62,980 nt of DNA. Origin: Armatimonadota bacterium. GTDB lineage: Bacteria > Bacteroidota > Ignavibacteria > OLB7. The notes beneath the pieces are model-generated. The model was not told the DNA's origin and did no database searches. It saw only the letters and a list, made by a program, of their open reading frames with translations. Shown piece by piece: positions 1 to 62,980 of the stretch (position 1 is its first letter; each line of letters starts with the position of its first letter). Both the position numbers and the translations under genes were made by a program. The DNA is taken from contig JADZEY010000138.1 in NCBI GenBank assembly GCA_020850315.1, positions 1 to 62,980 of the forward strand, read 5' to 3'.

Positions 1-116
1 CAACGGAAAAATGGTACTTTTCTTCTGCATTCGGCGTTTCCTGATGGCCTCCTCGTCGGAGGGTGATTGGTTATCACTTCAGGATACGCCGTTTGCTCCC
101 TTATACACAACTTTTG
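1..116 (-). mobile_element. End of an insertion sequence (transposase start side)
   Basis: On the minus strand an ATG at 30..28, preceded by an AGGAA ribosome-binding site, opens a reading frame that leaves the window after ten codons (MQKKSTIFPL). Between this start and the interrupted neighbouring gene lies a terminal sequence: TACACAACTTTTG at 104-116 and CACTTCAGGATACGCCGT at 75-92. The same two blocks, slightly diverged, occur in opposite orientation at 62865-62894, where they follow a stop codon. That is the layout expected for the left and right inverted repeats of one IS family. The IS family cannot be named from these ends. The junction with chromosomal DNA is placed at about 116 because the gene on the minus strand loses its normal frame there. 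Confidence 0.6.
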
Positions 117-436
117 AAGATAACTCCGCCATACGTTCCATAGAATGGTGCTTCAATTCCTGCATTGGGGCTTATCCCCACCGAAGCTTCTCTGGAGAGA
201 TAGACTACTGGAAGATTGAACCCCATTTGTACGTTCCCTTGAATCATGCTGAACTCATCATTTGCATCACTTAGCCGATAGATACTTATACCAGCACCAT
301 AATCAATTCGGCTAAAGTACTTCCAGAGGGATGGCTGCTTAACGGTGGATTCTGCTTCTGTTGTGTCGCTTGTTTGCGCATACATCGGTGGCAATGCTGT
401 GGCACACAGCACCAGAATGGTGGAGAGTTTTTTCAT
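101..436 (-). pseudogene. Truncated outer-membrane beta-barrel-like protein
   Basis: The frame starts at MKKLSTILVLCATALPPMYAQ, a clear signal peptide with cleavage after YAQ. Alternating strand-like segments follow (YGAGISIYRL, QGNVQMGFNLPVVYL, ASVGISPNAGIEAPF), typical of a small outer-membrane barrel or its first strands. The frame ends after GGVI with FKSCV and a stop, and those last residues are encoded by the IS terminal sequence at 104-116. The gene therefore appears cut by the IS insertion after about 106 native residues, and the rest is missing from this window. A longer frame beginning at 481 is open, but the ATG at 436 gives a proper signal peptide. Function is unknown and the truncated product is probably not functional. 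Confidence 0.55.
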
Positions 437-481
437 TGGAGAATGAAGAGTGTTGTTGATGCAAGCACGTAAATCCTGCAC

Positions 482-798
482 TGCCTGCGGTAGGTTGAGT
501 AGAATGATATAGGGAAAATAGTTGTGTTCTGTTTGTTCTTACACAACTGGTCACAATATAGACATGGATGAGAAACTGTACAAGAGCAATTCTTAACACA
601 GCAAGGTGTTTTTTGGGGGGGGTGTTTTCTTCTGCGGTTACTCCATTATTGCTACATACCCTTCCTAATTGGAACGTCTTGTTGCCCGAAAATCCTTGCC
701 CGATTTTTCTATCTGTCGGAGTTTGTCCCGCTTTCAGCATCGGGAACGCCTGCAACGGGCATTGCGGTGCAACGCAGTAACGCCAGATAAGACTTCGT
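482..798. other. Intergenic region upstream of typA
   Basis: About 317 bases between the truncated gene and typA. Short open frames exist, but none has recognisable protein character or a good ribosome-binding site. There is a G-rich stretch around 610-622. The promoters of the two divergent flanking genes must lie here, but no confident promoter elements could be assigned. Confidence 0.4.
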
Positions 799-2649
799 AT
801 GAACAAACAACTTGCTTTTAACCCTCGGCTTCGGAACATCGCCATTATCGCTCACGTGGATCATGGCAAAACCACTCTTGTGGATCATCTGTTCCGGCAA
901 AGCGGGGTGTTCCGTACTGGCCAGAACGTGGAAAATCGCGTGATGGACAGCATGGATCTTGAACGTGAACGTGGTATCACTATCGCTGCTAAAAACTGCG
1001 CCGTCCACTGGGGCGATGTGAAAATCAACATCCTTGACACCCCCGGCCACGCTGATTTTGGCGGTGAAGTGGAGCGCGCGCTGATGATGGTGGATGGCGC
1101 TATCCTTCTGGTGGATGCCAGCGAAGGCCCACTTCCCCAAACCCGATTTGTGCTGAAAAAAGCCCTTGAAGGAAAGAAAAAAATCATCGTTGTCATCAAC
1201 AAAATTGACCGCGGCGATGCACGCCCGCAAGAGGTGCTGAACGAGGTCTATGACCTGTTCATTGACCTTGATGCCACCGATGAACAGATTGACTTCCCCG
1301 TGCTGTACGCCATTGGCCGCGACGGCATTGCGCAAACCGAATTGGAGGGAAGCGGCGAATCCTTGCAACCCCTGTTCGAGGCTATCGTCCGCGAAATCCC
1401 CGCCCCGATGTACGACCCCGATGAACCCTTCCAGCTGCTGGTTAGCGACCTTAGCTACAGCGATTACGTTGGCCGATTGGCTATCGGCAAAGTCATTAAC
1501 GGCTCGGTGAAATCGCACGAGGAACTGGTCTGCTTGGGGGAGGATGGCACAGCATCGCTGCGCGTTTCCAAACTGCAAGCCTACGACGGCATCACCATGG
1601 CCGATGCGGCGTTTGTGGAAGCCGGCGACATCGCCATTCTTGCCGGGATTGAAGATGTTCATATCGGCGATACCATCTGCGCCAAATCTGCGCCCAAAGC
1701 ACTGAAACGGATCACCGTGGATGAGCCGACAATCTCCATGATGTTCTCCATCAACACCTCCCCGTTTTCCGGGCGCGAAGGGAAGCATGTGCAAAGCGGA
1801 AAGATCAGGGACAGGCTTCAGCGCGAGACGCTGCGGAACGTTGGTATCCAGTTCGAGCAAGCCAGCGACCGCGACAGCTTCATGGTGAAAGGGCGCGGTG
1901 AGTTCCAAATGGCGATCTTGATTGAAACGATGCGCCGCGAAGGCTACGAGCTAAGCGTTGGCCGCCCGCAAGTGATCTACCGGCGGAAAGAGGGGAAACT
2001 TCTGGAGCCAATCGAACACCTGTTCATTGATTGCGATGAAGCGTTCATCGGCGTTGTCAGCGAGAAACTTTCGCGCCGGAAAGGGCGGATGATTAACCTG
2101 GTCAACCACGGAACCGGGCGCGTCCGGATGGAGTTCTCGATCCCCTCGCGCGGGCTGATTGGATACCGCAATGAGTTCCTGACCGACACCAAAGGGACCG
2201 GCATTATGAACAGCTACCTTCAGGGATACGAGGAGCATCGCGGCGACTTTGCAACACGCCTGACAGGGTCGCTGGTCAGCGACCGACAGGGTGAGGCCAC
2301 CGGATACGCGCTGTTCAATCTTGAGCCGCGCGGCGTGCTGTTCGCTATCCCCGGCGAGCCGGTCTATGAGGGGATGATTGTTGGCGAACACAATAGGGAT
2401 AACGACCTGAACGTTAATGTGGTCAAAGCGAAAAAATTGACGAATATGCGGGCCAGCGGGAAGGATGACGGCATCCTTCTGACCCCCGTCACCCCGATGA
2501 CGCTGGAGCGCGCAATCGAGTTCATCAAGGATGACGAGTGGGTGGAGGTGACCCCAAAAAGCATCAGGCTTCGCAAGGCAATCCTGTCGGCAACCGCACG
2601 CGGATCCTACAAGCCAGGCAAAGGTGTTGAGGTTGACGATGATGAGTGA
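799..2649 (+). CDS. typA: Ribosome-associated translational GTPase TypA/BipA
   Basis: This is a 616-residue translational GTPase of the TypA/BipA family, which binds the 70S ribosome and helps ribosome assembly and stress adaptation. G1 is AHVDHGKT (residues 18-25), the switch region is RERGITI (56-62), G3 is DTPGH (80-84) and G4 is NKID (134-137). Domain II and EF-G-like domains III/V follow, and the TypA-specific C-terminal domain ends in an acidic VEVDDDE tail. Length is normal for the family. The first ATG after the intergenic region was used; the G1 motif sits at the usual distance from it. The gene stands alone, followed by a repeat mosaic. In the related family member EF-G the domain order differs, and the [15 protein letters not shown] context plus length favour TypA. 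Confidence 0.97.
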
Positions 2650-2692
2650 GGAACTTATGCTCGGGTGAAAATGAGATTGTGAACATCCATCT

Positions 2693-2923
2693 TCCGCCCT
2701 GAAGGGGCAGCATACGCCAGCCCAGGGCAACGCCCTGGGAACACAATCCCCCAAGTACATCAACGCCCTGAAGGGGCAATTCAATACGCCGTCGTAGCCC
2801 ATGTTCAGCACATGGTGGTGGTGATGACATTTTTGTGCCGCCCTTTCAGGGCTTGGAGTATGGTTGGTTTGTGCAACCCAGGGCGTTGCCCTGGGCTATG
2901 GTAGTGTGCCCCGTTGGGGCGTG
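2693..2923. repeat. Palindromic intergenic repeat mosaic (REP-like)
   Basis: Several short palindromes are packed together: GCCCTGAAGGGGC near 2697 and 2769, CCCAGGGCAACGCCCTGGG at 2721-2739, GCCCTTTCAGGGC near 2841, CCCAGGGCGTTGCCCTGGG at 2878-2896, and GCCCCGTTGGGGC at about 2909-2921. The left half is roughly the inverse of the right half, so the transcript could form one large branched structure. No protein frame is convincing. Such composite palindromes recur between genes in many FCB and planctomycete genomes, probably as mobile REP-like units; that comparison is from memory. Confidence 0.75.
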
Positions 2924-3090
2924 AAGAGGGATGGTGTTGCCGTCGGCATCCCTCTTCTGCCGGGGTCAAGTGCATCCATCAGGTGATACTCAATCGAGCA
3001 TCTCGCAATCTCAATGCACCCGAGTATAAGAACAACCAACAGTGGGGAAATGGCTATCCATTCCCCCACTGCAATCAATCGGTAGGGAAC

Positions 3091-5553
3091 ATGGCAAAGA
3101 AAGCAACCACTGTTTCGGATACTCCTTCGGCCCACCCCGCTTCGCCGGAAGCCGAGACCACCACCACCACATCGCAATTCCCGTTCAAAACGGTCTTCAG
3201 TTTCGCACCGCTGATTGAGTATGTAAACAGCAACATCGGTGGGCAACGCTCCAACCTTAGCTCGCTAGTGGCCGAACTGAACGAGCGGCTATCGGCAACG
3301 CCACGGCTGCAAGAACCGATCGAGGATCTTTCGCTGCTTGACCAGCACCGCGAAAGCGTGGATTGGCTGATGTCCATGGTCTTCCCGCCAGCATTCTGGG
3401 ATCGCGACTGCTCCACAGCAGTTCTCCCCTCGAAGTTTGCCCCGTTGTACGCCACCCCAGCGTTCCGGCAGACCTTTCTTGAGGGGGAATACCGTGGCAG
3501 CTTGGCGAAGGAATTTAACAGCGATTGGGCGATGCGTAACCGTGCTATTGCTGCCTATGTGAACATTGCCCGCAGCTTCTTTAACCTCACCATTGATTTC
3601 ACAGGATACCTGTTTGTTGTCGCACTCCCTTCCCCCGATACCGGCTTGCTCCGTTACTACCGGCTGAACTTCGACATACGCTTTATCCGCTTTGTGCCAA
3701 CGCGCCCGCTGCCGCAGCTTACCGAGCAGCAACGCCAGCAAATCCTGTGCAACCTCACCGATCTGGACGTGTGGCAATCGGTGATCCCGCCGGACCTGTT
3801 CCAGATTGAAGGCTTTGTGCTGCTGAACGCCGTTGACGTAAGCGACCATGAGCTTGTTGGCGCGCTGGAACGTGAGCTTGTGCAAAGCAGCACCATCGTT
3901 GCGGCGGAAGGATTCCAACGGTTGCAGCAGATTATCAGGGCATACTTGCGCCGGAAAGAGTTGGTGATTGGATTGGTGGCAATGGATGGCGATACCCTGA
4001 TGGTGCTGAACTACGGCGCGGAACTACCACAAACCCAAGCCAACGCCTGCGTGCTGAATCAATCCTATCGGGTGAGTTGCAACCAGCTTGCCGGGTCTAC
4101 CATCGAGCGGGCATTGCTGAGTGGGCAGCCACAGGTGATCGAGGATGTGCTGCAACTTCCCACGCCACGTTCGGCCGGCGATGAAACGCTGATGACCAAA
4201 GGATTCCGCAGCGCGTACTTTGCGCCGCTTCACTACAACGGCGCGCTGATTGGCGGGCTGAACATCTACTCCCCAAACCCCGGCGACCTGACCGAACTGA
4301 ACACACTGAAATTAACCGAGCTTCTCCCGCTGTTTTCGATGGTGGTCCACCGCAGCTTGGTGGATATGGAGAACCAAGTGCAATCGGTGATCCGCCAGCA
4401 GTACACGGCGGTGCATCCGTCGGTGGAGTGGAAGTTCCGCCAGGCCGCAAAAGGGTTCATCACCCGCCAGGGAACTGTTGCCGAAAACCAGATTGAGCCA
4501 ATCGTTTTCCACGACGTGTATCCGCTGTTCAGCGTCAGCGATATTCGCGGTTCGTCGGACCACCGCAACCAAGCAATCCAGCATGATTTAATCGAGCAGC
4601 TAAGCCTTGCCTGGGGTGTGATAGATGCAGGATGCAAGGTGCGGCAACTTCCAATTCTGGATCACCTTCTGTTCCGCATTCACGATAACATTGCCCGCAT
4701 CGAGTCGGGCCTCCATTCCGGCGACGAAGCTGGCGTGTTGGATTTTTTGCGCCACGAAGTGGAGTCGTTGTTCGGCCACATCGGCGATTTCGGCCCAGCC
4801 GTTGCACAGCGGATTGATGACTACAACGCCGCGCTGGATCCCGAAATCCACGCCGTGTATCGCAAGCGAAAAGAGTTTGAGGAGAGCGTGACGGCGATCA
4901 ACAGGGTGATTGCTGCGTTTGTGGAATCGGAGGAGGAGCGGGCGCAGGGGATGTTCCCCCACTACTTCGAAAAACACCAAACCGATGGCGTTGATTTTGG
5001 GGTGTACGTTGGCCAATCGTTGGTGAACGACCGCCAGTTCAACGACCTGTACCTTCGCAACCTGCGGCTGTGGCAACTGCTGGTGATGTGCGGTGCGGCG
5101 CGCCTTGCCGACGAAGTAAAATCCACACTAACCATCCCGCTTGACACCACCCATCTTGTGCTGGTGCAAACCACTCCACTCTCGATCAGCTACCGCCTTG
5201 ATGAAAAACAGTTCGATGTTGATGGGGCCTACAACATCCGCTACGCGATTATGAAAAAGCGGATTGACAAGGCCGAAGTGAAAGGAACCAAGGAGCGGCT
5301 AACGCAGCCGGGGAAGCTGGCAATCGTCTATTCACAACCGCGCGAGGCGCAGGAGTACCGGCAGTATCTAGAGTTCCTTGCCGCAAGCCGGATGATCGAG
5401 CCGGGGATTGAAGAATTAGACCTTGAGGATCTGCAAGGCGTTCACGGCCTGAAGGCATTGCGGGTCAATGTGGTGCTGCAACCCGCTGCCGACGAGGTGC
5501 AAGTCCCCGAAGCAATCGAGCGCGCGATTCGGGAGTTTTCCGAAGCCAACTGA
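3091..5553 (+). CDS. Large GAF-domain-containing protein of unknown function
   Basis: The product is 820 residues from the ATG at 3091, preceded by GGTAGGGAA. The frame is open back to 2914, but that part overlaps the repeat mosaic and has no protein character. No signal peptide is seen, so it is probably cytoplasmic. A GAF-like module lies at about residues 285-430 (ELVIGLVAMDGDTLMVLNYG ... YFAPLHYNGALIGGLNIYSP), followed by a conserved-looking block around YPLFSVSDIRGSSDHRNQAI and an alpha-helical C-terminal third. No histidine kinase, cyclase, GGDEF or phosphatase catalytic motif is visible. The VSDIRGSS segment weakly recalls a nucleotide-cyclase motif, but the rest of that domain is not recognisable. 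It probably senses a small ligand, with the output unknown. Downstream, 35 bases separate it from the restriction-modification genes. Confidence 0.75.
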   Translation: MAKKATTVSDTPSAHPASPEAETTTTTSQFPFKTVFSFAPLIEYVNSNIGGQRSNLSSLVAELNERLSATPRLQEPIEDLSLLDQHRESVDWLMSMVFPPAFWDRDCSTAVLPSKFAPLYATPAFRQTFLEGEYRGSLAKEFNSDWAMRNRAIAAYVNIARSFFNLTIDFTGYLFVVALPSPDTGLLRYYRLNFDIRFIRFVPTRPLPQLTEQQRQQILCNLTDLDVWQSVIPPDLFQIEGFVLLNAVDVSDHELVGALERELVQSSTIVAAEGFQRLQQIIRAYLRRKELVIGLVAMDGDTLMVLNYGAELPQTQANACVLNQSYRVSCNQLAGSTIERALLSGQPQVIEDVLQLPTPRSAGDETLMTKGFRSAYFAPLHYNGALIGGLNIYSPNPGDLTELNTLKLTELLPLFSMVVHRSLVDMENQVQSVIRQQYTAVHPSVEWKFRQAAKGFITRQGTVAENQIEPIVFHDVYPLFSVSDIRGSSDHRNQAIQHDLIEQLSLAWGVIDAGCKVRQLPILDHLLFRIHDNIARIESGLHSGDEAGVLDFLRHEVESLFGHIGDFGPAVAQRIDDYNAALDPEIHAVYRKRKEFEESVTAINRVIAAFVESEEERAQGMFPHYFEKHQTDGVDFGVYVGQSLVNDRQFNDLYLRNLRLWQLLVMCGAARLADEVKSTLTIPLDTTHLVLVQTTPLSISYRLDEKQFDVDGAYNIRYAIMKKRIDKAEVKGTKERLTQPGKLAIVYSQPREAQEYRQYLEFLAASRMIEPGIEELDLEDLQGVHGLKALRVNVVLQPAADEVQVPEAIERAIREFSEAN

Positions 5554-5588
5554 AGCAAGAGGTCACAGCCACAACCGGAGAGGAAGAA

Positions 5589-7073
5589 TTGCAGCCAGAC
5601 ATTGAACAAACCCGGTTGCGGGTATCCAAAGGAACGAATGCAGCCAAGAAGGCGCAATTCGGCCAATTTCTTACCCCGAAAGGGATTGCTGCTTTTATGG
5701 CAAGCCTTTTTCCATCCGTTGGGGGGTGCTGCCGTTTGTTGGATGCTGGGGCCGGTATCGGTTCGCTTTCGGCGGCTTTTCTGGAGCGGTGGCGCGCTGG
5801 CGGTTTTCAGTTCCAGCGCGTCCAGCTTGACGCATTCGAGATAGATGCTTCGTTGCATACCGAGTTATCGAAGACATTCTCGAACTATCGAAGCGATGCG
5901 TTCAGCGCAAGTATCCATGGTGATGACTTCATACACGCCGCAGTGGATGCCCTTTCCGGCGGTTTTTTTTCAAGAACACTTGCCGGCTACAGCCACGCGA
6001 TACTCAATCCACCGTACAAAAAAATCACGAACACCTCGGCACACCGATTGGCACTGCGTTCGATTGGGATTGAGGTAGTCAATCTCTACTCGGCTTTTGT
6101 CGCGTTATCGGTAGCGCTTGTTGTGCAGGGGGGGCAGATTGTTGCGATCATTCCACGCAGTTTCTGCAACGGGCCGTATTACCGGCCATTCCGTGACTTC
6201 ATTCTTGGCAAAGCAGCCATTCGTCACCTTCACTTGTTTGATTCGCGCAGCAAGGCTTTCAAGGATGATGATGTTTTGCAGGAGAACATCATCATCCTGC
6301 TGGAGCGTGGTGGCCGCCAGGGAGCGGTGACAGTTTCGACCTCGACCGATGGGACATTCACTGATTATACCGAACACAAGCATCCATTCTGCCAGATTGT
6401 GCTTCCCGACGATCCAGAGCACTGTATCCATGTGCCGACCTCATCCAAGCCAAACACGATTGCATTGTTCCCGACTATTTACTGCACCCTTTCTGAGGTT
6501 GGGGTCAGCGTATCAACCGGTCCCGTGGTTGATTTCCGAGTAAAAGAACACCTGCGTGATATGCCGGGACCAAGCACTGTGCCCATGCTGTATCCGAGCC
6601 ACTTTGCTGGACAAAGCATCAGGTGGCCGATTGAGGGGATGAAAAAACCCAACGCTATCGAGCGTAACTCCCACACTGAGAAGTGGCTGTATCCGCTCGG
6701 GTTCTATTGCCTAGTGCGCCGCTTTTCCGCCAAAGAGGAATCGCGCCGCATCGTTGCAAGCGTTGTTGAGCCAGCTACGTTTGGCCAGATGCCGATGATC
6801 GGTTTGGAGAATCACGTCAACGTCTTTCACGAAAACAAGCATGGGCTGCCCGAACCGTTGGCGCGTGGTCTGGCACTGTTCCTGAACACCACTGCCGTTG
6901 ACCAGCAGTTCCGGCGGTTCAGTGGCCATACCCAAGTCAATGCGACCGATCTTAAGTTGCTGAAGTATCCAAGCCGTAAGGCCCTAATCCGGCTTGGCTT
7001 GTGGGCAATGGAGCAAGAAGGAACACCGACGCAAGAGCAGATAGATGCCACCCTTGAAACCTTGATAGAATGA
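5589..7073 (+). CDS. Type II adenine-specific DNA methyltransferase (PstI/BsuBI-like)
   Basis: A 494-residue N6-adenine methyltransferase of the gamma-like type found in PstI/BsuBI systems. It shows QFGQFLTP (residues about 25-32), the SAM-binding motif LLDAGAGIGSLS (about 49-60), the catalytic NPPY (about 140) and a C-terminal target-recognition region. The start is a TTG at 5589 with GGAGAGGAAG just upstream; no ATG precedes the conserved N-terminal block. It protects host DNA, most likely at CTGCAG, by transferring a methyl group from SAM to adenine. Its stop overlaps the ATG of the endonuclease gene (ATGA), so the pair is translationally coupled with the methylase first. The specificity is an inference from the family. 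Confidence 0.9.
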   Translation: MQPDIEQTRLRVSKGTNAAKKAQFGQFLTPKGIAAFMASLFPSVGGCCRLLDAGAGIGSLSAAFLERWRAGGFQFQRVQLDAFEIDASLHTELSKTFSNYRSDAFSASIHGDDFIHAAVDALSGGFFSRTLAGYSHAILNPPYKKITNTSAHRLALRSIGIEVVNLYSAFVALSVALVVQGGQIVAIIPRSFCNGPYYRPFRDFILGKAAIRHLHLFDSRSKAFKDDDVLQENIIILLERGGRQGAVTVSTSTDGTFTDYTEHKHPFCQIVLPDDPEHCIHVPTSSKPNTIALFPTIYCTLSEVGVSVSTGPVVDFRVKEHLRDMPGPSTVPMLYPSHFAGQSIRWPIEGMKKPNAIERNSHTEKWLYPLGFYCLVRRFSAKEESRRIVASVVEPATFGQMPMIGLENHVNVFHENKHGLPEPLARGLALFLNTTAVDQQFRRFSGHTQVNATDLKLLKYPSRKALIRLGLWAMEQEGTPTQEQIDATLETLIE

Positions 7074-8026
7074 GAACCGACAGCAAGCGTAACCACATCA
7101 GGGAAGCAGAGCAAATTCTTGTATCCTTAGGCCTACCCCGGGCACAGCACAACGAACGCTCGGCACTCTGCCTGTTATCGCTGTTAGACCTTAGCCCGGG
7201 CAAAGCATGGAGCAAGGCGAGCAACCCACTGATGGGCATCACGCCGATCATGGACTGGATCCGTAAACACTACCACAAGGACTACGCGCCAAATACTCGC
7301 GAAACAGTGCGTCGCCAGACTATGCACCAGTTTGTGGATGCTGGGTTGGTTCTGTACAATCCAGATAAGCTTGACCGTCCAGTGAATAGCCCAAAAGCGG
7401 TCTATCAGATCGAACCTGCCACGCTTGCCCTGCTACGCAGTTTTGGCACTGGGCAATGGCACACTGCACTGGCGAAGTATCTGGCGATGCGCCAGACATT
7501 GGTTGCCCGTTACGCTAAAGAACGTCAACAAAGCCGTGTGCCGGTTACAATTGCGTTGGGTAAACACATCACCCTAAGCCCCGGTGAACATAGTGAACTG
7601 ATTCGAGCGGTCATCGAAGACTTCGCCCCACGCTTTGCGCCCGGTAGTGTGTTGGTCTATGCTGGGGATACTGGTGACAAATGGGGGTACTTCGATGCGG
7701 CACTGTTAGCGCGGTTGGGGGTTAACGTTGATCCCCACGGTAAAATGCCCGATGTGGTATTGCACTACACCAAAAAGAATTGGCTACTACTGGTGGAGTC
7801 TGTTACCAGCCATGGGCCAGTTGATGGGAAGCGGCACGCAGAGCTGACCAAACTGTTCGCTGGGGCAACGGCAGGGCTGGTGTACGTTACCGCTTTTCCG
7901 AACCGAGCGATCCTTAGCCGCTACATTGGCGAAATCGCATGGGAGACCGAAGTATGGATAGCCGATGTGCCGTCTCACCTGATTCATTTTAATGGCTCCC
8001 GCTTCTTGGGCCCGTATCATGCTTAG
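7070..8026 (+). CDS. Type II restriction endonuclease, PstI/BsuBI family
   Basis: A 318-residue protein matching the PstI/BsuBI endonuclease family in length and pattern. The N-terminal half is a helical, winged-helix-like region (TPIMDWIRKHYHKDYAPNTR, then MHQFVDAGLVLYN). The C-terminal half holds the nuclease core: GKMPDVVLHYTKKNWLLLVE with Asp228 and Glu243, then SVTSHGPVDGKRHAEL. In the family this block forms a PD-(D/E)xK-type active site cutting within CTGCAG. The ATG overlaps the methylase stop by four bases. It ends only 11 bases before the convergent regulator gene and no terminator is visible between them. No controller (C) protein gene is present. Confidence 0.9.
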   Translation: MRTDSKRNHIREAEQILVSLGLPRAQHNERSALCLLSLLDLSPGKAWSKASNPLMGITPIMDWIRKHYHKDYAPNTRETVRRQTMHQFVDAGLVLYNPDKLDRPVNSPKAVYQIEPATLALLRSFGTGQWHTALAKYLAMRQTLVARYAKERQQSRVPVTIALGKHITLSPGEHSELIRAVIEDFAPRFAPGSVLVYAGDTGDKWGYFDAALLARLGVNVDPHGKMPDVVLHYTKKNWLLLVESVTSHGPVDGKRHAELTKLFAGATAGLVYVTAFPNRAILSRYIGEIAWETEVWIADVPSHLIHFNGSRFLGPYHA

Positions 8027-8037
8027 GGCGTGGGCGA

Positions 8038-10008
8038 TCACAACCTCTGCAGATACGAATCCAACTGCTGGTTTGGTCGCAGTCCCAATGCTTTCCGTAG
8101 TCTGTGCCGCCGCTTGTGCAAGGCATCGGGGGAGATGTGGAGCACCGAAAGAATAGCATCGGCGGTCATGCCGGAGTGGATGCAATCGCAGAGCAGAGCC
8201 AGCGCGGGCGGTAGCGCTGGATGCTGCGCAAGCAGCCTGTGGTGGAACTCCTTGTTGGAGCTACGCAAACTTGCTTGCCATTGCGCACGATTGCCCCCGG
8301 CGGTGTCCCCAACTTCTTGCGCCAGCGACCGCAGTTCCCCCAATGCTGCCACATTTTTTTCTTGCTCGATGGTCCCCATAATTGCTTGTAGCCGCGTCCG
8401 CAGTGCCCTTACTTGATGCTGATGTTCGATAAGTGCAATGCGCATGGCATTCAGATCAGCTTCTGTGGCGTGCAGGGTGGTGTGGGCTTGCTCCTTCTGC
8501 TGGCGTTCGCGTAAGGATTGTTCTTCCAACTGGTCAATCCGGTACTGCACACGAAGCATCATCATCCGGTTGTTCGATCGCTCCTGATCGGCGTGGCGGC
8601 ACAGCTCATGGTACCGCTGGTAGTACTCCAATGCTTGCTGGAAATCCCCTTGCGACTTGAAGATTTTGGCAAGCTGCTGGTTGGCTATCATTCTATTCTC
8701 ACCGCCACCAGTTTCTACGGTTTTCAGATAGTGGCCGATGGCGGCATCGCTGTTTCCTGATGCTTCATAAAGCTCTGCAAGCAACCGATGGATAGTTGCG
8801 GCTATCGCCACCGAGGGCAATGCTTGCTGATAGGCTTGCTCGGCTTCTTCCAGCCGCCCCTGTGCTTGGTAGGTTTCGCCAAGCAACACCACAGCGGTGG
8901 AACGATATGGCAAGGGAAGCCTGTGATGTTCGGCGATTGCTATCGCTTCGGTCGCTTGGTGTTCCCCTGCTATTGCATCCCCTTCTGCCAAATACAGCCG
9001 CGCCAACGCCATGTGAATTTGAAGCCGAAGCAATGGTGTTTCGATTGCCTTTGCGTGCTGTAGCGTTTGCAGCAACTTCTCCCGCGCTGCTGGAAGCTCG
9101 TTCAGTTTTAGCAGCATCCTAACGATAATCAGCAGCAACTGGACAGTGGTCCCCGATGCGAAGCCTGATGAAAGAGGTGTTTCGATGGATCGAGCATACT
9201 CCAACGCTACGGTGTACTCCCCTTTGATAAATAGCTGCGTGATGATGTCGTTGGCCGAGCGGATGCCAAGCATCGTCTGCCCCGAATCGAAGCCAATGTT
9301 TTGGGCGGTTGCCCAAAGCCTCATCCCTTCCTCGAACTTCCCCATGTTGAACACTATCCTCCCTCGTGTATGGAAAGAAAGCCAGAGCGCGGTGGGTGGG
9401 AATTGGCCATCGGCAAGCAGCGCAAACACTTCATCGGAAACCTCCAGCGCCTGGGCGGGCTGCTTGAAACGCTCGTACAGCAGCTCGGCAATGGCGTTAA
9501 GGTGATTGACCCATTGCGCCTTCGGTAATCGTTTTTCGCGGGCAATCGCAAGCCCTTTCTGTTGCAGCGCAAGCGCATCCTCGGCCTTCCCACGTTCCAG
9601 CACTATGTGTGCCTGATTTCCAATCGCCCATGCCACAGTTGCCCAGTCGTCTGCTTCTGTGGCTATCTCCATCGCTTGCTGGTTCTGTTCCAGCATGCCT
9701 TCGGTTGAACCACCAATCCACAACTCTAACTGCTGGATAACACACACCAAGAACGCATACTCCGATTTCTTGCTCCGTTTGGTAGGGGAATGGGAGGGAG
9801 GTTCGGTGGTTGCAATCGCTTGATCCATTGCATTGACCAGTGGGCGAAGTAGCTGCAGCGTTGGCTCTGCATCGTGGATAGCAAGTTCTTGGTTTCGGAG
9901 CAGCCGTGCCAGATACGCGCCTTTGTCGCGAATTTTTCGGTTAGCCAGTATCTGGCCTATCTCCTCAGCCAAGATCGGATGCAAATCGGTTGTTGGGATA
10001 GTTGCCAT
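8038..10008 (-). CDS. TPR-repeat transcriptional regulator with C-terminal HTH
   Basis: A 656-residue cytoplasmic regulator. The N-terminal and central parts are tandem tetratricopeptide-like helical repeats (for example AIAELLYERFKQPAQALEV, LGETYQAQGRLEEAEQAYQQ, YQRYHELCRHADQERSNNRM). A coiled coil follows (EQSLRERQQKEQAHTTLHA onward). The C-terminal ~50 residues form a helix-turn-helix of the LuxR/GerE-like kind (MTADAILSVLHISPDALHKR, ending QQLDSYLQRL). Such TPR plus coiled-coil plus HTH regulators are common in Bacteroidota; the TPR part probably senses protein or metabolite partners. The ATG at 10008 (MATIPTTDL) was chosen over an upstream in-frame ATG at 10059 because the latter lies in the divergent promoter space. 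It faces away from the barrel/giant exoprotein/FN3 cluster, about 185 bases apart, and is a plausible regulator of it. Confidence 0.8.
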   Translation of the reverse strand: MATIPTTDLHPILAEEIGQILANRKIRDKGAYLARLLRNQELAIHDAEPTLQLLRPLVNAMDQAIATTEPPSHSPTKRSKKSEYAFLVCVIQQLELWIGGSTEGMLEQNQQAMEIATEADDWATVAWAIGNQAHIVLERGKAEDALALQQKGLAIAREKRLPKAQWVNHLNAIAELLYERFKQPAQALEVSDEVFALLADGQFPPTALWLSFHTRGRIVFNMGKFEEGMRLWATAQNIGFDSGQTMLGIRSANDIITQLFIKGEYTVALEYARSIETPLSSGFASGTTVQLLLIIVRMLLKLNELPAAREKLLQTLQHAKAIETPLLRLQIHMALARLYLAEGDAIAGEHQATEAIAIAEHHRLPLPYRSTAVVLLGETYQAQGRLEEAEQAYQQALPSVAIAATIHRLLAELYEASGNSDAAIGHYLKTVETGGGENRMIANQQLAKIFKSQGDFQQALEYYQRYHELCRHADQERSNNRMMMLRVQYRIDQLEEQSLRERQQKEQAHTTLHATEADLNAMRIALIEHQHQVRALRTRLQAIMGTIEQEKNVAALGELRSLAQEVGDTAGGNRAQWQASLRSSNKEFHHRLLAQHPALPPALALLCDCIHSGMTADAILSVLHISPDALHKRRHRLRKALGLRPNQQLDSYLQRL

Positions 10009-10192
10009 GCTCAAAAAAATGCTTCCGATGCTAACGTTGTCCAAGAAATGTCCAGGCAATCACTATTGTGGATGTGGTCAACATAGCAACAAATTGCAGT
10101 CGTTCATGCTGGTAGTTCGGTACGGTGCTATTGGCATGGCTCATTCTCCTTCCTTTTCTCTTTCCTTTTCGCCAAGATCTCAACATCACACT

Positions 10193-11875
10193 ATGAGAAT
10201 CTCTCTGTGGTTGGCTCTGTGGGTTTTCCTTGGTGGGTTCAGTTCGGTGGTTGCTCAAGATGTGGAAACGGTTGCCAGTGCCCCCGTGTTCACGTTGAAT
10301 GGGAGCATCTCCGCAAGTATGGCGGCCTACAACGCCAGCGGCATTCCCGACCGCCAGACCCCCTTTACGTGGCTGCTGAGTGGGTCGCTAACGCCAACGA
10401 TTAAAAGCGTTGCCATTCCCCTCAGCTTTGTTGTTTCCGAGCGGGAACGGAGCTTCCGCCAGGCATTCAACATCGTTGGCATCTCGCCGAAATACCAGTG
10501 GGCCACGGTTCATGCCGGCTATCGCTCGCTTCAATTTTCCCGCTACACGTTGGCCGGGGTTCAGTTTTTAGGAGGGGGATTCGAGCTTGCCCCGGCAAAC
10601 TTCAAGGTGGCCGCAATGTACGGGCGGCTTCAGCGGGCGGTGGAGCCCGACAGCACCCAGCAGTACGTCCAACCTGCCTACCAGCGGATGGGCTACGCCG
10701 CGCAAGCCGGATACGCCCAGGGCCCCTGGAAGGTGATGCTGAACTTCCTGCAAGCAAAGGACGACAGTGCCAGCCTGAAAAACCTGAGGGGGGAATCGGC
10801 CATAAAGCCGCAGCAAAATTCAGTGGTGGCAATGGAGCTTGGCGCGCCGATTGTGCCGGGAATCCTGACGTTCACCGCCGAAGGGGCCATGAGCGTAGTG
10901 ACAACCGACCTCCGCTCGCCCGATATTTTGCCTGAGAATAGCGATGTCCCGGCACTGCTGCGCGGGTTGCAGCCACTGAAAACATCCACACGCTCAACCG
11001 CTGGGATGCGCGCAGGGCTGAACGCCAATTTCTCTAAGTGGGGCGTGCGGCTGAATTATGAGCGGCTGGATCCCGGCTTCGCCTCGTTCGGGGCCTACTA
11101 CTTCACCACCGACGTAGAAAACTACACCATCGCCCCACGCCTGCGATTGGGGACCGTGAATATCAGCGGCTCGATCGGGTTGCAACGCGACAACTTGGAG
11201 AACCAGAAGCCCACCACAACAAACCGCTTGATCGGCTCGGGGAATCTGGATTGGGTAGCATCGCAAGCCTTCGGGATCAACCTTAGCTACACCAACTACT
11301 CCACCAACCAAGCCGCCGGGCAGCGGGCCCTGAACGACACGATTGCCATACGGAACGTCACCCGCTCGGCCACGGTCTCCCCCCGATTAACCTTCCAGGA
11401 AGACACCACGCGAACCCATTCAATCACCGCAATGGCCAGCTACCAGGATTATACCGACCTGAATGCCTTCACCCGCCAATTTTCGGAGAACAGCTCCATC
11501 ACCGGAACGCTTGGCTACACCGTCTCGTTCGTCCCCAGCGCGCTGACCTGCGGCGTGGCGCTTAGTGGGGCCCAGTCGGATTTCTCCGGCGGAAGCAACC
11601 AGACGCTTGGCGTAAGCCTGAATGGCGGAATTGCCTTGATGAAAAACACCCTCTCCCTGAACTCCACCATCACCTTCTCCCAAACCAACACCACTGGCCT
11701 TAGCGAAAGCAAGGCAACGGTGTTCAACGAAAATCTTAGCGTGAGCTATCGGCTTACCGATGCTGATAATCTTTCACTGAGCGGATATGCAACGCAAGTG
11801 CAAGCAAGCGGCCAGCAGCCAGCGTTTACCGAGACGCAGGCCACGCTTAGTTATTCACGCAGCTTTAACTGGTAA
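10193..11875 (+). CDS. Outer-membrane beta-barrel protein of the surface cluster
   Basis: 560 residues from the ATG at 10193. Residues 1-21 are a signal peptide (MRISLWLALWVFLGGFSSVV, then AQ). The rest is a chain of amphipathic beta-strands with aromatic belts (WATVHAGYRSLQFSRYTLAG, SITAMASYQDYTDLNAFTRQ) and ends in LSYSRSFNW, an aromatic C-terminus as expected for recognition by the BAM machinery. No TonB box or plug domain is visible, so it is not a TonB-dependent receptor. An open frame upstream to 9833 is only the shadow of the divergent regulator. It lies 14 bases before the giant exoprotein gene and is very likely cotranscribed with it. It may anchor or export the giant protein, but this is inferred from context only. 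Confidence 0.8.
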   Translation: MRISLWLALWVFLGGFSSVVAQDVETVASAPVFTLNGSISASMAAYNASGIPDRQTPFTWLLSGSLTPTIKSVAIPLSFVVSERERSFRQAFNIVGISPKYQWATVHAGYRSLQFSRYTLAGVQFLGGGFELAPANFKVAAMYGRLQRAVEPDSTQQYVQPAYQRMGYAAQAGYAQGPWKVMLNFLQAKDDSASLKNLRGESAIKPQQNSVVAMELGAPIVPGILTFTAEGAMSVVTTDLRSPDILPENSDVPALLRGLQPLKTSTRSTAGMRAGLNANFSKWGVRLNYERLDPGFASFGAYYFTTDVENYTIAPRLRLGTVNISGSIGLQRDNLENQKPTTTNRLIGSGNLDWVASQAFGINLSYTNYSTNQAAGQRALNDTIAIRNVTRSATVSPRLTFQEDTTRTHSITAMASYQDYTDLNAFTRQFSENSSITGTLGYTVSFVPSALTCGVALSGAQSDFSGGSNQTLGVSLNGGIALMKNTLSLNSTITFSQTNTTGLSESKATVFNENLSVSYRLTDADNLSLSGYATQVQASGQQPAFTETQATLSYSRSFNW

Positions 11876-11889
11876 TCCTGCCCGAACAA

Positions 11890-14800
11890 ATGATGCACAA
11901 CCTGAATACTCCAAACCATGCAAGCGCGATGAACAGAGGATTCCGAGGATTTCAATGGATTGTTGTTGTGGTGGCGTTTGCCATTGGCGTTCTGCTACCG
12001 GAAGCTGCGCAGGCCCAGCCCAGGGACGTTGCAGTGGTGACGATTACCGCCGCCCCGTTCGACCCCGCGCTTTCTGTCTGGGAGGCAAACCCAAGCCGTG
12101 TGCAGATACGGCTCACCAACAATAACGCCGACGGGCTCACCTACCTTGCCCGCATGAGCGCCAGGCTTGCCAACGTTGACGGCACGGTAGAGCTGACAAC
12201 AAAACCAGATTTCGCACCTGCAATTTTTGAGCTTGCCCCCGGCGTGGCGGAAACGAAAAATGCTTTATCCATCGGCGTTTTCAACCTGAACAATGCCGAT
12301 GTGAACGGAAGCGCGGCCGCACAAGTAATCAGCACCGGGCGATTGCCCGAGGGGACGTACACGCTGTGCGTGGATGTTTTCGAGGCCTCCGATGGTTTCC
12401 CGCTATCAAACTCGGGCGGCACAAGCTGCGCAACCTTTACGATTGTGCTTCCGGCCCCAGCCGCGCCCACGCTTCCGGTCTGCGGCACAACGATTACTCC
12501 ATCGCAACCGCAAAACGTGAACTTCCAATGGCTAACGCCCACCGTACCCGGCGCGCAGCTTCGGTACGACTTGCTGGTGGTTGCTGTGCCGAACGGCCAA
12601 ACGCCGGAGCAAGCAATCACCACGGCAACGCCATTGTTCGAGCAGAAAAATCTGACGACAAGCAGCTTCCTGTACGGCATTGCGCAGCCCGCGCTTCAGG
12701 TTGGGACTACCTACGCTTGGCGCGTGCGGACCAGCGATGCAAACGGAGCGGTGGTATTCAGCAATGGTGGACAAAGTGAGGTGTGTTCGTTCACCTACGG
12801 CGACAACACACCGGTGGAGGGGGCCGCGCCGCTTGCGCCGGTTTGTGGCAGCACGGTTCTGCCAGCGCAACCGCAGAATGTGATGTTCCAATGGTCCACA
12901 CCCCCAGCACCCGGGGCGCAGCTTCGGTACGACTTGCTGCTGGTTGCTGTGCCGAACGGCCAAACGCCGGAGCAAGCAATCACCACGGCAACGCCATTGT
13001 TCGAGCAGAAAAACCTGACTACAAGCAGCTTCCCGTACGGCATTGCGCAGCCCGCGCTTCAGGTTGGGACCACCTACGCTTGGCGCGTGCGGACCACCGA
13101 TGCCAATGGGCTTGTCACGTTTATCAACAGCGGGCAAAGTGAGGTTTGCTCCTTCATCTACGGCAATCTGGTTGAAGGTGGGCGGCCGCTTGTTCCGGTG
13201 TGCGGGGCATCCATCACACCAACAAGTCCGCAGAATGTGATGTTCCAATGGTCCACACCCACTGCCCCGGGTGGGCAGATCAGATATGACTTGCTGCTGG
13301 TTGCTGTGCCGAGCGGCCAAACGCCCGAGCAAGCAATCACCACGGCAACGCCATTGTTCGAGCAGAAGAACCTGACGGTGAACAACTTCGCGTACGGCAT
13401 TGCGCAGCCCGCGCTTCAGGTGGGAACAACGTATGCGTGGCGTGTGCGGACGTTTGATGCTTCCGGCACAATGGCTTTTATCAACGGTGGCCAAAGCGAG
13501 GTGTGCTCCTTCACCTACGGCGATAACACGCCGGTGGAGGGGGCCGCGCCGCTTGCCCCGGTGTGCGGCGCGACCGTCACGCCAACGCAACCGCAAAACG
13601 TGAACTTCCAATGGCTAACACCCACCGCACCCGGGGCGCAGCTTCGGTACGATTTGCTGCTGGTCCCTGTGCCGAACGGCCAAACGCCTGAGCAAGCAAT
13701 CACCACGGCAACGCCATTGTTCGAGCAGAAAAATCTGACGGTGAACAGCTTCCCGTACGGCATTGCCCAGCCAACGCTTCAGATTGGTGTCACCTACGCT
13801 TGGCGTGTTCGGACCAGCGATGCCAATGGGCTTGTCACGTTTATCAACGGTGGCCAAAGTGAGGTTTGCTCCTTCACCTACGGCGCGGCGGTGGCTGGGG
13901 CTGCCCCGATTGTTCCGGCTTGTGGGATCACCATCACCCCAACGCAGCCGCGAAACGTCGGCTTCCAATGGTCGCTGCCCACCGCACCGGGGGCGCAGCT
14001 TCGGTACGATCTGGTGGTGGTTCCGGTGCCGAGCGGCCAAACGCCGGAACAGGCAATCGCCACAGCAACACCGCCGTTCTTCTTCGAGCAGAAAAATCTG
14101 ACAACACCAAACTTCCAGTACGGCATTGCCCAGCCCGCGCTGAAAATCGGGACAACCTATGCGTGGCGGATTCGGACATCGGATGCCGCCAATGTTGCCA
14201 CCTTCACCAACAACGGCGAAAGCGAGGTCTGCTCCTTCACCTACGGCGATGACTCGCCGGTCCAGGGGGCTTCTCCGTTGGTTCCGGTCTGCGGGGCAAC
14301 GATTACTGTTGCGCCAGCACAGCTGCAAATGGTCAGCTTCCAATGGACGCTGCCAACTGCGCCCGGGGCGCAAGTTCGGTACGATCTGGTGATGGCTCCG
14401 GTGGGCCAGGGGCAAACGCCGGAACAAGCGATTGCCGGGGCAGCAGCATCATCCTTGTTTGAGCAGAAAAACCTGACGGCACCGAGCTTCCTGTACGGTG
14501 CTGGGCATCCCCGGCTGCAAGTCGGGACAACCTACGCTTGGCAGGTTCGGACCTTCGATGCGTTGGGGGAGGTCACCTTTATCAATGATGGACGGAGTGA
14601 GGTCTGCTCCTTCACGTATGGCGAGCAGAGTATCGGCGCATACGAAGTTGCCAAACCGGATGGCCCACCGTGCGCCGAGACGGTGAACGAGACTGCAATC
14701 CAGAGTTTCCAGATGTATTGGATCCCCTCGACTGCGCCAAATGTTCGCTATGACTTGGTTGTCACCCCAGTGGAGGCGGGGAAATCGCCCGACGAGGCAA

Positions 14801-17800
14801 TCCTGACGGCCACCACGCCAATGTTTTTGGAAGCAACCAATCTACAAGCGCCTTCCTACTTTTATGGCACACTATCCCCCAAGCTGACCGTTGGCACAAC
14901 CTATGCGTGGCGCGTGCGGACGGTGGATAACACCGGGGTGATCCAGTTCCCAAACGATGGCTGGAGCGAGGTCTGCTCCTTCACCTACGGCACCCCCGAA
15001 AAGGAGGAGAGCGCGGCCGATTGCGCCAAGCCGATCCTTGCCATCACCTTCCCGAAAAGCAATGCTGTCCCCATCCCGTACCGCAACGTTCCGATCATCG
15101 TCCGCTACTCACCCTTGTGCGCGGTGATGAAGGAGTTCAACTCCACGCTGAATGTGATGAAGGGGGGAGGGCAGATTGCGCAGCGCGTGCGGAGCTACAC
15201 CTTCCAAGAAACGTTGTACGAGAAGGAGAGGAATGCCGCAAACGGAAAAGCACCCACGACGGCGGTGCTCTACAGCCAGGCGAACAACAACCGCTACACG
15301 CCGTTCCTGTTGGGGTCGGCAGGCGATGCTTGGTCGCTCCCTGCGGACTCGTTGGAGTGGTCGGCCCAGGTGACGCTGAAGCCGCAAGATGGGACCGGGT
15401 GGGTGCTTCCAGTAGGTGGAAAATTCAAGGTGGGGCTTACCAGCCCGTTGCTTCAGGCTCCGGTCCCGAACGCCCAGGTGAATGGGGATGTGAAGTTCAC
15501 TTTCCAGACCGCGCAGCCAGCAACGGCGGCCCAGGTGCTGCCAAGCGAAGGGGTGGTGTGGAGTGCCGAAAAAAGCCGTGGGCTGCTGGGCGATAGCATC
15601 GGCAAGGTGCAGGAAATTTGGATGATAGAGGTTTCCCCAACGCCGTTCACTGGCAACTACACCGTCATCAAATCCAAAATTGGGAAACTGGTAGCAAACA
15701 TTCCGCTATCGAACACCGCTTCGGCCACGGCTGCGCTTAGTCAAGTCTATAAAACCATCACCGACTCCATGCCATTGGAGCAGGGGGGATACTACTGGCG
15801 GGCGAAGTGGTTGACCAACAACGACACCAGCCGGCTTCTGCGGAGCATGGTTCCATCCGACACGGCGGCCTATGCTTGGAGTGAGGTTCGCCCGCTGACC
15901 GTCACCAGCAATGCAGCATCCATTGCCCAGTGCCTGAACATCGCCCCGTCGTCGCCGATCAACGGTGGCGATTGGACAGCATCGTTGCGGCCAGCATTTG
16001 CTGTGAAGATTACCCCCACCATCAACACCGCCAAAGTAACCGGCGGCAGAATAGAGCTTTGGAAACTTGCCACCGAGCAAGAGAAGCAAAACCCCTCCGT
16101 GAAGACAGCAACCCGCCCCGACACAGCATTCAGTTTCACCGGGGCAGCCGGGCTGAAAGCACGCCCCGACACCGCCACGATTGACCTTGCGTTCCTGAAC
16201 ACACAAGGCTTTGTTGGCGAAGCCAATGCCACCTACGCCTGGCGTTTCACGCTGCACTATGTTGGCAACGGAAGCACCATCCGCAACGACCTTGTGGCCT
16301 GCAACCGCGACACCGCAACCTCCATTGTTGGGACCTTCCGCATCAACGGCCAGATGCCAACGGTTGACCCTGCCACGTGCGCGTATCTGACCGCCGAAAC
16401 TCCGAAGTTCGATAGCAAGATCACTGCCCCCACCGTTGCTTTCTCGCTGAAGGCAACGCCGGCGATTGATAGCAACGGAATAGAGTCCATCCAACTGAAA
16501 GTCTGGCGGCGGCGTTCGACGCTTGGGGTGGTGGAATCGGCTGCATCGGCCAGCGCGCGCATCCCCGATTTCACGCAGACCTTGACCAAAAGCAACTTCA
16601 CGAACACCTACGCCACTGGCGATTTTACATCGCTGCTGACGCTGAAGGGGACTACCTTCGTCCCCAAAATGGATAGCAGCTACTTCTGGCAGGCGGTTAT
16701 CACACGTGCAACGGGGAAGCCACTGCTTGCCAGCGGCGCAAGCTGCACCGCGCCAACCGTTGCCAGCGCGGTCAGCACCTTCCGCTACGACACCACGGCG
16801 GTGCTTGCCAACGCCAACTGCCCCGACAACTGCTTGCTTCCCGAGCCGGTCAACAAAACGCTGGGGACCACAGCATTTGTGATGGGGGACAGCATCCGCG
16901 TGGGGCAGTTTGGCATGACGCTAACCGCCGTAACCAGCGGCGCGCCGGGGGACCTTACTGGCGAAGGGAGGATTCGGATTCCGTTCATGGGGGGGATTAG
17001 CGTTGCTGTGGAGTTCACCGGGCTGAAGGTGAACAACGCCCGCCAAGTCTTCTTTGGCGAGGTCAAAGGGAAGCAAGCACCCGACGTAACGCTCCCCGCC
17101 GAAGCACTAAGCACCGTTGGGGCCGGCGAGTGGACTCAGCAGGGGATCACCGCAGCCTACGGCGTGGCGACGCAAGCCACACGGCTGATTAAAAACCTTG
17201 CATCGAAGGAAGGCGCAATGCTTCCGATTGGCCTTGATGCGGCAACACAAACTGGTGAATCGGGGGATGCTGCCGAAGCGTCGGCAATCACCTTCGGCAT
17301 CACCACCATGTCCTTTACGCCAACCGGGGCCACGCTTGCCGCAGCGGTGAAAATCCCGTTGCCGGTGCTTGGGACCAATGGTGGAGTCGGTTTCGGAGCG
17401 CGCAATCTTTGCTTTACTCCAACCGGCTTCAGCGGCGCAAAACGGGAGTTCTATTTGGCTTCGGATGTTGGCTACACCGAGCCGGGGAAATCATGGAGCT
17501 TCAAGGTGAAAGGGGGACAGGCAACGCCCGGGGATAGCGGAACCTACATCACGTGGGATTGCAAGGGAATCCAGACCGTGAGCGTTGGGCTGCAGGCCCA
17601 GTTGCCGCGTGCGTGGGTGCTGCCGATTACCGCCGCCGGCGAGGTTGATGAAAACGAGTCCAACCTTGTCACCGCACGGTTTGCCTTCACGTGGCGGCGG
17701 GGCGTGCCAGCAACAACAACAACTCCAACCGCGCCGGCAACAACTCCAACAACTCCAACCAGCACCCTTTCGCCCACGCAACCGGGGCCGGGGTTGGTGC

Positions 17801-20800
17801 AGCGTGTGACGCGCACGGTGGGGGGCTTCAACCTGATGCTTGTTGGCTCGATTGACCGCTTCGCCCCGGCAAACGCACCCGATGCCCATGCGGAGATTGG
17901 AAGCATCGCGCTCGATTTCTCCACTACGGAAAATCCCCCCGGCATGAATTTCCCGGAAGGGTATGCCGGGGCCATGGATAAAACATGGCGTGGTTTCTAC
18001 TTGGCCAACGGCTCCTTGCGGTTGCCGAATGCGTTCACCAACCGGAAGAACTCCAGCGAGGCGATCTCCATCGGGATCAAGTATCTGATGATTGATCAAA
18101 CCGGCATCAGCTGCAACGCTGCGGCCCACAAACTTCTGCCGATCAGCGAAGGGAGCGCCGGCGGATGGGGGATCAGCATTGACACCGCAGCCATTGAGGT
18201 GGTGAGCAACTCACCAAAATCGTTCTCGGTTGCCGGCGCAATCCAGCTGCCGATTGCCGATACCACCATCAACTACAAAGCAAGCATTGCGTATCCCGCC
18301 GTTAGCATCAACCGCCCGGCAGGGACGACCTCGCCAGCCACGCCGACCACGCCGGTGGGAGCCACCACGCCGACCCCGCCAGCCGGAAGCGGAGCTGCCA
18401 CAAAAGTTCGGCTGCCGAAAATCACTCTATCACTCTCCAATCTGAGTGCTATCCCAATGAACCTTTGGGTTGCGCGGGCGCGCTTGGATAACGTGACGGT
18501 GACGCTGGAAAAGAAGTCAGTGACACCAACAACACGCCCTGGCGCAACAACGCCAACCAGCCCAACAAGGCCAGCCAGCACAAGTTCCACTACTTCACCA
18601 GCAAGTGGACAGCAACTAAAATGGGTGGCAACACTTGATCTTAGTGCTGGCATTGCCTTTGGCAAGGGGAGAGCGGGAAGCGGGGAGACCGAAGCAAACA
18701 AGCCGCCAAAATTTGCGCTGGACATTGCCGTGCAGAACTTCAAGGTGCAATCGGTGCAGCCTTACGTGCTGAACAGCGGCACCTGGTTGATTAACGGAAC
18801 CACCGTTGCTGGCGGAAGCAGCGGCACCGGCGTTGCTGCCGACCCATCGGCAACAACAACAACAACAACAACAGCCACAGCCGCGCCCGAACCGCAGCCC
18901 GAACAGCGTGGGTTGGCCGGCTTCCCACTAAGCATCACCGGGGTGACGGCCATAAGCACCGGAACCGAGCAGCCGGAGATCGGGGTGAAGTTCACCGTGA
19001 ACCTGAACCTGCTGAAACTTGGCAGCGGTTCGTTCAGTGGCTCAACAACGCTTTCGGTGATTGGCGAGATGGGAACCGACCCCAACACGCAGAAATTCTC
19101 CTTCAGCCGTGTGGAGGTGAACCGCATTGATGTTGATGCAAAAGTGGGGCCGGCGGTCAGCGTAAAAGGGACAGTGATCTTCTACCGGAACGACCCCAAA
19201 TATGGGACCGGATTCTACGGCAAGGTGATGGCGAACATCCTTGAGAAAATTCAAGTTGACGTTGTGGCGCAGTTCGGCGCAGTGGAGCCACAGGGGGAAT
19301 CCAAATTCCGCTACGGGCTGATAGATTTTGCGGCCAAGTTCGTTCCTGGGATACCGCTTGGCGTTGGGGCAATCCAGACCGGGCTGAGTTTCTACGGTGG
19401 TGGCGGTGGCTTGTGGTTCAGCATGTCGCGCGATCCATCATCCCCCAGCCCAAAACTTCCGCTGGAGTCCAGCGCCGACCCCAGCAAAGCAAAAATTGGC
19501 GAATCCCTTTCCGGCTACATCTATCAGCCCAATAACAACACACTGTTTGGTGCGCGGCTGATGCTGACCCTGGGGGCAACCAAACCGGAGGTTTTCAATG
19601 GGGATATCGCCTTGGAGATTGAGATCACCAAGGACTGGGGGCTTGGGCGCATTAGCCTACAAGGCAATGGCTATGGCATGACCAGCAAGTTCCCCAACCG
19701 CAGCGATGCAAAGCTGACAACGTTCATAGACCTTACCTACACCCCCCCGACCAAAACCTTCGAGGGGACATTCAATGCCAAATTGCAGTACCCCCCTCTG
19801 ATAACAGCAGAGGCGAACATCCGCCTGCACGCCTCACCGGAGAAGTGGTATGTGCGGTTTGGAACTCCAAGGAAGGTTGCTGGTGATGAATCTCAGCCCG
19901 GGCCAATGAACATCACGCTGTTGAATTTCATGACAGTGCAAGGATATTTCATGTTTGGCAGCGAGATTCCTGCCATGCCGGAGATTCCCAGTAACATCAT
20001 GGCTGGGCTAGACAGGAATGGGATTAAGTACACAAGTGGCCGCGACAACATGAGGATTACCGAGGGGAAAGGCTTGGCGTTTGGTCTCAAAGCTGGGTTT
20101 GAAACGGGGCGGAGGGAGTTCCTGATTTTCTACGGCGACATCAGTGCGGAAGCCGGGTTCGATGCCTCGGTGATGCAGTATCCCGCAAGCGCTAATTGCC
20201 AGGGAACCAGCCCAATCGGGATCAACGGATGGTACGGCAACTTCCAGATGTACGCAGGGCTGGATGCCGACATTGGCATCAGCGTGAAGCTCTTCTTCAA
20301 GCGGGTAAGCGTCAGCATCTTCCGTGCCCAAGCCTATGCTGTGCTGGAAGCCGGCGGGCCAAGCCCTACGTGGGCAAAAGGGGCGGTGGCGGGGCAGTAC
20401 AGCGTCCTAAGTGGGCTGATAAAAGGGAGCTTCAAGTTCGAGTTCGAGGTTGGCGAGCAGTGTGCGCCAATGCGCGATGAGCTTGCCGACATCAAAATGA
20501 TCTCCGACATCACCCCCCGCGCCGGCGAGAATGATGTATCGGTGATGGCCGCCCCCCGCGCCGCCTTCAACCTTGCACTGAACACCGAGATGGAGTTAGG
20601 GGATGGGGTGACACTAGACCGCTACCGCATGGTGTTGGACTACATGAAGCTGGAGCAAAAAATGGGCAGTGGGTACGTGGTGGCAAAGGGAACCAAAGAT
20701 ATTGCGGGCGATCGTATCACCGTCCGGTTTGTGGCGGAAGATATGTTGGAAGCAAACACAGAATATCGGGCAAGCGTGCGGGTGAAGATGATGAAGCTGG

Positions 20801-22131
20801 TGAATGGCCAATGGCAGGATGCGTACTACGACGGCAAGCCGATGATGGAGGACACCACAATCACCTTCACCAGCGGCGAGCGGCCCCCGTTCATCCCCAC
20901 AGCCAACGTGGCCTACACCACGCCGGAAACCAATCAGCGGTTCTTCATCCAGGACTGGGAGTGCCGCACCGACGTTCTGAATTTCGCTATTGCTGCAATC
21001 CGGTTACGGCAGGGGCAGGAGTATCTGTTCGACACTGCCTACTGGAAACGAACTGCCCCGAAGGCAGCAAGTACCAAAATCACTGGCTTGGTGCATACGC
21101 GGTATGGCACATGGAAATACCCCGCATCGTACGACAAGGCGCGTAAAGAGGTGATTATGCGCAGCGACCAATATGGGCACTATCTTGACCCAAGAGCCTC
21201 AGTCACGATTGAGCTTATCCGGGAGGACTTCTACGCTGGAAGCACTGGTACGATAGCCACAACCGAACAGAAGGAACTAAGCCGCGATATGGGGGCAAAC
21301 TCGGCCACCACTACCACGCGGCAGATGTCGGGTGCTACAACGCGTGATTACCTCATAACCACGAAGCTGGCCTCCTTTGGATTTACGACCAGCGGGCATC
21401 GGAACTACAAGAGCAAACTGGGTGGGTGTTCGCTTAGGGTTGTACAGGAATTGCCCTACGCTACGAAATTGGCCATCACCAACCCGGAGGGGTTTGACCG
21501 TCACGAGATTGGCGCGGAGCGGTATGAGTTCTTCGTGGATGGAGAAAAAGTATTCTCAGAGCCAATCGTGCAGATTCTGCCGGATGAAGAGCAGATCAAA
21601 AAAACAGAATGGTGGAAGCACCAAGTCCAAGGAGCGATGGAGGGTGGAGAGTATGGCCATACTATTAGCCCGATAGCCAGGGATGGGTTCAAACACCAAC
21701 GGCTTATTGGATTGGATAATGGCGGAGTAATCAGTGACGGAAAAGAAGTGCTCTTTTCCTTCGACTACGCCTTCTGGTATCTGTACCAGATGAAGGCGAA
21801 CCTTGATGCTAACCGGCAGATCATTGATGAAGGATGGAACCGCAATGTATGGCGGCACCATGGCTATGGCCCGCGCCCATACGACTTCGGTTGGAATAAT
21901 GATGGCGGCTACAGCGACCACGAGACCCACTATATCCCCTTCTACTACGGGCGATCCAATGGCGGTGGTAACATCTACTCCCGCGAACAAGTCAGCTATG
22001 GTGTCCTTATCAAGCACAGATGTTCAGGGGCAACGAAGTGGTTCCCCTGGGAGCGCGTGGTGGATTCTCCCAAAGCATGGCCTGCGGGTGATGCGCCGTA
22101 TCCCGTGACGATTGGGCATCCGTTGAACTGA
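11890..22131 (+). CDS. Giant repetitive exoprotein with FN3-like/TANFOR-like repeats
   Basis: A 3413-residue exported protein. The signal peptide lies near residues 18-45 (core WIVVVVAFAIGVLLPEAAQA); translation may start at ATG 11890 or at ATG 11929. An N-terminal domain (about 46-190) is followed by seven FN3-like repeats of about 120 residues, each beginning P-x-C-G and ending SEVCSFTYG (about 196-1035). Then come further beta-rich domains, four Thr/Pro-rich linkers (about 1938, 2143, 2213, 2320), a long beta-sheet region and, from about residue 2880, a bacterial Ig-like domain (DITPRAGENDVSVMAAPRAA). The architecture recalls proteins annotated with TANFOR domains in Bacteroidota, a comparison from memory. 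It lies between a beta-barrel gene and an FN3 protein gene. No T9SS sorting domain or LPXTG is seen at the C-terminus, so the export route is unclear. Surface adhesion or a structural envelope role is inferred. Confidence 0.85.
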   Translation: MMHNLNTPNHASAMNRGFRGFQWIVVVVAFAIGVLLPEAAQAQPRDVAVVTITAAPFDPALSVWEANPSRVQIRLTNNNADGLTYLARMSARLANVDGTVELTTKPDFAPAIFELAPGVAETKNALSIGVFNLNNADVNGSAAAQVISTGRLPEGTYTLCVDVFEASDGFPLSNSGGTSCATFTIVLPAPAAPTLPVCGTTITPSQPQNVNFQWLTPTVPGAQLRYDLLVVAVPNGQTPEQAITTATPLFEQKNLTTSSFLYGIAQPALQVGTTYAWRVRTSDANGAVVFSNGGQSEVCSFTYGDNTPVEGAAPLAPVCGSTVLPAQPQNVMFQWSTPPAPGAQLRYDLLLVAVPNGQTPEQAITTATPLFEQKNLTTSSFPYGIAQPALQVGTTYAWRVRTTDANGLVTFINSGQSEVCSFIYGNLVEGGRPLVPVCGASITPTSPQNVMFQWSTPTAPGGQIRYDLLLVAVPSGQTPEQAITTATPLFEQKNLTVNNFAYGIAQPALQVGTTYAWRVRTFDASGTMAFINGGQSEVCSFTYGDNTPVEGAAPLAPVCGATVTPTQPQNVNFQWLTPTAPGAQLRYDLLLVPVPNGQTPEQAITTATPLFEQKNLTVNSFPYGIAQPTLQIGVTYAWRVRTSDANGLVTFINGGQSEVCSFTYGAAVAGAAPIVPACGITITPTQPRNVGFQWSLPTAPGAQLRYDLVVVPVPSGQTPEQAIATATPPFFFEQKNLTTPNFQYGIAQPALKIGTTYAWRIRTSDAANVATFTNNGESEVCSFTYGDDSPVQGASPLVPVCGATITVAPAQLQMVSFQWTLPTAPGAQVRYDLVMAPVGQGQTPEQAIAGAAASSLFEQKNLTAPSFLYGAGHPRLQVGTTYAWQVRTFDALGEVTFINDGRSEVCSFTYGEQSIGAYEVAKPDGPPCAETVNETAIQSFQMYWIPSTAPNVRYDLVVTPVEAGKSPDEAILTATTPMFLEATNLQAPSYFYGTLSPKLTVGTTYAWRVRTVDNTGVIQFPNDGWSEVCSFTYGTPEKEESAADCAKPILAITFPKSNAVPIPYRNVPIIVRYSPLCAVMKEFNSTLNVMKGGGQIAQRVRSYTFQETLYEKERNAANGKAPTTAVLYSQANNNRYTPFLLGSAGDAWSLPADSLEWSAQVTLKPQDGTGWVLPVGGKFKVGLTSPLLQAPVPNAQVNGDVKFTFQTAQPATAAQVLPSEGVVWSAEKSRGLLGDSIGKVQEIWMIEVSPTPFTGNYTVIKSKIGKLVANIPLSNTASATAALSQVYKTITDSMPLEQGGYYWRAKWLTNNDTSRLLRSMVPSDTAAYAWSEVRPLTVTSNAASIAQCLNIAPSSPINGGDWTASLRPAFAVKITPTINTAKVTGGRIELWKLATEQEKQNPSVKTATRPDTAFSFTGAAGLKARPDTATIDLAFLNTQGFVGEANATYAWRFTLHYVGNGSTIRNDLVACNRDTATSIVGTFRINGQMPTVDPATCAYLTAETPKFDSKITAPTVAFSLKATPAIDSNGIESIQLKVWRRRSTLGVVESAASASARIPDFTQTLTKSNFTNTYATGDFTSLLTLKGTTFVPKMDSSYFWQAVITRATGKPLLASGASCTAPTVASAVSTFRYDTTAVLANANCPDNCLLPEPVNKTLGTTAFVMGDSIRVGQFGMTLTAVTSGAPGDLTGEGRIRIPFMGGISVAVEFTGLKVNNARQVFFGEVKGKQAPDVTLPAEALSTVGAGEWTQQGITAAYGVATQATRLIKNLASKEGAMLPIGLDAATQTGESGDAAEASAITFGITTMSFTPTGATLAAAVKIPLPVLGTNGGVGFGARNLCFTPTGFSGAKREFYLASDVGYTEPGKSWSFKVKGGQATPGDSGTYITWDCKGIQTVSVGLQAQLPRAWVLPITAAGEVDENESNLVTARFAFTWRRGVPATTTTPTAPATTPTTPTSTLSPTQPGPGLVQRVTRTVGGFNLMLVGSIDRFAPANAPDAHAEIGSIALDFSTTENPPGMNFPEGYAGAMDKTWRGFYLANGSLRLPNAFTNRKNSSEAISIGIKYLMIDQTGISCNAAAHKLLPISEGSAGGWGISIDTAAIEVVSNSPKSFSVAGAIQLPIADTTINYKASIAYPAVSINRPAGTTSPATPTTPVGATTPTPPAGSGAATKVRLPKITLSLSNLSAIPMNLWVARARLDNVTVTLEKKSVTPTTRPGATTPTSPTRPASTSSTTSPASGQQLKWVATLDLSAGIAFGKGRAGSGETEANKPPKFALDIAVQNFKVQSVQPYVLNSGTWLINGTTVAGGSSGTGVAADPSATTTTTTTATAAPEPQPEQRGLAGFPLSITGVTAISTGTEQPEIGVKFTVNLNLLKLGSGSFSGSTTLSVIGEMGTDPNTQKFSFSRVEVNRIDVDAKVGPAVSVKGTVIFYRNDPKYGTGFYGKVMANILEKIQVDVVAQFGAVEPQGESKFRYGLIDFAAKFVPGIPLGVGAIQTGLSFYGGGGGLWFSMSRDPSSPSPKLPLESSADPSKAKIGESLSGYIYQPNNNTLFGARLMLTLGATKPEVFNGDIALEIEITKDWGLGRISLQGNGYGMTSKFPNRSDAKLTTFIDLTYTPPTKTFEGTFNAKLQYPPLITAEANIRLHASPEKWYVRFGTPRKVAGDESQPGPMNITLLNFMTVQGYFMFGSEIPAMPEIPSNIMAGLDRNGIKYTSGRDNMRITEGKGLAFGLKAGFETGRREFLIFYGDISAEAGFDASVMQYPASANCQGTSPIGINGWYGNFQMYAGLDADIGISVKLFFKRVSVSIFRAQAYAVLEAGGPSPTWAKGAVAGQYSVLSGLIKGSFKFEFEVGEQCAPMRDELADIKMISDITPRAGENDVSVMAAPRAAFNLALNTEMELGDGVTLDRYRMVLDYMKLEQKMGSGYVVAKGTKDIAGDRITVRFVAEDMLEANTEYRASVRVKMMKLVNGQWQDAYYDGKPMMEDTTITFTSGERPPFIPTANVAYTTPETNQRFFIQDWECRTDVLNFAIAAIRLRQGQEYLFDTAYWKRTAPKAASTKITGLVHTRYGTWKYPASYDKARKEVIMRSDQYGHYLDPRASVTIELIREDFYAGSTGTIATTEQKELSRDMGANSATTTTRQMSGATTRDYLITTKLASFGFTTSGHRNYKSKLGGCSLRVVQELPYATKLAITNPEGFDRHEIGAERYEFFVDGEKVFSEPIVQILPDEEQIKKTEWWKHQVQGAMEGGEYGHTISPIARDGFKHQRLIGLDNGGVISDGKEVLFSFDYAFWYLYQMKANLDANRQIIDEGWNRNVWRHHGYGPRPYDFGWNNDGGYSDHETHYIPFYYGRSNGGGNIYSREQVSYGVLIKHRCSGATKWFPWERVVDSPKAWPAGDAPYPVTIGHPLN
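12475..14999 (+). repeat. Seven in-frame ~360-bp tandem repeats in the giant gene
   Basis: Repeat units begin at about 12475, 12838, 13195, 13558, 13915, 14284 and 14665, giving spacings of 363, 357, 363, 357, 369 and 381 bases. Units 1-4 are nearly identical at the DNA level, for example in the stretch encoding QTPEQAITTATPLFEQKNLT. Units 5-7 are progressively diverged. The alternating 363/357 spacing means the fresh duplications copied a two-unit block of 720 bases. Confidence 0.9.
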
Positions 22132-22142
22132 TGGCGATCCCT

Positions 22143-22203
22143 CGTTCTACTACGGGTGCTCCAGCGGCAATAACATGTACTTCCGCGAACAAGTCACCTG
22201 AAG
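22143..22203 (+). repeat. Decayed duplicate of the giant gene's 3' region
   Basis: This stretch, 11 bases beyond the stop of the giant gene, resembles 21948-22010 inside it. Both share TTCTACTACGGG, a TCCA(A/G)(T/C)GGC segment, AACAT(C/G)TACT and CCGCGAACAAGTCA. In the duplicate the coding sense is FYYGCSSGNNMYFREQVT and a stop, against FYYGRSNGGGNIYSREQVS in the gene. It is a non-coding remnant of a tail duplication or of a replaced C-terminus. The remaining bases to 22264 show no other feature. Confidence 0.75.
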
Positions 22204-22264
22204 ATTTGGAACGAGTAACAACCGTGATGCGCCAATACTGCTTACTCTCAATCGCATACCAAGC

Positions 22265-24427
22265 ATGAACCATATCAGCGTAGTTATCCGCCATATCGTC
22301 AGCCTTACCGTGCTGGTGCTGGTTGTTGCCACCGTCGCCGTGGCGCAACCAGCAACCACGCCGCCAGCCGCTATTGTTGTTGCCGCCAAAATCTTCCGCG
22401 AGGGGGATTCGGTGGTGGTTCGGTGGGGGCCAACTACCCCCGGGGCGTGGCTTACGGCCAACAAGGTGGGCTACATTGTGGAGCGGGCTGTGGTGCCGGA
22501 GAACGTCACCTATCCTGTCAACTTCAACAGCCTCAGCTTCACGCGGCTAACCCCGCAGCCGATCCGCCCCTGGACCCTTGAGCAGTGGCAGCAATCGGTC
22601 GGGACCGACACGGCCAAGCAGTGGCAGATGGTTGCCGCCCAGGTGCTTCTTGGCGAGTCCACCCCGGCTGCCGCCTTGAAGGCTCCGCAGGGGAGTGCGC
22701 GGTCGTTGGGGTTGCAGGCCACCGAGCTTTCCAACCGCCACGGGATGGCACTCTATGCCGCCGATCTTGACCCGGTTGCTGCCGAAGGGTTAGGAATCCG
22801 TTTTGTTGACAGAACGGTGGATACGGGAACGCTGTTTTCCAAGCAGCTTATCTATCGCGTCTCCCTTGCCGTGCAAGCCCCTTCCGACCCGGTGAAGCCG
22901 GGCCATGCCTTTGCTGGGTTTGGTTCGGGGGTTGCGCCAATTACAGAGAGCAGCATCCAAGCGGGCGACGGCACGATCCAGCTACAGTGGAGTTCGTTAA
23001 AGATCAATGGCCCTTCGGGGTTTTGGGTGGAACGCTCGGACGATGCCGGGAAAACATGGCGCAAGCTGCACCGCAGCCCGCTGGTTGCCTTAAGCACCGA
23101 TAGCAATTCTACCGCGAATGACCCATCGGTGATCCAGTTCACCTTCCGCGACACGACCATCACCAACTATCGTTGGTATCACTATCGGCTTTCCAGCATT
23201 GATCCGTTTGGCGGAACACGACCAGAGTTTCTGGACAGCGCGATGGGGCGGGATCGGACCCCGCCCACCGCCCCCAACAAGGTCACGGGGAAAGAAGCCA
23301 GCCAGACGGCGATGACGCTGGAATGGACAATGCCCGCATCCGCCAGCCCCGATCTTGCACGGTTCGCAATTTTCCGCTCGGTCCACGACGAAGGGCCGTT
23401 CGACACGGTGATAACAACCCTTCCGCCAACCGCCCGCAGCTTCACGGTGAACGGGGCCGACACCGCCGGGGCGTACTACATCGTTGCGTCGGTGGATACC
23501 GCAGGGAACTACGGCCCAGCAACAACGGTGTTTGCCGAGGTGATTGATCGGGTTCCCCCCAAAAAACCGATGGGGGTGGAAGGGCGGGTGGATACCAGCG
23601 GATTGATCTTCTTGCAATGGCCTCGCGTGGTGGATCGCGATAGCTGCACGTATGACCTCTTCTTTGCCAACGACTCCACCGATGAGTTCACCCGGCTGAC
23701 CCCGTATCCAATCGCCGACACCGCGTTTGTGGACACGCTCCGTTTGCAAAGCGAGTCGCGGAAAATCTACTACAAAGTGATGGCCTACGATGCGCGGCAA
23801 AATCAATCGCCGCTGTCGGATCCGTTGGAGTTGATTCAGCCGGATCATATCGCCCCCGATGCTCCATCTATCGAAGGGATCGAAGGGACCGATTCCTCGG
23901 TGATTGTGCGGTGGAATCGCAGCAGTGCCACCGATGTTGTCCGGCAGCTGGTGCTGCGCCGCCAGGACGATGACAGCCTCTGGATCCAAGTGGCCGAGCT
24001 ACCGCAGGAAACCGAAACCTACCAAGACACCTCGGCGGTGGCATCGGCAATCTACCATTACCAGCTGGTGGCCGAAGATGCAAGCGGCCTGCGAAGCCAG
24101 CCCTCCAACTCGGCATATGCTGCGGCCTACCGGCTTCGTCCGCCGGCCACCGTGCGCGATCTTGCCATCGAGCTTGGTTCCGATTCGGCAAGCATCCAAC
24201 TGCGCTGGAGCTACACCCCCGGCAACAACGAATCTCCGATTCGCATCGAGGTTTACCGTGCAGGATTGCAAGGAGCATTGGAACCGTACAAAACCCTTCC
24301 CCCCGATGCGCGGAATTTTAGCGATGACAACCTTCTTGGCGAACCCATCTGGAAGTACGCCCTTCGCGTGGTGACAGAAAACGGGGAATCGCTGCTGTCG
24401 GATGTTGTGGCCAAGCAGGTGCAATGA
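22265..24427 (+). CDS. Secreted fibronectin type III repeat protein
   Basis: 720 residues with an N-terminal signal peptide (IVSLTVLVLVVATVAVAQ, cleavage near residue 28). After a unique N-terminal region of about 190 residues come at least four FN3-like domains with the W...(Y/F)...S/D pattern: GTIQLQWSSLKINGPSGFWV, AMTLEWTMPASASPDLARF, GLIFLQWPRVVDRDSCTYDL, SVIVRWNRSSATDVVRQLVL, with a last one at SIQLRWSYTPGNNESP. The domains are joined by DRVPPKKPMGVE or PDHIAPDAPSIEG-like linkers. No catalytic domain or sorting signal is visible. It is the third gene of the surface cluster, 133 bases after the giant gene, in the same direction, and probably interacts with the giant protein. This functional link is inferred only from order and shared domain style. 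Confidence 0.8.
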   Translation: MNHISVVIRHIVSLTVLVLVVATVAVAQPATTPPAAIVVAAKIFREGDSVVVRWGPTTPGAWLTANKVGYIVERAVVPENVTYPVNFNSLSFTRLTPQPIRPWTLEQWQQSVGTDTAKQWQMVAAQVLLGESTPAAALKAPQGSARSLGLQATELSNRHGMALYAADLDPVAAEGLGIRFVDRTVDTGTLFSKQLIYRVSLAVQAPSDPVKPGHAFAGFGSGVAPITESSIQAGDGTIQLQWSSLKINGPSGFWVERSDDAGKTWRKLHRSPLVALSTDSNSTANDPSVIQFTFRDTTITNYRWYHYRLSSIDPFGGTRPEFLDSAMGRDRTPPTAPNKVTGKEASQTAMTLEWTMPASASPDLARFAIFRSVHDEGPFDTVITTLPPTARSFTVNGADTAGAYYIVASVDTAGNYGPATTVFAEVIDRVPPKKPMGVEGRVDTSGLIFLQWPRVVDRDSCTYDLFFANDSTDEFTRLTPYPIADTAFVDTLRLQSESRKIYYKVMAYDARQNQSPLSDPLELIQPDHIAPDAPSIEGIEGTDSSVIVRWNRSSATDVVRQLVLRRQDDDSLWIQVAELPQETETYQDTSAVASAIYHYQLVAEDASGLRSQPSNSAYAAAYRLRPPATVRDLAIELGSDSASIQLRWSYTPGNNESPIRIEVYRAGLQGALEPYKTLPPDARNFSDDNLLGEPIWKYALRVVTENGESLLSDVVAKQVQ

Positions 24428-24431
24428 GGAA

Positions 24432-24921
24432 AATGTCGAATGGGAATCCCTCACCCCCAGCCCCTCTCCCGATGCGCCGAACTGAGCAATGCTTCACTCC
24501 GGCGGGAGAGGGGAGCAGGAGAATGGAGAATGGAGAATGGAGAATGGGAATCCCTCACCCCCAACCCCTCTCCCGATGCGCCGAACTGAGCAATGCTTCA
24601 CTCCGGCGGGAGAGGGGAGCAGGGAAATGTGGAATGACGAATGGGAATCCCTCACCCCCAACCCCTCTCCCGATTCGCTGAAGTGAGTAATGCTTCACTC
24701 CGGCGGGAGAGGGGAGGAGGAAAATGTGGAATGTCGAATGGGAATCCCTCACCCCCAGCCCCTCTCCCGATGCGCCGAACTGAGCAATGCTTCACTCCGG
24801 CGGGAGAGGGGAGCAGGAAAATGGAGAATGTCGAATGGGAATCCCTCACCCCCAACCCCTCTCCCGATGCGCCGAAGTGAGCAATGCTTCACTCCGGCGG
24901 GAGAGGGGAGCAGGAAAATGT
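24432..24921. repeat. Array of five ~97-bp intergenic repeats
   Basis: The motif TCCCTCACCCCCA(A/G)CCCC starts at 24447, 24551, 24648, 24745 and 24842 (spacing 104, 97, 97, 97). Each unit contains CCCCTCTCCCG and, about 35 bases on, CGGGAGAGGGG, so every unit can form a hairpin. Units are joined by heptamer-like spacers such as GAATGGA and GTCGAAT. A single further copy sits at about 29760-29830. Open frames across the array are repeat artefacts. Confidence 0.9.
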
Positions 24922-24989
24922 GGAATGTCGAGTGTCGAGTGTCGAATGAAAGATGCGGGAAGACTGTGACTGTAATGTTCCCCGAACCC

Positions 24990-25065
24990 GCTGGAATAAT
25001 TCCCCTCCTGTGGAGGGGTGGCCGTAAGGCCGGGGTGGTGGCGGAACACCGTGAGCCCCCCCAAC
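24990..25065. repeat. REP-like palindromic element
   Basis: Two palindromes sit side by side, CCCCTCCTGTGGAGGGG and GGCCGTAAGGCC, followed by GGGGTGGTGGCGG. This is a common style of intergenic element in this group. The remaining 25066-25293 is leader sequence for the protease gene, with no other feature seen. Confidence 0.6.
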
Positions 25066-25293
25066 ATCCCACCGCCCGGAGCCGCAGCGTACTGATTCAA
25101 TTCTGCAGGATTGCAACTCTTGCAAGTCACCAATCGCCCCCTGTTTTTTGGATAGGGCGATTATGTAAATTGCGCCCGCAACAACATCCTGCATCACAAC
25201 TACGCACGAACGCCCTTCAATTTTTTTCGGCAATAACCGTTTCCCAGCGTGCTGTTGTTTTTTCGTGATGTCAACAAGTACCACACAATCGCC

Positions 25294-26499
25294 ATGAACC
25301 GACTAACGTTCGCTTATAAAACCCGCATCCTTCCGCTGATCTTGCTGGCGTTGGGGGCCTCGGCCTGCACCGCGCAGGAACCCCGCGACAACGGAACAAC
25401 CGGAACCCGCACCTCCAACGCGCCAGCCATTGACCGCGCCAACAGCGAGATCACCGGGTCGCGCCGCAACGCCATCACCCGCGCTGTCGAGAAAGTTTCG
25501 CCGGCAGTGGTGGGGATCAACGTGACCGAAGTCCGCGAAATGCGCTACCGCAGTTTGATGGATCAATTCTTCGAAGAAGATCCATATTTCCAACGCTACA
25601 TGGCCCCGCGCCGCCGGACTTTTAAGCAAGAACTCCATGGGCTTGGCTCGGGGTTCATCATCTCGGCAGATGGCTACGTCGTCACCAACGACCACGTTGC
25701 CGGGCGCGCAAGCAAAGTGATTGTCACCATGACCGATGGGAAGCAATTCGATGCCAAAGTAATCGGCAGCGACCCCACCACCGATGTTGCCTTGCTGAAA
25801 ATAGAGGGCAAAAATCTTCCGTACATCGAGATCGGGAACTCCGACGATGTAGTGGTGGGTGAGTGGGCAATCGCGCTTGGCAATCCGTTCGGATTGTTCG
25901 ACATCAACTCCAAACCAACCGTCACCGTTGGCGTTGTCAGCAACACCGATGTGAACTTGCAGCCGCAAGATGGGCGCGTGTACCGTGGGATGATCCAAAC
26001 CGATGCGGCAATCTCCAGCGGCAACTCGGGCGGGGCACTGGTGAACGCGCTTGGGGAGCTGATTGGAATGAACACCATCATCTACTCCACAGCCCAAAGT
26101 GGTATGGGTGCCGGGTCCATCGGCATCGGGTTTGCTGTGCCATCCAACCGGCTGAAGACAATCGTTGCGCAGCTGAAAAAAGGGGACGGGATTGACCGCA
26201 ATTTCTGGACCGGAATGAACATCCAGCAGATTGACGACCGCATCGCCCGCTACCTTCAGTTGCAAGAAAAAGAGGGGGTGGTGGTGGTGGAGATTATCGC
26301 AAGCTCGCCAGCCGCACAAGCCGGGCTGGAGCCGGGCGATGTGATTAAAGAAATCAAGGGGGAGACAATCAAAAACGAGGATGATGCAGTTGCGCTGATC
26401 TCCGATTCGCAAGTTGGCGACACCATCAAGATGAAAGTGCTGCGCAACGGCACAACCACCGAGAAAACCATGAAGCTGGCTCCAGCCCCAACACGATGA
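25294..26499 (+). CDS. HtrA/Deg-family periplasmic serine protease with PDZ domain
   Basis: 401 residues from the ATG at 25294. The N-terminus ([20 protein letters not shown], then GASACTAQ) is a signal peptide with a weak lipobox before Cys. The trypsin-like domain shows His in TNDHVAGRA, Asp in TTDVALLK and Ser in SSGNSGGAL, so the catalytic triad is complete. One PDZ domain follows ([20 protein letters not shown], then GDVIKEIKG). A single PDZ is typical of DegS or HhoB-like members rather than DegP, which has two. It degrades or senses misfolded envelope proteins. The stop overlaps the ATG of lptB by four bases, which links envelope quality control to LPS export in one operon. Confidence 0.92.
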
Positions 26500-27341
26500 A
26501 CACAACCCTTCCTTCAAACCAGCAGAACCCAGCAACTGCCACGCCCGCCGATCTGCCAAACCAAAGCGCATCGCTTGTCACGTTGCGTGCCGAACATTTG
26601 GTGAAAAGCTACAAGAAACGCCAAGTGGTCCGCGATGTCTCGCTAACGGTGCGCCAGGGGGAAGTTGTGGGGTTGCTGGGGCCGAACGGAGCCGGAAAAA
26701 CCACCACGTTCTACATGATTGTTGGGATGGTTCGCCCCACCGAGGGGCGGGTCTATCTGGACGATACCCGCATTGATAACATCGCCATGTACCGCAGGGC
26801 GCGCCGGGGGATTGGATACCTTCCCCAAGAAGCATCGGTCTTCAGGAAGATGACCGTGGAGGGGAACCTGCTTGCGGTGTTGGAGCTTATCGGCTACCCC
26901 CGTGCGCAACGCCGCGCCCGTGTTGATGAGCTGTTGGAAGAGTTCTCCATCACCCACATCCGCAAGCAAATGGGCTACATGCTAAGCGGTGGCGAACGCC
27001 GCCGAACCGAGATAGCCCGCACCATTGCCACCAACCCAAAATTCATCCTGCTTGATGAGCCGTTTGCCGGGATTGATCCGTTGGCGGTGGAGGAGATCAT
27101 GCAGATCATCAAACGCTTGCGCCAGCGGGGAATTGGGGTGCTAATTACCGACCACAACGTCCACGAAACACTCACCATCACCGACCGCTCCTACATCCTG
27201 ATTGATGGTGGAATCTTCCGCAGCGGAGCCGCCCACGAAATCGCAAGCGACCCCGAGGTGCGCCGCCGTTACCTGGGCGAATCCTTTAAGTTAGAACGAT
27301 ATGAGCATGACACTGCGCCGGAAACAACCGAAGCCCAATAA
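26496..27341 (+). CDS. lptB: LPS export ABC transporter ATPase LptB
   Basis: 281 residues. The ATPase has Walker [11 protein letters not shown]-loop [17 protein letters not shown], signature LSGGERRR, Walker B FILLDEP and the H-loop in [11 protein letters not shown]. The sequence [19 protein letters not shown] and [12 protein letters not shown] are hallmarks of LptB, which powers extraction of lipopolysaccharide from the inner membrane with LptF/G. LptF/G are not in this window. The N-terminal ~30 residues (polar, Thr/Gln-rich) are an extension relative to the usual ~240-residue LptB. The ATG overlaps the protease stop (ATGA), so translation is coupled. Confidence 0.95.
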
Positions 27342-28161
27342 ACTCACCCGAACGACGGCGTTGCTGGTTGCCGTGCTGCTGCAATCCATGCCAACCCTTG
27401 CCCAAACCTTCTGGAGCGGCGCAACCACCGATGGCGGAACGCTAACCTGGTCCGCCGCCGACCTAACGATCACCCGCAACAACACCACACTCCATTCCGA
27501 GCGCGACAATGCGCTGCGGCAGTGGAAGGAAGAGTTCAAGGAGTTTGCCAGTGCCAGCAACGATAGTCCCCCAGACTCCATCTGGTGCCAGTACGAACGT
27601 GGTGTGGCCGCGCTCTCGTTTGTGGGAAGCTACCTTTCGCTGCGGCGGAACAACTTCGCCACCTGCATCTACCTTGCCCACCCGATGATGCAAACGGATT
27701 ACGTGACGATCAACACCGCCCGCCCCGGCCAGCCGGTCAGCCTGACGGATCTATTCCCCGAAACCCAGCTGCTGAAAGCGTTGCTTGCCGACAAATTGGT
27801 GAAAGGCGCATTGGCCGAGCGGGGCATCCGCAGGAAACCGCAAAAACTCTCGCAGTTGATGGCCGGCTTGGCGGAGTGGAACGGGAAGTGTGAGTATTAT
27901 TTCCCCGACGATGTTCTCTCCCGTTTTGCATTCCATCACCTTGAAGGGAAGAAGGTTGCGGTGCGGATTGGGCTGCCCCACGGCTGCGAAGCCGCACGCG
28001 GAAACCTTACCGAGCTTGGGATACTGCTGCCGATCCCGTCGGCATTGCAGGGCGCGCTGGGGCTGGCAAGCACTGGCAAGGAAGGGTTCCTGATGAAGAA
28101 CAAACCGAAGGGGAACCTAACGACAACAATCTCTGTCCACCACGCGCTGACCGATCGGTAG
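27301..28161 (+). CDS. Secreted hypothetical protein (RsiV/DUF3298-like?)
   Basis: 286 residues, overlapping the 3' end of lptB by 41 bases in another frame. A signal peptide runs through [20 protein letters not shown] and Q. The mature part has [20 protein letters not shown], then [14 protein letters not shown], and near the C-terminus [20 protein letters not shown]. The order of a V/I-T-x-N-T... G-x-x-V-x-L-x-D-L-F motif and a later Y-x-F-x-x-x-x-L strand loosely resembles the anti-sigma RsiV/PdaC C-terminal domain (DUF3298). This resemblance is weak. It probably resides in the periplasm as part of the htrA-lptB operon. Confidence 0.6.
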
Positions 28162-28205
28162 CGGCGCAACAACCGAAGCAACCAACAACCAACAAAGAGC
28201 ACATC

Positions 28206-28718
28206 ATGGCATGGAGTACCGTCATCATCACCATCAGCGACCGTTCTGCCGCTGGCGAACGCGCCGACCTTTCGGGGCCGGAAGCTGCGGCATTATTGGA
28301 CGAAGAATTGTTCGACCTTCAGCGGATTGACATCATTCCCGACGAAATGGAGAAGGTGATTCGGGCATTGGAAGGATGCGTTCGCGAAAACATTGCGTTG
28401 GTGCTGACCACCGGCGGAACCGGCTTCGCCCCGCGCGACATCACCCCCGAAGCAACCCTGATGGTGATTGACCGCCGCACCGATGGGCTGACTGCCGCAA
28501 TGCGGGCGGCCTCGCTGCAGAAGACCCCGTTTGCTGCCCTCTCGCGTGCGGTCTGCGGCATTGCCCGCCGCACCCTGATCGTGAACCTTCCCGGCTCGCC
28601 AAAAGCTGCCACCGAATGCCTTTCAGCGATTTTGCCAGTCCTTCCCCACGGCCTAAAACTCCTCCATGATATGAAAGTTGGGGATCAAGAACATGCGTGG
28701 GGGGAGGAGATGAAGTAG
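28206..28718 (+). CDS. mogA: Molybdenum cofactor protein MogA/MoaB (molybdopterin adenylyltransferase)
   Basis: 170 residues of the MogA/MoaB fold. The family signature is intact: VLTTGGTGFAPRDITPEAT (about residues 61-79), and the second conserved block IVNLPGSPKAATECL is present. MogA adenylylates molybdopterin to prepare it for molybdate insertion. The related MoaB cannot be excluded on sequence alone, and no other moa or moe genes are near. The gene lies 44 bases after the secreted hypothetical and continues the operon that begins with htrA. Length is normal. Confidence 0.88.
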   Translation: MAWSTVIITISDRSAAGERADLSGPEAAALLDEELFDLQRIDIIPDEMEKVIRALEGCVRENIALVLTTGGTGFAPRDITPEATLMVIDRRTDGLTAAMRAASLQKTPFAALSRAVCGIARRTLIVNLPGSPKAATECLSAILPVLPHGLKLLHDMKVGDQEHAWGEEMK

Positions 28719-28924
28719 GGGGGAGTTCGTTGTCATTGGTCAGTTGCAAGGGGGAGATTGGTTCCCTGGGATCGCCGAGCGTCTGCTCGGCCAGCGAAGG
28801 GCCACTGTTTCTGGGAGAATGGGTTCAAGCACCTTGTCAATGGTCAGTAGTGAAAAGGCCATTCGACATTCTCCATTCTCTTTGATTCGTCACTTCTCGG
28901 CATTCCAACATTCAACATTCCAAC
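28719..28924. repeat. Intergenic repeats before the hydrolase gene
   Basis: Contains a palindrome GCCGAGCGTCTGCTCGGC near 28774-28791 and, at about 28858-28924, heptamer-like words (CATTCGA, CATTCTC, CATTCAA, CATTCCA). No gene is supported here. Confidence 0.5.
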
Positions 28925-29602
28925 ATGCTTCTTCTTCACGGTGCGCTTGGCGCGGCTTCGCAATTTGACCCGCTGCTTCCGTTGTTGGCGGATACCTTCC
29001 AACTCCATACGCTGAACTTTCAGGGGCATGGCGGCCAGCCGTTCCCGGAGCGTCCCTTCAGCATCCACCATTGCGCATTGGAGGTGCTGCAGTGGATGCA
29101 GGAGCAAGCGATAGAGCAGGCCGACATCTTCGGCTACAGCATGGGTGGTTACGTGGGGCTGTATCTTGCCCGCCACTATCCGGCGCACGTTGGGCGATTG
29201 TTCACGCTGGGCACCAAGTTCGATTGGAACCCCGATGGAGCCGCCCGCGATGCCGCGATGTTGGATCCAGAAAAGATGCAGCAGAAAGTCCCACAGTTCT
29301 ACCAAGCCATGCAGCAACGCCACAGCCCGCACAACCTGGACGAGCTTCTGCGCCGCACCAGCGCGATGATGACCGCGCTTGGGGCCAAGCCCGCGGTGAC
29401 GTTGCCCGACTTGGCCACTATCCAAACCCCCGTGCGCGTTGGCGTTGGCGACCGCGACCAGATGGTTGGTATCGAGGAGGCGGTGGCGATGTACCGGCAG
29501 CTTCCGAACGGCCAGCTAACGATCCTTCCCGCAACGCAGCATCCAATCGAGAAGGTCCCATTGCCGCGTCTGGCAGCCGAGATTCGGGAGTTCTTCTGTT
29601 AG
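28925..29602 (+). CDS. Alpha/beta-hydrolase fold protein
   Basis: 225 residues, cytoplasmic. The oxyanion region is LLLHGALGAAS at the very N-terminus, the nucleophile elbow is GYSMGG (Ser about residue 70), the acid is Asp in VGVGDRDQMV and the catalytic His is in PATQHPIEKVPL. All triad members are therefore present. It is shorter than usual at the N-terminus: the strand that normally precedes the HG motif is missing, because the ATG sits directly after a heptamer repeat tract ending at 28924. Either the start is real and the domain minimal, or the repeat has replaced the original 5' end. Substrate unknown. Confidence 0.8.
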   Translation: MLLLHGALGAASQFDPLLPLLADTFQLHTLNFQGHGGQPFPERPFSIHHCALEVLQWMQEQAIEQADIFGYSMGGYVGLYLARHYPAHVGRLFTLGTKFDWNPDGAARDAAMLDPEKMQQKVPQFYQAMQQRHSPHNLDELLRRTSAMMTALGAKPAVTLPDLATIQTPVRVGVGDRDQMVGIEEAVAMYRQLPNGQLTILPATQHPIEKVPLPRLAAEIREFFC

Positions 29603-29895
29603 ATAGTGGCGGGGTTGAAATGCCGAATGTAGAAATGTCGAATGCTGAATGTCGAATAAAAAATGCAGCTTCCGATTCTGCCTTTGGCCGAATGGAGCAT
29701 CCGCTCATGCTGAACTTAGTCGAAGTATGAGCGGAGCAACGGAAGGGGCAGCGTGTTCCCTCACCCCTAGCCCCTCTCCCGATTCGCCGCAGTGAGCAAT
29801 GCTACACTCCGGCGGGAGAGGGGGACAGGAAAAATGTCGAATGGGGAATGAGGGATGTCGAATAAAAAAATGCAGCTTCCAATTCTGCCTTCCGC
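29603..29895. repeat. Intergenic repeats including one copy of the 97-bp family
   Basis: A ~38-bp direct repeat (GTCGAATAAAAAATGCAGCT... ) occurs at about 29652-29690 and 29856-29894. Between them, about 29758-29830, lies a single unit of the array family found at 24432-24921, with CCCCTCTCCCG and CGGGAGAGGGG arms. GTCGAAT heptamers flank both. Confidence 0.75.
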
Positions 29896-30090
29896 CGAGG
29901 TTTTTTTGGGGGGGAAGTTCTGCAAGAGAGATAACGCGAAGGTGCGGCGAACTGCCTTTCGCTGAGGTTTTTTTGGGGGGGAAGTTCTGCAAGAGAGATA
30001 ACGCGAAGGTGCAGCGAACTGCCTTTGGCCGAGGTTTTTTTGGGGGGGAAGTTCTGCAAGAGAGATAACGCGAAGGTGCAGCGAACTGTC
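29896..30090. repeat. Three tandem 67-bp repeats with T7G7 tracts
   Basis: The block GAGGTTTTTTTGGGGGGG starts at 29897, 29964 and 30031, exactly 67 bases apart. Each continues with AAGTTCTGCAAGAGAGATAA and CGCGAAGGTGC. The units are almost identical. Long open frames on the minus strand are produced by the repeat and have no protein character. Confidence 0.9.
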
Positions 30091-30140
30091 TTCCCCCCAC
30101 GCTTGGGGGGAACGATCGGCTGCTTGCAGCCGATCAGGGG
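30091..30140. repeat. Two hairpins upstream of cysS
   Basis: CCCCCCACGCTTGGGGGG is followed by GATCGGCTGC-TT-GCAGCCGATC at 30114-30135, a perfect 10-bp stem. There is no U-run, so it looks like a REP-type element or leader structure rather than a classical terminator. Confidence 0.5.
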
Positions 30141-30191
30141 GGGCATACAGCCCGTGTTCATCAGAGGCACAAACCAACACAAAGAACAGCA

Positions 30192-31673
30192 ATGCCGCTT
30201 CATATTTACAACACACTAACCCGAACCAAAGAAGCATTCCAGCCGATTGACCCCAGCCTTGTTCGGATGTACCGTTGCGGCCCAACGGTGTATAAACACA
30301 TGCACATTGGGCACGCCAAAAGCTACGTCAGCACCGATATGATCCGCCGCTACCTGATGCACACCTTCGGCCCGGATCACGTGATGTTTGTGATGAACAT
30401 CACCGACGTTGGCCACCTTGCCGACGACTCCGACGACGGCGAGGACAAGATGGAGGCCCAGGCCCGGCGCGAAAATCGCTCGCCGTTCGAGATCGCACTC
30501 TACTACGAACAAAGCTGGTTTGATGACCTGGATCGGCTTGGTGTGATGCGCCCCGACCGCGTGCCGCATGCCACCGATTTCATCCGCCAGCAGATTGAGA
30601 TGACCGAGCAACTGATCGAAAAAGGGTTGGCGTATGAAGTCAACGGCTCGGTCTATTTCGATGTTCACGCCTACGAGGGACGGGGCCTTCCCGATGGCTT
30701 TGTCCCCTACGGCGGGCTTTCCAACCGGAAGTTGGAGGAACAGCAGCATGGCGGGCGAATCGCAGTGTTCGAGGAGAAGCGGAACCCGCAAGATTTCGCG
30801 CTTTGGAAGGCTGCCGAGCCGGAACACTCCATGCAGTGGTTCTCTCCGTGGGGATGGGGCTATCCGGGGTGGCATCTGGAGTGCTCGGTGATGGCGCAGT
30901 ACTATTTGGGCGAGACGTTCGACATCCACGCTGGCGGGCTGGACAATATGTTCCCGCATCACGAGTGCGAGATTGCGCAAAGCCAAGCGGCCAACGGGAA
31001 GCCGTTTGTCAACTGGTGGATGCACGTCAATTTGATCCGTATCGGCGGCGACAAAATGGGCGCATCGGCGGGGAACGCCATGACGCTGAAGCAGATGCTT
31101 GCGCAGCACGACCCGATGGCGATTCGCTATCTGATCCTGCAAAGCCATTACCGCTCGCCGCAGGATTTCGACATCGAATCGTTGGTTGCTGCCGAAGCCG
31201 GGCTTGAGCGGTTCCGCCGCGCTGCCGAGCGGTTGCGCCAAGCCGTGGGGGACGATCCCGGCGGCGCACCAAGCGGGGAATCAATGCCGGGGTTTTTCGG
31301 TGAGTTCATGGCCGCGATGGATGATGATTTCAACACCACCATTGCCCTGGGCGCGCTCTCGGCTGGCATCACCGAGCTGAATGGACTGATGGCCGCCGGG
31401 AACCTCGACCGCGCCACGTTGCTGCGGTACTATCACGCCCTGCGGATTGCCTTCGATGACATTCTCGGGTTCGATCTCTTCTCACGGCCAATCGCGACCA
31501 CGCAGAATAACGCGCTGACGGGTGAGTTGATGGAGTTGTTCATCCAGCTGCGCCGCGATGCCCGCGACCGCAAAGATTGGGCCGCCAGCGACCTGATCCG
31601 CGACCGACTGAAAGAACGCGGAGTGGTGCTGGAAGACACCAAAGAAGGAACCCGTTGGACGATTGCGGAGTAG
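30192..31673 (+). CDS. cysS: Cysteinyl-tRNA synthetase
   Basis: 493 residues, a class I synthetase charging tRNA-Cys. The HIGH motif is HIGHAKSY, after the zinc-binding YRCGPTVY (Cys29). The other zinc ligands are in HLECSVMA and PHHECEIAQ. WHLECS and GGLDNMFPHHE are classic CysRS signatures. The KMSKS loop reads DKMGASAGN (Lys288-Ser292): the first lysine is present but the second, usually catalytic, is alanine. Length fits the family. The ATG follows AAAGAACAGCA with a weak ribosome-binding site. A lipoprotein gene follows 13 bases later. Confidence 0.95.
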   Translation: MPLHIYNTLTRTKEAFQPIDPSLVRMYRCGPTVYKHMHIGHAKSYVSTDMIRRYLMHTFGPDHVMFVMNITDVGHLADDSDDGEDKMEAQARRENRSPFEIALYYEQSWFDDLDRLGVMRPDRVPHATDFIRQQIEMTEQLIEKGLAYEVNGSVYFDVHAYEGRGLPDGFVPYGGLSNRKLEEQQHGGRIAVFEEKRNPQDFALWKAAEPEHSMQWFSPWGWGYPGWHLECSVMAQYYLGETFDIHAGGLDNMFPHHECEIAQSQAANGKPFVNWWMHVNLIRIGGDKMGASAGNAMTLKQMLAQHDPMAIRYLILQSHYRSPQDFDIESLVAAEAGLERFRRAAERLRQAVGDDPGGAPSGESMPGFFGEFMAAMDDDFNTTIALGALSAGITELNGLMAAGNLDRATLLRYYHALRIAFDDILGFDLFSRPIATTQNNALTGELMELFIQLRRDARDRKDWAASDLIRDRLKERGVVLEDTKEGTRWTIAE

Positions 31674-31686
31674 GGGGATCACCGAG

Positions 31687-32667
31687 ATGCCAATCACCAA
31701 AAACTATACCATTATGAACGCCATACTGTCGGCATTGCTTGGGCTTGTTGTTGGAGTAGTTGGATGCAAGGAAGAAAAGCTGGGAGGGGATACGCCTGCA
31801 AAACAACCCGAGCCAACTCCGGCTCCCACCGCCACCATTGCAACCGAGCAGTGGCATCGCTACTGGAGCCAGGGGAAGGCCGAACTTAGCCGCTACCAAC
31901 TGACCCAAGCCCGCTACGGCCAGCTTCACAGCGGCGATGCGGTGCTGGTGTTTGTCACCGAGGACTTCCTGACCGAGCCACAGGTGAAGCTGGAGTCCGA
32001 TCCCGCTGGCCGCCCGGTGGCATCGGTGCTGAAGCTCAACTTCACCAAGAAGTTCACCACCGGGATCTATCCCTACTCGTTGATGGCCTCGGTCTTCACG
32101 CCGGTGGAGGTGTTCGCGCAGCCGCGCACGCTGAAAGTCAGCACCACCGTGCAGGAGTGGTGCGGCCATGTCTTCATGCAATTGAACCTGAAAGGGAAAT
32201 CGTACAACGTGGAGGAACGCTCCTACTTCGAGCGCGAGGGGGACAAGAACTTTGCGTTGGATACAGCCATGCTGGAAGATGAACTCTGGACCCGCATCCG
32301 CCTTGCCCCGCAGACGCTTCCGCTGGGTGCGGTGAAGATAATCCCCGGGACGTTGGCTTCGCGGCTTCGGCACAAGCCGTTGGCGGTGGTGGATGCGAAA
32401 GCTGAGCTACACGATCTGAGCGATTCGGCTGGGGCAAAACTTCGCCGCTACACTATCACCTACGGGGCCGGCGAGCGTGTGCTATCGATTGATTTCCGAA
32501 GTGAGTTCCCACACCAAATCGTTGGCTGGACCGAGAGCTACAGCGATTTTGGGACACCGCTGACAACCACCGCACGCCTTACTCACACCATGATGACCGA
32601 TTACTGGAGCCGCCACAACAACGCCGACACTGCGTTGCGGAAGGAATTGGGGTTGGGGCGGGAGTAA
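31687..32667 (+). CDS. Lipoprotein of unknown function
   Basis: 326 residues from the ATG at 31687. The N-terminus has a lipoprotein signal (LSALLGLVVGVVGC, lipobox VVGC) followed by a Pro/Thr-rich spacer. The mature part (WHRYWSQGKAELSRYQLTQA, then RYGQLHSGDAVLVFVTEDF; GIYPYSLMASVF; VQEWCGHVF) looks like a family of ~310-residue bacteroidetal lipoproteins that databases sometimes mislabel as 'septum formation inhibitor Maf'; that comparison is from memory. No catalytic motif is recognised. It is probably anchored in the inner leaflet of the outer membrane. It follows cysS by 13 bases. Confidence 0.75.
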   Translation: MPITKNYTIMNAILSALLGLVVGVVGCKEEKLGGDTPAKQPEPTPAPTATIATEQWHRYWSQGKAELSRYQLTQARYGQLHSGDAVLVFVTEDFLTEPQVKLESDPAGRPVASVLKLNFTKKFTTGIYPYSLMASVFTPVEVFAQPRTLKVSTTVQEWCGHVFMQLNLKGKSYNVEERSYFEREGDKNFALDTAMLEDELWTRIRLAPQTLPLGAVKIIPGTLASRLRHKPLAVVDAKAELHDLSDSAGAKLRRYTITYGAGERVLSIDFRSEFPHQIVGWTESYSDFGTPLTTTARLTHTMMTDYWSRHNNADTALRKELGLGRE

Positions 32668-32749
32668 GAGTGTTCACGCAAAGACGCGAAGCAAGGGGCG
32701 CGAAGGGTGCGAAGATGGAAAGAAGAAGTTGAAGAGAGAGGTCTGTTGC
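32668..32749. other. Short convergent intergenic region
   Basis: Between two convergent genes. It contains a GTTCACGCAAAGACGCGAAG word typical of dispersed intergenic repeats. No terminator hairpin is clear. Confidence 0.35.
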
Positions 32750-33511
32750 TTAGATGGTTGTTAGCAAATCTTCCACTTTCAATGGGCCGCCCCAGGTCTG
32801 GAAGCCTTCTCCGTAGCGGGCTCCAATTTGGAAGCCCAGGCGGCGCATTCGTGCAATGGAGTATTCCATGAAATCGTTGCCGGAAATGAACGTTTGTGGC
32901 CCCATTGCTGGGTCTTCTACGGTTCTGCCGGGAACAGAGAATTGCGAGCCGTATGCTGCCAGCCCATCCAGCTTCCGTTCAAAAAAATCGCTGATATCCA
33001 CCACAAAGTCCGGCGTGTCTTCCCATGAATGGGAGTACATAAACATTCGTGCGGGGCGGTGCGGGGATTGCGCTTGGCTGTTGTGAGTGCTGGCAACCGC
33101 ACGCAACCCTGCATCGAAGTATGCACGGCAAACCAACTGGTGAGCGGCTTCGTGGTCGGGGTGGCGGTCGCGTTCGGACGGGAACAGTATCACTTGCGGC
33201 TTGAACGCACGAATCACCTGAACCACTTTCAGCACATTCTCCGGCGAAAGCTGAATATCACCATCCGGTATCTCTACATTCACACGATAACCCTCCGGAA
33301 TGCCAAGAATGTTGTTGGCTGCGGCGGTCTCCTGCTGGCGTAATTGGCGCGACCCCCGCGACCCCCGCTCGCCAGCGGTCAAGTCGCAGATGGCGACGCG
33401 GTGGCCTTGCGCAATTGCTTTCATCACCGTGCCAGCAATGTGAAGTTCAACATCATCAGGATGCGCAGCGATTGCAAGAATATCAACAGCGGCGGGTTCT
33501 TGTTCTGCCAT
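32750..33511 (-). CDS. bshB1: LmbE/PIG-L family deacetylase, BshB1-like
   Basis: 253 residues from ATG 33511 (a second ATG at 33517 is equally possible). The metal-binding motif is AIAAHPDDVELHIAGT near residues 10-25, with a second conserved block FPSERDRHPDHEAAHQL and the late H-S-W region (MYSHSWEDTPDFVVDIS). This is the pattern of BshB1, which removes the acetyl group from GlcNAc-malate in bacillithiol synthesis; Bacteroidota commonly make bacillithiol. No bshA or bshC is nearby. A strong terminator lies 47 bases upstream, so the gene has its own promoter. Confidence 0.85.
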   Translation of the reverse strand: MAEQEPAAVDILAIAAHPDDVELHIAGTVMKAIAQGHRVAICDLTAGERGSRGSRQLRQQETAAANNILGIPEGYRVNVEIPDGDIQLSPENVLKVVQVIRAFKPQVILFPSERDRHPDHEAAHQLVCRAYFDAGLRAVASTHNSQAQSPHRPARMFMYSHSWEDTPDFVVDISDFFERKLDGLAAYGSQFSVPGRTVEDPAMGPQTFISGNDFMEYSIARMRRLGFQIGARYGEGFQTWGGPLKVEDLLTTI

Positions 33512-33557
33512 GATCATATGGTCGGTTGTTTCCGGAATGTGGGTTAACTGGAACGGT

Positions 33558-33592
33558 GAAAAAAATGCTGCTCCCGAAACCGAGAGCAGCAT
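33558..33592 (-). terminator. Rho-independent terminator of the exported BNR protein gene
   Basis: On the minus strand ATGCTGCTC and GAGCAGCAT form a 9-bp stem (33584-33592 and 33565-33573) with a 10-base loop, followed by a run of T (33559-33564). It lies downstream of the gene at 33785-37333, about 190 bases past its stop, and separates it from bshB1. Confidence 0.8.
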
Positions 33593-33784
33593 TCACACCC
33601 ATCACAACAAAAAGGAGGAGTTTAGAGCCAAGCATCGTGAGAACCCTTGCGGGTTGTGGTGTCACTCTGCTTGGTTTTCACCACTCAACCTCTATGACGC
33701 GCTATTCCACTGGTTTCGTGTACCGCCAACGCTCCGTCCATAGTGTCAGGATGCAACAGTACGTTCCGGCCTGGTTCGGGCCGA

Positions 33785-36700
33785 TTACTTCAGATACACC
33801 ACTGTGCGTGATTCAGCGGGCTGGCCGTTGGCATACATCACCAAACGGTAGGTTCCCGCAGCAATGCCAAGCGGTTGCAGCCGGAGTGTGTGGTCGCCAG
33901 GCTCATACATCGCCGCATCGGTCTCCATCACCGCCCGCCCTTGCAAGTCCACCAAGCCGAACCGAACGGAAGCTGAGGCCCCGATGGTAAAGGTGACATC
34001 CGTTGCCGAGGTGAAGGGATTCGGGCGATTTTCCGAAAGCCGCAACCCGGCAACTGCCACGTTGATTGGTGCATCGGTTGGCGTGTCTGGTCCCGGAATG
34101 TTCGGCTTGTAGTCGCACGTGGTCAGCTTGTAGATGCTCCCTTGATAATCCGACACCCAGATGTTGGAATCCGCAGGGTCCAGCTCAATCCCGCGTGCGT
34201 TGATAAAGCCAGAGGCCGCGCCGGCCGTGAGCTCAATCGGGCAGAACTGCTGCGTGTCGTCATCAAAACTGAAGCGGGTTGCCGATGCGTTATTCAGAAC
34301 ATCCCCTGTGAAGTCGGTGACAACCTGCCATACCGATAGCCCATCGGCCCCGGCACAGGCACCCCGTGGGCCGTAGCGCACTTGCTTGGTGCGGTTGTAT
34401 TTCAGCAGTGGTTCCAATGGATTATCAAGCGAGACGATTCGGACTTCCTGCGCCCCATTACGGTCGCTCATGTACAAATATGGCTGGTTGGGATTGCGCG
34501 CGCCAAGCCAGGCCAGCCCGATTGGATACTTGAACGGCGAGGTCCATTGGTTCACCCGCTCCCCCTGCTTGTTGATTTCGTACAGAAACCCTCCCGGGTC
34601 CTCGGTCCCGGTTGAACGGAGCCGATGTACAAAAAATGTTTGCCGTTCTGGGACGTAGGTGATGTCGGTAAACAAGCTATCGGCACCAGCGATTTGGATG
34701 GTGACTTCAGCAACCGAAATCAATGTTTTTGGATCAATCTTCAGCAGCTTGTTGCCGCTGAAATTGGTTGCCCACAGGAACTCACCATCGTAGCAGATTC
34801 CGTAAGGAACGCCCGGCGCGCCGGTGGCGTTCAGCACCGTCCCAACTTGGTAGCGTTCAATCGTGAAGCTGTTGCTAACAACGCTTTGCGACGGCTCCTG
34901 AATGGAGGTGACTCTGATCCGAGCCTCAATGATGGAGGTATCGAACACCACCCACCGCATGACTTCGCCAGCAAGGTTGTTTTTCAGCCGTTTCCACGTG
35001 CGGCCATTATCCAGCGAGTAATCCAGATGCACAGGGCCAGTGAACCCGCGCCACGAAAGTATCTGGCTTGTGCTTCCCCGCCACACTTCCCCACCAACGG
35101 GTGAGGTGATAGAGGGGGGGATTGTGGGAACCTCTAAATCAACCTCCCACATACTTCTTCCGTGGGTGGCGGCGCGAACCACACGCTTGGCTTTATGAAC
35201 TTCAATATCCCGGATTTCGGTGCGGGGGAAACCGTTGTTGTAGGATCCCCAGCTGTTGCCGGCGTCGGTGCTGATAAACATCCCGACATCGCTTCCGGCG
35301 TAGATGATGTTATCGTCATCCAGATGAACTGCCAGCGCGTTGATCGGAATATCGGGAAGCCCGTTGCTTGCGTCGCTCCAAGTTTGGCCAAAATCGGTGG
35401 TGCGGTAAACGTGCGAAGAATAAAACCCGCTGTAGCAGATGTAGGCGGTTCCGGCCTGCTTCAGCGATGGAGCAAAATCGGTGACGGCGCGGTTGGGAAG
35501 CCCGTGGCCGTTGGAGACATCGCTCCACTGCTCTCCGGCATCTCTGGAAACCATCACCGTCCCTTGCGTGCTTCCGGCATACACCACCTCACTCTGCACA
35601 GGGCTGACAGCAATCGCCGAAACAACTCCATCAAAGAAGGGGCTAACCCGCTCCCACGTCATGGAAGAATTTCCAGCAGTGATTGTGCGGTACACCGACC
35701 GCCGTCCGGCGAACATCACTTCTGGCCGGGAAGGATCCATCACCAGCGGTGCGGCCCAGCCGGCTTCTTCGTCGGTATCAATCCCCCGCATCACGGTGGA
35801 GCGGTTTCCGTTGCGGAACAGGGTGATATTCTCGCCGTTTGGATTCTCAGCATAGTAGATGTTGGAGTTTGTGTGGTCAACCACCACAAAGAACCCATCA
35901 CCCCCCATGATATTCCCATACACTGCCGAGCTACTGGTGACGGTTCCGTTATCCTGGGTTCCGCCGTAGTTCAAGCTGTCTTTGTTCTGGTCAACCGCCA
36001 TTGCGTAGAACTGAGTGATTGCCAGCCCTCGTGATTTTTTGTCGTACGATTGGCCTGCATTTTCGCTGCGGTACATCCCGCCATCGTTTCCGCTGTAAAA
36101 AGTGTTTGGGTTTGCGGGGTCGAACATCATCGCGTGGTGGTCAACGTGAACCTCGTTCCCAACTTGGGACCAAGTGTTGCCACCGTTGTCAGTCCTGACC
36201 ATGTACACACCGCCAGCCAGCACAATGTTTGGGTTGGTGGGGTGGACAGCGATCACGTTGTTGTAATACCCCTGGCTTTGGGCAACGTTCGCCAAAAAAT
36301 CAATGCCGTTGCGGTCGCTATCGAAGGAGTTTGTCCAGCTTTGGCCGCCGTTCGTGGATTTGTAGATGCGGGAGTAATGGAGCGTGGTTCCGGGGTACTC
36401 ATACGCCAATGCGTAGGCGATATTCCCATCGCTGCGGGCAAACTCCACCGAGATACGGCTGACCGTCAGGTTTGCGTTGCCAATCCCTGGAACCTTTGTG
36501 CCGATGCTTTTCCCGCCATCAGTGGTGCGGTACAGGCCGTTGCTGAAGGTGCCAATCAGCAAGGTGTTCGGGTTGCTGGGGTGCATCGAAAGGTCGGCAA
36601 TGGCAATGTTCGATGAGCGGGTCCAAGTGTTGCCACCATCTTCAGTCCAGTACAATCCCGCGTTGTTCCGAACGCCGCTGGCGATGATGTTGTTGGTGTT

Positions 36701-37333
36701 GGTTGGGTTAATCACAATGTCAGTGATGGACCCCACGTTGGTTAGCCCCAGCGTCGCCCAAGTCTCGCCGCCGTCGGTGCTTTTCAGTATTCCCGCGCCG
36801 TTGTAGGTGTCGCCGTTCGCGCTCACCGGTTCGCCAGTTCCGGCATAGACAACATCAGGGTTTTTGGGGTCAACAGCGATTGCCCCCATCGAAAGTGAGT
36901 TTTCGGTATCCATCACTGGCCGCCACGTGTCGCCGCGGTTGACGGATTTCCAGACCCCACCGTTTGCCGCGCCGCACCACAAGGTTTTCCCGTCGGTGGG
37001 GTGCACTGCAATGCTGTGGATGCGGCCGCCAAGATCATACGGGCCAAGCTGCCGCCATTGCTTCAATGCCTGGAATGGGCTGCGGTGCTGCCGCATCTTC
37101 TCGGTCATCTGAAGAATGGCATCCTGGCGCGCCCCTTTGGGGATTGTTCCAAAAGGGTAGGAGCGGAGATTGAAGTAGAACTCCATCCGCTTCATCGGGT
37201 TCTCCTCTTCCCGCTCCATCTCGATCTGTTGCGAGCGGAGCCACGGGGAAACAAGGATCAATAGCAATCCCCCCACCATCAGCCGAAGGTGCAGACGGTT
37301 CGATGCTGAGTTGTTCATACGATTGTTGCTCAT
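33785..37333 (-). CDS. T9SS-secreted BNR/VPS10-like beta-propeller protein
   Basis: 1182 residues. The signal peptide is LHLRLMVGGLLLILVSPWLR and SQ, cleaved near residue 35. The N-terminal two thirds hold many BNR/Asp-box-type repeats (KSTDGGETWATLG, WTEDGGNTWTRS, YRTTDGGKSIG, KSTNGGQSWT, VSRDAGEQWSDVS, STDAGNSWGSY) alternating with HPTNPN... strands. This is the pattern of VPS10/sortilin-like 6- to 10-bladed propellers. A middle Ig-like domain (SPVGGEVWRGSTSQILSWRG) and a second NHL-like region follow. The C-terminal ~80 residues (RLSENRPNPFTSATDVTFTI to YRLVMYANGQ) are a T9SS type A sorting domain. The protein is exported through T9SS and probably anchored on or released from the cell surface. 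A 15-bp tandem repeat lies just before the start. Confidence 0.88.
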   Translation of the reverse strand: MSNNRMNNSASNRLHLRLMVGGLLLILVSPWLRSQQIEMEREEENPMKRMEFYFNLRSYPFGTIPKGARQDAILQMTEKMRQHRSPFQALKQWRQLGPYDLGGRIHSIAVHPTDGKTLWCGAANGGVWKSVNRGDTWRPVMDTENSLSMGAIAVDPKNPDVVYAGTGEPVSANGDTYNGAGILKSTDGGETWATLGLTNVGSITDIVINPTNTNNIIASGVRNNAGLYWTEDGGNTWTRSSNIAIADLSMHPSNPNTLLIGTFSNGLYRTTDGGKSIGTKVPGIGNANLTVSRISVEFARSDGNIAYALAYEYPGTTLHYSRIYKSTNGGQSWTNSFDSDRNGIDFLANVAQSQGYYNNVIAVHPTNPNIVLAGGVYMVRTDNGGNTWSQVGNEVHVDHHAMMFDPANPNTFYSGNDGGMYRSENAGQSYDKKSRGLAITQFYAMAVDQNKDSLNYGGTQDNGTVTSSSAVYGNIMGGDGFFVVVDHTNSNIYYAENPNGENITLFRNGNRSTVMRGIDTDEEAGWAAPLVMDPSRPEVMFAGRRSVYRTITAGNSSMTWERVSPFFDGVVSAIAVSPVQSEVVYAGSTQGTVMVSRDAGEQWSDVSNGHGLPNRAVTDFAPSLKQAGTAYICYSGFYSSHVYRTTDFGQTWSDASNGLPDIPINALAVHLDDDNIIYAGSDVGMFISTDAGNSWGSYNNGFPRTEIRDIEVHKAKRVVRAATHGRSMWEVDLEVPTIPPSITSPVGGEVWRGSTSQILSWRGFTGPVHLDYSLDNGRTWKRLKNNLAGEVMRWVVFDTSIIEARIRVTSIQEPSQSVVSNSFTIERYQVGTVLNATGAPGVPYGICYDGEFLWATNFSGNKLLKIDPKTLISVAEVTIQIAGADSLFTDITYVPERQTFFVHRLRSTGTEDPGGFLYEINKQGERVNQWTSPFKYPIGLAWLGARNPNQPYLYMSDRNGAQEVRIVSLDNPLEPLLKYNRTKQVRYGPRGACAGADGLSVWQVVTDFTGDVLNNASATRFSFDDDTQQFCPIELTAGAASGFINARGIELDPADSNIWVSDYQGSIYKLTTCDYKPNIPGPDTPTDAPINVAVAGLRLSENRPNPFTSATDVTFTIGASASVRFGLVDLQGRAVMETDAAMYEPGDHTLRLQPLGIAAGTYRLVMYANGQPAESRTVVYLK

Positions 37334-37344
37334 GTATATGCTGG

Positions 37345-37434
37345 CAATGTGAGTTCAGACAATGTGAGTTCAGACAATGTGAGTTCAGACAATGTGAGTT
37401 CAGACAATGTGAGTTCAGGCAATGTGAGTTCGAT
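37345..37434 (-). repeat. Six tandem 15-bp repeats directly before the start codon
   Basis: The unit CAATGTGAGTTCAGA begins at 37345, 37360, 37375, 37390, 37405 and 37420 (the last copy differs at its end). The array starts 11 bases upstream of the ATG of the exported BNR protein (37333, minus strand) and so covers the place where a promoter or ribosome-binding site is expected. The rest up to 37674 shows no clear gene. Confidence 0.85.
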
Positions 37435-37674
37435 TGCAGTAATAACCAACCAACAGGCGCGGCTGTTACACTGGATAGCTCTGCTGTCAGAAAAAAAAGT
37501 GAGCCACCACACTCCACGAACTTGGTGGCAACATGGGATTGTGGAAAGGAAGGGAGGGAAAAGAAGAAGAATCGCTGCGAACGAACGTGGCAAGAATACG
37601 GAAAGTTGACCGCGCCGAACAAGTCATCACCACCAACAGAACCGTTTCAACTGATAGCCGCTACTCCCGACGGT

Positions 37675-39216
37675 TCACCCCTTGCGGCTGAAGTTCGCCA
37701 GCCGGGTCAAAATTTGGTCGTGCGCTTTGTTCACCATTGCTGTTGGGACGGTGTAGTTGTTGGCGGCAATGCTGAACGCCAGCCACTCGCCATCGCGGGT
37801 GCGCACGTAGCCGCTAATCGCCCTGACCCCCCCCATGTATCCTGTTTTTCCGAACACATTCCCTTCGGCAGCGGTGCCGATCATCCGTGTGGCAAGGGTT
37901 CCGTCGTGGCCGGCAACCGAGAGCGTGGAAAGAACGTCGCGGAAGAGCGTCGGCTTGGAATAGGCCCAGCGAAGCAGCATGGTCATGTCGGCAGTGGAAA
38001 TGGCTGTTTGCCGCGACAACCCTGATCCATCGGCCATCCGAAGCCGTTCAACATCAATCCCCGCCTTGCTTAGTTGCCGCTTCACCGCTTCCACCCCGGC
38101 CGATGTTGTGCCAACACCAACGGTCTGCTTCCCAAGCATCTTCAACATCATCTCTGCAGAAAGATTCAGGCTCTGCTTGTTGGTGGCCGCTGCAATCTGG
38201 CGCAGTTCGGGGGAAAGATAGAGTGCAACCCGGCGCGTCGTCCGCTGTGGGTCGTGTATTGGGGCGTGGTCGGAATTAAATGCCCCGCCACGAACCTCAA
38301 TCCCGCTCCGCTCCAGTTCCTCGCGGAGTAGCGTTGCAAAAAAGAGCGGTGGTTGCTCGATGCTGATATGCTCGGTGTATGGTTCGGCACCGGCAGCGAT
38401 ATTCCCCGCCACCACAATCACCGAGCTTCCGCGGTCGCGGTGGATATCCAGAGTTGCAACGGAATCGGAGCGGGTGGTTTGCGCCGTCACCCGAAGCGTG
38501 ACGTAGGCGGTGGAAGGGGAAAGATCAATCTGCACAGGCTTCCCAGCGGTTTTCCCCGGGGTGATGGTGACGGCAATGCTGTTCTCGTAGATTGCCGCGC
38601 CGCTGATGGGCGCGTTGAACCCAAACGTTTCATCATCCCAAGCCCAGCCTGGGGCATAGGGGATGGTGTCGAACAAGGAAGCATCCACCAACACGTGGCG
38701 CACCGAGCGGATACCGAGCGAATCAAGCGCACGCGCCCACGCTTGCAGAACTTCTTGCGGGTTAATCCCAAAGCTGGGGGAGAGGGAAGGATCGCCGCTG
38801 CAACGGATCACCAGGTCCCCCTGAAGCACGCCGTTCGTCACCTCGCCGGTGGCAATCACCTCGGTTGCAAAACGGAAACTGCTTCCCAGTTTATTCAGGG
38901 CGGTGATGGTGGTCAGCAACTTGATATTGCTGGCCATTTGGCGGTTGCGGCGGTCTTGATAGCGGTAGATAGGGGTGTCATGTTGGCAGCTAACAACGGA
39001 AACGCCCCACGTTGCATCGCTGAAATTGCGGTCGGTGATGATTGCATCAATATCCCGCGCCAGCCGTGCGATTGCCGCCCGTGGTTCTGTGCGGTTGCTT
39101 CCCGGTGCGGGAAGGTGCTGCGCTTGCGTGGGTGAAATTTGCACAGCAATGGCAATCAGCATCGCCCCAATGTGGCAAGCCGAAAATTTGGTGCTATGCT
39201 TGGCGGCGGGCTTCAT
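37675..39216 (-). CDS. dacB: D-alanyl-D-alanine carboxypeptidase/endopeptidase (PBP4, peptidase S13)
   Basis: 513 residues with a signal peptide (CHIGAMLIAIAVQISPTQAQ). The penicillin-binding motifs are S-x-x-K in MASNIKLLTT, S-x-N-like in DGSGLSRQT and K-T-G in FGKTGYMGGVRAISGYV. RCSGDPSLS near residue 140 is characteristic of PBP4/DacB, which has a large inserted domain between the first two motifs. Here that gap is about 290 residues, in line with the family. It trims or cleaves peptidoglycan cross-links in the periplasm. It lies 16 bases after the flavin reductase gene on the same strand. Confidence 0.93.
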   Translation of the reverse strand: MKPAAKHSTKFSACHIGAMLIAIAVQISPTQAQHLPAPGSNRTEPRAAIARLARDIDAIITDRNFSDATWGVSVVSCQHDTPIYRYQDRRNRQMASNIKLLTTITALNKLGSSFRFATEVIATGEVTNGVLQGDLVIRCSGDPSLSPSFGINPQEVLQAWARALDSLGIRSVRHVLVDASLFDTIPYAPGWAWDDETFGFNAPISGAAIYENSIAVTITPGKTAGKPVQIDLSPSTAYVTLRVTAQTTRSDSVATLDIHRDRGSSVIVVAGNIAAGAEPYTEHISIEQPPLFFATLLREELERSGIEVRGGAFNSDHAPIHDPQRTTRRVALYLSPELRQIAAATNKQSLNLSAEMMLKMLGKQTVGVGTTSAGVEAVKRQLSKAGIDVERLRMADGSGLSRQTAISTADMTMLLRWAYSKPTLFRDVLSTLSVAGHDGTLATRMIGTAAEGNVFGKTGYMGGVRAISGYVRTRDGEWLAFSIAANNYTVPTAMVNKAHDQILTRLANFSRKG

Positions 39217-39232
39217 GGCTGTTGCTTGCGGA

Positions 39233-39760
39233 TTATTCGGGGCGGTTCAGCTGGTGATATTCGCGGTGATAGTAGAGCAGTGGCCATGCGGGATCGGGAT
39301 GGGAAACCGTGCCAACAACTTTTCCGAACATCACCACATGGGTTCCAACTTGGATGGTTCTGTCCAGCACACACTCGAACTGTGCAAGCGTTTGGTTCAG
39401 GATCGGAATCCCATTAACCCCTTCGGCAACCGGAAGGTTCCCAAATTTTTCATCGGCATCAATCGGCGCGCTGAATCGCTGCGAAAGCTCTTCCTGGTCT
39501 TCGGCAAGAATATGCACCGCAAACGCTTGCGCTTCCTGGATCATATTCGCCAACTGGCTTGCGCGGTTGATCGAAACCATCACCGTTGGCGGATCCAACG
39601 TCACCGACGCAAACGCCGAAACAGTGATGCCGTAGCGAATGTCCTCATGCTGAGTCGTGACAATCGTGACACCGCTGGCAAACTGGCGCAGTGCCTGGCG
39701 AAGTTCGTCGGGTGAAACGGGAGGTAGGTCCTTCCAGCGGTCGTAATCGGATCGGAACAT
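39233..39760 (-). CDS. Flavin reductase-like FMN-binding protein
   Basis: 175 residues of the split-barrel flavin reductase (HpaC/FRE-like) family. Recognisable parts are LRQALRQFASGVTIVTT, then YGITVSAFASVTLDPPTVMV, AVHILAEDQEELSQRFS and the strand LAQFECVLDRTIQVGTHVVM, with a final GKVVGTV...PLLYYHREYHQL. These bind FMN and NAD(P)H and supply reduced flavin to a monooxygenase partner. No monooxygenase gene is adjacent, so the partner is unknown. It is upstream of dacB in a probable two-gene transcript; the functional link is not obvious. Confidence 0.88.
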   Translation of the reverse strand: MFRSDYDRWKDLPPVSPDELRQALRQFASGVTIVTTQHEDIRYGITVSAFASVTLDPPTVMVSINRASQLANMIQEAQAFAVHILAEDQEELSQRFSAPIDADEKFGNLPVAEGVNGIPILNQTLAQFECVLDRTIQVGTHVVMFGKVVGTVSHPDPAWPLLYYHREYHQLNRPE

Positions 39761-39858
39761 GGATCGAAAATAACCATTGAACCGTCACGGTGTTGTGGTT
39801 CGGCGGCTGATGCTTTACTTTGTTGCCAACTGATCCGCGTAAACCCTTCAACGTCAAC

Positions 39859-42744
39859 ATGAAACGATTCTTCCTTCTTCCACTGCTGCTGATCGCCTGC
39901 GTTGTTACCGCACAAGCACAACCCGAATCTTCTGGCGAACGCCCCGACCATGGCCGCCGTGCCCGCCCCGCGCTGGATGAATCCTACGAACGAGGGGAAC
40001 GCCATGAAAGGGAGGGAGAGGCCGAGGAGAAAGGGAGCGAACGCCCGTATCTGCTTCGGTCGCCAATCAACCGCCAGTCGGGTTTTTTTCTGAACCGCAG
40101 CACCATTGCTGGCGAACCTGCGCTGAATCCCCCCGCCCAAAATGAAAGCTCGATTGCCATTAGCCCACTGAACCCTAACCTGCTGATATCCTCGGCGGTT
40201 GACACGCGCGGCTCTATCGTGTACGTTTCCACCGACGGAGGGAACAGCTGGAAGAACACCGATTTGGGGAAGATCAACGGCAACTGGCAGACCGGAAACG
40301 ACCCCTCGGTGGGGTTCGACCACTTGGGGAATGGCTACGTGATGTTCGGTGCCTTCCCGCGTGGCAACAACACTGGTGAGTCAGGGGTCTATCTCTGCAA
40401 AACAACTGATGGGGGCGCGTCCTGGTCGGCAGCCTACACGGTGATTGAGCACAAGGGGACGATGACCGATGATTCGGCGTTCGAGGATAAGTACTACATC
40501 GAGGCCGATAACTCCCCAAGCTCACCCTATCGTGGGTATCTGTACACCCCTTGGAAGCGGGTGATTGACCGCGACAGCTCCACCCAAATTGTGGTCTCCC
40601 GTTCAAGCGATGGCGGGCTAACCTGGAACACACCCGTGCGCGTAAGCCCCCGGAAATCGGGGAATAGCCTAGACACCACCTTCGGCCAAAGTTTCCCGAT
40701 CACCACAACCGGCCCAACCGGCCAGCTGTATGTTGCTTGGAACGATGGCCCTGCACGCTCCATCGGGTTTGCGCGCTCCACCGATGCCGGCCTGACGTTC
40801 ACCCAACCGACCTATCCCGTGGTCGGCTATCCCACCCACGGAACCGTCCGAACCGTTGGCAGTGGCGCAAACCAAAGCACCTACCACGTTCTGAAAGGGA
40901 CCTTCCGTGCTGAAACCTACCCCACCATGGCAGCCGACAACTCTAACTCACCCCGCAAAGGTTGGCTCTATCTGGCCTACTGTGCGGGGCTAACTCCCGA
41001 TCTCTATTTCCTCCGTTCCAGCGATGGCGGCCAAACATGGACCCAGCCACGGGTGATTACCAGCACCGCCGCCAACGACCAATGGTGGCCCTGGATGAGC
41101 GTGGACGAAACCACTGGGGACATTGCAATCATGTACAGCGACAGCCGCAACGACCCGGCGAACATCGCCATTGACACCTACATCAGCTACAGCTCCGACG
41201 GCGGCGAAACGTGGATTGACCGCCGCGCCACCGATGCCACCAGCGACTTCCGGAAGAACCCGTTCATTGACCAAGTGTTCGCAGGGGATTACAGCGGCTG
41301 CGCCTTCCACGGTGGCCGTATTTATCCTTCCCACTTGGACACCCGCAACAATGATAACAACGACGTTTACACCGCTATCATCAACATTCGCCAACCATAT
41401 CCCGTGGAAAATTTTGTGGCGCAGGGGCGGTTTGAAGATTTAACGGAGGTGAGCTTGTCGTGGAAAAATCCAGCAATGGAGAGCATTTTTGGGAAGCCAT
41501 TCACCAGCTACACGCTGGAGCTTTCGCGCGATGGAGTTCCGCACCGCACGTTGCCTGCCGGAACCACCACCTTCACCGAAAACGGCTTGACGATTGGGCA
41601 GGAATACCGCTACGACGTTCGTGTTGCAGCCGGCCCCGACACCAGTATTCTGCGCGAGGTGACGTTCAAGCCGGGGGATGCAAAGCTGCCGCTGGCTCCA
41701 ACGATTCTTGCAATCACCCAGATTGGCCCACAGGTGGAATTACGGTTGAAGCTCCCCGCACTCCGTGCGGATTCCATCACCCCGCTGAACAACTTGAAAG
41801 GGTGGACTCTGTTCCGCGACGGCGAAAAAGTGGCGGAAGGAGCTGGCGATACCGGGGCGGTTGTGATGGTGAACGATGCCCCGGCAAAGCGTGGCTACTA
41901 CGTCTATCGCGCCAGTATCCAGGATGCCACCACCCCCGGCAACCAAAGCGCGCTCAGTGATTCGGTGATCGCCTTCGGTGGGCCGGTTAGCAACTACACC
42001 GAGGGGTTCGACACCGACCCGCTGAAGATGCTGACCACAGGAACCTGGGGCCTAACCGACGACGAATCGCAAACCCCACCAAACTCCCTCACCGATTCCC
42101 CCATTGGCCGCTACAAGTCCCGGGTCAACGCTGCCACCCAAGTGTGGCCGGTGCTGGCCAAATCCACCACAGAATTCCGGTTCGACCATATCGCCATTAT
42201 TGACAAAAGCGACACAGGGTATGTGGAGATCAGCCACGACACCGCGCAAACATGGCAACCGCTTGGGCAGTGGAACTCGCAATCCTACGACGACTGGAAG
42301 GACACCGGCACTGCTCACGGCAAGTGGCACTCCGAGCGGTTCGGGGGCCTTGCTTCGGCGGGCCAGGGGCGGTTGGTGTTTGTGCGGTTCAGGCTATCCA
42401 CCGGAACGTTGGGCCAAGCCGAAGGGTGGTTCATTGACAACGTGATGTTCACCGAAGGGACTGTGGGAAGCGACCTTGAGCGGAGTCCGCAACGCGCAAC
42501 CATCAGGCCAAACATCATTGCAACCAATGCACTGCTTGAATTTCATGTGCCACATGAACGTGAGGTTGAAGTGCGGTTGATGGACCCGGTTGGCCGTGTT
42601 GTGAGCAAACAACATCTTGGAGTGCTTGCTGCTGGCGCGCAAAGCGTGGCGTTGGATTGCAGAGCGTTAAGCAACGGCAGCTATTTCTACGAGCTTCAAG
42701 TTGGGGAAACGGTAGTTCGGGGGCGGTTCGTGGTGCATCGGTAG
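39859..42744 (+). CDS. T9SS-secreted exo-sialidase-like BNR protein
   Basis: 961 residues from ATG 39859. The signal peptide is KRFFLLPLLLIACVVTAQAQ. After a charged low-complexity segment (about 25-65) come sialidase-type Asp boxes: STDGGNSWKNT, KTTDGGASWSAA, RSSDGGLTWNTP, STDAGLTFTQ, RSSDGGQTWTQP and SSDGGETWIDR. Other sialidase residues cannot be confirmed, so a sialidase activity is not claimed. An FN3-like domain (VENFVAQGRFEDLTEVSLSW) and a jelly-roll/MAM-like domain (about residues 720-870, ending EGWFIDNVMFTEG) follow. The C-terminus (LLEFHVPHEREVEVRLMDPV, SYFYELQVGETVVRGRFVVH) is a T9SS sorting domain. It is divergent from the flavin reductase gene and very likely secreted through T9SS. 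Confidence 0.85.
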   Translation: MKRFFLLPLLLIACVVTAQAQPESSGERPDHGRRARPALDESYERGERHEREGEAEEKGSERPYLLRSPINRQSGFFLNRSTIAGEPALNPPAQNESSIAISPLNPNLLISSAVDTRGSIVYVSTDGGNSWKNTDLGKINGNWQTGNDPSVGFDHLGNGYVMFGAFPRGNNTGESGVYLCKTTDGGASWSAAYTVIEHKGTMTDDSAFEDKYYIEADNSPSSPYRGYLYTPWKRVIDRDSSTQIVVSRSSDGGLTWNTPVRVSPRKSGNSLDTTFGQSFPITTTGPTGQLYVAWNDGPARSIGFARSTDAGLTFTQPTYPVVGYPTHGTVRTVGSGANQSTYHVLKGTFRAETYPTMAADNSNSPRKGWLYLAYCAGLTPDLYFLRSSDGGQTWTQPRVITSTAANDQWWPWMSVDETTGDIAIMYSDSRNDPANIAIDTYISYSSDGGETWIDRRATDATSDFRKNPFIDQVFAGDYSGCAFHGGRIYPSHLDTRNNDNNDVYTAIINIRQPYPVENFVAQGRFEDLTEVSLSWKNPAMESIFGKPFTSYTLELSRDGVPHRTLPAGTTTFTENGLTIGQEYRYDVRVAAGPDTSILREVTFKPGDAKLPLAPTILAITQIGPQVELRLKLPALRADSITPLNNLKGWTLFRDGEKVAEGAGDTGAVVMVNDAPAKRGYYVYRASIQDATTPGNQSALSDSVIAFGGPVSNYTEGFDTDPLKMLTTGTWGLTDDESQTPPNSLTDSPIGRYKSRVNAATQVWPVLAKSTTEFRFDHIAIIDKSDTGYVEISHDTAQTWQPLGQWNSQSYDDWKDTGTAHGKWHSERFGGLASAGQGRLVFVRFRLSTGTLGQAEGWFIDNVMFTEGTVGSDLERSPQRATIRPNIIATNALLEFHVPHEREVEVRLMDPVGRVVSKQHLGVLAAGAQSVALDCRALSNGSYFYELQVGETVVRGRFVVHR

Positions 42745-42846
42745 AGGGATTCCAGCAGCTTCTCACCACAGCGCATTGCCTCACTCCTGGTCCGACCTTT
42801 GACGCGTTGGTTGCCAGATATTCCCGAATAGGGGTCGCGTTGCTGC

Positions 42847-42877
42847 GCCACATCGGACACCGCCTGTCCGATGTGGC
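42847..42877. repeat. Perfect 13-bp hairpin
   Basis: GCCACATCGGACA and TGTCCGATGTGGC flank a CCGCC loop. There is no T-run, so it could be a factor-assisted terminator of the T9SS gene upstream or a mobile palindrome. It lies just before the truncated helicase fragment, where the helicase N-terminal part is missing. Confidence 0.7.
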
Positions 42878-42952
42878 CACAGTGGGTAGGGTAACTTGCG
42901 CCAAGCAACACGGGGCCATGCCTTTTGGCCGCTGGTCGGAAAAAGCGGATGG

Positions 42953-43558
42953 ATGCAGCTGCAGCGGCTAACCGTGGCCTCGCTCGATCAAGAAGAAGAC
43001 CACATCTTGCGTGCCATTCTCTGCGACGACGGCACGCAGCTGCACCCCGATTGCTGCGATAAACTGTTCCTTGTGGAAGGGGCAGTAATTCAAGGGGCGG
43101 CAGTGGCGGAAACACCCGAAGCCACGGCCCCGGCTGGCGGCGCAGCCCCGGTTGCGATTGCCCAGCAATTGCAAACACTGTTGGCCGCCCAGCAACAACA
43201 AGTGCTGCAGGAGATTGAGCAACGCAACACCAAATTCTATGAAGATGAAAGCCAAAAACTTGAACGCTGGGCCGAAGACCGCAAACAAGGGCTTGAGATA
43301 GCACTTCGCGACCTTGACGTAAAAATCAAGGAGGCAAAAAACCAGAAACGGGGGGGAGGAACATTGGCCGAAAAATTAGAGGCAGAGCGGGCCGTGAAAA
43401 CGTTGGAAGTAGAGCGCGCACGCCAACGCCGCGCAATTTTTGTAGCCCAGGACGAAATCGAAGAACAGCGCGACCAGTTTATTGACCAAATTGCCGCCCG
43501 ACTGCAACAAACCACGCAATGCAACGGGCTGATGCTGGTGCGGTGGGGGGTGGTGTAG
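42953..43558 (+). pseudogene. C-terminal remnant of a SNF2-type defence helicase
   Basis: 201 residues starting MQLQRLTVASLDQEED. The sequence fits the last 200 residues of large (about 900-1000 residue) SNF2/HepA-like helicases found in restriction and DISARM-like islands: a D-D-G-T-x-L-x-P block (ILCDDGTQLHPDCCDKLFL), a long coiled coil (KLERWAEDRKQGLEIALRDL), the RRAIFVAQDEIEEQRDQFID segment and a final LMLVRWGVV. No Walker motifs or helicase domains precede it; the 210 bases upstream end in a different gene. It is therefore a decayed fragment left by a deletion, although the frame itself is intact. The family match is from memory of the C-terminal pattern. Confidence 0.65.
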
Positions 43559-43688
43559 ATGGCCGCACAACCCAAGCACGCAATGCTGTTTTTTCGTAAC
43601 GACAACATTTCTCATGTATGACACTTGTGAATAAAATCGTATGTTCGTTCACCCAAAAGGTTAATCAAATTTGGAAGGTGATGTAGCG

Positions 43689-44024
43689 ATGGATATTCGG
43701 TTTGCGAACCGTAAACTTGAACGAATATTGAATGAGCAAAAACGTCTGGCACAGGAATATGGAACCCGTGCGAAGCTGATTCGTCGGCGATTGGATGAGC
43801 TTCGTGCTGCCGATTCGTTGGCAGTGATGCGAACCGTACCAGGCGCAGCCTTCCACCTGTTAACCGGAGATAGAAAAGGCCAATATGCGGTAACGGTTAG
43901 GCATCCATTCAGGATGATCGTTATTCCGCTTCATGACCCGGTGCCGTTGCGCCCCGATGGAGGAATTGATGAAGCAAACGTGACGATTATCGAAATTCAA
44001 GAAATTGTTGACTACCATGGCTGA
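43689..44024 (+). CDS. higB: HigB/RelE-like toxin
   Basis: 111 residues from MDIRFANRKL at 43689, preceded by GGAAGGTGATG; a start 18 bases earlier is also open. Helical N-terminus with R-x-x-x-L repeats, then the RelE-fold core (AFHLLTGDRKGQYAVTVRHP, FRMIVIPLHD) and a last strand VTIIEIQEIVDYHG. The G-D-R-K-G-Q-Y-A-V-x-V-x-x-P-F-R pattern is that of HigB-like ribosome-dependent mRNA interferases. Its stop overlaps the antitoxin start by 8 bases, the usual toxin-first higBA order. About 130 bases upstream hold the presumed operator and promoter. Confidence 0.85.
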   Translation: MDIRFANRKLERILNEQKRLAQEYGTRAKLIRRRLDELRAADSLAVMRTVPGAAFHLLTGDRKGQYAVTVRHPFRMIVIPLHDPVPLRPDGGIDEANVTIIEIQEIVDYHG

Positions 44025-45129
44025 CACTACAAACCATTATGCTCCCGATTGGGTTACTCCACCAGGGGATATATTGCTGGAAACCCTTGAACATTTGGGA
44101 ATGAGCCAAGCCGAGCTTGCCGAACGCACCGGGCGCCCCAAAAAAACTATTAATGAAATCATCAAGGGCAAGGCCCTGCTGACTCCCGAAACAGCACAGC
44201 AATTAGAACTGGTGTTGGGCATTGCTGCTTCGTTCTGGAATAATGCCGAACGCAACTATCGCCAGTTCCTTGCCAAGCAAACCCAAGAACAATTCTTACA
44301 GCAACACAAATCTTGGATACAGGGCTTCCCCATAGCAGCCATGATGAAACATGGATGGATACCGCAATCAACTCACAAAATCCAGCAGCTACGCAGTCTC
44401 CTTCAATTCTTTGGCATTGCCTCACCCCAGCAGTGGCAATCGGTCTGGTGCGCCCCCAGGGTTGCCTACCGGAAAACCCGCGCTGTTGCCCAACAGCCCG
44501 GTGATGACCTCACCAAAGCCGACTCCGTCTGGCTTCGGAAAGGGGAGATAGACGCACGCGCGATCGAATGCTCACCCTACAACAACCAACAATTCAGGCA
44601 GGCATTGCACACCATCCGCACGTTAACCACGGAGCCGCTTGCCACCTGTTTCCCAAACATTCAACAGCTTTGCGCTGGTTCCGGGGTGGCGTTAGTGCTT
44701 GTGCCCGAGCTTCCCAACAGCCGCGCTTGTGGTGCCACCCACTGGCTAACTCCCAGCAAAGCTATCCTCCAGCTTAGCTTGCGCCATAAATCCGATGATC
44801 ATTTCTGGTTTAGCTTCTTTCACGAAGCCGGCCATATCCTCCTTCATGGTAAATCTACGTTTATTGATTATGGGGAAGGCATCGCTACTCCTTCTGAACA
44901 AGAGCACCAAGCCAATACGTTTGCAGCGGATTTCTTGATACCCCAAGAAGCATTCCAGCGATTTATTGAAACAGCCAACTTCAACAGCCAACAGAGCATT
45001 GTGGAGTTTGCCCAGCAACTTGGGATTGCCCCAGGAATTGTGGTGGGACGATTGCAGCACCACGGCTATATCCCGTACAGAAATTGCAATGGCCTAAAAC
45101 AAAAATTAGATTGGGCCGCGTTCCAATAA
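44017..45129 (+). CDS. higA: HigA-like antitoxin fused to an ImmA/IrrE metallopeptidase domain
   Basis: 370 residues. Residues about 20-75 are an XRE/HigA helix-turn-helix (MSQAELAERTGRPKKTINEI, then TPETAQQLELVLGI). The C-terminal half has a zinc peptidase site HEAGHILLH (residues 269-277) with a downstream Glu in EQEHQANTFAADFLIP, the ImmA/IrrE signature. Such fusions (often called HigA-like or XRE family) can neutralise the toxin through the HTH part and cleave a partner protein through the peptidase. It overlaps the toxin gene and is probably autoregulated. The family usually gives about 350-390 residues. Confidence 0.88.
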   Translation: MADTTNHYAPDWVTPPGDILLETLEHLGMSQAELAERTGRPKKTINEIIKGKALLTPETAQQLELVLGIAASFWNNAERNYRQFLAKQTQEQFLQQHKSWIQGFPIAAMMKHGWIPQSTHKIQQLRSLLQFFGIASPQQWQSVWCAPRVAYRKTRAVAQQPGDDLTKADSVWLRKGEIDARAIECSPYNNQQFRQALHTIRTLTTEPLATCFPNIQQLCAGSGVALVLVPELPNSRACGATHWLTPSKAILQLSLRHKSDDHFWFSFFHEAGHILLHGKSTFIDYGEGIATPSEQEHQANTFAADFLIPQEAFQRFIETANFNSQQSIVEFAQQLGIAPGIVVGRLQHHGYIPYRNCNGLKQKLDWAAFQ

Positions 45130-45201
45130 CCAGAAAATCATGGCTTACACAGCCGATAGGTACATCCAAAAAAATAACGGCAACAACCTCCAGAAAACAC
45201 C

Positions 45202-45618
45202 ATGAGCAAAAAACCTGCGAAACCTACCACCCAGTGGCGGCTGGCTTGTATCCAGACGCTGGCCTTTCAAGTTGATAATCACCTCTTACGCAATGTAGAT
45301 CTTGAATCGCTCAGATTCGATTTTAAAAGAGTAGTATCACTGATAGGTGATGGGGCTATCATCAGTGTGGAGATATTCGTTGCAGCAGCAGATAAGAATA
45401 CTACCGATACCAATATCCTTGCCCTTCATATCCGTGTTGATTATATGTTGGATGTAGAAGAGACGGCGCGAATCAAACGAAAAATAGAGCCCCCCATTGT
45501 TAAAGCTGTCATGCAATGCTCCCACAACATTCTGCAAGGAGTTTGGTTTGCAAAAGTGGAGGGCACAGTATTGGAGGAATTTGTGCTCCCAATGATGCAT
45601 GGTGAACCCGCACTTTAA
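45202..45618 (+). CDS. Small hypothetical protein, possibly SecB-like
   Basis: 138 residues, predicted alpha+beta: strands around DFKRVVSLIGDGAIISVEIF and ILALHIRVDYMLDVEET, then helices around PPIVKAVMQCSHNILQGVWF and a last strand TVLEEFVLPM. No signal peptide. This strand-strand-helix order with a C-terminal L-P ending loosely resembles SecB-fold chaperones such as those in toxin-antitoxin-chaperone systems. The evidence is only pattern similarity. It lies 72 bases after the higA-like gene and 10 bases before the type III methyltransferase gene, so it may belong to either unit. Confidence 0.5.
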   Translation: MSKKPAKPTTQWRLACIQTLAFQVDNHLLRNVDLESLRFDFKRVVSLIGDGAIISVEIFVAAADKNTTDTNILALHIRVDYMLDVEETARIKRKIEPPIVKAVMQCSHNILQGVWFAKVEGTVLEEFVLPMMHGEPAL

Positions 45619-45628
45619 TCTTCCCCCC

Positions 45629-47353
45629 ATGCCAACCCAACGCCTTGAACTTACCTGGATCGGCAAAGAACAACGCCACCGGCTGGAACCACGTATCCTG
45701 CTGGAAGAACCCGCACGTAGCTACCACGCACAACACCGCGTTGCCGATTCCGACCTGTTCGATAATCGCCTCATCTTTGGCGATAACCTCCTTGCCCTGA
45801 AAGCCCTGGAATCCGAGTTTACCGGCAAAATTAAATGCGTTGTTATTGACCCACCCTACAATACCGGCAGCGCGTTCACACACTACGACGACGGCATCGA
45901 ACACTCACTCTGGCTTAGCTTGATGCGCGACCGCCTGGAACTTATCCACCGCCTCCTTGCTCCCGATGGCTCACTCTGGATTACCATTGACGACAACGAA
46001 GCCCACTACCTTAAAGTCCTCTGTGATGAAATCTTCGGAAGGAAAAATTTTGTGGCGAATGTGGTGTGGGAGAAAAGCGATAGCCCACGAATGGATGCTC
46101 AACTCTTTTCAACACGCCATGACCATCTTTTAGTATTTGCTAAAAATATTGATGTTTTTCAGATAAATAAATTTCACCCTACCGAAGATAATCTTCCTGA
46201 ACATTATGATAGGGCTGATGAAAATGGGAGAGCTTATTATCTCAAGCCATTGCGAGCTATGGGAAAAGCTGATACAAAAAAAGATCGACCAAGTATGTTC
46301 TTTCCTATCACTGCTCCTGATGGAACTTTAACTTACCCAATGAAAGAAGAAAATATTGAAGGACGTTGGAGATGGGGTGAAGAGAAAATTCAAAAAGAAA
46401 TAGATAGAATTGAATGGGTTTATGGTAGGCAAGGTTGGACACCCTATTATCGCATTTATGGGGATGCCAGAGCTTCACGTCCACCAGAGACAATTTGGCC
46501 ACACGAAGAGGTAGGTAGTAATCGGACTTCCAAAAATGAGATAAAGGGATTATTTGTTGATGAGAGAGCATTTGATACGCCAAAACCAGAAGCATTAATC
46601 GAAAGAATTTTATTCCTTGCCACCAACCCCGGCGACCTTGTTCTTGACAGTTTTGCGGGGAGCGGGACCACTGGGGCGGTGGCGCACAAAATGGGGCGGC
46701 GGTGGATTATGGTGGAACTTGGGGAGCATTGCCACACGCATATTATTCCGCGCCTGCAAAAAGTGATTGATAACCAGGATAGCGGTGGTGTCACCAAAAC
46801 GGTAGGATGGGGGGGCGGCGGGGGATTCCGCTACTACCGGTTGGCACCAAGCCTGCTGGAGCGGGACAAGTGGGGGAACTGGGTGGTGAGCAAGCAGTAC
46901 AACGCCGCAATGCTTGCCGAGGCGATGTGCCGCCACGAGGGGTTTGCCTACGCCCCCAGCGAGACCGAGTACTGGGCGCAGGGGCGCAGCAGCGAGCGGG
47001 ATGCTATCTACACCACAACCCAAACGCTAACGGCGGCGCAGCTTGCGGCCCTCAGCGAGGAAGTTGGCCCCGGCCGCACGTTGTTGGTCTGCTGCGGCGC
47101 GTGGCATGGCGCGGCCGACGATTTCCCGAACCTCACCCTAAAAAAAATACCAAACGCGGTGCTGGATCGCTGCGAGTTTGGCCGCGACGACTACAGCCTG
47201 CAAATCGCCGCGCTGCCGCCGCAGAGTCCAGTGCCAGCAATCCCCCCTGATGCCCCCCCAGCCCGCCCGGGCAAACCACGAAAAGCCAAGCAAAATCCCT
47301 CCGACGAGCCGATGCTGTTTGGGAAGGGGGAAAGGATGAAGGATGAAGTATGA
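45629..47353 (+). CDS. Type III restriction-modification methyltransferase (Mod)
   Basis: 574 residues from MPTQRLEL at 45629; an earlier in-frame GTG lies inside the preceding gene. Beta-class adenine methyltransferase: motif IV DPPYNTG (Asp74) comes first, then the target-recognition segment (about residues 139-329), then the SAM-binding motif I DSFAGSGTTG and the MGRRWIMVELGEHC block. After residue 400 there is an extended C-terminal region typical of Mod. It recognises the target for both methylation and cleavage. The recognition segment is AT-rich with a different codon choice from both ends of the gene, as if exchanged. The last codons run into a heptamer repeat, which supplies the stop. 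The Res gene follows 76 bases later. Confidence 0.9.
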   Translation: MPTQRLELTWIGKEQRHRLEPRILLEEPARSYHAQHRVADSDLFDNRLIFGDNLLALKALESEFTGKIKCVVIDPPYNTGSAFTHYDDGIEHSLWLSLMRDRLELIHRLLAPDGSLWITIDDNEAHYLKVLCDEIFGRKNFVANVVWEKSDSPRMDAQLFSTRHDHLLVFAKNIDVFQINKFHPTEDNLPEHYDRADENGRAYYLKPLRAMGKADTKKDRPSMFFPITAPDGTLTYPMKEENIEGRWRWGEEKIQKEIDRIEWVYGRQGWTPYYRIYGDARASRPPETIWPHEEVGSNRTSKNEIKGLFVDERAFDTPKPEALIERILFLATNPGDLVLDSFAGSGTTGAVAHKMGRRWIMVELGEHCHTHIIPRLQKVIDNQDSGGVTKTVGWGGGGGFRYYRLAPSLLERDKWGNWVVSKQYNAAMLAEAMCRHEGFAYAPSETEYWAQGRSSERDAIYTTTQTLTAAQLAALSEEVGPGRTLLVCCGAWHGAADDFPNLTLKKIPNAVLDRCEFGRDDYSLQIAALPPQSPVPAIPPDAPPARPGKPRKAKQNPSDEPMLFGKGERMKDEV

Positions 47354-47427
47354 AGTATGAAGTATGAAGTATGAAGTATGAAAAAAGCAGCCTGTTTCCT
47401 TCACTCGACACTCGACACTCGACATTC
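47343..47427. repeat. Heptanucleotide repeat tracts between mod and res
   Basis: Five copies of ATGAAGT run from about 47343 to 47378, and three copies of ACTCGAC-type heptamers from 47402 to 47427. The second tract ends two bases before the res start codon at 47430. Confidence 0.85.
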
Positions 47428-47429
47428 CC

Positions 47430-50252
47430 ATGACCGACATTCAAACAGAGTTTTCAGAACTGAGCATCCGTTCGCGGCGGATCGTCAACAGCGTGAGCGG
47501 GCGGCTTAGTTTGCGCACGCCACAGCGGGAATCGTTGGAAAAGCTGGCGAGGGTGGAGGAGGTGTTATCGGCGGAGCAATCGTTGCAGGAGCAGCTGCGG
47601 GTTATCGCATCGGAGTTCCCCAGCGTTGACGATTTCGAGCGTGAGTTTCCGTCGCTTTGTTTTGCGTTGGCAACGGGGGTTGGCAAAACGCGGTTAATGG
47701 GGGCGTTCATTGCTTATTTATTTCTGAAGGGGCGTTCGCGGCATTTTTTTGTGCTTGCGCCAAACCTCACCATCTACAACAAACTGATTGCGGACTTCAC
47801 CCCCGGCACGCCGAAGTACGTGTTCCAGGGGATTGGGGAGTTTGGGGCGCGGCCCCCGATTATTATCACTGGTGAAAATTACGAGAGCGGGATCGGCGTG
47901 CTGAATAACATGTTCAATGATGTCCACATCAACATTTTCAACATCAGCAAAATCAACACCGAAGTTCGCGGCGGCGCGTCGCCACGGATAAAGCGATTAA
48001 GCGAGTACATCGGTCGAAGTTACTTCGACTACTTAGCAGGGTTTGATGACCTTGTGCTGCTGATGGACGAATCGCACCGCTACCGTGCAAGTGCGGGGGT
48101 GCGGGCAATCAACGAGCTTCGGCCAATTTTTGGATTGGAGCTTACGGCCACCCCATTTGTGGAAGCGGGGCGGGGGAACGTGCAGCCGTTCAAGAACGTC
48201 ATCTACAGTTACCCGCTTGCTGCCGCAATGGCCGATGGCTACGTGAAGGAACCAGCCGTGGCCACGCGGGAAAATTTCAATCCAAAACAGTACACCGACC
48301 AGGAGTTGGAGCGATTGAAGTTGGAGGATGGAATCCGGATCCACGAGCATACAAAAGTGGAGTTGGAGTTGTACGCACGGCAGAACACGTTGCCTGTTGT
48401 GAAGCCCTTCATGTTAGTGGTTGCCGCCGACACCGAACACGCCAACCAGGTGCTGGAGCTTATCAAAAGTGAGCATTTTTTTGATGGGCGTTATCGTGAA
48501 CGGGTGATCACCGTGCATTCGGCCCAGCGTGGCGAGGAGAAGGAGGATACGGTGGAGCGATTGCTGGCGGTGGAGAACCCCGCCGAGCCGACGGAGATTG
48601 TGATCCATGTGAATATGCTGAAGGAGGGGTGGGACGTGACGAACCTTTATACGATAGTGCCGCTGCGTGCGGCCAATGCTCGGGGACTGGTGGAGCAATC
48701 CATTGGGCGCGGGTTGCGGCTACCCTACGGCAAGCGGACCGGCAACGCCGTTGCCGACCGGCTGACCGTGGTTGCGCACGACCGATTCCAGGAAATCATT
48801 GACGATGCAAACCGCCCTGATTCCATCATCCGTTCCGGCGTAGTAATTGGGCGCGATATCCCAACTGAGCGGCACATCGCCGTGACCGTCGCGCCGCTGG
48901 CCGCCGAAGCTATCGCCACGGCAACGGCCCCACCGCAAACCCACGCAGCAACCACACCAACAGCCGCAAGCGCGAACCCGGCAACGGAGCCAGAACCTGC
49001 CAAGCAGGAGGCACTGCTGTTCCCAACCCCGGCAAGCCAGCAGGTAGCAACCAAAGTGTTGGAGGTCATCAAGCGATATGAGTCGCTGCCAAGCTCGGCG
49101 CATCTGTTGCGTCCGGAAATCCAGCAAGCAATAGCCACAACGGTGATAGAAGAGCTTGCGCCGCAACAAGGGAGTTTGGAGTTGGAGGGGGATGGCGCAG
49201 AACTTCAGCCGGGGCGGGATCAGTTGCAGGCATTGCTTCGCTCCCCCGATACCATGAGCCAGGTGGTTGAAGCTGCCGTGCAGCTTCGGAATCGGTTAAG
49301 CATTGATATTCCGCGAATTGTGCTGCAACCCACCAGCCAGGTCACCAATGGCTACCATGATTTCGACCTTGAAGTAGGCCAACTACGGCTGCAGCCGGTG
49401 CCAATGAACCTGCTGATCGAGGAGCTACGAACCCACCAACGCAGCCGATTGTTGGAAGCCAGCGGCGGCAATACCGAGCTGATGGTGGAGCACTACATCG
49501 TGCGCGCACTGGTGAATTACGACGACATCAGCTACGACCAAACCGCTGATCTTCTCTACAAGTTATCGGGTCAGATGGTGGCCCACCTGCGTTCCTACTT
49601 GCCCGCCGACGATGATGTTCAGAACGTGGTGGAGTACCACCAGCGCACCCTTGCGGGCATTATTCACACGCAGATGCGGGCACATTGTTGGGAGGAGCAA
49701 ACAGCCTATTCCGCCTACGTAACCAAGGGGTTCACAACGTTGCAGGAAAGCACCTACGGGTTGGCTGACGGGGATTCGGCACTGAATTTCCGCGCACCGG
49801 TAACGGAGCGGGCATTGATGAAGGGGATGCTGTTTACTGGCTTCAGACGCTGCTGCTACCGCGTGCAGAAATTTGATAGCGACACCGAGCGGCAGTTTGC
49901 AGTAATCTTGGAGAACGAACCGGAAGAATCGCAGGTGAAATGGCTGCGCCCTGCCCTCCGCCAACTGGGTATTTACTACAACAGCAACGATGCCTACCAG
50001 CCCGACTTTGTGGTGGAGACCAGCAAGGGCTGCTACCTTGTTGAGCTAAAACGCGCTTCCCAGATCAGCGATAGCGACGTGCAAGCCAAAGCGTTCGCCG
50101 CAACCGAGTGGTGCCGCCACGCAACCGCCCACGCCCAACAGCACGGCACAAAGCCCTGGAACTATCTTCTGATTCCCGATACCGCAATTGCTGCGAACAC
50201 AACCCTGACAGCGTTAGCCACCGCGTTCCTTTTTCCCGTACAACAGCAGTAG
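47430..50252 (+). CDS. Type III restriction enzyme Res subunit
   Basis: 940 residues. Superfamily 2 helicase domain: Walker A ATGVGKT (about residue 83), DEAD-like box MDESHRYR, LTATPF, and the late motifs NMLKEGWDVTNLYTIV and EQSIGRGLRLPYG. A low-complexity Ala/Thr/Pro linker (about 490-530) separates it from the C-terminal part. The nuclease domain has the PD-(D/E)xK site QPDFVVETSKGCYLVELKR (about residues 850-868). It translocates on DNA with Mod and cleaves when two inversely oriented sites meet. Length fits the family. No start other than ATG 47430 is plausible, and it lies directly behind a repeat tract. Confidence 0.9.
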   Translation: MTDIQTEFSELSIRSRRIVNSVSGRLSLRTPQRESLEKLARVEEVLSAEQSLQEQLRVIASEFPSVDDFEREFPSLCFALATGVGKTRLMGAFIAYLFLKGRSRHFFVLAPNLTIYNKLIADFTPGTPKYVFQGIGEFGARPPIIITGENYESGIGVLNNMFNDVHINIFNISKINTEVRGGASPRIKRLSEYIGRSYFDYLAGFDDLVLLMDESHRYRASAGVRAINELRPIFGLELTATPFVEAGRGNVQPFKNVIYSYPLAAAMADGYVKEPAVATRENFNPKQYTDQELERLKLEDGIRIHEHTKVELELYARQNTLPVVKPFMLVVAADTEHANQVLELIKSEHFFDGRYRERVITVHSAQRGEEKEDTVERLLAVENPAEPTEIVIHVNMLKEGWDVTNLYTIVPLRAANARGLVEQSIGRGLRLPYGKRTGNAVADRLTVVAHDRFQEIIDDANRPDSIIRSGVVIGRDIPTERHIAVTVAPLAAEAIATATAPPQTHAATTPTAASANPATEPEPAKQEALLFPTPASQQVATKVLEVIKRYESLPSSAHLLRPEIQQAIATTVIEELAPQQGSLELEGDGAELQPGRDQLQALLRSPDTMSQVVEAAVQLRNRLSIDIPRIVLQPTSQVTNGYHDFDLEVGQLRLQPVPMNLLIEELRTHQRSRLLEASGGNTELMVEHYIVRALVNYDDISYDQTADLLYKLSGQMVAHLRSYLPADDDVQNVVEYHQRTLAGIIHTQMRAHCWEEQTAYSAYVTKGFTTLQESTYGLADGDSALNFRAPVTERALMKGMLFTGFRRCCYRVQKFDSDTERQFAVILENEPEESQVKWLRPALRQLGIYYNSNDAYQPDFVVETSKGCYLVELKRASQISDSDVQAKAFAATEWCRHATAHAQQHGTKPWNYLLIPDTAIAANTTLTALATAFLFPVQQQ

Positions 50253-50522
50253 GGTAGGGGCTATGCGATCTCCCCGCTGCGGATTCGTTGCGCGCTCTCT
50301 GCGCTCATGCAGGGAATGGCCAGCGTTTGTGGATTAAGCCTCAAAAAAAAAATACCGCCGCCACCGACGGCTGTGAACGTCGGTGGCGGCGGGTCCCTTT
50401 TGGTTGGCCTGTTGTCTTATCGGCATTGCCCTGTGGTGTGGTTGGGCGTTGCTTCGGCCATTGTGTTGTGGTGTGGGGCGAACTTGTTCGGATAGTTCTT
50501 TGGTGGGGGAAGAATCGGACGA
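50253..50522. other. Convergent intergenic region between res and recA
   Basis: Apart from the terminator listed separately, no gene or repeat is visible. Short frames here are artefacts. Confidence 0.5.
50343..50396. terminator. Bidirectional Rho-independent terminator
   Basis: A perfect 15-bp stem CCGCCGCCACCGACG / CGTCGGTGGCGGCGG (50355-50369 and 50378-50392) with loop GCTGTGAA. A run of ten A precedes it (50343-50352), which becomes a U-run for the minus-strand recA transcript, and TCCCTTTT follows it for the plus-strand res transcript. It separates the two convergent genes. Confidence 0.92.
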
Positions 50523-51614
50523 TTAGTTCACCGATTGCTTCTTGCTGGCTTTCACCGGCGCGCCTTCGGATTCGGCGGCGGGGGTGCTGCTGGCTCCGTT
50601 GCGGGTGGCCACCGGAACCGGAATTCCCATGTGTTCCCGCAACTGGCGATCCAATGCCGAGGCAAGTGCGGGGTCTTCACTCAGAAGTTTTTTCAGCCCG
50701 TCGCGGCCCTGAACTCGTTCCTCGCCCAGGGTGAACCACGATCCGCTTTTCTGGATGAGCCCTTGGCTGATTGCCATATCTAGCATATCTCCAATCTTAG
50801 AGATGCCTTCGTTGAACATGATGTCGAACTCCACTTCTTTGAACGGCGGAGCCACCTTGTTCTTAATCACTTTCACCCGAACGCGGCTGCCAACGATGTC
50901 GGCTCCATCTTTCAAAATCTCCTTGCGGCGGATGTCCATCCGTACCGAGGCATAGAACTTCAGGGCGTTGCCGCCGGTAGTGGTTTCGGGGTTGCCATAG
51001 ACCACGCCGATTTTGTTGCGCAGCTGGTTGGTGAACATCACCACCGAGTTGGAGCGGCCAATGGATGCGTTCAGTTTCCGCATGGCTTGCGACATCAGCC
51101 GTGCTTGCGCGCCCATCTGTGCATCCCCCATCTCCCCTTCGATTTCCGCACGTGGGGTTAGCGCGGCAACGGAGTCAACCACGATCACATCCAGCGCGCC
51201 GGACCGGACAAGCGTCTCGACGATCTCCAGCGCTTGCTCGCCATATTCTGGTTGGGCCAGCAGAAGGTTGTTCACGTCCACGCCAAGCCGTGCGGCGTAG
51301 TTGATATCCAGCGCGTGTTCGGTGTCCACAAAGGCAGCCATTCCGCCACGTTTTTGCGCTTCGGCGATAACGTGCAAGCAGATGGTGGTTTTCCCCGATG
51401 ATTCCGGGCCGAAAATTTCGATGATACGGCCACGCGGCACGCCGCCAATTCCAATGGCGGTATCCAGCGAAAGGGAGCCAGTGGAGATTGCTTCCACGGG
51501 AACGACCGCATGGTCGCTCAATTTCATGATGGAGCCTTTGCCATATTGTTTTTCAATGGCATCCATTGCCGTTTCAAGGGCTTTCTTCCGTGCGTCCAAT
51601 GATGCGTCAGCCAT
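50523..51614 (-). CDS. recA: Recombinase RecA
   Basis: 363 residues from ATG 51614 ([20 protein letters not shown]). Walker A is GPESSGKTT, Walker [11 protein letters not shown]; the [16 protein letters not shown]-like block, QLRNKIGV in the DNA-binding loop 2 region and [17 protein letters not shown] are all classical RecA. It forms nucleoprotein filaments, exchanges homologous strands and triggers SOS cleavage. The C-terminal tail (about 30 residues, Ala/Ser/Glu-rich, ending KKQSVN) is less acidic than usual. The open frame continues to 51758 but that part has no RecA character. It is monocistronic with its own terminator. Confidence 0.98.
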
Positions 51615-51916
51615 GATCGTTTTTCCGGTTAGTTGTGTATGAAATGAAGGTTTTGGTATCGCAGTTTCTTGCTCTGTTCTCTGCCAGATATGAGATGGAT
51701 AACTGGGGTGTTCAAATGATGACCGACACGAAAATAGGGTGTTGAAGCAAAACAACAAAGCAGTTTTTGTGATGAATGAATTTTTTTTTTGAGGCAGTTG
51801 CTGAACGCCTTCAGCTACCGTTCACCGAGCCTCAACAATGGGCACCAATCTACTCCTCGCGGTCTCGGAAATGTGCTCAGGGGGAAAGGATGAAGGATGA
51901 GTTTATGGCTGTTGGA
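51615..51916. other. Intergenic region upstream of recA
   Basis: About 300 bases. It includes a run of eleven T at 51781-51791 and is AT-richer than its surroundings close to recA, as expected for a promoter. I could not identify a convincing SOS operator. It is partly overlapped by the repeat-like word AAAGGATGAAGGATGA at 51886-51901. Confidence 0.4.
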
Positions 51917-53278
51917 TTAGGCTCTTCGCATGGCGGCAAGGCGGCGGCGGACGGCGGGGCCGAAACTGCGGGAGCGGCGAATCACCGAGCCGAAGGTGAA
52001 CGGGATGTAGCGGTTCATCCGTTGGGTCAGGAACAGCGCGGTTGTGGCAGTCCCAAGCAGCAGGGCAATCCCCATTCCGGCTTCGTAGAAAAAGTAGGTT
52101 AGCAGAACCCCGCCAACGGCCATCACCACCGTGCCAAGAAGCGTGCCACGGAACAGGTCGCGGGTGTGGCCCATGCCGAGCAACACCACCGACGGCACAA
52201 TCACAAACGGTGCAAAAAAGCCAGACCCCATCAACCACTGAAACACCGGGATGGAGCCTTCTTTGCTTGGCAAAATTATCGGGACCACAACGTTCGCAAA
52301 GGCGATCAGCAGAAGCGAGAGAGGGAAGATCAACACCACTAACGCGGCGGTGGCAAGCTCGGCAATCTCCTTCACCGCCTCCACCCGTTCCTGGGCATAC
52401 GCGCGCGAGGTTGCCGGAACCAGCAGCAACTGTGCAGCGTCGCGGATGGACTCAAAAAATCGGTAGAAAATTTTTGCAGCGTTATAGACCCCCGCCGCAA
52501 TGTGGCCGCGCACCGCCGTCACAATCACTGCATCCCCCTGCTGCTGAATAATCGTCAGCATCCCCGTTCCCCCCTGATGGATTCCCAACGCCAGAACACG
52601 GCGGATGGAGTTGGCAAGTTGATCTGTTGTGGGGATCATCCACCGCCATGTGAACAGCAGCCCGGTGATGGAGCTGGCGATGAAGGCATACAGGTTGTAG
52701 TCAATCAGCACGATTGAATCGGTAAGGTGGCCGCTTGCGCCGCCAACCAGCATCAGTGCGATTACCCCGCCAAAGTAGGCAAGATCAACAAGGAAAATCG
52801 GGATGATCCGGTAATCCACCTGCAGCACCCGAATGGTGATGTTCCGCGCCGCTGTGCTAAGCACCAAAAAACCGATGGTGCGGAACGCATCCACCGCCGA
52901 ACCACTTTTCAGAACATCAGCAATCGGCACGGCAAGCAGGGTGATGCTGTAGCCCAGCACAACCATGAAGACAATGTACAGCAGGGAGGAGGCGGTGATG
53001 ATCGAGCGGGAAATTTTGTGCTCTTCGGCGCAGAGCTTCACCATTGGCTGAAGAATGAAAAAATCCCCCAGCAGGCTTAGCCCCAAAAACAGTGCTTGGA
53101 ACACCGTCCACACCCCCCACTGGTCTGGACTGAAGAGCTTCAGCGGAACCAGAATCAGCACCACACCATACAACATTTGCAGGCTTTTATCGGCGGCGGC
53201 CCACAACGCCAACCGCTGCGGCGAGCGTGCGGGGCGTTGCGATTGTTCGGCTGTTGATTGTGGGTTGTTCTCAGGCAT
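51917..53278 (-). CDS. Polysaccharide flippase (Wzx/MATE-like) membrane protein
   Basis: 453 residues with about twelve to fourteen hydrophobic segments (for example LQMLYGVVLILVPLKLF, IVFMVVLGYSITLLAVPI, IVLIDYNLYAFIASSITGLL, ALVVLIFPLSLLLIAFANVV). The domain order and the R/K-rich loops fit the polysaccharide transporter (Wzx/RfbX) branch of the MOP superfamily. No catalytic residues are expected. It probably flips lipid-linked sugar units. Downstream of the heparinase-like gene on the same strand, 63 bases apart, so an exopolysaccharide or LPS context is likely. Confidence 0.82.
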   Translation of the reverse strand: MPENNPQSTAEQSQRPARSPQRLALWAAADKSLQMLYGVVLILVPLKLFSPDQWGVWTVFQALFLGLSLLGDFFILQPMVKLCAEEHKISRSIITASSLLYIVFMVVLGYSITLLAVPIADVLKSGSAVDAFRTIGFLVLSTAARNITIRVLQVDYRIIPIFLVDLAYFGGVIALMLVGGASGHLTDSIVLIDYNLYAFIASSITGLLFTWRWMIPTTDQLANSIRRVLALGIHQGGTGMLTIIQQQGDAVIVTAVRGHIAAGVYNAAKIFYRFFESIRDAAQLLLVPATSRAYAQERVEAVKEIAELATAALVVLIFPLSLLLIAFANVVVPIILPSKEGSIPVFQWLMGSGFFAPFVIVPSVVLLGMGHTRDLFRGTLLGTVVMAVGGVLLTYFFYEAGMGIALLLGTATTALFLTQRMNRYIPFTFGSVIRRSRSFGPAVRRRLAAMRRA

Positions 53279-53341
53279 GAAAACAAACAGAAGGAGTAAT
53301 GGCGTTGGTGTACTTCACGTACACCCCGTGCGTGCGGGACT

Positions 53342-55330
53342 CTAGATCAGAACGCGCCAAAGATAGCGCAATCGCTGTGGCGGGGATGTGTCGAAACTCA
53401 TCACTAACCACCAGGCCGGTTCGGAAACGCCGTAGCTGGGCGAGTACCAGCCGCGGGTGATTGTAAACGGGTGGCTGCACTCCAACTCTATCTGGCCCGA
53501 TTCGCCGCCGCCAATGATTGCGCGGGTCGGCTCAATCTGCTCAATCGGCAGCATCCCCGGCAGCGTAAACCGAAGCTCCACGTGGTGTTCTCCGTTGCCC
53601 GCAATTTCATCTTCCACCGCCAGCTGCGGGCCGCGAAGTTCCCACCGCCGCCGCACCGCAACGCTGCCGGAAGGGAGCTCCCGGTAGGCGTGATGTTCGG
53701 CGGCAAGGGTTGCCCCATCGTCGGTTGCTTCCCACTCCAAAATGGTTGTGTTAGTGGAATCCTGTTTCACCCGCCACAGGCCGTCGAACTGGGCAATTTC
53801 TGTTCGGTCAATCATTGGCGCGTTGTGGGCGCGGGTGCTGCGCAGTTCGTTGCGAAGGCTTGGATTGCGGGTGTAGCAGAATGTCCCCGGGTCAATCACC
53901 ACTTGGCCAGCTGCGGTGTGAATTGTGAAGGAGAGGGTGTCGTTGTTTCCATGCAGCCCGATTGGGCCGACATCGGCAACGACGTGCATCCAGCGGTTCC
54001 GCAGCACCGCAAACCCGCCGTGGCTGTACAGGTGCGATGCTTCACGGTTCTTGGTTCCCAGCCGGTCGTACTCCATCTTCCCCACATCCCCCATCAGCAT
54101 TCCCCCCTCCAAACTGAAACGTCCTGCCTGCCCCGTAAAATCTTCCCGGTGAAAGATCACGGCTGCCAGCGCCAGCAACCCGCGGTGGTCGTACAACGCC
54201 TGCGATTCGGTAAGCCGAAGGATCACTCCATCATCCGAATCTCCAAACTGCGGAACGGTTCCGGAGGGGGGGATGTAATCGCACAGAAACTCGGCCATCT
54301 GCTCAACCGTTCGCCGCGCCGATTCTCCGAATGGAACTCCAGCACGCTGGCAGAGGGGAATGGCAATCAGGTACATTTCCAGCACCAAACGGTGGTAGCC
54401 AATCGAGCGTTCGTAGTGAACTCCATCACTGGTGAGTTGCGCCGCCAGCTGTTCAATCATCCATTTCCGCCCGCTGGCAAACCAACGTTTCCCGTCGGGG
54501 TGATCCAGCAGAAACGCGCCAATGGCCAGCAGTCCAAAGCAGTTGGAAAGGTAGTGGTTGGTAAGATTGAAGAAATACTCAAGGTTATGCCAAAGGTGGT
54601 CGCCATGCTCCCAAACCAGCAGAACGTAGCTGCTCCACCAGTCGCGGCTGATGGAAGGTGAGCCGGCGAACAGTGAGTAGCCACACGTCAGCCAGAAGCC
54701 GCGAATCGCCACCTCCATCGGCATTGCCCAGTTGACCCCAACGTCGCGTGGGTTCTGCTGCTGCCAGTCATCAACCAGCCGTTGGAACTCGGTTGCCCAG
54801 CGTTCATCGCCGCTTGCGCGGTAGGCGTTCCCAAGCCATGCAATCCAGTACATCCGGCTTAGTTCCCAGGGGTATTTCACATCTGCGCCGTTGCCATCCA
54901 TAAATCGGATGCGGGAGAAATGATCCAGCGGCCAGCGCGTTCCCGATCCATAATCGCGGTGCCAATCGTAGCGGCCATCGGGCGCGGAAATCTGGCAGCC
55001 AAGCAGTGTGGTGTTCCCCGCCGCAAACCGATTGGCATCGTGAAGGATAGTGGTGAGATCGGACAGGCTGGCGAGCAATGTTGGGGTGATAGAAGCAAGC
55101 GGAAGCCGTGGCAACACTGCCGCATGGAAATCAGCCGCGAAGGTTTCTGCCGTGCGGAAAAACCCGAACTGCTGTTGAAAGGCCGCAAGGCGTGGGCGTG
55201 GGTGAGGCTTGCGGGCGTAGTTTCGGCGGCGCAACGCTTGCCGGAACACTTGTGCAATATGCCCCAGCCCATGCCGCCGTGCTGCAGATGTCAAGAATTT
55301 GATTCGTCGAACCAGGTTCTGATAAGCCAT
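53342..55330 (-). CDS. Heparinase II/III-like polysaccharide lyase family protein
   Basis: 662 residues. The N-terminal (alpha/alpha) part has DWHRDYGSGTRWPLDHFSRI, KYPWELSRMYWIAWLGNAYR and NPRDVGVNWAMPMEVAIRGF, the catalytic-face Asn/His/Tyr motifs being in WEHGDHLWHNLEYFFNLTNH and GVHYERSIGYHRLVLEM. The C-terminal beta-sandwich has LYSHGGFAVLRNRWMHVVA and VIDPGTFCYT, HNAPMIDR. Proteins of this kind are often found in exopolysaccharide or O-antigen loci, where the lyase or a related activity trims sugars. No signal peptide is seen at the ATG used, which would place it in the cytoplasm; that is a common feature of the locus-associated type. It overlaps the 3' end of the lipoprotein gene upstream by 40 bases. 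Confidence 0.85.
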   Translation of the reverse strand: MAYQNLVRRIKFLTSAARRHGLGHIAQVFRQALRRRNYARKPHPRPRLAAFQQQFGFFRTAETFAADFHAAVLPRLPLASITPTLLASLSDLTTILHDANRFAAGNTTLLGCQISAPDGRYDWHRDYGSGTRWPLDHFSRIRFMDGNGADVKYPWELSRMYWIAWLGNAYRASGDERWATEFQRLVDDWQQQNPRDVGVNWAMPMEVAIRGFWLTCGYSLFAGSPSISRDWWSSYVLLVWEHGDHLWHNLEYFFNLTNHYLSNCFGLLAIGAFLLDHPDGKRWFASGRKWMIEQLAAQLTSDGVHYERSIGYHRLVLEMYLIAIPLCQRAGVPFGESARRTVEQMAEFLCDYIPPSGTVPQFGDSDDGVILRLTESQALYDHRGLLALAAVIFHREDFTGQAGRFSLEGGMLMGDVGKMEYDRLGTKNREASHLYSHGGFAVLRNRWMHVVADVGPIGLHGNNDTLSFTIHTAAGQVVIDPGTFCYTRNPSLRNELRSTRAHNAPMIDRTEIAQFDGLWRVKQDSTNTTILEWEATDDGATLAAEHHAYRELPSGSVAVRRRWELRGPQLAVEDEIAGNGEHHVELRFTLPGMLPIEQIEPTRAIIGGGESGQIELECSHPFTITRGWYSPSYGVSEPAWWLVMSFDTSPPQRLRYLWRVLI

Positions 55331-55803
55331 ACATCGGTTGGTGCGTTGCGGGTAAGGCGGAACTGTGCGCGGCCATCAACCCGGAAGGTTTCATTGGCTG
55401 GCAGGATGACCTTCATGGTGTAGGCGCGCGTAACTGTCAGGCGGACTGAGTCGCCGTCTTGCGAGATGTAGTCGTTCCACTGGATGTCAATCTGGTCGGC
55501 ACTGTGGAACAAGTTCCAAGCAATCCGCATCTCTTCATCGCGGTTGAAGGCTACCTCGGCAGCGCGGTCGGGATTGTAGTAGCGGAACTGGAAATCAGGG
55601 TGAAGCAGGTTCCCATAAATCAGCGTGTCGCCGTAGGTGAAGGCATACTGGACGTTCTGGAACACCCCCGCCACCGTGCGCTGGTCGCCAAGTGCCGAAG
55701 AAAGATTGGAGAGGCCCGGCTCTAACTTCGGCGCAAACGGGTTGGTGCAGCTTGCCAACGCAAGCAGCAGCACAGCCAACATGATGGTGAGAGTGTTTTT
55801 CAA
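55291..55803 (-). CDS. Small lipoprotein of unknown function
   Basis: 170 residues if translated from the TTG at 55803 (LKNTLTIMLAVLLLALASC), which gives a positively charged lipoprotein signal with lipobox LASC. ATG 55782 is the alternative, but it starts inside the hydrophobic core. The open frame upstream to 55893 is a translation of the heptamer tract. The mature part has VFQNVQYAFTYGDTLIYGNL, then an RDEEMRIAWNLF stretch, GDSVRLTVTRAY and a last FRLTRNAPTDVWLIRTWFDE. It resembles the lipoprotein at 56030-56644 in pattern and may share a cystatin- or NTF2-like fold. It ends inside the start of the heparinase-like gene. Confidence 0.7.
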   Translation of the reverse strand: MKNTLTIMLAVLLLALASCTNPFAPKLEPGLSNLSSALGDQRTVAGVFQNVQYAFTYGDTLIYGNLLHPDFQFRYYNPDRAAEVAFNRDEEMRIAWNLFHSADQIDIQWNDYISQDGDSVRLTVTRAYTMKVILPANETFRVDGRAQFRLTRNAPTDVWLIRTWFDESNS

Positions 55804-56029
55804 ATGTCGAGTGAAAAGTGAAAAGTGAAAAGTGAAAAGTGAAGAGTGAAAAGTGAAGAGTGAAGAGTGAAGAGTGAAAAGTGAAAATATCAAGTGTCAG
55901 ATGAAGCTCTCTCTCTTCCTAATGGCTAAAGACCACCGACCACTGACCACTGACCGTCGAATCGAGAGTATCGAATGACCAATGACTACTGACTACTGAC
56001 TACTGACCAATGACCAATGACTCTTCCCC
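55804..56029. repeat. Intergenic heptanucleotide repeats
   Basis: About eleven copies of GTGAAAA or GTGAAGA run from 55810 to 55886. A second, mixed tract (GACCACT, GACTACT, GACCAAT) runs from about 55931 to 56022. The two tracts use different seven-base words but the same period. They separate the two lipoprotein genes. Confidence 0.85.
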
Positions 56030-56644
56030 CTAATTACTAAACCGCGCCTTTATCACCGACCAACTTGTTTTTCCCGGAATCGCGACATCGCGCCAGCTTG
56101 CGATTGCCCACTCGTTCAGCCGCGATAACCGCAAGGTAAGCTGTAACTCACCTTCGGCAACTTGTTCAACCGCAGTATGGGTGTGGGGAAAACGGGCAAG
56201 GTAGCTTGCGGTAAACTGGATAGAGTCGCCGATGGGAAGTTCGGTAATTTCCGATGGAGTAAACAGCACCGAGCAGGCAAGGTCGGGCTGAAGCTCGGCA
56301 AGAATTGTGCGGAGATATTTTTCCTCCCGCTCGATAGACCAATCGGCAAACAGGGTTGGCGCGGCTGCAATCCCTTGGGCCGAAGCAAAAAATCGGAAGG
56401 GGGGAAGCCCACGGCCGGAATCGCTGAAGCAACGGCGGTAATCGCTGGGATTCCCAAACTTCAGTGCGTTCTCAAGGTTCCGCAGCACCAACGTTGGCGC
56501 GGTTGGCGGCTCGAAGTTAGAACCCGCACTGGTTGGCGGCTCGGGGTCGCGTGTGGCAAACAGCCCGCAGCCAGCAATGGCGGCCCCCAACATCAGCAAT
56601 GCCGCGCAATACAGAATAGGGGTTGCTGTTGAACGGTGCTTCAT
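56030..56644 (-). CDS. Lipoprotein of unknown function, paralogous to 55291-55803
   Basis: 204 residues with a lipoprotein signal (ILYCAALLMLGAAIAGC, lipobox IAGC) and a Pro-rich spacer. The mature part: PTLVLRNLENALKFGNPSDY, then FADWSIEREEKYLRTILAEL, a GDSIQFTASY strand and LQLTLRLSRLNEWAIASWRD near the end. The order (NLENA helix, W-x-x-E-x-E helix, GDS strand, W-x-I-x-x-W-x-D end) matches the other lipoprotein, suggesting duplication. Function unknown. It follows the methyltransferase gene by 45 bases in a recR-led group. Confidence 0.75.
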   Translation of the reverse strand: MKHRSTATPILYCAALLMLGAAIAGCGLFATRDPEPPTSAGSNFEPPTAPTLVLRNLENALKFGNPSDYRRCFSDSGRGLPPFRFFASAQGIAAAPTLFADWSIEREEKYLRTILAELQPDLACSVLFTPSEITELPIGDSIQFTASYLARFPHTHTAVEQVAEGELQLTLRLSRLNEWAIASWRDVAIPGKTSWSVIKARFSN

Positions 56645-56689
56645 TTCCCCGGGATATTGTTGTTCATCGTTCTCTGTTTCGGTCCATGC

Positions 56690-57490
56690 TTACTCTGCCC
56701 GCGCAATCACCAGCATCCGTGCCGAGTGTTGGGGGTGGAATGCTGTCCCGTGATAATCACCGAACCATTGCACCGGAACCAGCCCCGCATCGTTCAACAT
56801 CTCTGCGATAGCTTCTGGCGAGTAAAGCCTAACCGATTCGTGAAACTCCATCTGTTCGGTTGCGGCATGGATGGTGATGGTTTTTTCCACGCGGTCGTCA
56901 ACAATCTGGCGGCGTTCCACCACTTCAAGATCATCCACCCATTTTGTGCTGGTGTTCATCAGCGAAGTACGCAAATGTTCTGGGTTCAGCAAGTCCAGCG
57001 CGTAGTGCCCACCCTGGCGCAGCGCGGCATGAACCCGTTCCAGCACCAGGAAGTCGTCGGCGGGGCTATCGAAGTAGCCGAAACTGGTGAACAGCTGCAC
57101 CACAAGGTCGAACTCCTGGTGAAATTCGATGTGACGCATGTCGGAACGAAGAAAACGGATGTGATCTTCCACCCCTTCTTTTGCGGCGGTGGCAAGTGCG
57201 TGGCCAAGCAGGGTAGGGGAAAGATCCACCGCCGTAACCTGGAACCCGTGGCGCGCCAGCGTGATCGAGTGGCGACCCGGCCCGCAGGCCAAATCAAGCG
57301 CGTGGGGTGGTGCTGGGTGCGGGGCGATAGGGATTGCCCGAAGAATCAGCTCCACACAATGTTCGGCTTCGGTGCGGTCGCGGTGGGCGTACAGCTTCAG
57401 GTACAGCGGGTTGCGGAACCAGCGTTCGAACCATTCTTCGCTCTGCTGGTGCGGTTCTGGCTGTGGCGCAGGGGTTGGATCAGGCTTCAA
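56690..57490 (-). CDS. Class I SAM-dependent methyltransferase
   Basis: 266 residues from the TTG at 57490, which has GGAGGGG four bases upstream; this start lies inside the 3' end of recR (overlap 11 bases). The open frame continues to 57562 but only in recR's shadow. Motif I is [15 protein letters not shown], with [14 protein letters not shown] (acidic residue binding ribose) and [20 protein letters not shown] later. A C-terminal antiparallel sheet (about 150-260) is typical of the family's small-molecule methylases. The substrate is unknown. Translational coupling to recR is likely. Confidence 0.82.
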
Positions 57491-58076
57491 CGCGCCCCTC
57501 CAATGCTCGGGAGATGGTTGCTTCGTCCACAAACTCCAACGCCGACCCCAACGGGACTCCACGGGCGATGCGGGTGACTTTCACACCAAGCGGTTTCAGC
57601 AGTTTGGCCAGGTAGAGCGTGGTCATTTCCCCTTCAACGTTGGGGTTCAGCGCAAGGATCACCTCTTGGTCGCCGCTGCCGATTCGTGCCAGCAGTTCTT
57701 TGATTTTCAGGTCGTCCGGCCCCACGCCATCCAGCGGGTGGATCACGCCGCCAAGCACGTGGTACAGGCCGTGGTAGTCGTTGGTTTTTTCCACGGCCAG
57801 CACGTCGCTTGGTTCGCCAACAACGCAGATCACGTTCCTGTCCCGCTTTGGTGATTGGCAGATTGCGCAGGGATCCTGCTCGGTGATGTTCTGGCAGATG
57901 GTGCAGTAGGCGGTTTTGTCCTTCATATCCACAAGGGCGCGGGCCATTGCCACCACCTCCTCGCGGGGTTGTTTCAGCAGATAGAGTGCGATGCGTTGCG
58001 CAGTCTTGCGGCCAATGGTGGGAAGGCTGCTTAAGTGTTCGATAACCGATTCAAGCGATTGAGAAGTATGGAGCAT
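57480..58076 (-). CDS. recR: Recombination mediator protein RecR
   Basis: 198 residues. Order is typical: helix-hairpin-helix ([20 protein letters not shown], residues 15-34), zinc finger [16 protein letters not shown], Toprim domain ([20 protein letters not shown] with Glu; [13 protein letters not shown]), and the final [20 protein letters not shown]. It loads RecA onto SSB-coated gaps together with RecO/RecF. Normal length. First gene of a run of minus-strand genes down to the flippase. Confidence 0.96.
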
Positions 58077-58262
58077 GATGCTGGGAAACGTTGAGGCCTG
58101 GATAACTATTTGGCAATATCACCCATTGAATTGTGGCTGTATCGTTGAAGTTTCTTTCAGGTTGTGAAAATATCCTGTATGTTCGGCACGGTTTGGCAAT
58201 CACACACACATTATGGCCAAGCCAGCAGCATCAATCAACAATCAAAAAAAGGGGAAACGACC

Positions 58263-58838
58263 ATGAGCCTTGTTGACCGCGCAAAAAGCATCATCACAAC
58301 GCCCAAGACCGAATGGCCAGTTATCGAAACCGAGGAGCCGGATACCGGAGCGTTAATCACCGGGTATGCGTTGCCGCTGATGCTGATACCTGTTATTGGC
58401 ACACTAATCGGCAGCGGGTTGTTGGGGCCGTTGGGGTTGATGTTCGGTGTAGCAATGGGGGTTGCCTCATTGATATCATCGTTAGTTGGCACCTTCATTT
58501 CCGCGTTTGTTGTGAACGCGCTTGCGTCGTCGTTCGGGTCGGTACCGAACCAAGGGCGCGCGTTCCAGTTGGTGATTTACTCCAACACTCCGGCATGGGT
58601 GGCTGGTATCTTGGCCATTGTCCCAGTTCTTGGCGGATTTGCAGCAATGGCTGGTGGGCTCTACGGCATCTACCTGATGTACTTGGGGCTTCCACACACC
58701 ATGCAAACGCCGGACGATAAACGGGTTGTGTATGTCATCGTCGCGTTGGTTGTGAACATCGTTGTGTACGTTGTGCTGGCCGGAATCCTTGCAACAGCGG
58801 TCTTGGGAATGTTTGGCCTAACAATGCTTGGGCGGTAG
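58263..58838 (+). CDS. Yip1-domain integral membrane protein
   Basis: 191 residues from ATG 58263, with AAAGGGGAAA upstream. A conserved polar start (SLVDRAKSIITTPKTEWPVI) is followed by about five membrane segments (ALPLMLIPVIGTLIGSGLL, VASLISSLVGTFISAFVV, AWVAGILAIVPVLGGFAAM, YVIVALVVNIVVYVVLAGIL). The N-terminal 'DRAKxII..P..EW..I..E' motif is characteristic of bacterial Yip1 family proteins. Function in bacteria is unknown. It is divergent from recR and convergent with pccB, with a terminator between. Confidence 0.85.
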   Translation: MSLVDRAKSIITTPKTEWPVIETEEPDTGALITGYALPLMLIPVIGTLIGSGLLGPLGLMFGVAMGVASLISSLVGTFISAFVVNALASSFGSVPNQGRAFQLVIYSNTPAWVAGILAIVPVLGGFAAMAGGLYGIYLMYLGLPHTMQTPDDKRVVYVIVALVVNIVVYVVLAGILATAVLGMFGLTMLGR

Positions 58839-58870
58839 CCTTATCGCCAGCAGAACCAACAGATTTCATG

Positions 58871-58910
58871 AACAGCGGCCACCCGGTAACGGTGGCCGCT
58901 GTTGTTGTTG
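58871..58910 (+). terminator. Terminator between the Yip1-like gene and pccB
   Basis: AACAGCGGCCACC and GGTGGCCGCTGTT form a perfect 13-bp stem (58871-58883 and 58891-58903) with loop CGGTAAC, followed by the T-rich GTTGTTGTTGG. It lies between two convergent genes. Confidence 0.8.
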
Positions 58911-58933
58911 TTGGACTGCTACACCTGCACCCG

Positions 58934-60559
58934 CTACAACGGCAAATTCCCATGCTTGCGCCACGGGTTGGTGTCCTGCTTGTTCCGCAGCAGCCGCAGC
59001 GCGTGGATCAGGCGCGGGCGGGTGTCGGCTGGCTCGATTACATCGTCAATGTAGCCACGTTCGGCGGCAAGGTAGGGGTGGGCGAATTTCTGGCGGTACT
59101 CGGCATCTTTTGCCGCCAGCGCGGCTTCGGGATCGGCGGATTCGGCAATCTCCTTGCGGAACAAAATCTCCACCGCGCCTTTGCTCCCCATCACCGCAAT
59201 CTCTGCGCTTGGCCATGCCACGTTGAAATCCCCACGGATATGCTTGCTGTTCATCACGTCGTACGCACCGCCGTAGGCTTTGCGGGTGATGACTGTCATT
59301 TTGGGAACGGTGGCTTCGCAGAACGCATACAGCAGCTTGGCCCCATGCCGGATGATCCCCCGCCACTCCTGGTCGGTTCCGGGAAGGAACCCTGGGACAT
59401 CCTCGAACACCACCAACGGGATATTGAAGCAATCGCAGAACCGAACAAACCGTGCACCTTTCACCGAAGCATCAATATCCAACACCCCGGCAAGCACCGC
59501 CGGTTGGTTGGCAACAATCCCAACGGCCTGGCCGCCAAGCCGCGCAAACCCCACCACAATGTTATCGGCAAAGCCTTCGTGGATTTCCATGAACGAGCGC
59601 TGGTCAACCACGCGGTTAATCACTTCCTTGATGTCGTAGGGCTTGTTTGGGTTGTCGGGGATGATTGCGTTCAGCATGAAGTCGCGGCGGTCGTCGGGGT
59701 CGTCAAGGCTGATGGTTGGTGGCTGTTCGCGGTTGTTCTGCGGCATGTAGCCAAGCATCCGCCGGATTGCCATCAGGGCATCCACCTCGGTCCGCTCGGC
59801 AAGGTGCGCAACCCCCGATTTGGTTGCGTGGGTGGCTGCGCCGCCAAGCTCTTCCTGCGTTACGTCTTCGTGGGTGACGGTTTTCACAACGTTGGGGCCG
59901 GTCACGAACATGTAGCTGGAGCCTTGCACCATCACCACAAAGTCGGTGATGGCTGGGGAATAGACAGCCCCGCCGGCACAGGGGCCAAGAATGGCCGAGA
60001 TTTGCGGGATCACCCCGGAAGCCAACGTGTTCCGCAAGAAAATATCGGCATACCCACCCAACGATACCACCCCTTCCTGGATTCGCGCGCCGCCGGAATC
60101 GTTCAATCCAACCACCGGCGCGCCGATCTTCATGGCAAGGTCCATCACCTTGCAAATCTTCTCGGCATGGGCTTCCGACAGCGACCCACCGAACACCGTG
60201 AAATCCTGCGAGAAGACGCAGACCGTCCGCCCGTTAATCGTCCCGGTTCCGGTGACAACGCCATCGCCTAAGTAGCGTTGTTCGTCCAATCCAAAATCGC
60301 GCGAGCGGTGCTGCACAAAAGCATCTATTTCCACAAAACTCCCTTCATCTAACAGTGCTTCAAGCCGTTCGCGGGCGGTCAGCTTCCCTTTTTTGTGTTG
60401 ATCCTGAACCCGCCGCTGGCCGCCGCCAAGTCGTGACTCGGCGCGCATCCGCCCCAGTCGCTCGAACGGGTTTTCGGCGGGCACGGGTTCGGGCGTTGCT
60501 GCTGTGGTTGCGCCGTTACCAGTGGCGGTTGCGGTTCCAACAAGTTCTTGTTCGGTCAT
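58934..60559 (-). CDS. pccB: Acyl-CoA carboxylase carboxyltransferase beta subunit (propionyl/methylmalonyl type)
   Basis: 541 residues. After an unusual ~25-residue Ala/Thr-rich N-terminus, the carboxyltransferase core starts at [20 protein letters not shown]. Both crotonase-like halves are present: [20 protein letters not shown], with the oxyanion [16 protein letters not shown], and in the second half [20 protein letters not shown] and [21 protein letters not shown]-terminal [18 protein letters not shown]. This matches PccB/MmdA, which transfers carboxyl between biotin and propionyl-CoA. The alpha/biotin-carrier subunits are not in the window, so whether it is PccB or a Na+-pumping methylmalonyl-CoA decarboxylase alpha subunit stays open. 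Confidence 0.93.
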
Positions 60560-60968
60560 TGTTCGGTATTGATGCTGTGTTTGAAAAACGTAGGCGAAGT
60601 TACGAAATGGAGAACGCGTATGGAGGTATCCTCGGAATTATACCCGGGGCAATGGAGCTTGCGAAACCTACAGAGAAACGCACTACCCTTCCGGCACAAT
60701 CAACAGCGATGTGGCCTTCCACAGCGGCAACCCTGTCTCCATGTCGAAATCACGCGAAAGGGTTGCCCCGTGCAGCTCGGTGATGACGACTTCGCAGGCG
60801 TGGGCAATGGTTTACGCTGGTGGTGTGTGGTTTTCTTCTGATAGTGGTGCGGGGAGTGCTACAGCGAATCGTTGTGGGGCAGTCCAGCCAGAGCACAGGG
60901 GTTATCAGCTGCCGCGTGCTTCATCACCAGTATTGAATGAGGTCTGTATCTTTCCCATTTCGAGTATA
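60560..60968. other. Intergenic region upstream of pccB
   Basis: About 410 bases that include the pccB promoter. Short frames are visible but none has protein character. The GC content drops sharply at about 60960, marking the edge of the AT-rich island. Confidence 0.4.
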
Positions 60969-61703
60969 TTATTTTTTTTGTGGAGCTGATAATGCAGGGA
61001 TTGCCAGTGTAGGGTATTCATGAGTGAAATTATACCAATTGACAGTGTTGATGTATCCTGTAACTGCTGGGCACACCCTCTTTTTTTTACGATTCTGATT
61101 TTTATAGTTTTGATAAAAATTGGCCTGTAATAATTTCCAATGGAATGATGTAGTATATGGGGCTTTCATGTCTTCAGTTGTTAGGTTGTTAAGGAACCAT
61201 TCAATTTGATTATTACTAGGAGGTGTACTAAAAACCATAATCGGTAAGCATCCTTCTTCTTGATAAACGTCTTCAAGGTCATCATTTAGATTAAATCCCG
61301 TAGATGGAACAGGCATCTTCCAAATGTAGAAATCTTGGAAATTATTTTTTGAATTCAATAGAGGAGTGTCTTTTGAAAATTTCATAATAAGAACAATAGA
61401 TAATTTTAAAGAATCATCCGACTCGGCACACATTAGCGTATGAATACTTGTGTCGTTCTCACAAGAAATAAATCTGATTGCAGATAGTAGTCTTATTTTA
61501 AATTTCACATTATCTAAATAACCGTATAAAAATCTATTCTTGTTTATTTCTTGTTCTGTAGCATTAATTAATTTAATTGAATCTTTTTGATTAAGTGGCA
61601 AATTGAATGTATTTGCTGCTGATTTGTAAGTATAAATCCATAGCATTATCATCAATTTAATAATTGATGATAATGCTATGGAGAAATATTTTTTGTTTGC
61701 CAT
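60969..61703 (-). CDS. AT-rich exported protein of unknown function
   Basis: 244 residues from ATG 61703 (MANKKYFSIALSSIIKLMIM, then LWIYTYKSAA), which gives a lysine-rich start and a hydrophobic core, so the product is probably exported or membrane-anchored. The open frame upstream to 62015 has a mixed composition and crosses a CCCGCCTTCGCGGG palindrome, so it was not used. The mature part is hydrophilic (Asn/Lys/Ile-rich) with segments LSAIRFISCENDTSIHTLMC, LKLSIVLIMKFSKDTPLL and LNDDLEDVYQEEGCLPIMVF. No family is recognised. Base composition is far from the surrounding genes, which suggests transfer. A 46-nt palindrome lies inside the signal-peptide region. Confidence 0.6.
   Translation of the reverse strand: MANKKYFSIALSSIIKLMIMLWIYTYKSAANTFNLPLNQKDSIKLINATEQEINKNRFLYGYLDNVKFKIRLLSAIRFISCENDTSIHTLMCAESDDSLKLSIVLIMKFSKDTPLLNSKNNFQDFYIWKMPVPSTGFNLNDDLEDVYQEEGCLPIMVFSTPPSNNQIEWFLNNLTTEDMKAPYTTSFHWKLLQANFYQNYKNQNRKKKRVCPAVTGYINTVNWYNFTHEYPTLAIPALSAPQKK
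61637..61682. repeat. 21-bp inverted repeat inside a signal-peptide coding region
   Basis: Arms 61637-61657 and 61662-61682 are perfectly complementary (CCATAGCATTATCATCAATT and AATTGATGATAATGCTATGG, plus one outer T/A pair) with loop TAAT. In the mRNA this hairpin would start 21 nucleotides after the ATG of the gene at 60969-61703. Confidence 0.92.
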
Positions 61704-62108
61704 TGTTATTGGTTTGTAAGTTTTTATGAAAAAAGTAGTTTTTTGTTGAGGCTTCGGCACGAAAAATAAGTAGGTAGAAAGTCTGCCGTCTGCCATGTTA
61801 TGTCCGCGTGCATTGAGATTGCGAAATTCTATCCCTGTCAGGTCTTGTAGATTCCCGCCTTCGCGGGTGACAATTTTGTAAACTGAAGACACGCGAGCAT
61901 GCCATACGGTGTCATGAATTATATTTTGAGCAAAAATATCATAGAGGAAATCATGGAGTGCAAAATTATTTCCTAATCGAATAAAAGAATTTTGCGACAA
62001 CACTCTCGTTACCATTTCTGCGAAGGCGGAAAGCTATAGAGACTATTACTGCACACAGTTTCGTAGAACTCCGCGAACATTTTTTAGCGACTCACACAAA
62101 AACATACA
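61704..62108. other. Intergenic region within the AT-rich island
   Basis: About 400 bases. It includes a palindromic CCCGCCTTCGCGGG element near 61848-61861 and a related GCGAAGGCGGAAA at 62023-62035. The composition changes locally to higher GC in between. No gene is supported beyond the unused 5' extension of the downstream frame. Confidence 0.4.
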
Positions 62109-62865
62109 TTATCGCCTCCATTTTCCTATAATATTTAATTCTTCCATTGTATCCTTAAGATACAATTTTCCATTAACTATATCCCATACAAAAAAATCCC
62201 CTTTAATTATTGAAGTTCCATCTTTAATAGCAAGATTATAAATTTCATCTAATATTTTTATTAAATCATTTATTAAGTTATTGCTTATATTTTTATTTTC
62301 TGATTTGAGAATTTGAATTAAAAATAAAGTCATAGCGACCGCATCTAAATATGCTGATTTTTTATCTACAGAGCCATCATTGAGCATCATTAATAATATA
62401 GCAGCAAAAAACGTAGAAACGAATACGTCTGCTGGTGTAGTAATGCTTTTTTGTGGCATTACTAGGCTAATTATCCCAGCAATATGAGCATTAAATTTTA
62501 CACTATTAGTATTGCGATTTTTACTAATATAAACAGAATCAAAGAAACCAGATAGGTTGATTGAAAAAGAACTATAACCAAGTAATCCATCAAATAATGA
62601 CAATAAATCCTGAACCTCTGGATATAAATACATATCCATTGCTTGTCTTATTGCTTCCTTTTCGCTATCAGTAAATGTCTCTCCTGTAAAAGGATTTACC
62701 CCAGCGGAATGTGCGTCTTCGATAAATCGTATTTTAGGAGGGGTTTTCCTTGGATTAGGATGGCTTGGATCTATCATAGCCCAACTCGGCACTTTATCTG
62801 GCACTATCGGGACGCTAGGTGCTCTCCCTTTTCCATCATATCCGGTAATAATGCGAGATATTCCC
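62109..62865 (-). pseudogene. AT-rich gene cut at its 5' end by an IS; possible toxin C-terminal region
   Basis: About 252 residues of open frame from the IS junction at about 62865; the first codon (TTG) is at the junction itself, so the true start is missing. A Pro/Ser-rich linker (GRAPSVPIVPDKVPSWAMID) and AHSAGVNPFTGETFTDSEKE are followed by a helical half with hydrophobic stretches (AHIAGIISLVMP; DVFVSTFFAAILLMMLND; YLDAVAMTLFLIQILKS) and a C-terminal DFFVWDIVNGKLYLKDTMEE. The NPFTGE-type linker before a variable helical domain resembles the layout of polymorphic-toxin C-termini, but no toxin fold is recognised. With the downstream exported gene it could form a toxin/immunity-like pair; this is inference. 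Confidence 0.5.
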
Positions 62866-62980
62866 AAAAGTTGTGTACGGCATACCCGGAAGTGTTGTCG
62901 TTGATAGTCGTTAGGCAGCCCGAGCGGTGATCAGGTGCTGCGGGGAACCCTCAGCCATCGGCGGATCATCGTTGGCTTGA
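62865..62980 (-). mobile_element. End of an insertion sequence (transposase stop side)
   Basis: Reading the minus strand, a 22-codon frame entering from the window edge (QANDDPPMAEGSPQHLITAR, then AA) ends at a TAA at 62913-62911. After 17 bases come CACTTCCGGGTATGCCG (62894-62878) and TACACAACTTTTG (62877-62865). These two blocks are the counterpart of the ones at 75-116 in opposite orientation. The frame would be the C-terminus of the transposase. Because left and right ends match one element and both lie with the transposase on the minus strand, the window may sit between two copies of the same IS, or be a contig broken at them. Confidence 0.6.

Follow-up and report, generated by a model that had tools for sequence, protein, structure and literature searches.

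A cluster of three genes transcribed in one direction, the middle one encoding a protein of 3413 residues, raises the question of what these proteins do together. The genes lie in a stretch of 62,980 nucleotides (hereafter the window) from a host genome of 4.24 Mb. The closest named relative found for this genome is a Chlorobiota MAG (locus L009, called the sister species below). An earlier note on this DNA had proposed that a beta-barrel protein, the giant protein and a protein with FN3 domains constitute one envelope or surface unit, possibly a new adhesion or matrix structure, and that these three genes are under the control of a divergent regulator gene. The features of the locus are as follows.

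8038..10008, minus strand: TPR-HTH regulator gene, with TPR matches; lies next to the cassette but is not conserved with it
10193..11875, plus strand: barrel gene, 560 aa, predicted outer-membrane beta-barrel with a signal peptide, unnamed family
11890..22131, plus strand: giant gene, 3413 aa, with a signal peptide, a TANFOR-like domain, seven FN3 units, two middle beta-rich regions, a conserved core and a variable C-terminal region
12052..12396, plus strand: TANFOR-like N-terminal domain of the giant (TIGR02542, 19.1 bits, E 0.0027)
12466..14991, plus strand: seven FN3 units, giant residues 193-1034, from self-comparison
16630..18306, plus strand: middle conserved region, giant residues 1581-2139, from a profile search across loci
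18904..20949, plus strand: conserved core, giant residues 2339-3020, with an Ig-like stretch
20995..22131, plus strand: C-terminal region, giant residues 3036-3413, with no toxin domain recognised
22265..24427, plus strand: FN3 protein gene, 720 aa, with a signal peptide and several FN3 domains

This is the layout described previously, with the regulator divergent from three plus-strand genes, apart from small corrections to two start sites. The regulator most likely starts at the ATG at 10008, not at the TTG at 10059. The barrel start is assigned to the ATG at 10193 because a longer open reading frame from 9833 overlaps the regulator and because the 10193 start is conserved in the sister species. 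The intergenic spacings reported earlier are correct: 14 bases (11876-11889) separate the barrel and giant genes, and 133 bases (22132-22264) separate the giant and FN3 genes. Signal-peptide-like N-termini, which had also been claimed, are visible in all three plus-strand products (by eye and with a crude script, not SignalP). A scan for promoters and terminators yielded sites no more numerous than in shuffled sequences, and no relatives were found among viral contigs. Just beyond the regulator, positions 5589-8026 encode an Eco57I-type methylase and a BsuBI/PstI-type restriction endonuclease; neither gene occurs in the upstream flank of the sister-species cassette. Farther along the window, the region 44005-50252 resembles a type III restriction-modification locus: an HTH/IrrE-like peptidase gene comes first, then genes for an N6/N4 DNA methylase and a ResIII-type helicase.

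When giant residues 1001-3413 were used as the query, with the best matches lying over the core, homologues were found in 36 of the 197 genomes of the class. A profile of the core matched 40 of 345 genomes sampled from the phylum. Adjacency was then counted for 37 core-bearing genes, taken from 40 stretches of class genomes around giant homologues. At each of these class loci (37/37) an FN3 gene is located on the same strand within 2 kb of the giant homologue, and a barrel gene is located within 2.7 kb at 35 of 37. All three components occur together at 35 of the 37 class loci, and in the window they are adjacent on one strand. The adjacency of the three plus-strand genes is far beyond chance. 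Gene order varies across cassettes (barrel-giant-FN3, giant-FN3-barrel or giant-barrel-FN3), but the genes stay together.

The components also diverge in a correlated manner, most strongly the core and the FN3 protein (rho 0.63), and all three pairs exceed 2000 permutations, a result that does not separate coevolution from shared descent. Relative to the sister species, the barrel is 89% identical, the giant 48-86% depending on the segment and the FN3 gene 81%. Together, these sequence comparisons indicate that the trio is a real module conserved across distant Bacteroidota. Some cassettes depart from the common arrangement. Extra TANFOR-only genes, encoding 709 and 600 aa, lie between barrel and giant at L109:3429-5558 and L113:5746-7548. 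At L098:6528-13797 and L132:11131-15984 the core is split over two open frames, possibly reflecting a pseudogene or an assembly error. Another cluster in the host's own genome (L087:2118-20000) carries two barrels, a TANFOR protein and an FN3 protein.

The regulator does not share this conservation. In the sister species, the 8 kb preceding the cassette contain no TPR-HTH homologue, and the best regulator homologue in that genome, 50% identical, is encoded on another contig. Synteny with the sister species therefore does not support the divergent regulator as part of the system, and we rejected this gene as a cassette member. Of the four-gene neighbourhood sought in relatives, the trio is maintained, at the frequencies given above, and the regulator is missing beside the sister-species trio. 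LuxR-type or TPR sensor genes are neighbours of some other cassettes, so regulators recur nearby, but not the TPR-HTH gene of the window. In a Runella locus (L125:10739-13812), genes for a TPR histidine kinase and a LuxR response regulator are divergent from the barrel gene, an analogous arrangement with a different layout. At L087, an AAA/MalT-TPR/LuxR regulator gene is found ∼2.3 kb from the barrel/TANFOR/FN3 cluster.

The N-terminal domain of the giant scores below the TIGR02542 cut-off of 67 bits, and homologous giants match this model at the same position with E values of 1e-8 to 1e-14. This pattern suggests that the domain is a diverged TANFOR domain. Self-comparison recovers the seven FN3-like repeats reported earlier; the other six units are 48-82% identical to the second. 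The giant of the sister species likewise has seven units, and three other giants checked have one matching unit each. FN3-type and related Ig-like stretches are the only matches to Pfam on the giant. The Ig-like end that had been noted corresponds to a Big_5 match at residues ∼2871-2969, which is weak here (E 0.016) and above the Pfam cut-off in a paralogue. This stretch lies within the core, the most conserved part of the giant, which matches no named family over most of its length and has no PDB relative by sequence. On the basis of these matches, the giant is best described as a probable fusion in which a diverged TANFOR domain and seven FN3 units are joined to an unnamed core rich in beta structure.

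The barrel protein has no match in Pfam, NCBIfam or the PDB. Its AlphaFold model is poor (pLDDT 48, four alignment rows) but contains long strands, and its fold matches, used as a hint only, are mostly outer-membrane barrels. The protein is thus predicted to be an outer-membrane beta-barrel. The core model is also poor, with only four alignment rows used, and therefore no contact or fold is demonstrated by either model. Barrel homologues are present in 108 of the 197 class genomes. Four genomes encode a fusion protein in which a TANFOR domain at the N-terminus precedes the barrel. These fusions, together with the conserved adjacency and correlated divergence, support the earlier proposal that barrel, giant and FN3 protein belong to one envelope or surface unit. 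We considered and rejected assignment of the barrel to PorP/SprF: none of 28 barrels matches PF11751 or PorP/SprF, and a profile comparison with one PorP-family protein gave a probability below 1%. PorP/SprF was not found in the host genome.

As the earlier note had stated, neither the giant nor the FN3 protein carries a recognisable T9SS sorting domain, with no match to PF18962, TIGR04183 or similar domains (type A or B) in Pfam or NCBIfam. The host genome encodes SprA and many proteins with T9SS sorting domains. Outside the class, every one of the 20 core-positive genomes that were tested encodes SprA. It is also common in general (192 of 197 class genomes and 77 of 99 from the phylum sample), and for this reason its presence is uninformative on whether the cassette depends on T9SS. 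The window additionally encodes two large sortilin/BNR-repeat proteins (33785-37333 and 39820-42744), the second of which matches a T9SS sorting domain weakly, with a score under the Pfam cut-off.

Relatives in Bacteroidia place the cassette parts in a distinctive context. At two loci (L010 and L011, from Cytophagales and Chitinophaga), the parts of the giant are separate genes, in the order barrel, TANFOR protein (742-779 aa), a 1050-1065-aa protein, a small gene, core, FN3 protein and an SprB-repeat protein that carries a T9SS sorting domain. Two Chitinophaga loci encode proteins of 1065 and 1007 aa, which are alike over ∼600 N-terminal residues and different afterwards. At L127, L139 and L140, genes for barrel, TANFOR protein, one or more small products, core and FN3 protein all run in one direction, and their TANFOR proteins share 1000-1280 residues before diverging, as is typical of polymorphic toxins. 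An Emticicia plasmid has a barrel gene, then a gene for a TANFOR protein with a WHH nuclease domain at its end, and then a SUKH-1 immunity gene, and a Bergeyella plasmid carries fragments of cassette parts with a toxin-deaminase gene. Some Bacteroidia loci have the core with no adjacent barrel or FN3 gene. These arrangements indicate that in Bacteroidia the cassette parts are associated with TANFOR polymorphic toxins, which are of an antibacterial type, and immunity genes.

Because the parts recur in TANFOR toxin/immunity operons, the best-supported context for the cassette is delivery of a toxin or surface protein, not a new matrix. Of the earlier suggestion of a new adhesion or matrix structure, what stands is a possible adhesive role for a toxin-less copy. 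Neither the window cassette nor any of the class cassettes inspected contains a toxin or immunity gene, and the function proposed here is therefore transferred from distant relatives. We estimate a probability of about 0.55 that the three plus-strand genes are a toxin-less member of an outer-membrane display or delivery cassette for TANFOR proteins. The Sec pathway would carry all three proteins to the periplasm, and the FN3 protein would be a stabilising or linking partner. The barrel would sit in the outer membrane, bind the TANFOR end of the giant, and either anchor the giant at the surface or aid its crossing, by analogy with the way PorP/SprF barrels hold type B cargo. In Bacteroidia this platform would carry toxins. 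Since a single chain unites TANFOR domain and core and contains no recognised toxin, the window copy would most likely act as a long surface display or contact fibre. It is rather doubtful that barrel, core and FN3 protein make up a dedicated outer-membrane apparatus for TANFOR export or display that works without a T9SS sorting domain, with the toxin-free fused copies as a separate lineage.

Other explanations were weighed against this display or delivery cassette. A dedicated adhesion or matrix role is a tentative possibility. The barrel would then hold the giant as an adhesin fibre that is also linked to the FN3 protein, and the toxins in Bacteroidia would reflect a later use of the platform. 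This role agrees with the lack of toxins in the class cassettes inspected and with features typical of surface proteins, namely multiple FN3 units, an Ig-like stretch and Thr/Pro linkers. However, no adhesion domain is recognised, and the recurrence with toxin-immunity pairs in Bacteroidia argues against this role. The barrel could instead be a porin-like channel for uptake or envelope maintenance, with the giant and FN3 protein as accessory capture or scaffold proteins. We regard this as improbable, since it leaves the toxin link unexplained and no enzyme or transporter gene was seen recurring beside cassettes. The fold matches of the poor barrel model do include substrate-specific porins, but such matches are generic for outer-membrane barrels.

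It is very improbable that the giant itself is a polymorphic toxin with an unrecognised C-terminal toxin domain. TANFOR proteins are indeed a toxin class (PMC7073777), and the C-terminal region is the part of the giant least conserved relative to the sister species (48% identical versus 79% for the core). However, this region matches no toxin family in Pfam or NCBIfam, and its end aligns between the two sister species and is not swapped. No immunity gene lies downstream: the giant gene is followed by the FN3 gene, and neither of the two small genes beyond that has an immunity match. On these grounds the giant was rejected as a toxin. Likewise, no toxin domain was recognised in five further TANFOR proteins from the same genome (a sixth, C26, is cut by a contig end and was left out).

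TANFOR proteins of Bacteroidetes are described as polymorphic toxins that are hypothesised T9SS substrates with an unsettled export route, and their neighbours include FN3 proteins and SprB/sorting-domain proteins (Jana, Salomon and Bosis 2020, PMC7073777). The barrel, the core and the cassette are not described in the main text of that paper, and no later description of the barrel/core/FN3 cassette was found in open-licence literature. T9SS is the published hypothesis for how TANFOR toxins exit the cell, and a conserved barrel/core/FN3 unit, with or without a toxin, points to specific genes for testing TANFOR export.

The window cassette resembles the TANFOR polymorphic toxins in that the giant has a signal peptide followed by an N-terminal TANFOR-like domain and FN3 units, has an FN3-protein neighbour and is encoded in a genome with T9SS. 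Moreover, homologous cassettes carry true TANFOR toxins with immunity genes. In contrast to these toxins, the TANFOR domain of the window is diverged and falls below the curated cut-off, the giant is fused to an unnamed core, and neither a toxin nor an immunity gene is present. A second comparison is with PorP-type barrels, which anchor type B T9SS cargo (PMC9143113). The window barrel is not PorP/SprF by sequence and the giant lacks a sorting domain, so the cassette does not belong to that family. PorP-type barrels, which are paired with a large surface protein as the cassette barrel would be, are the nearest functional analogy to the cassette barrel.
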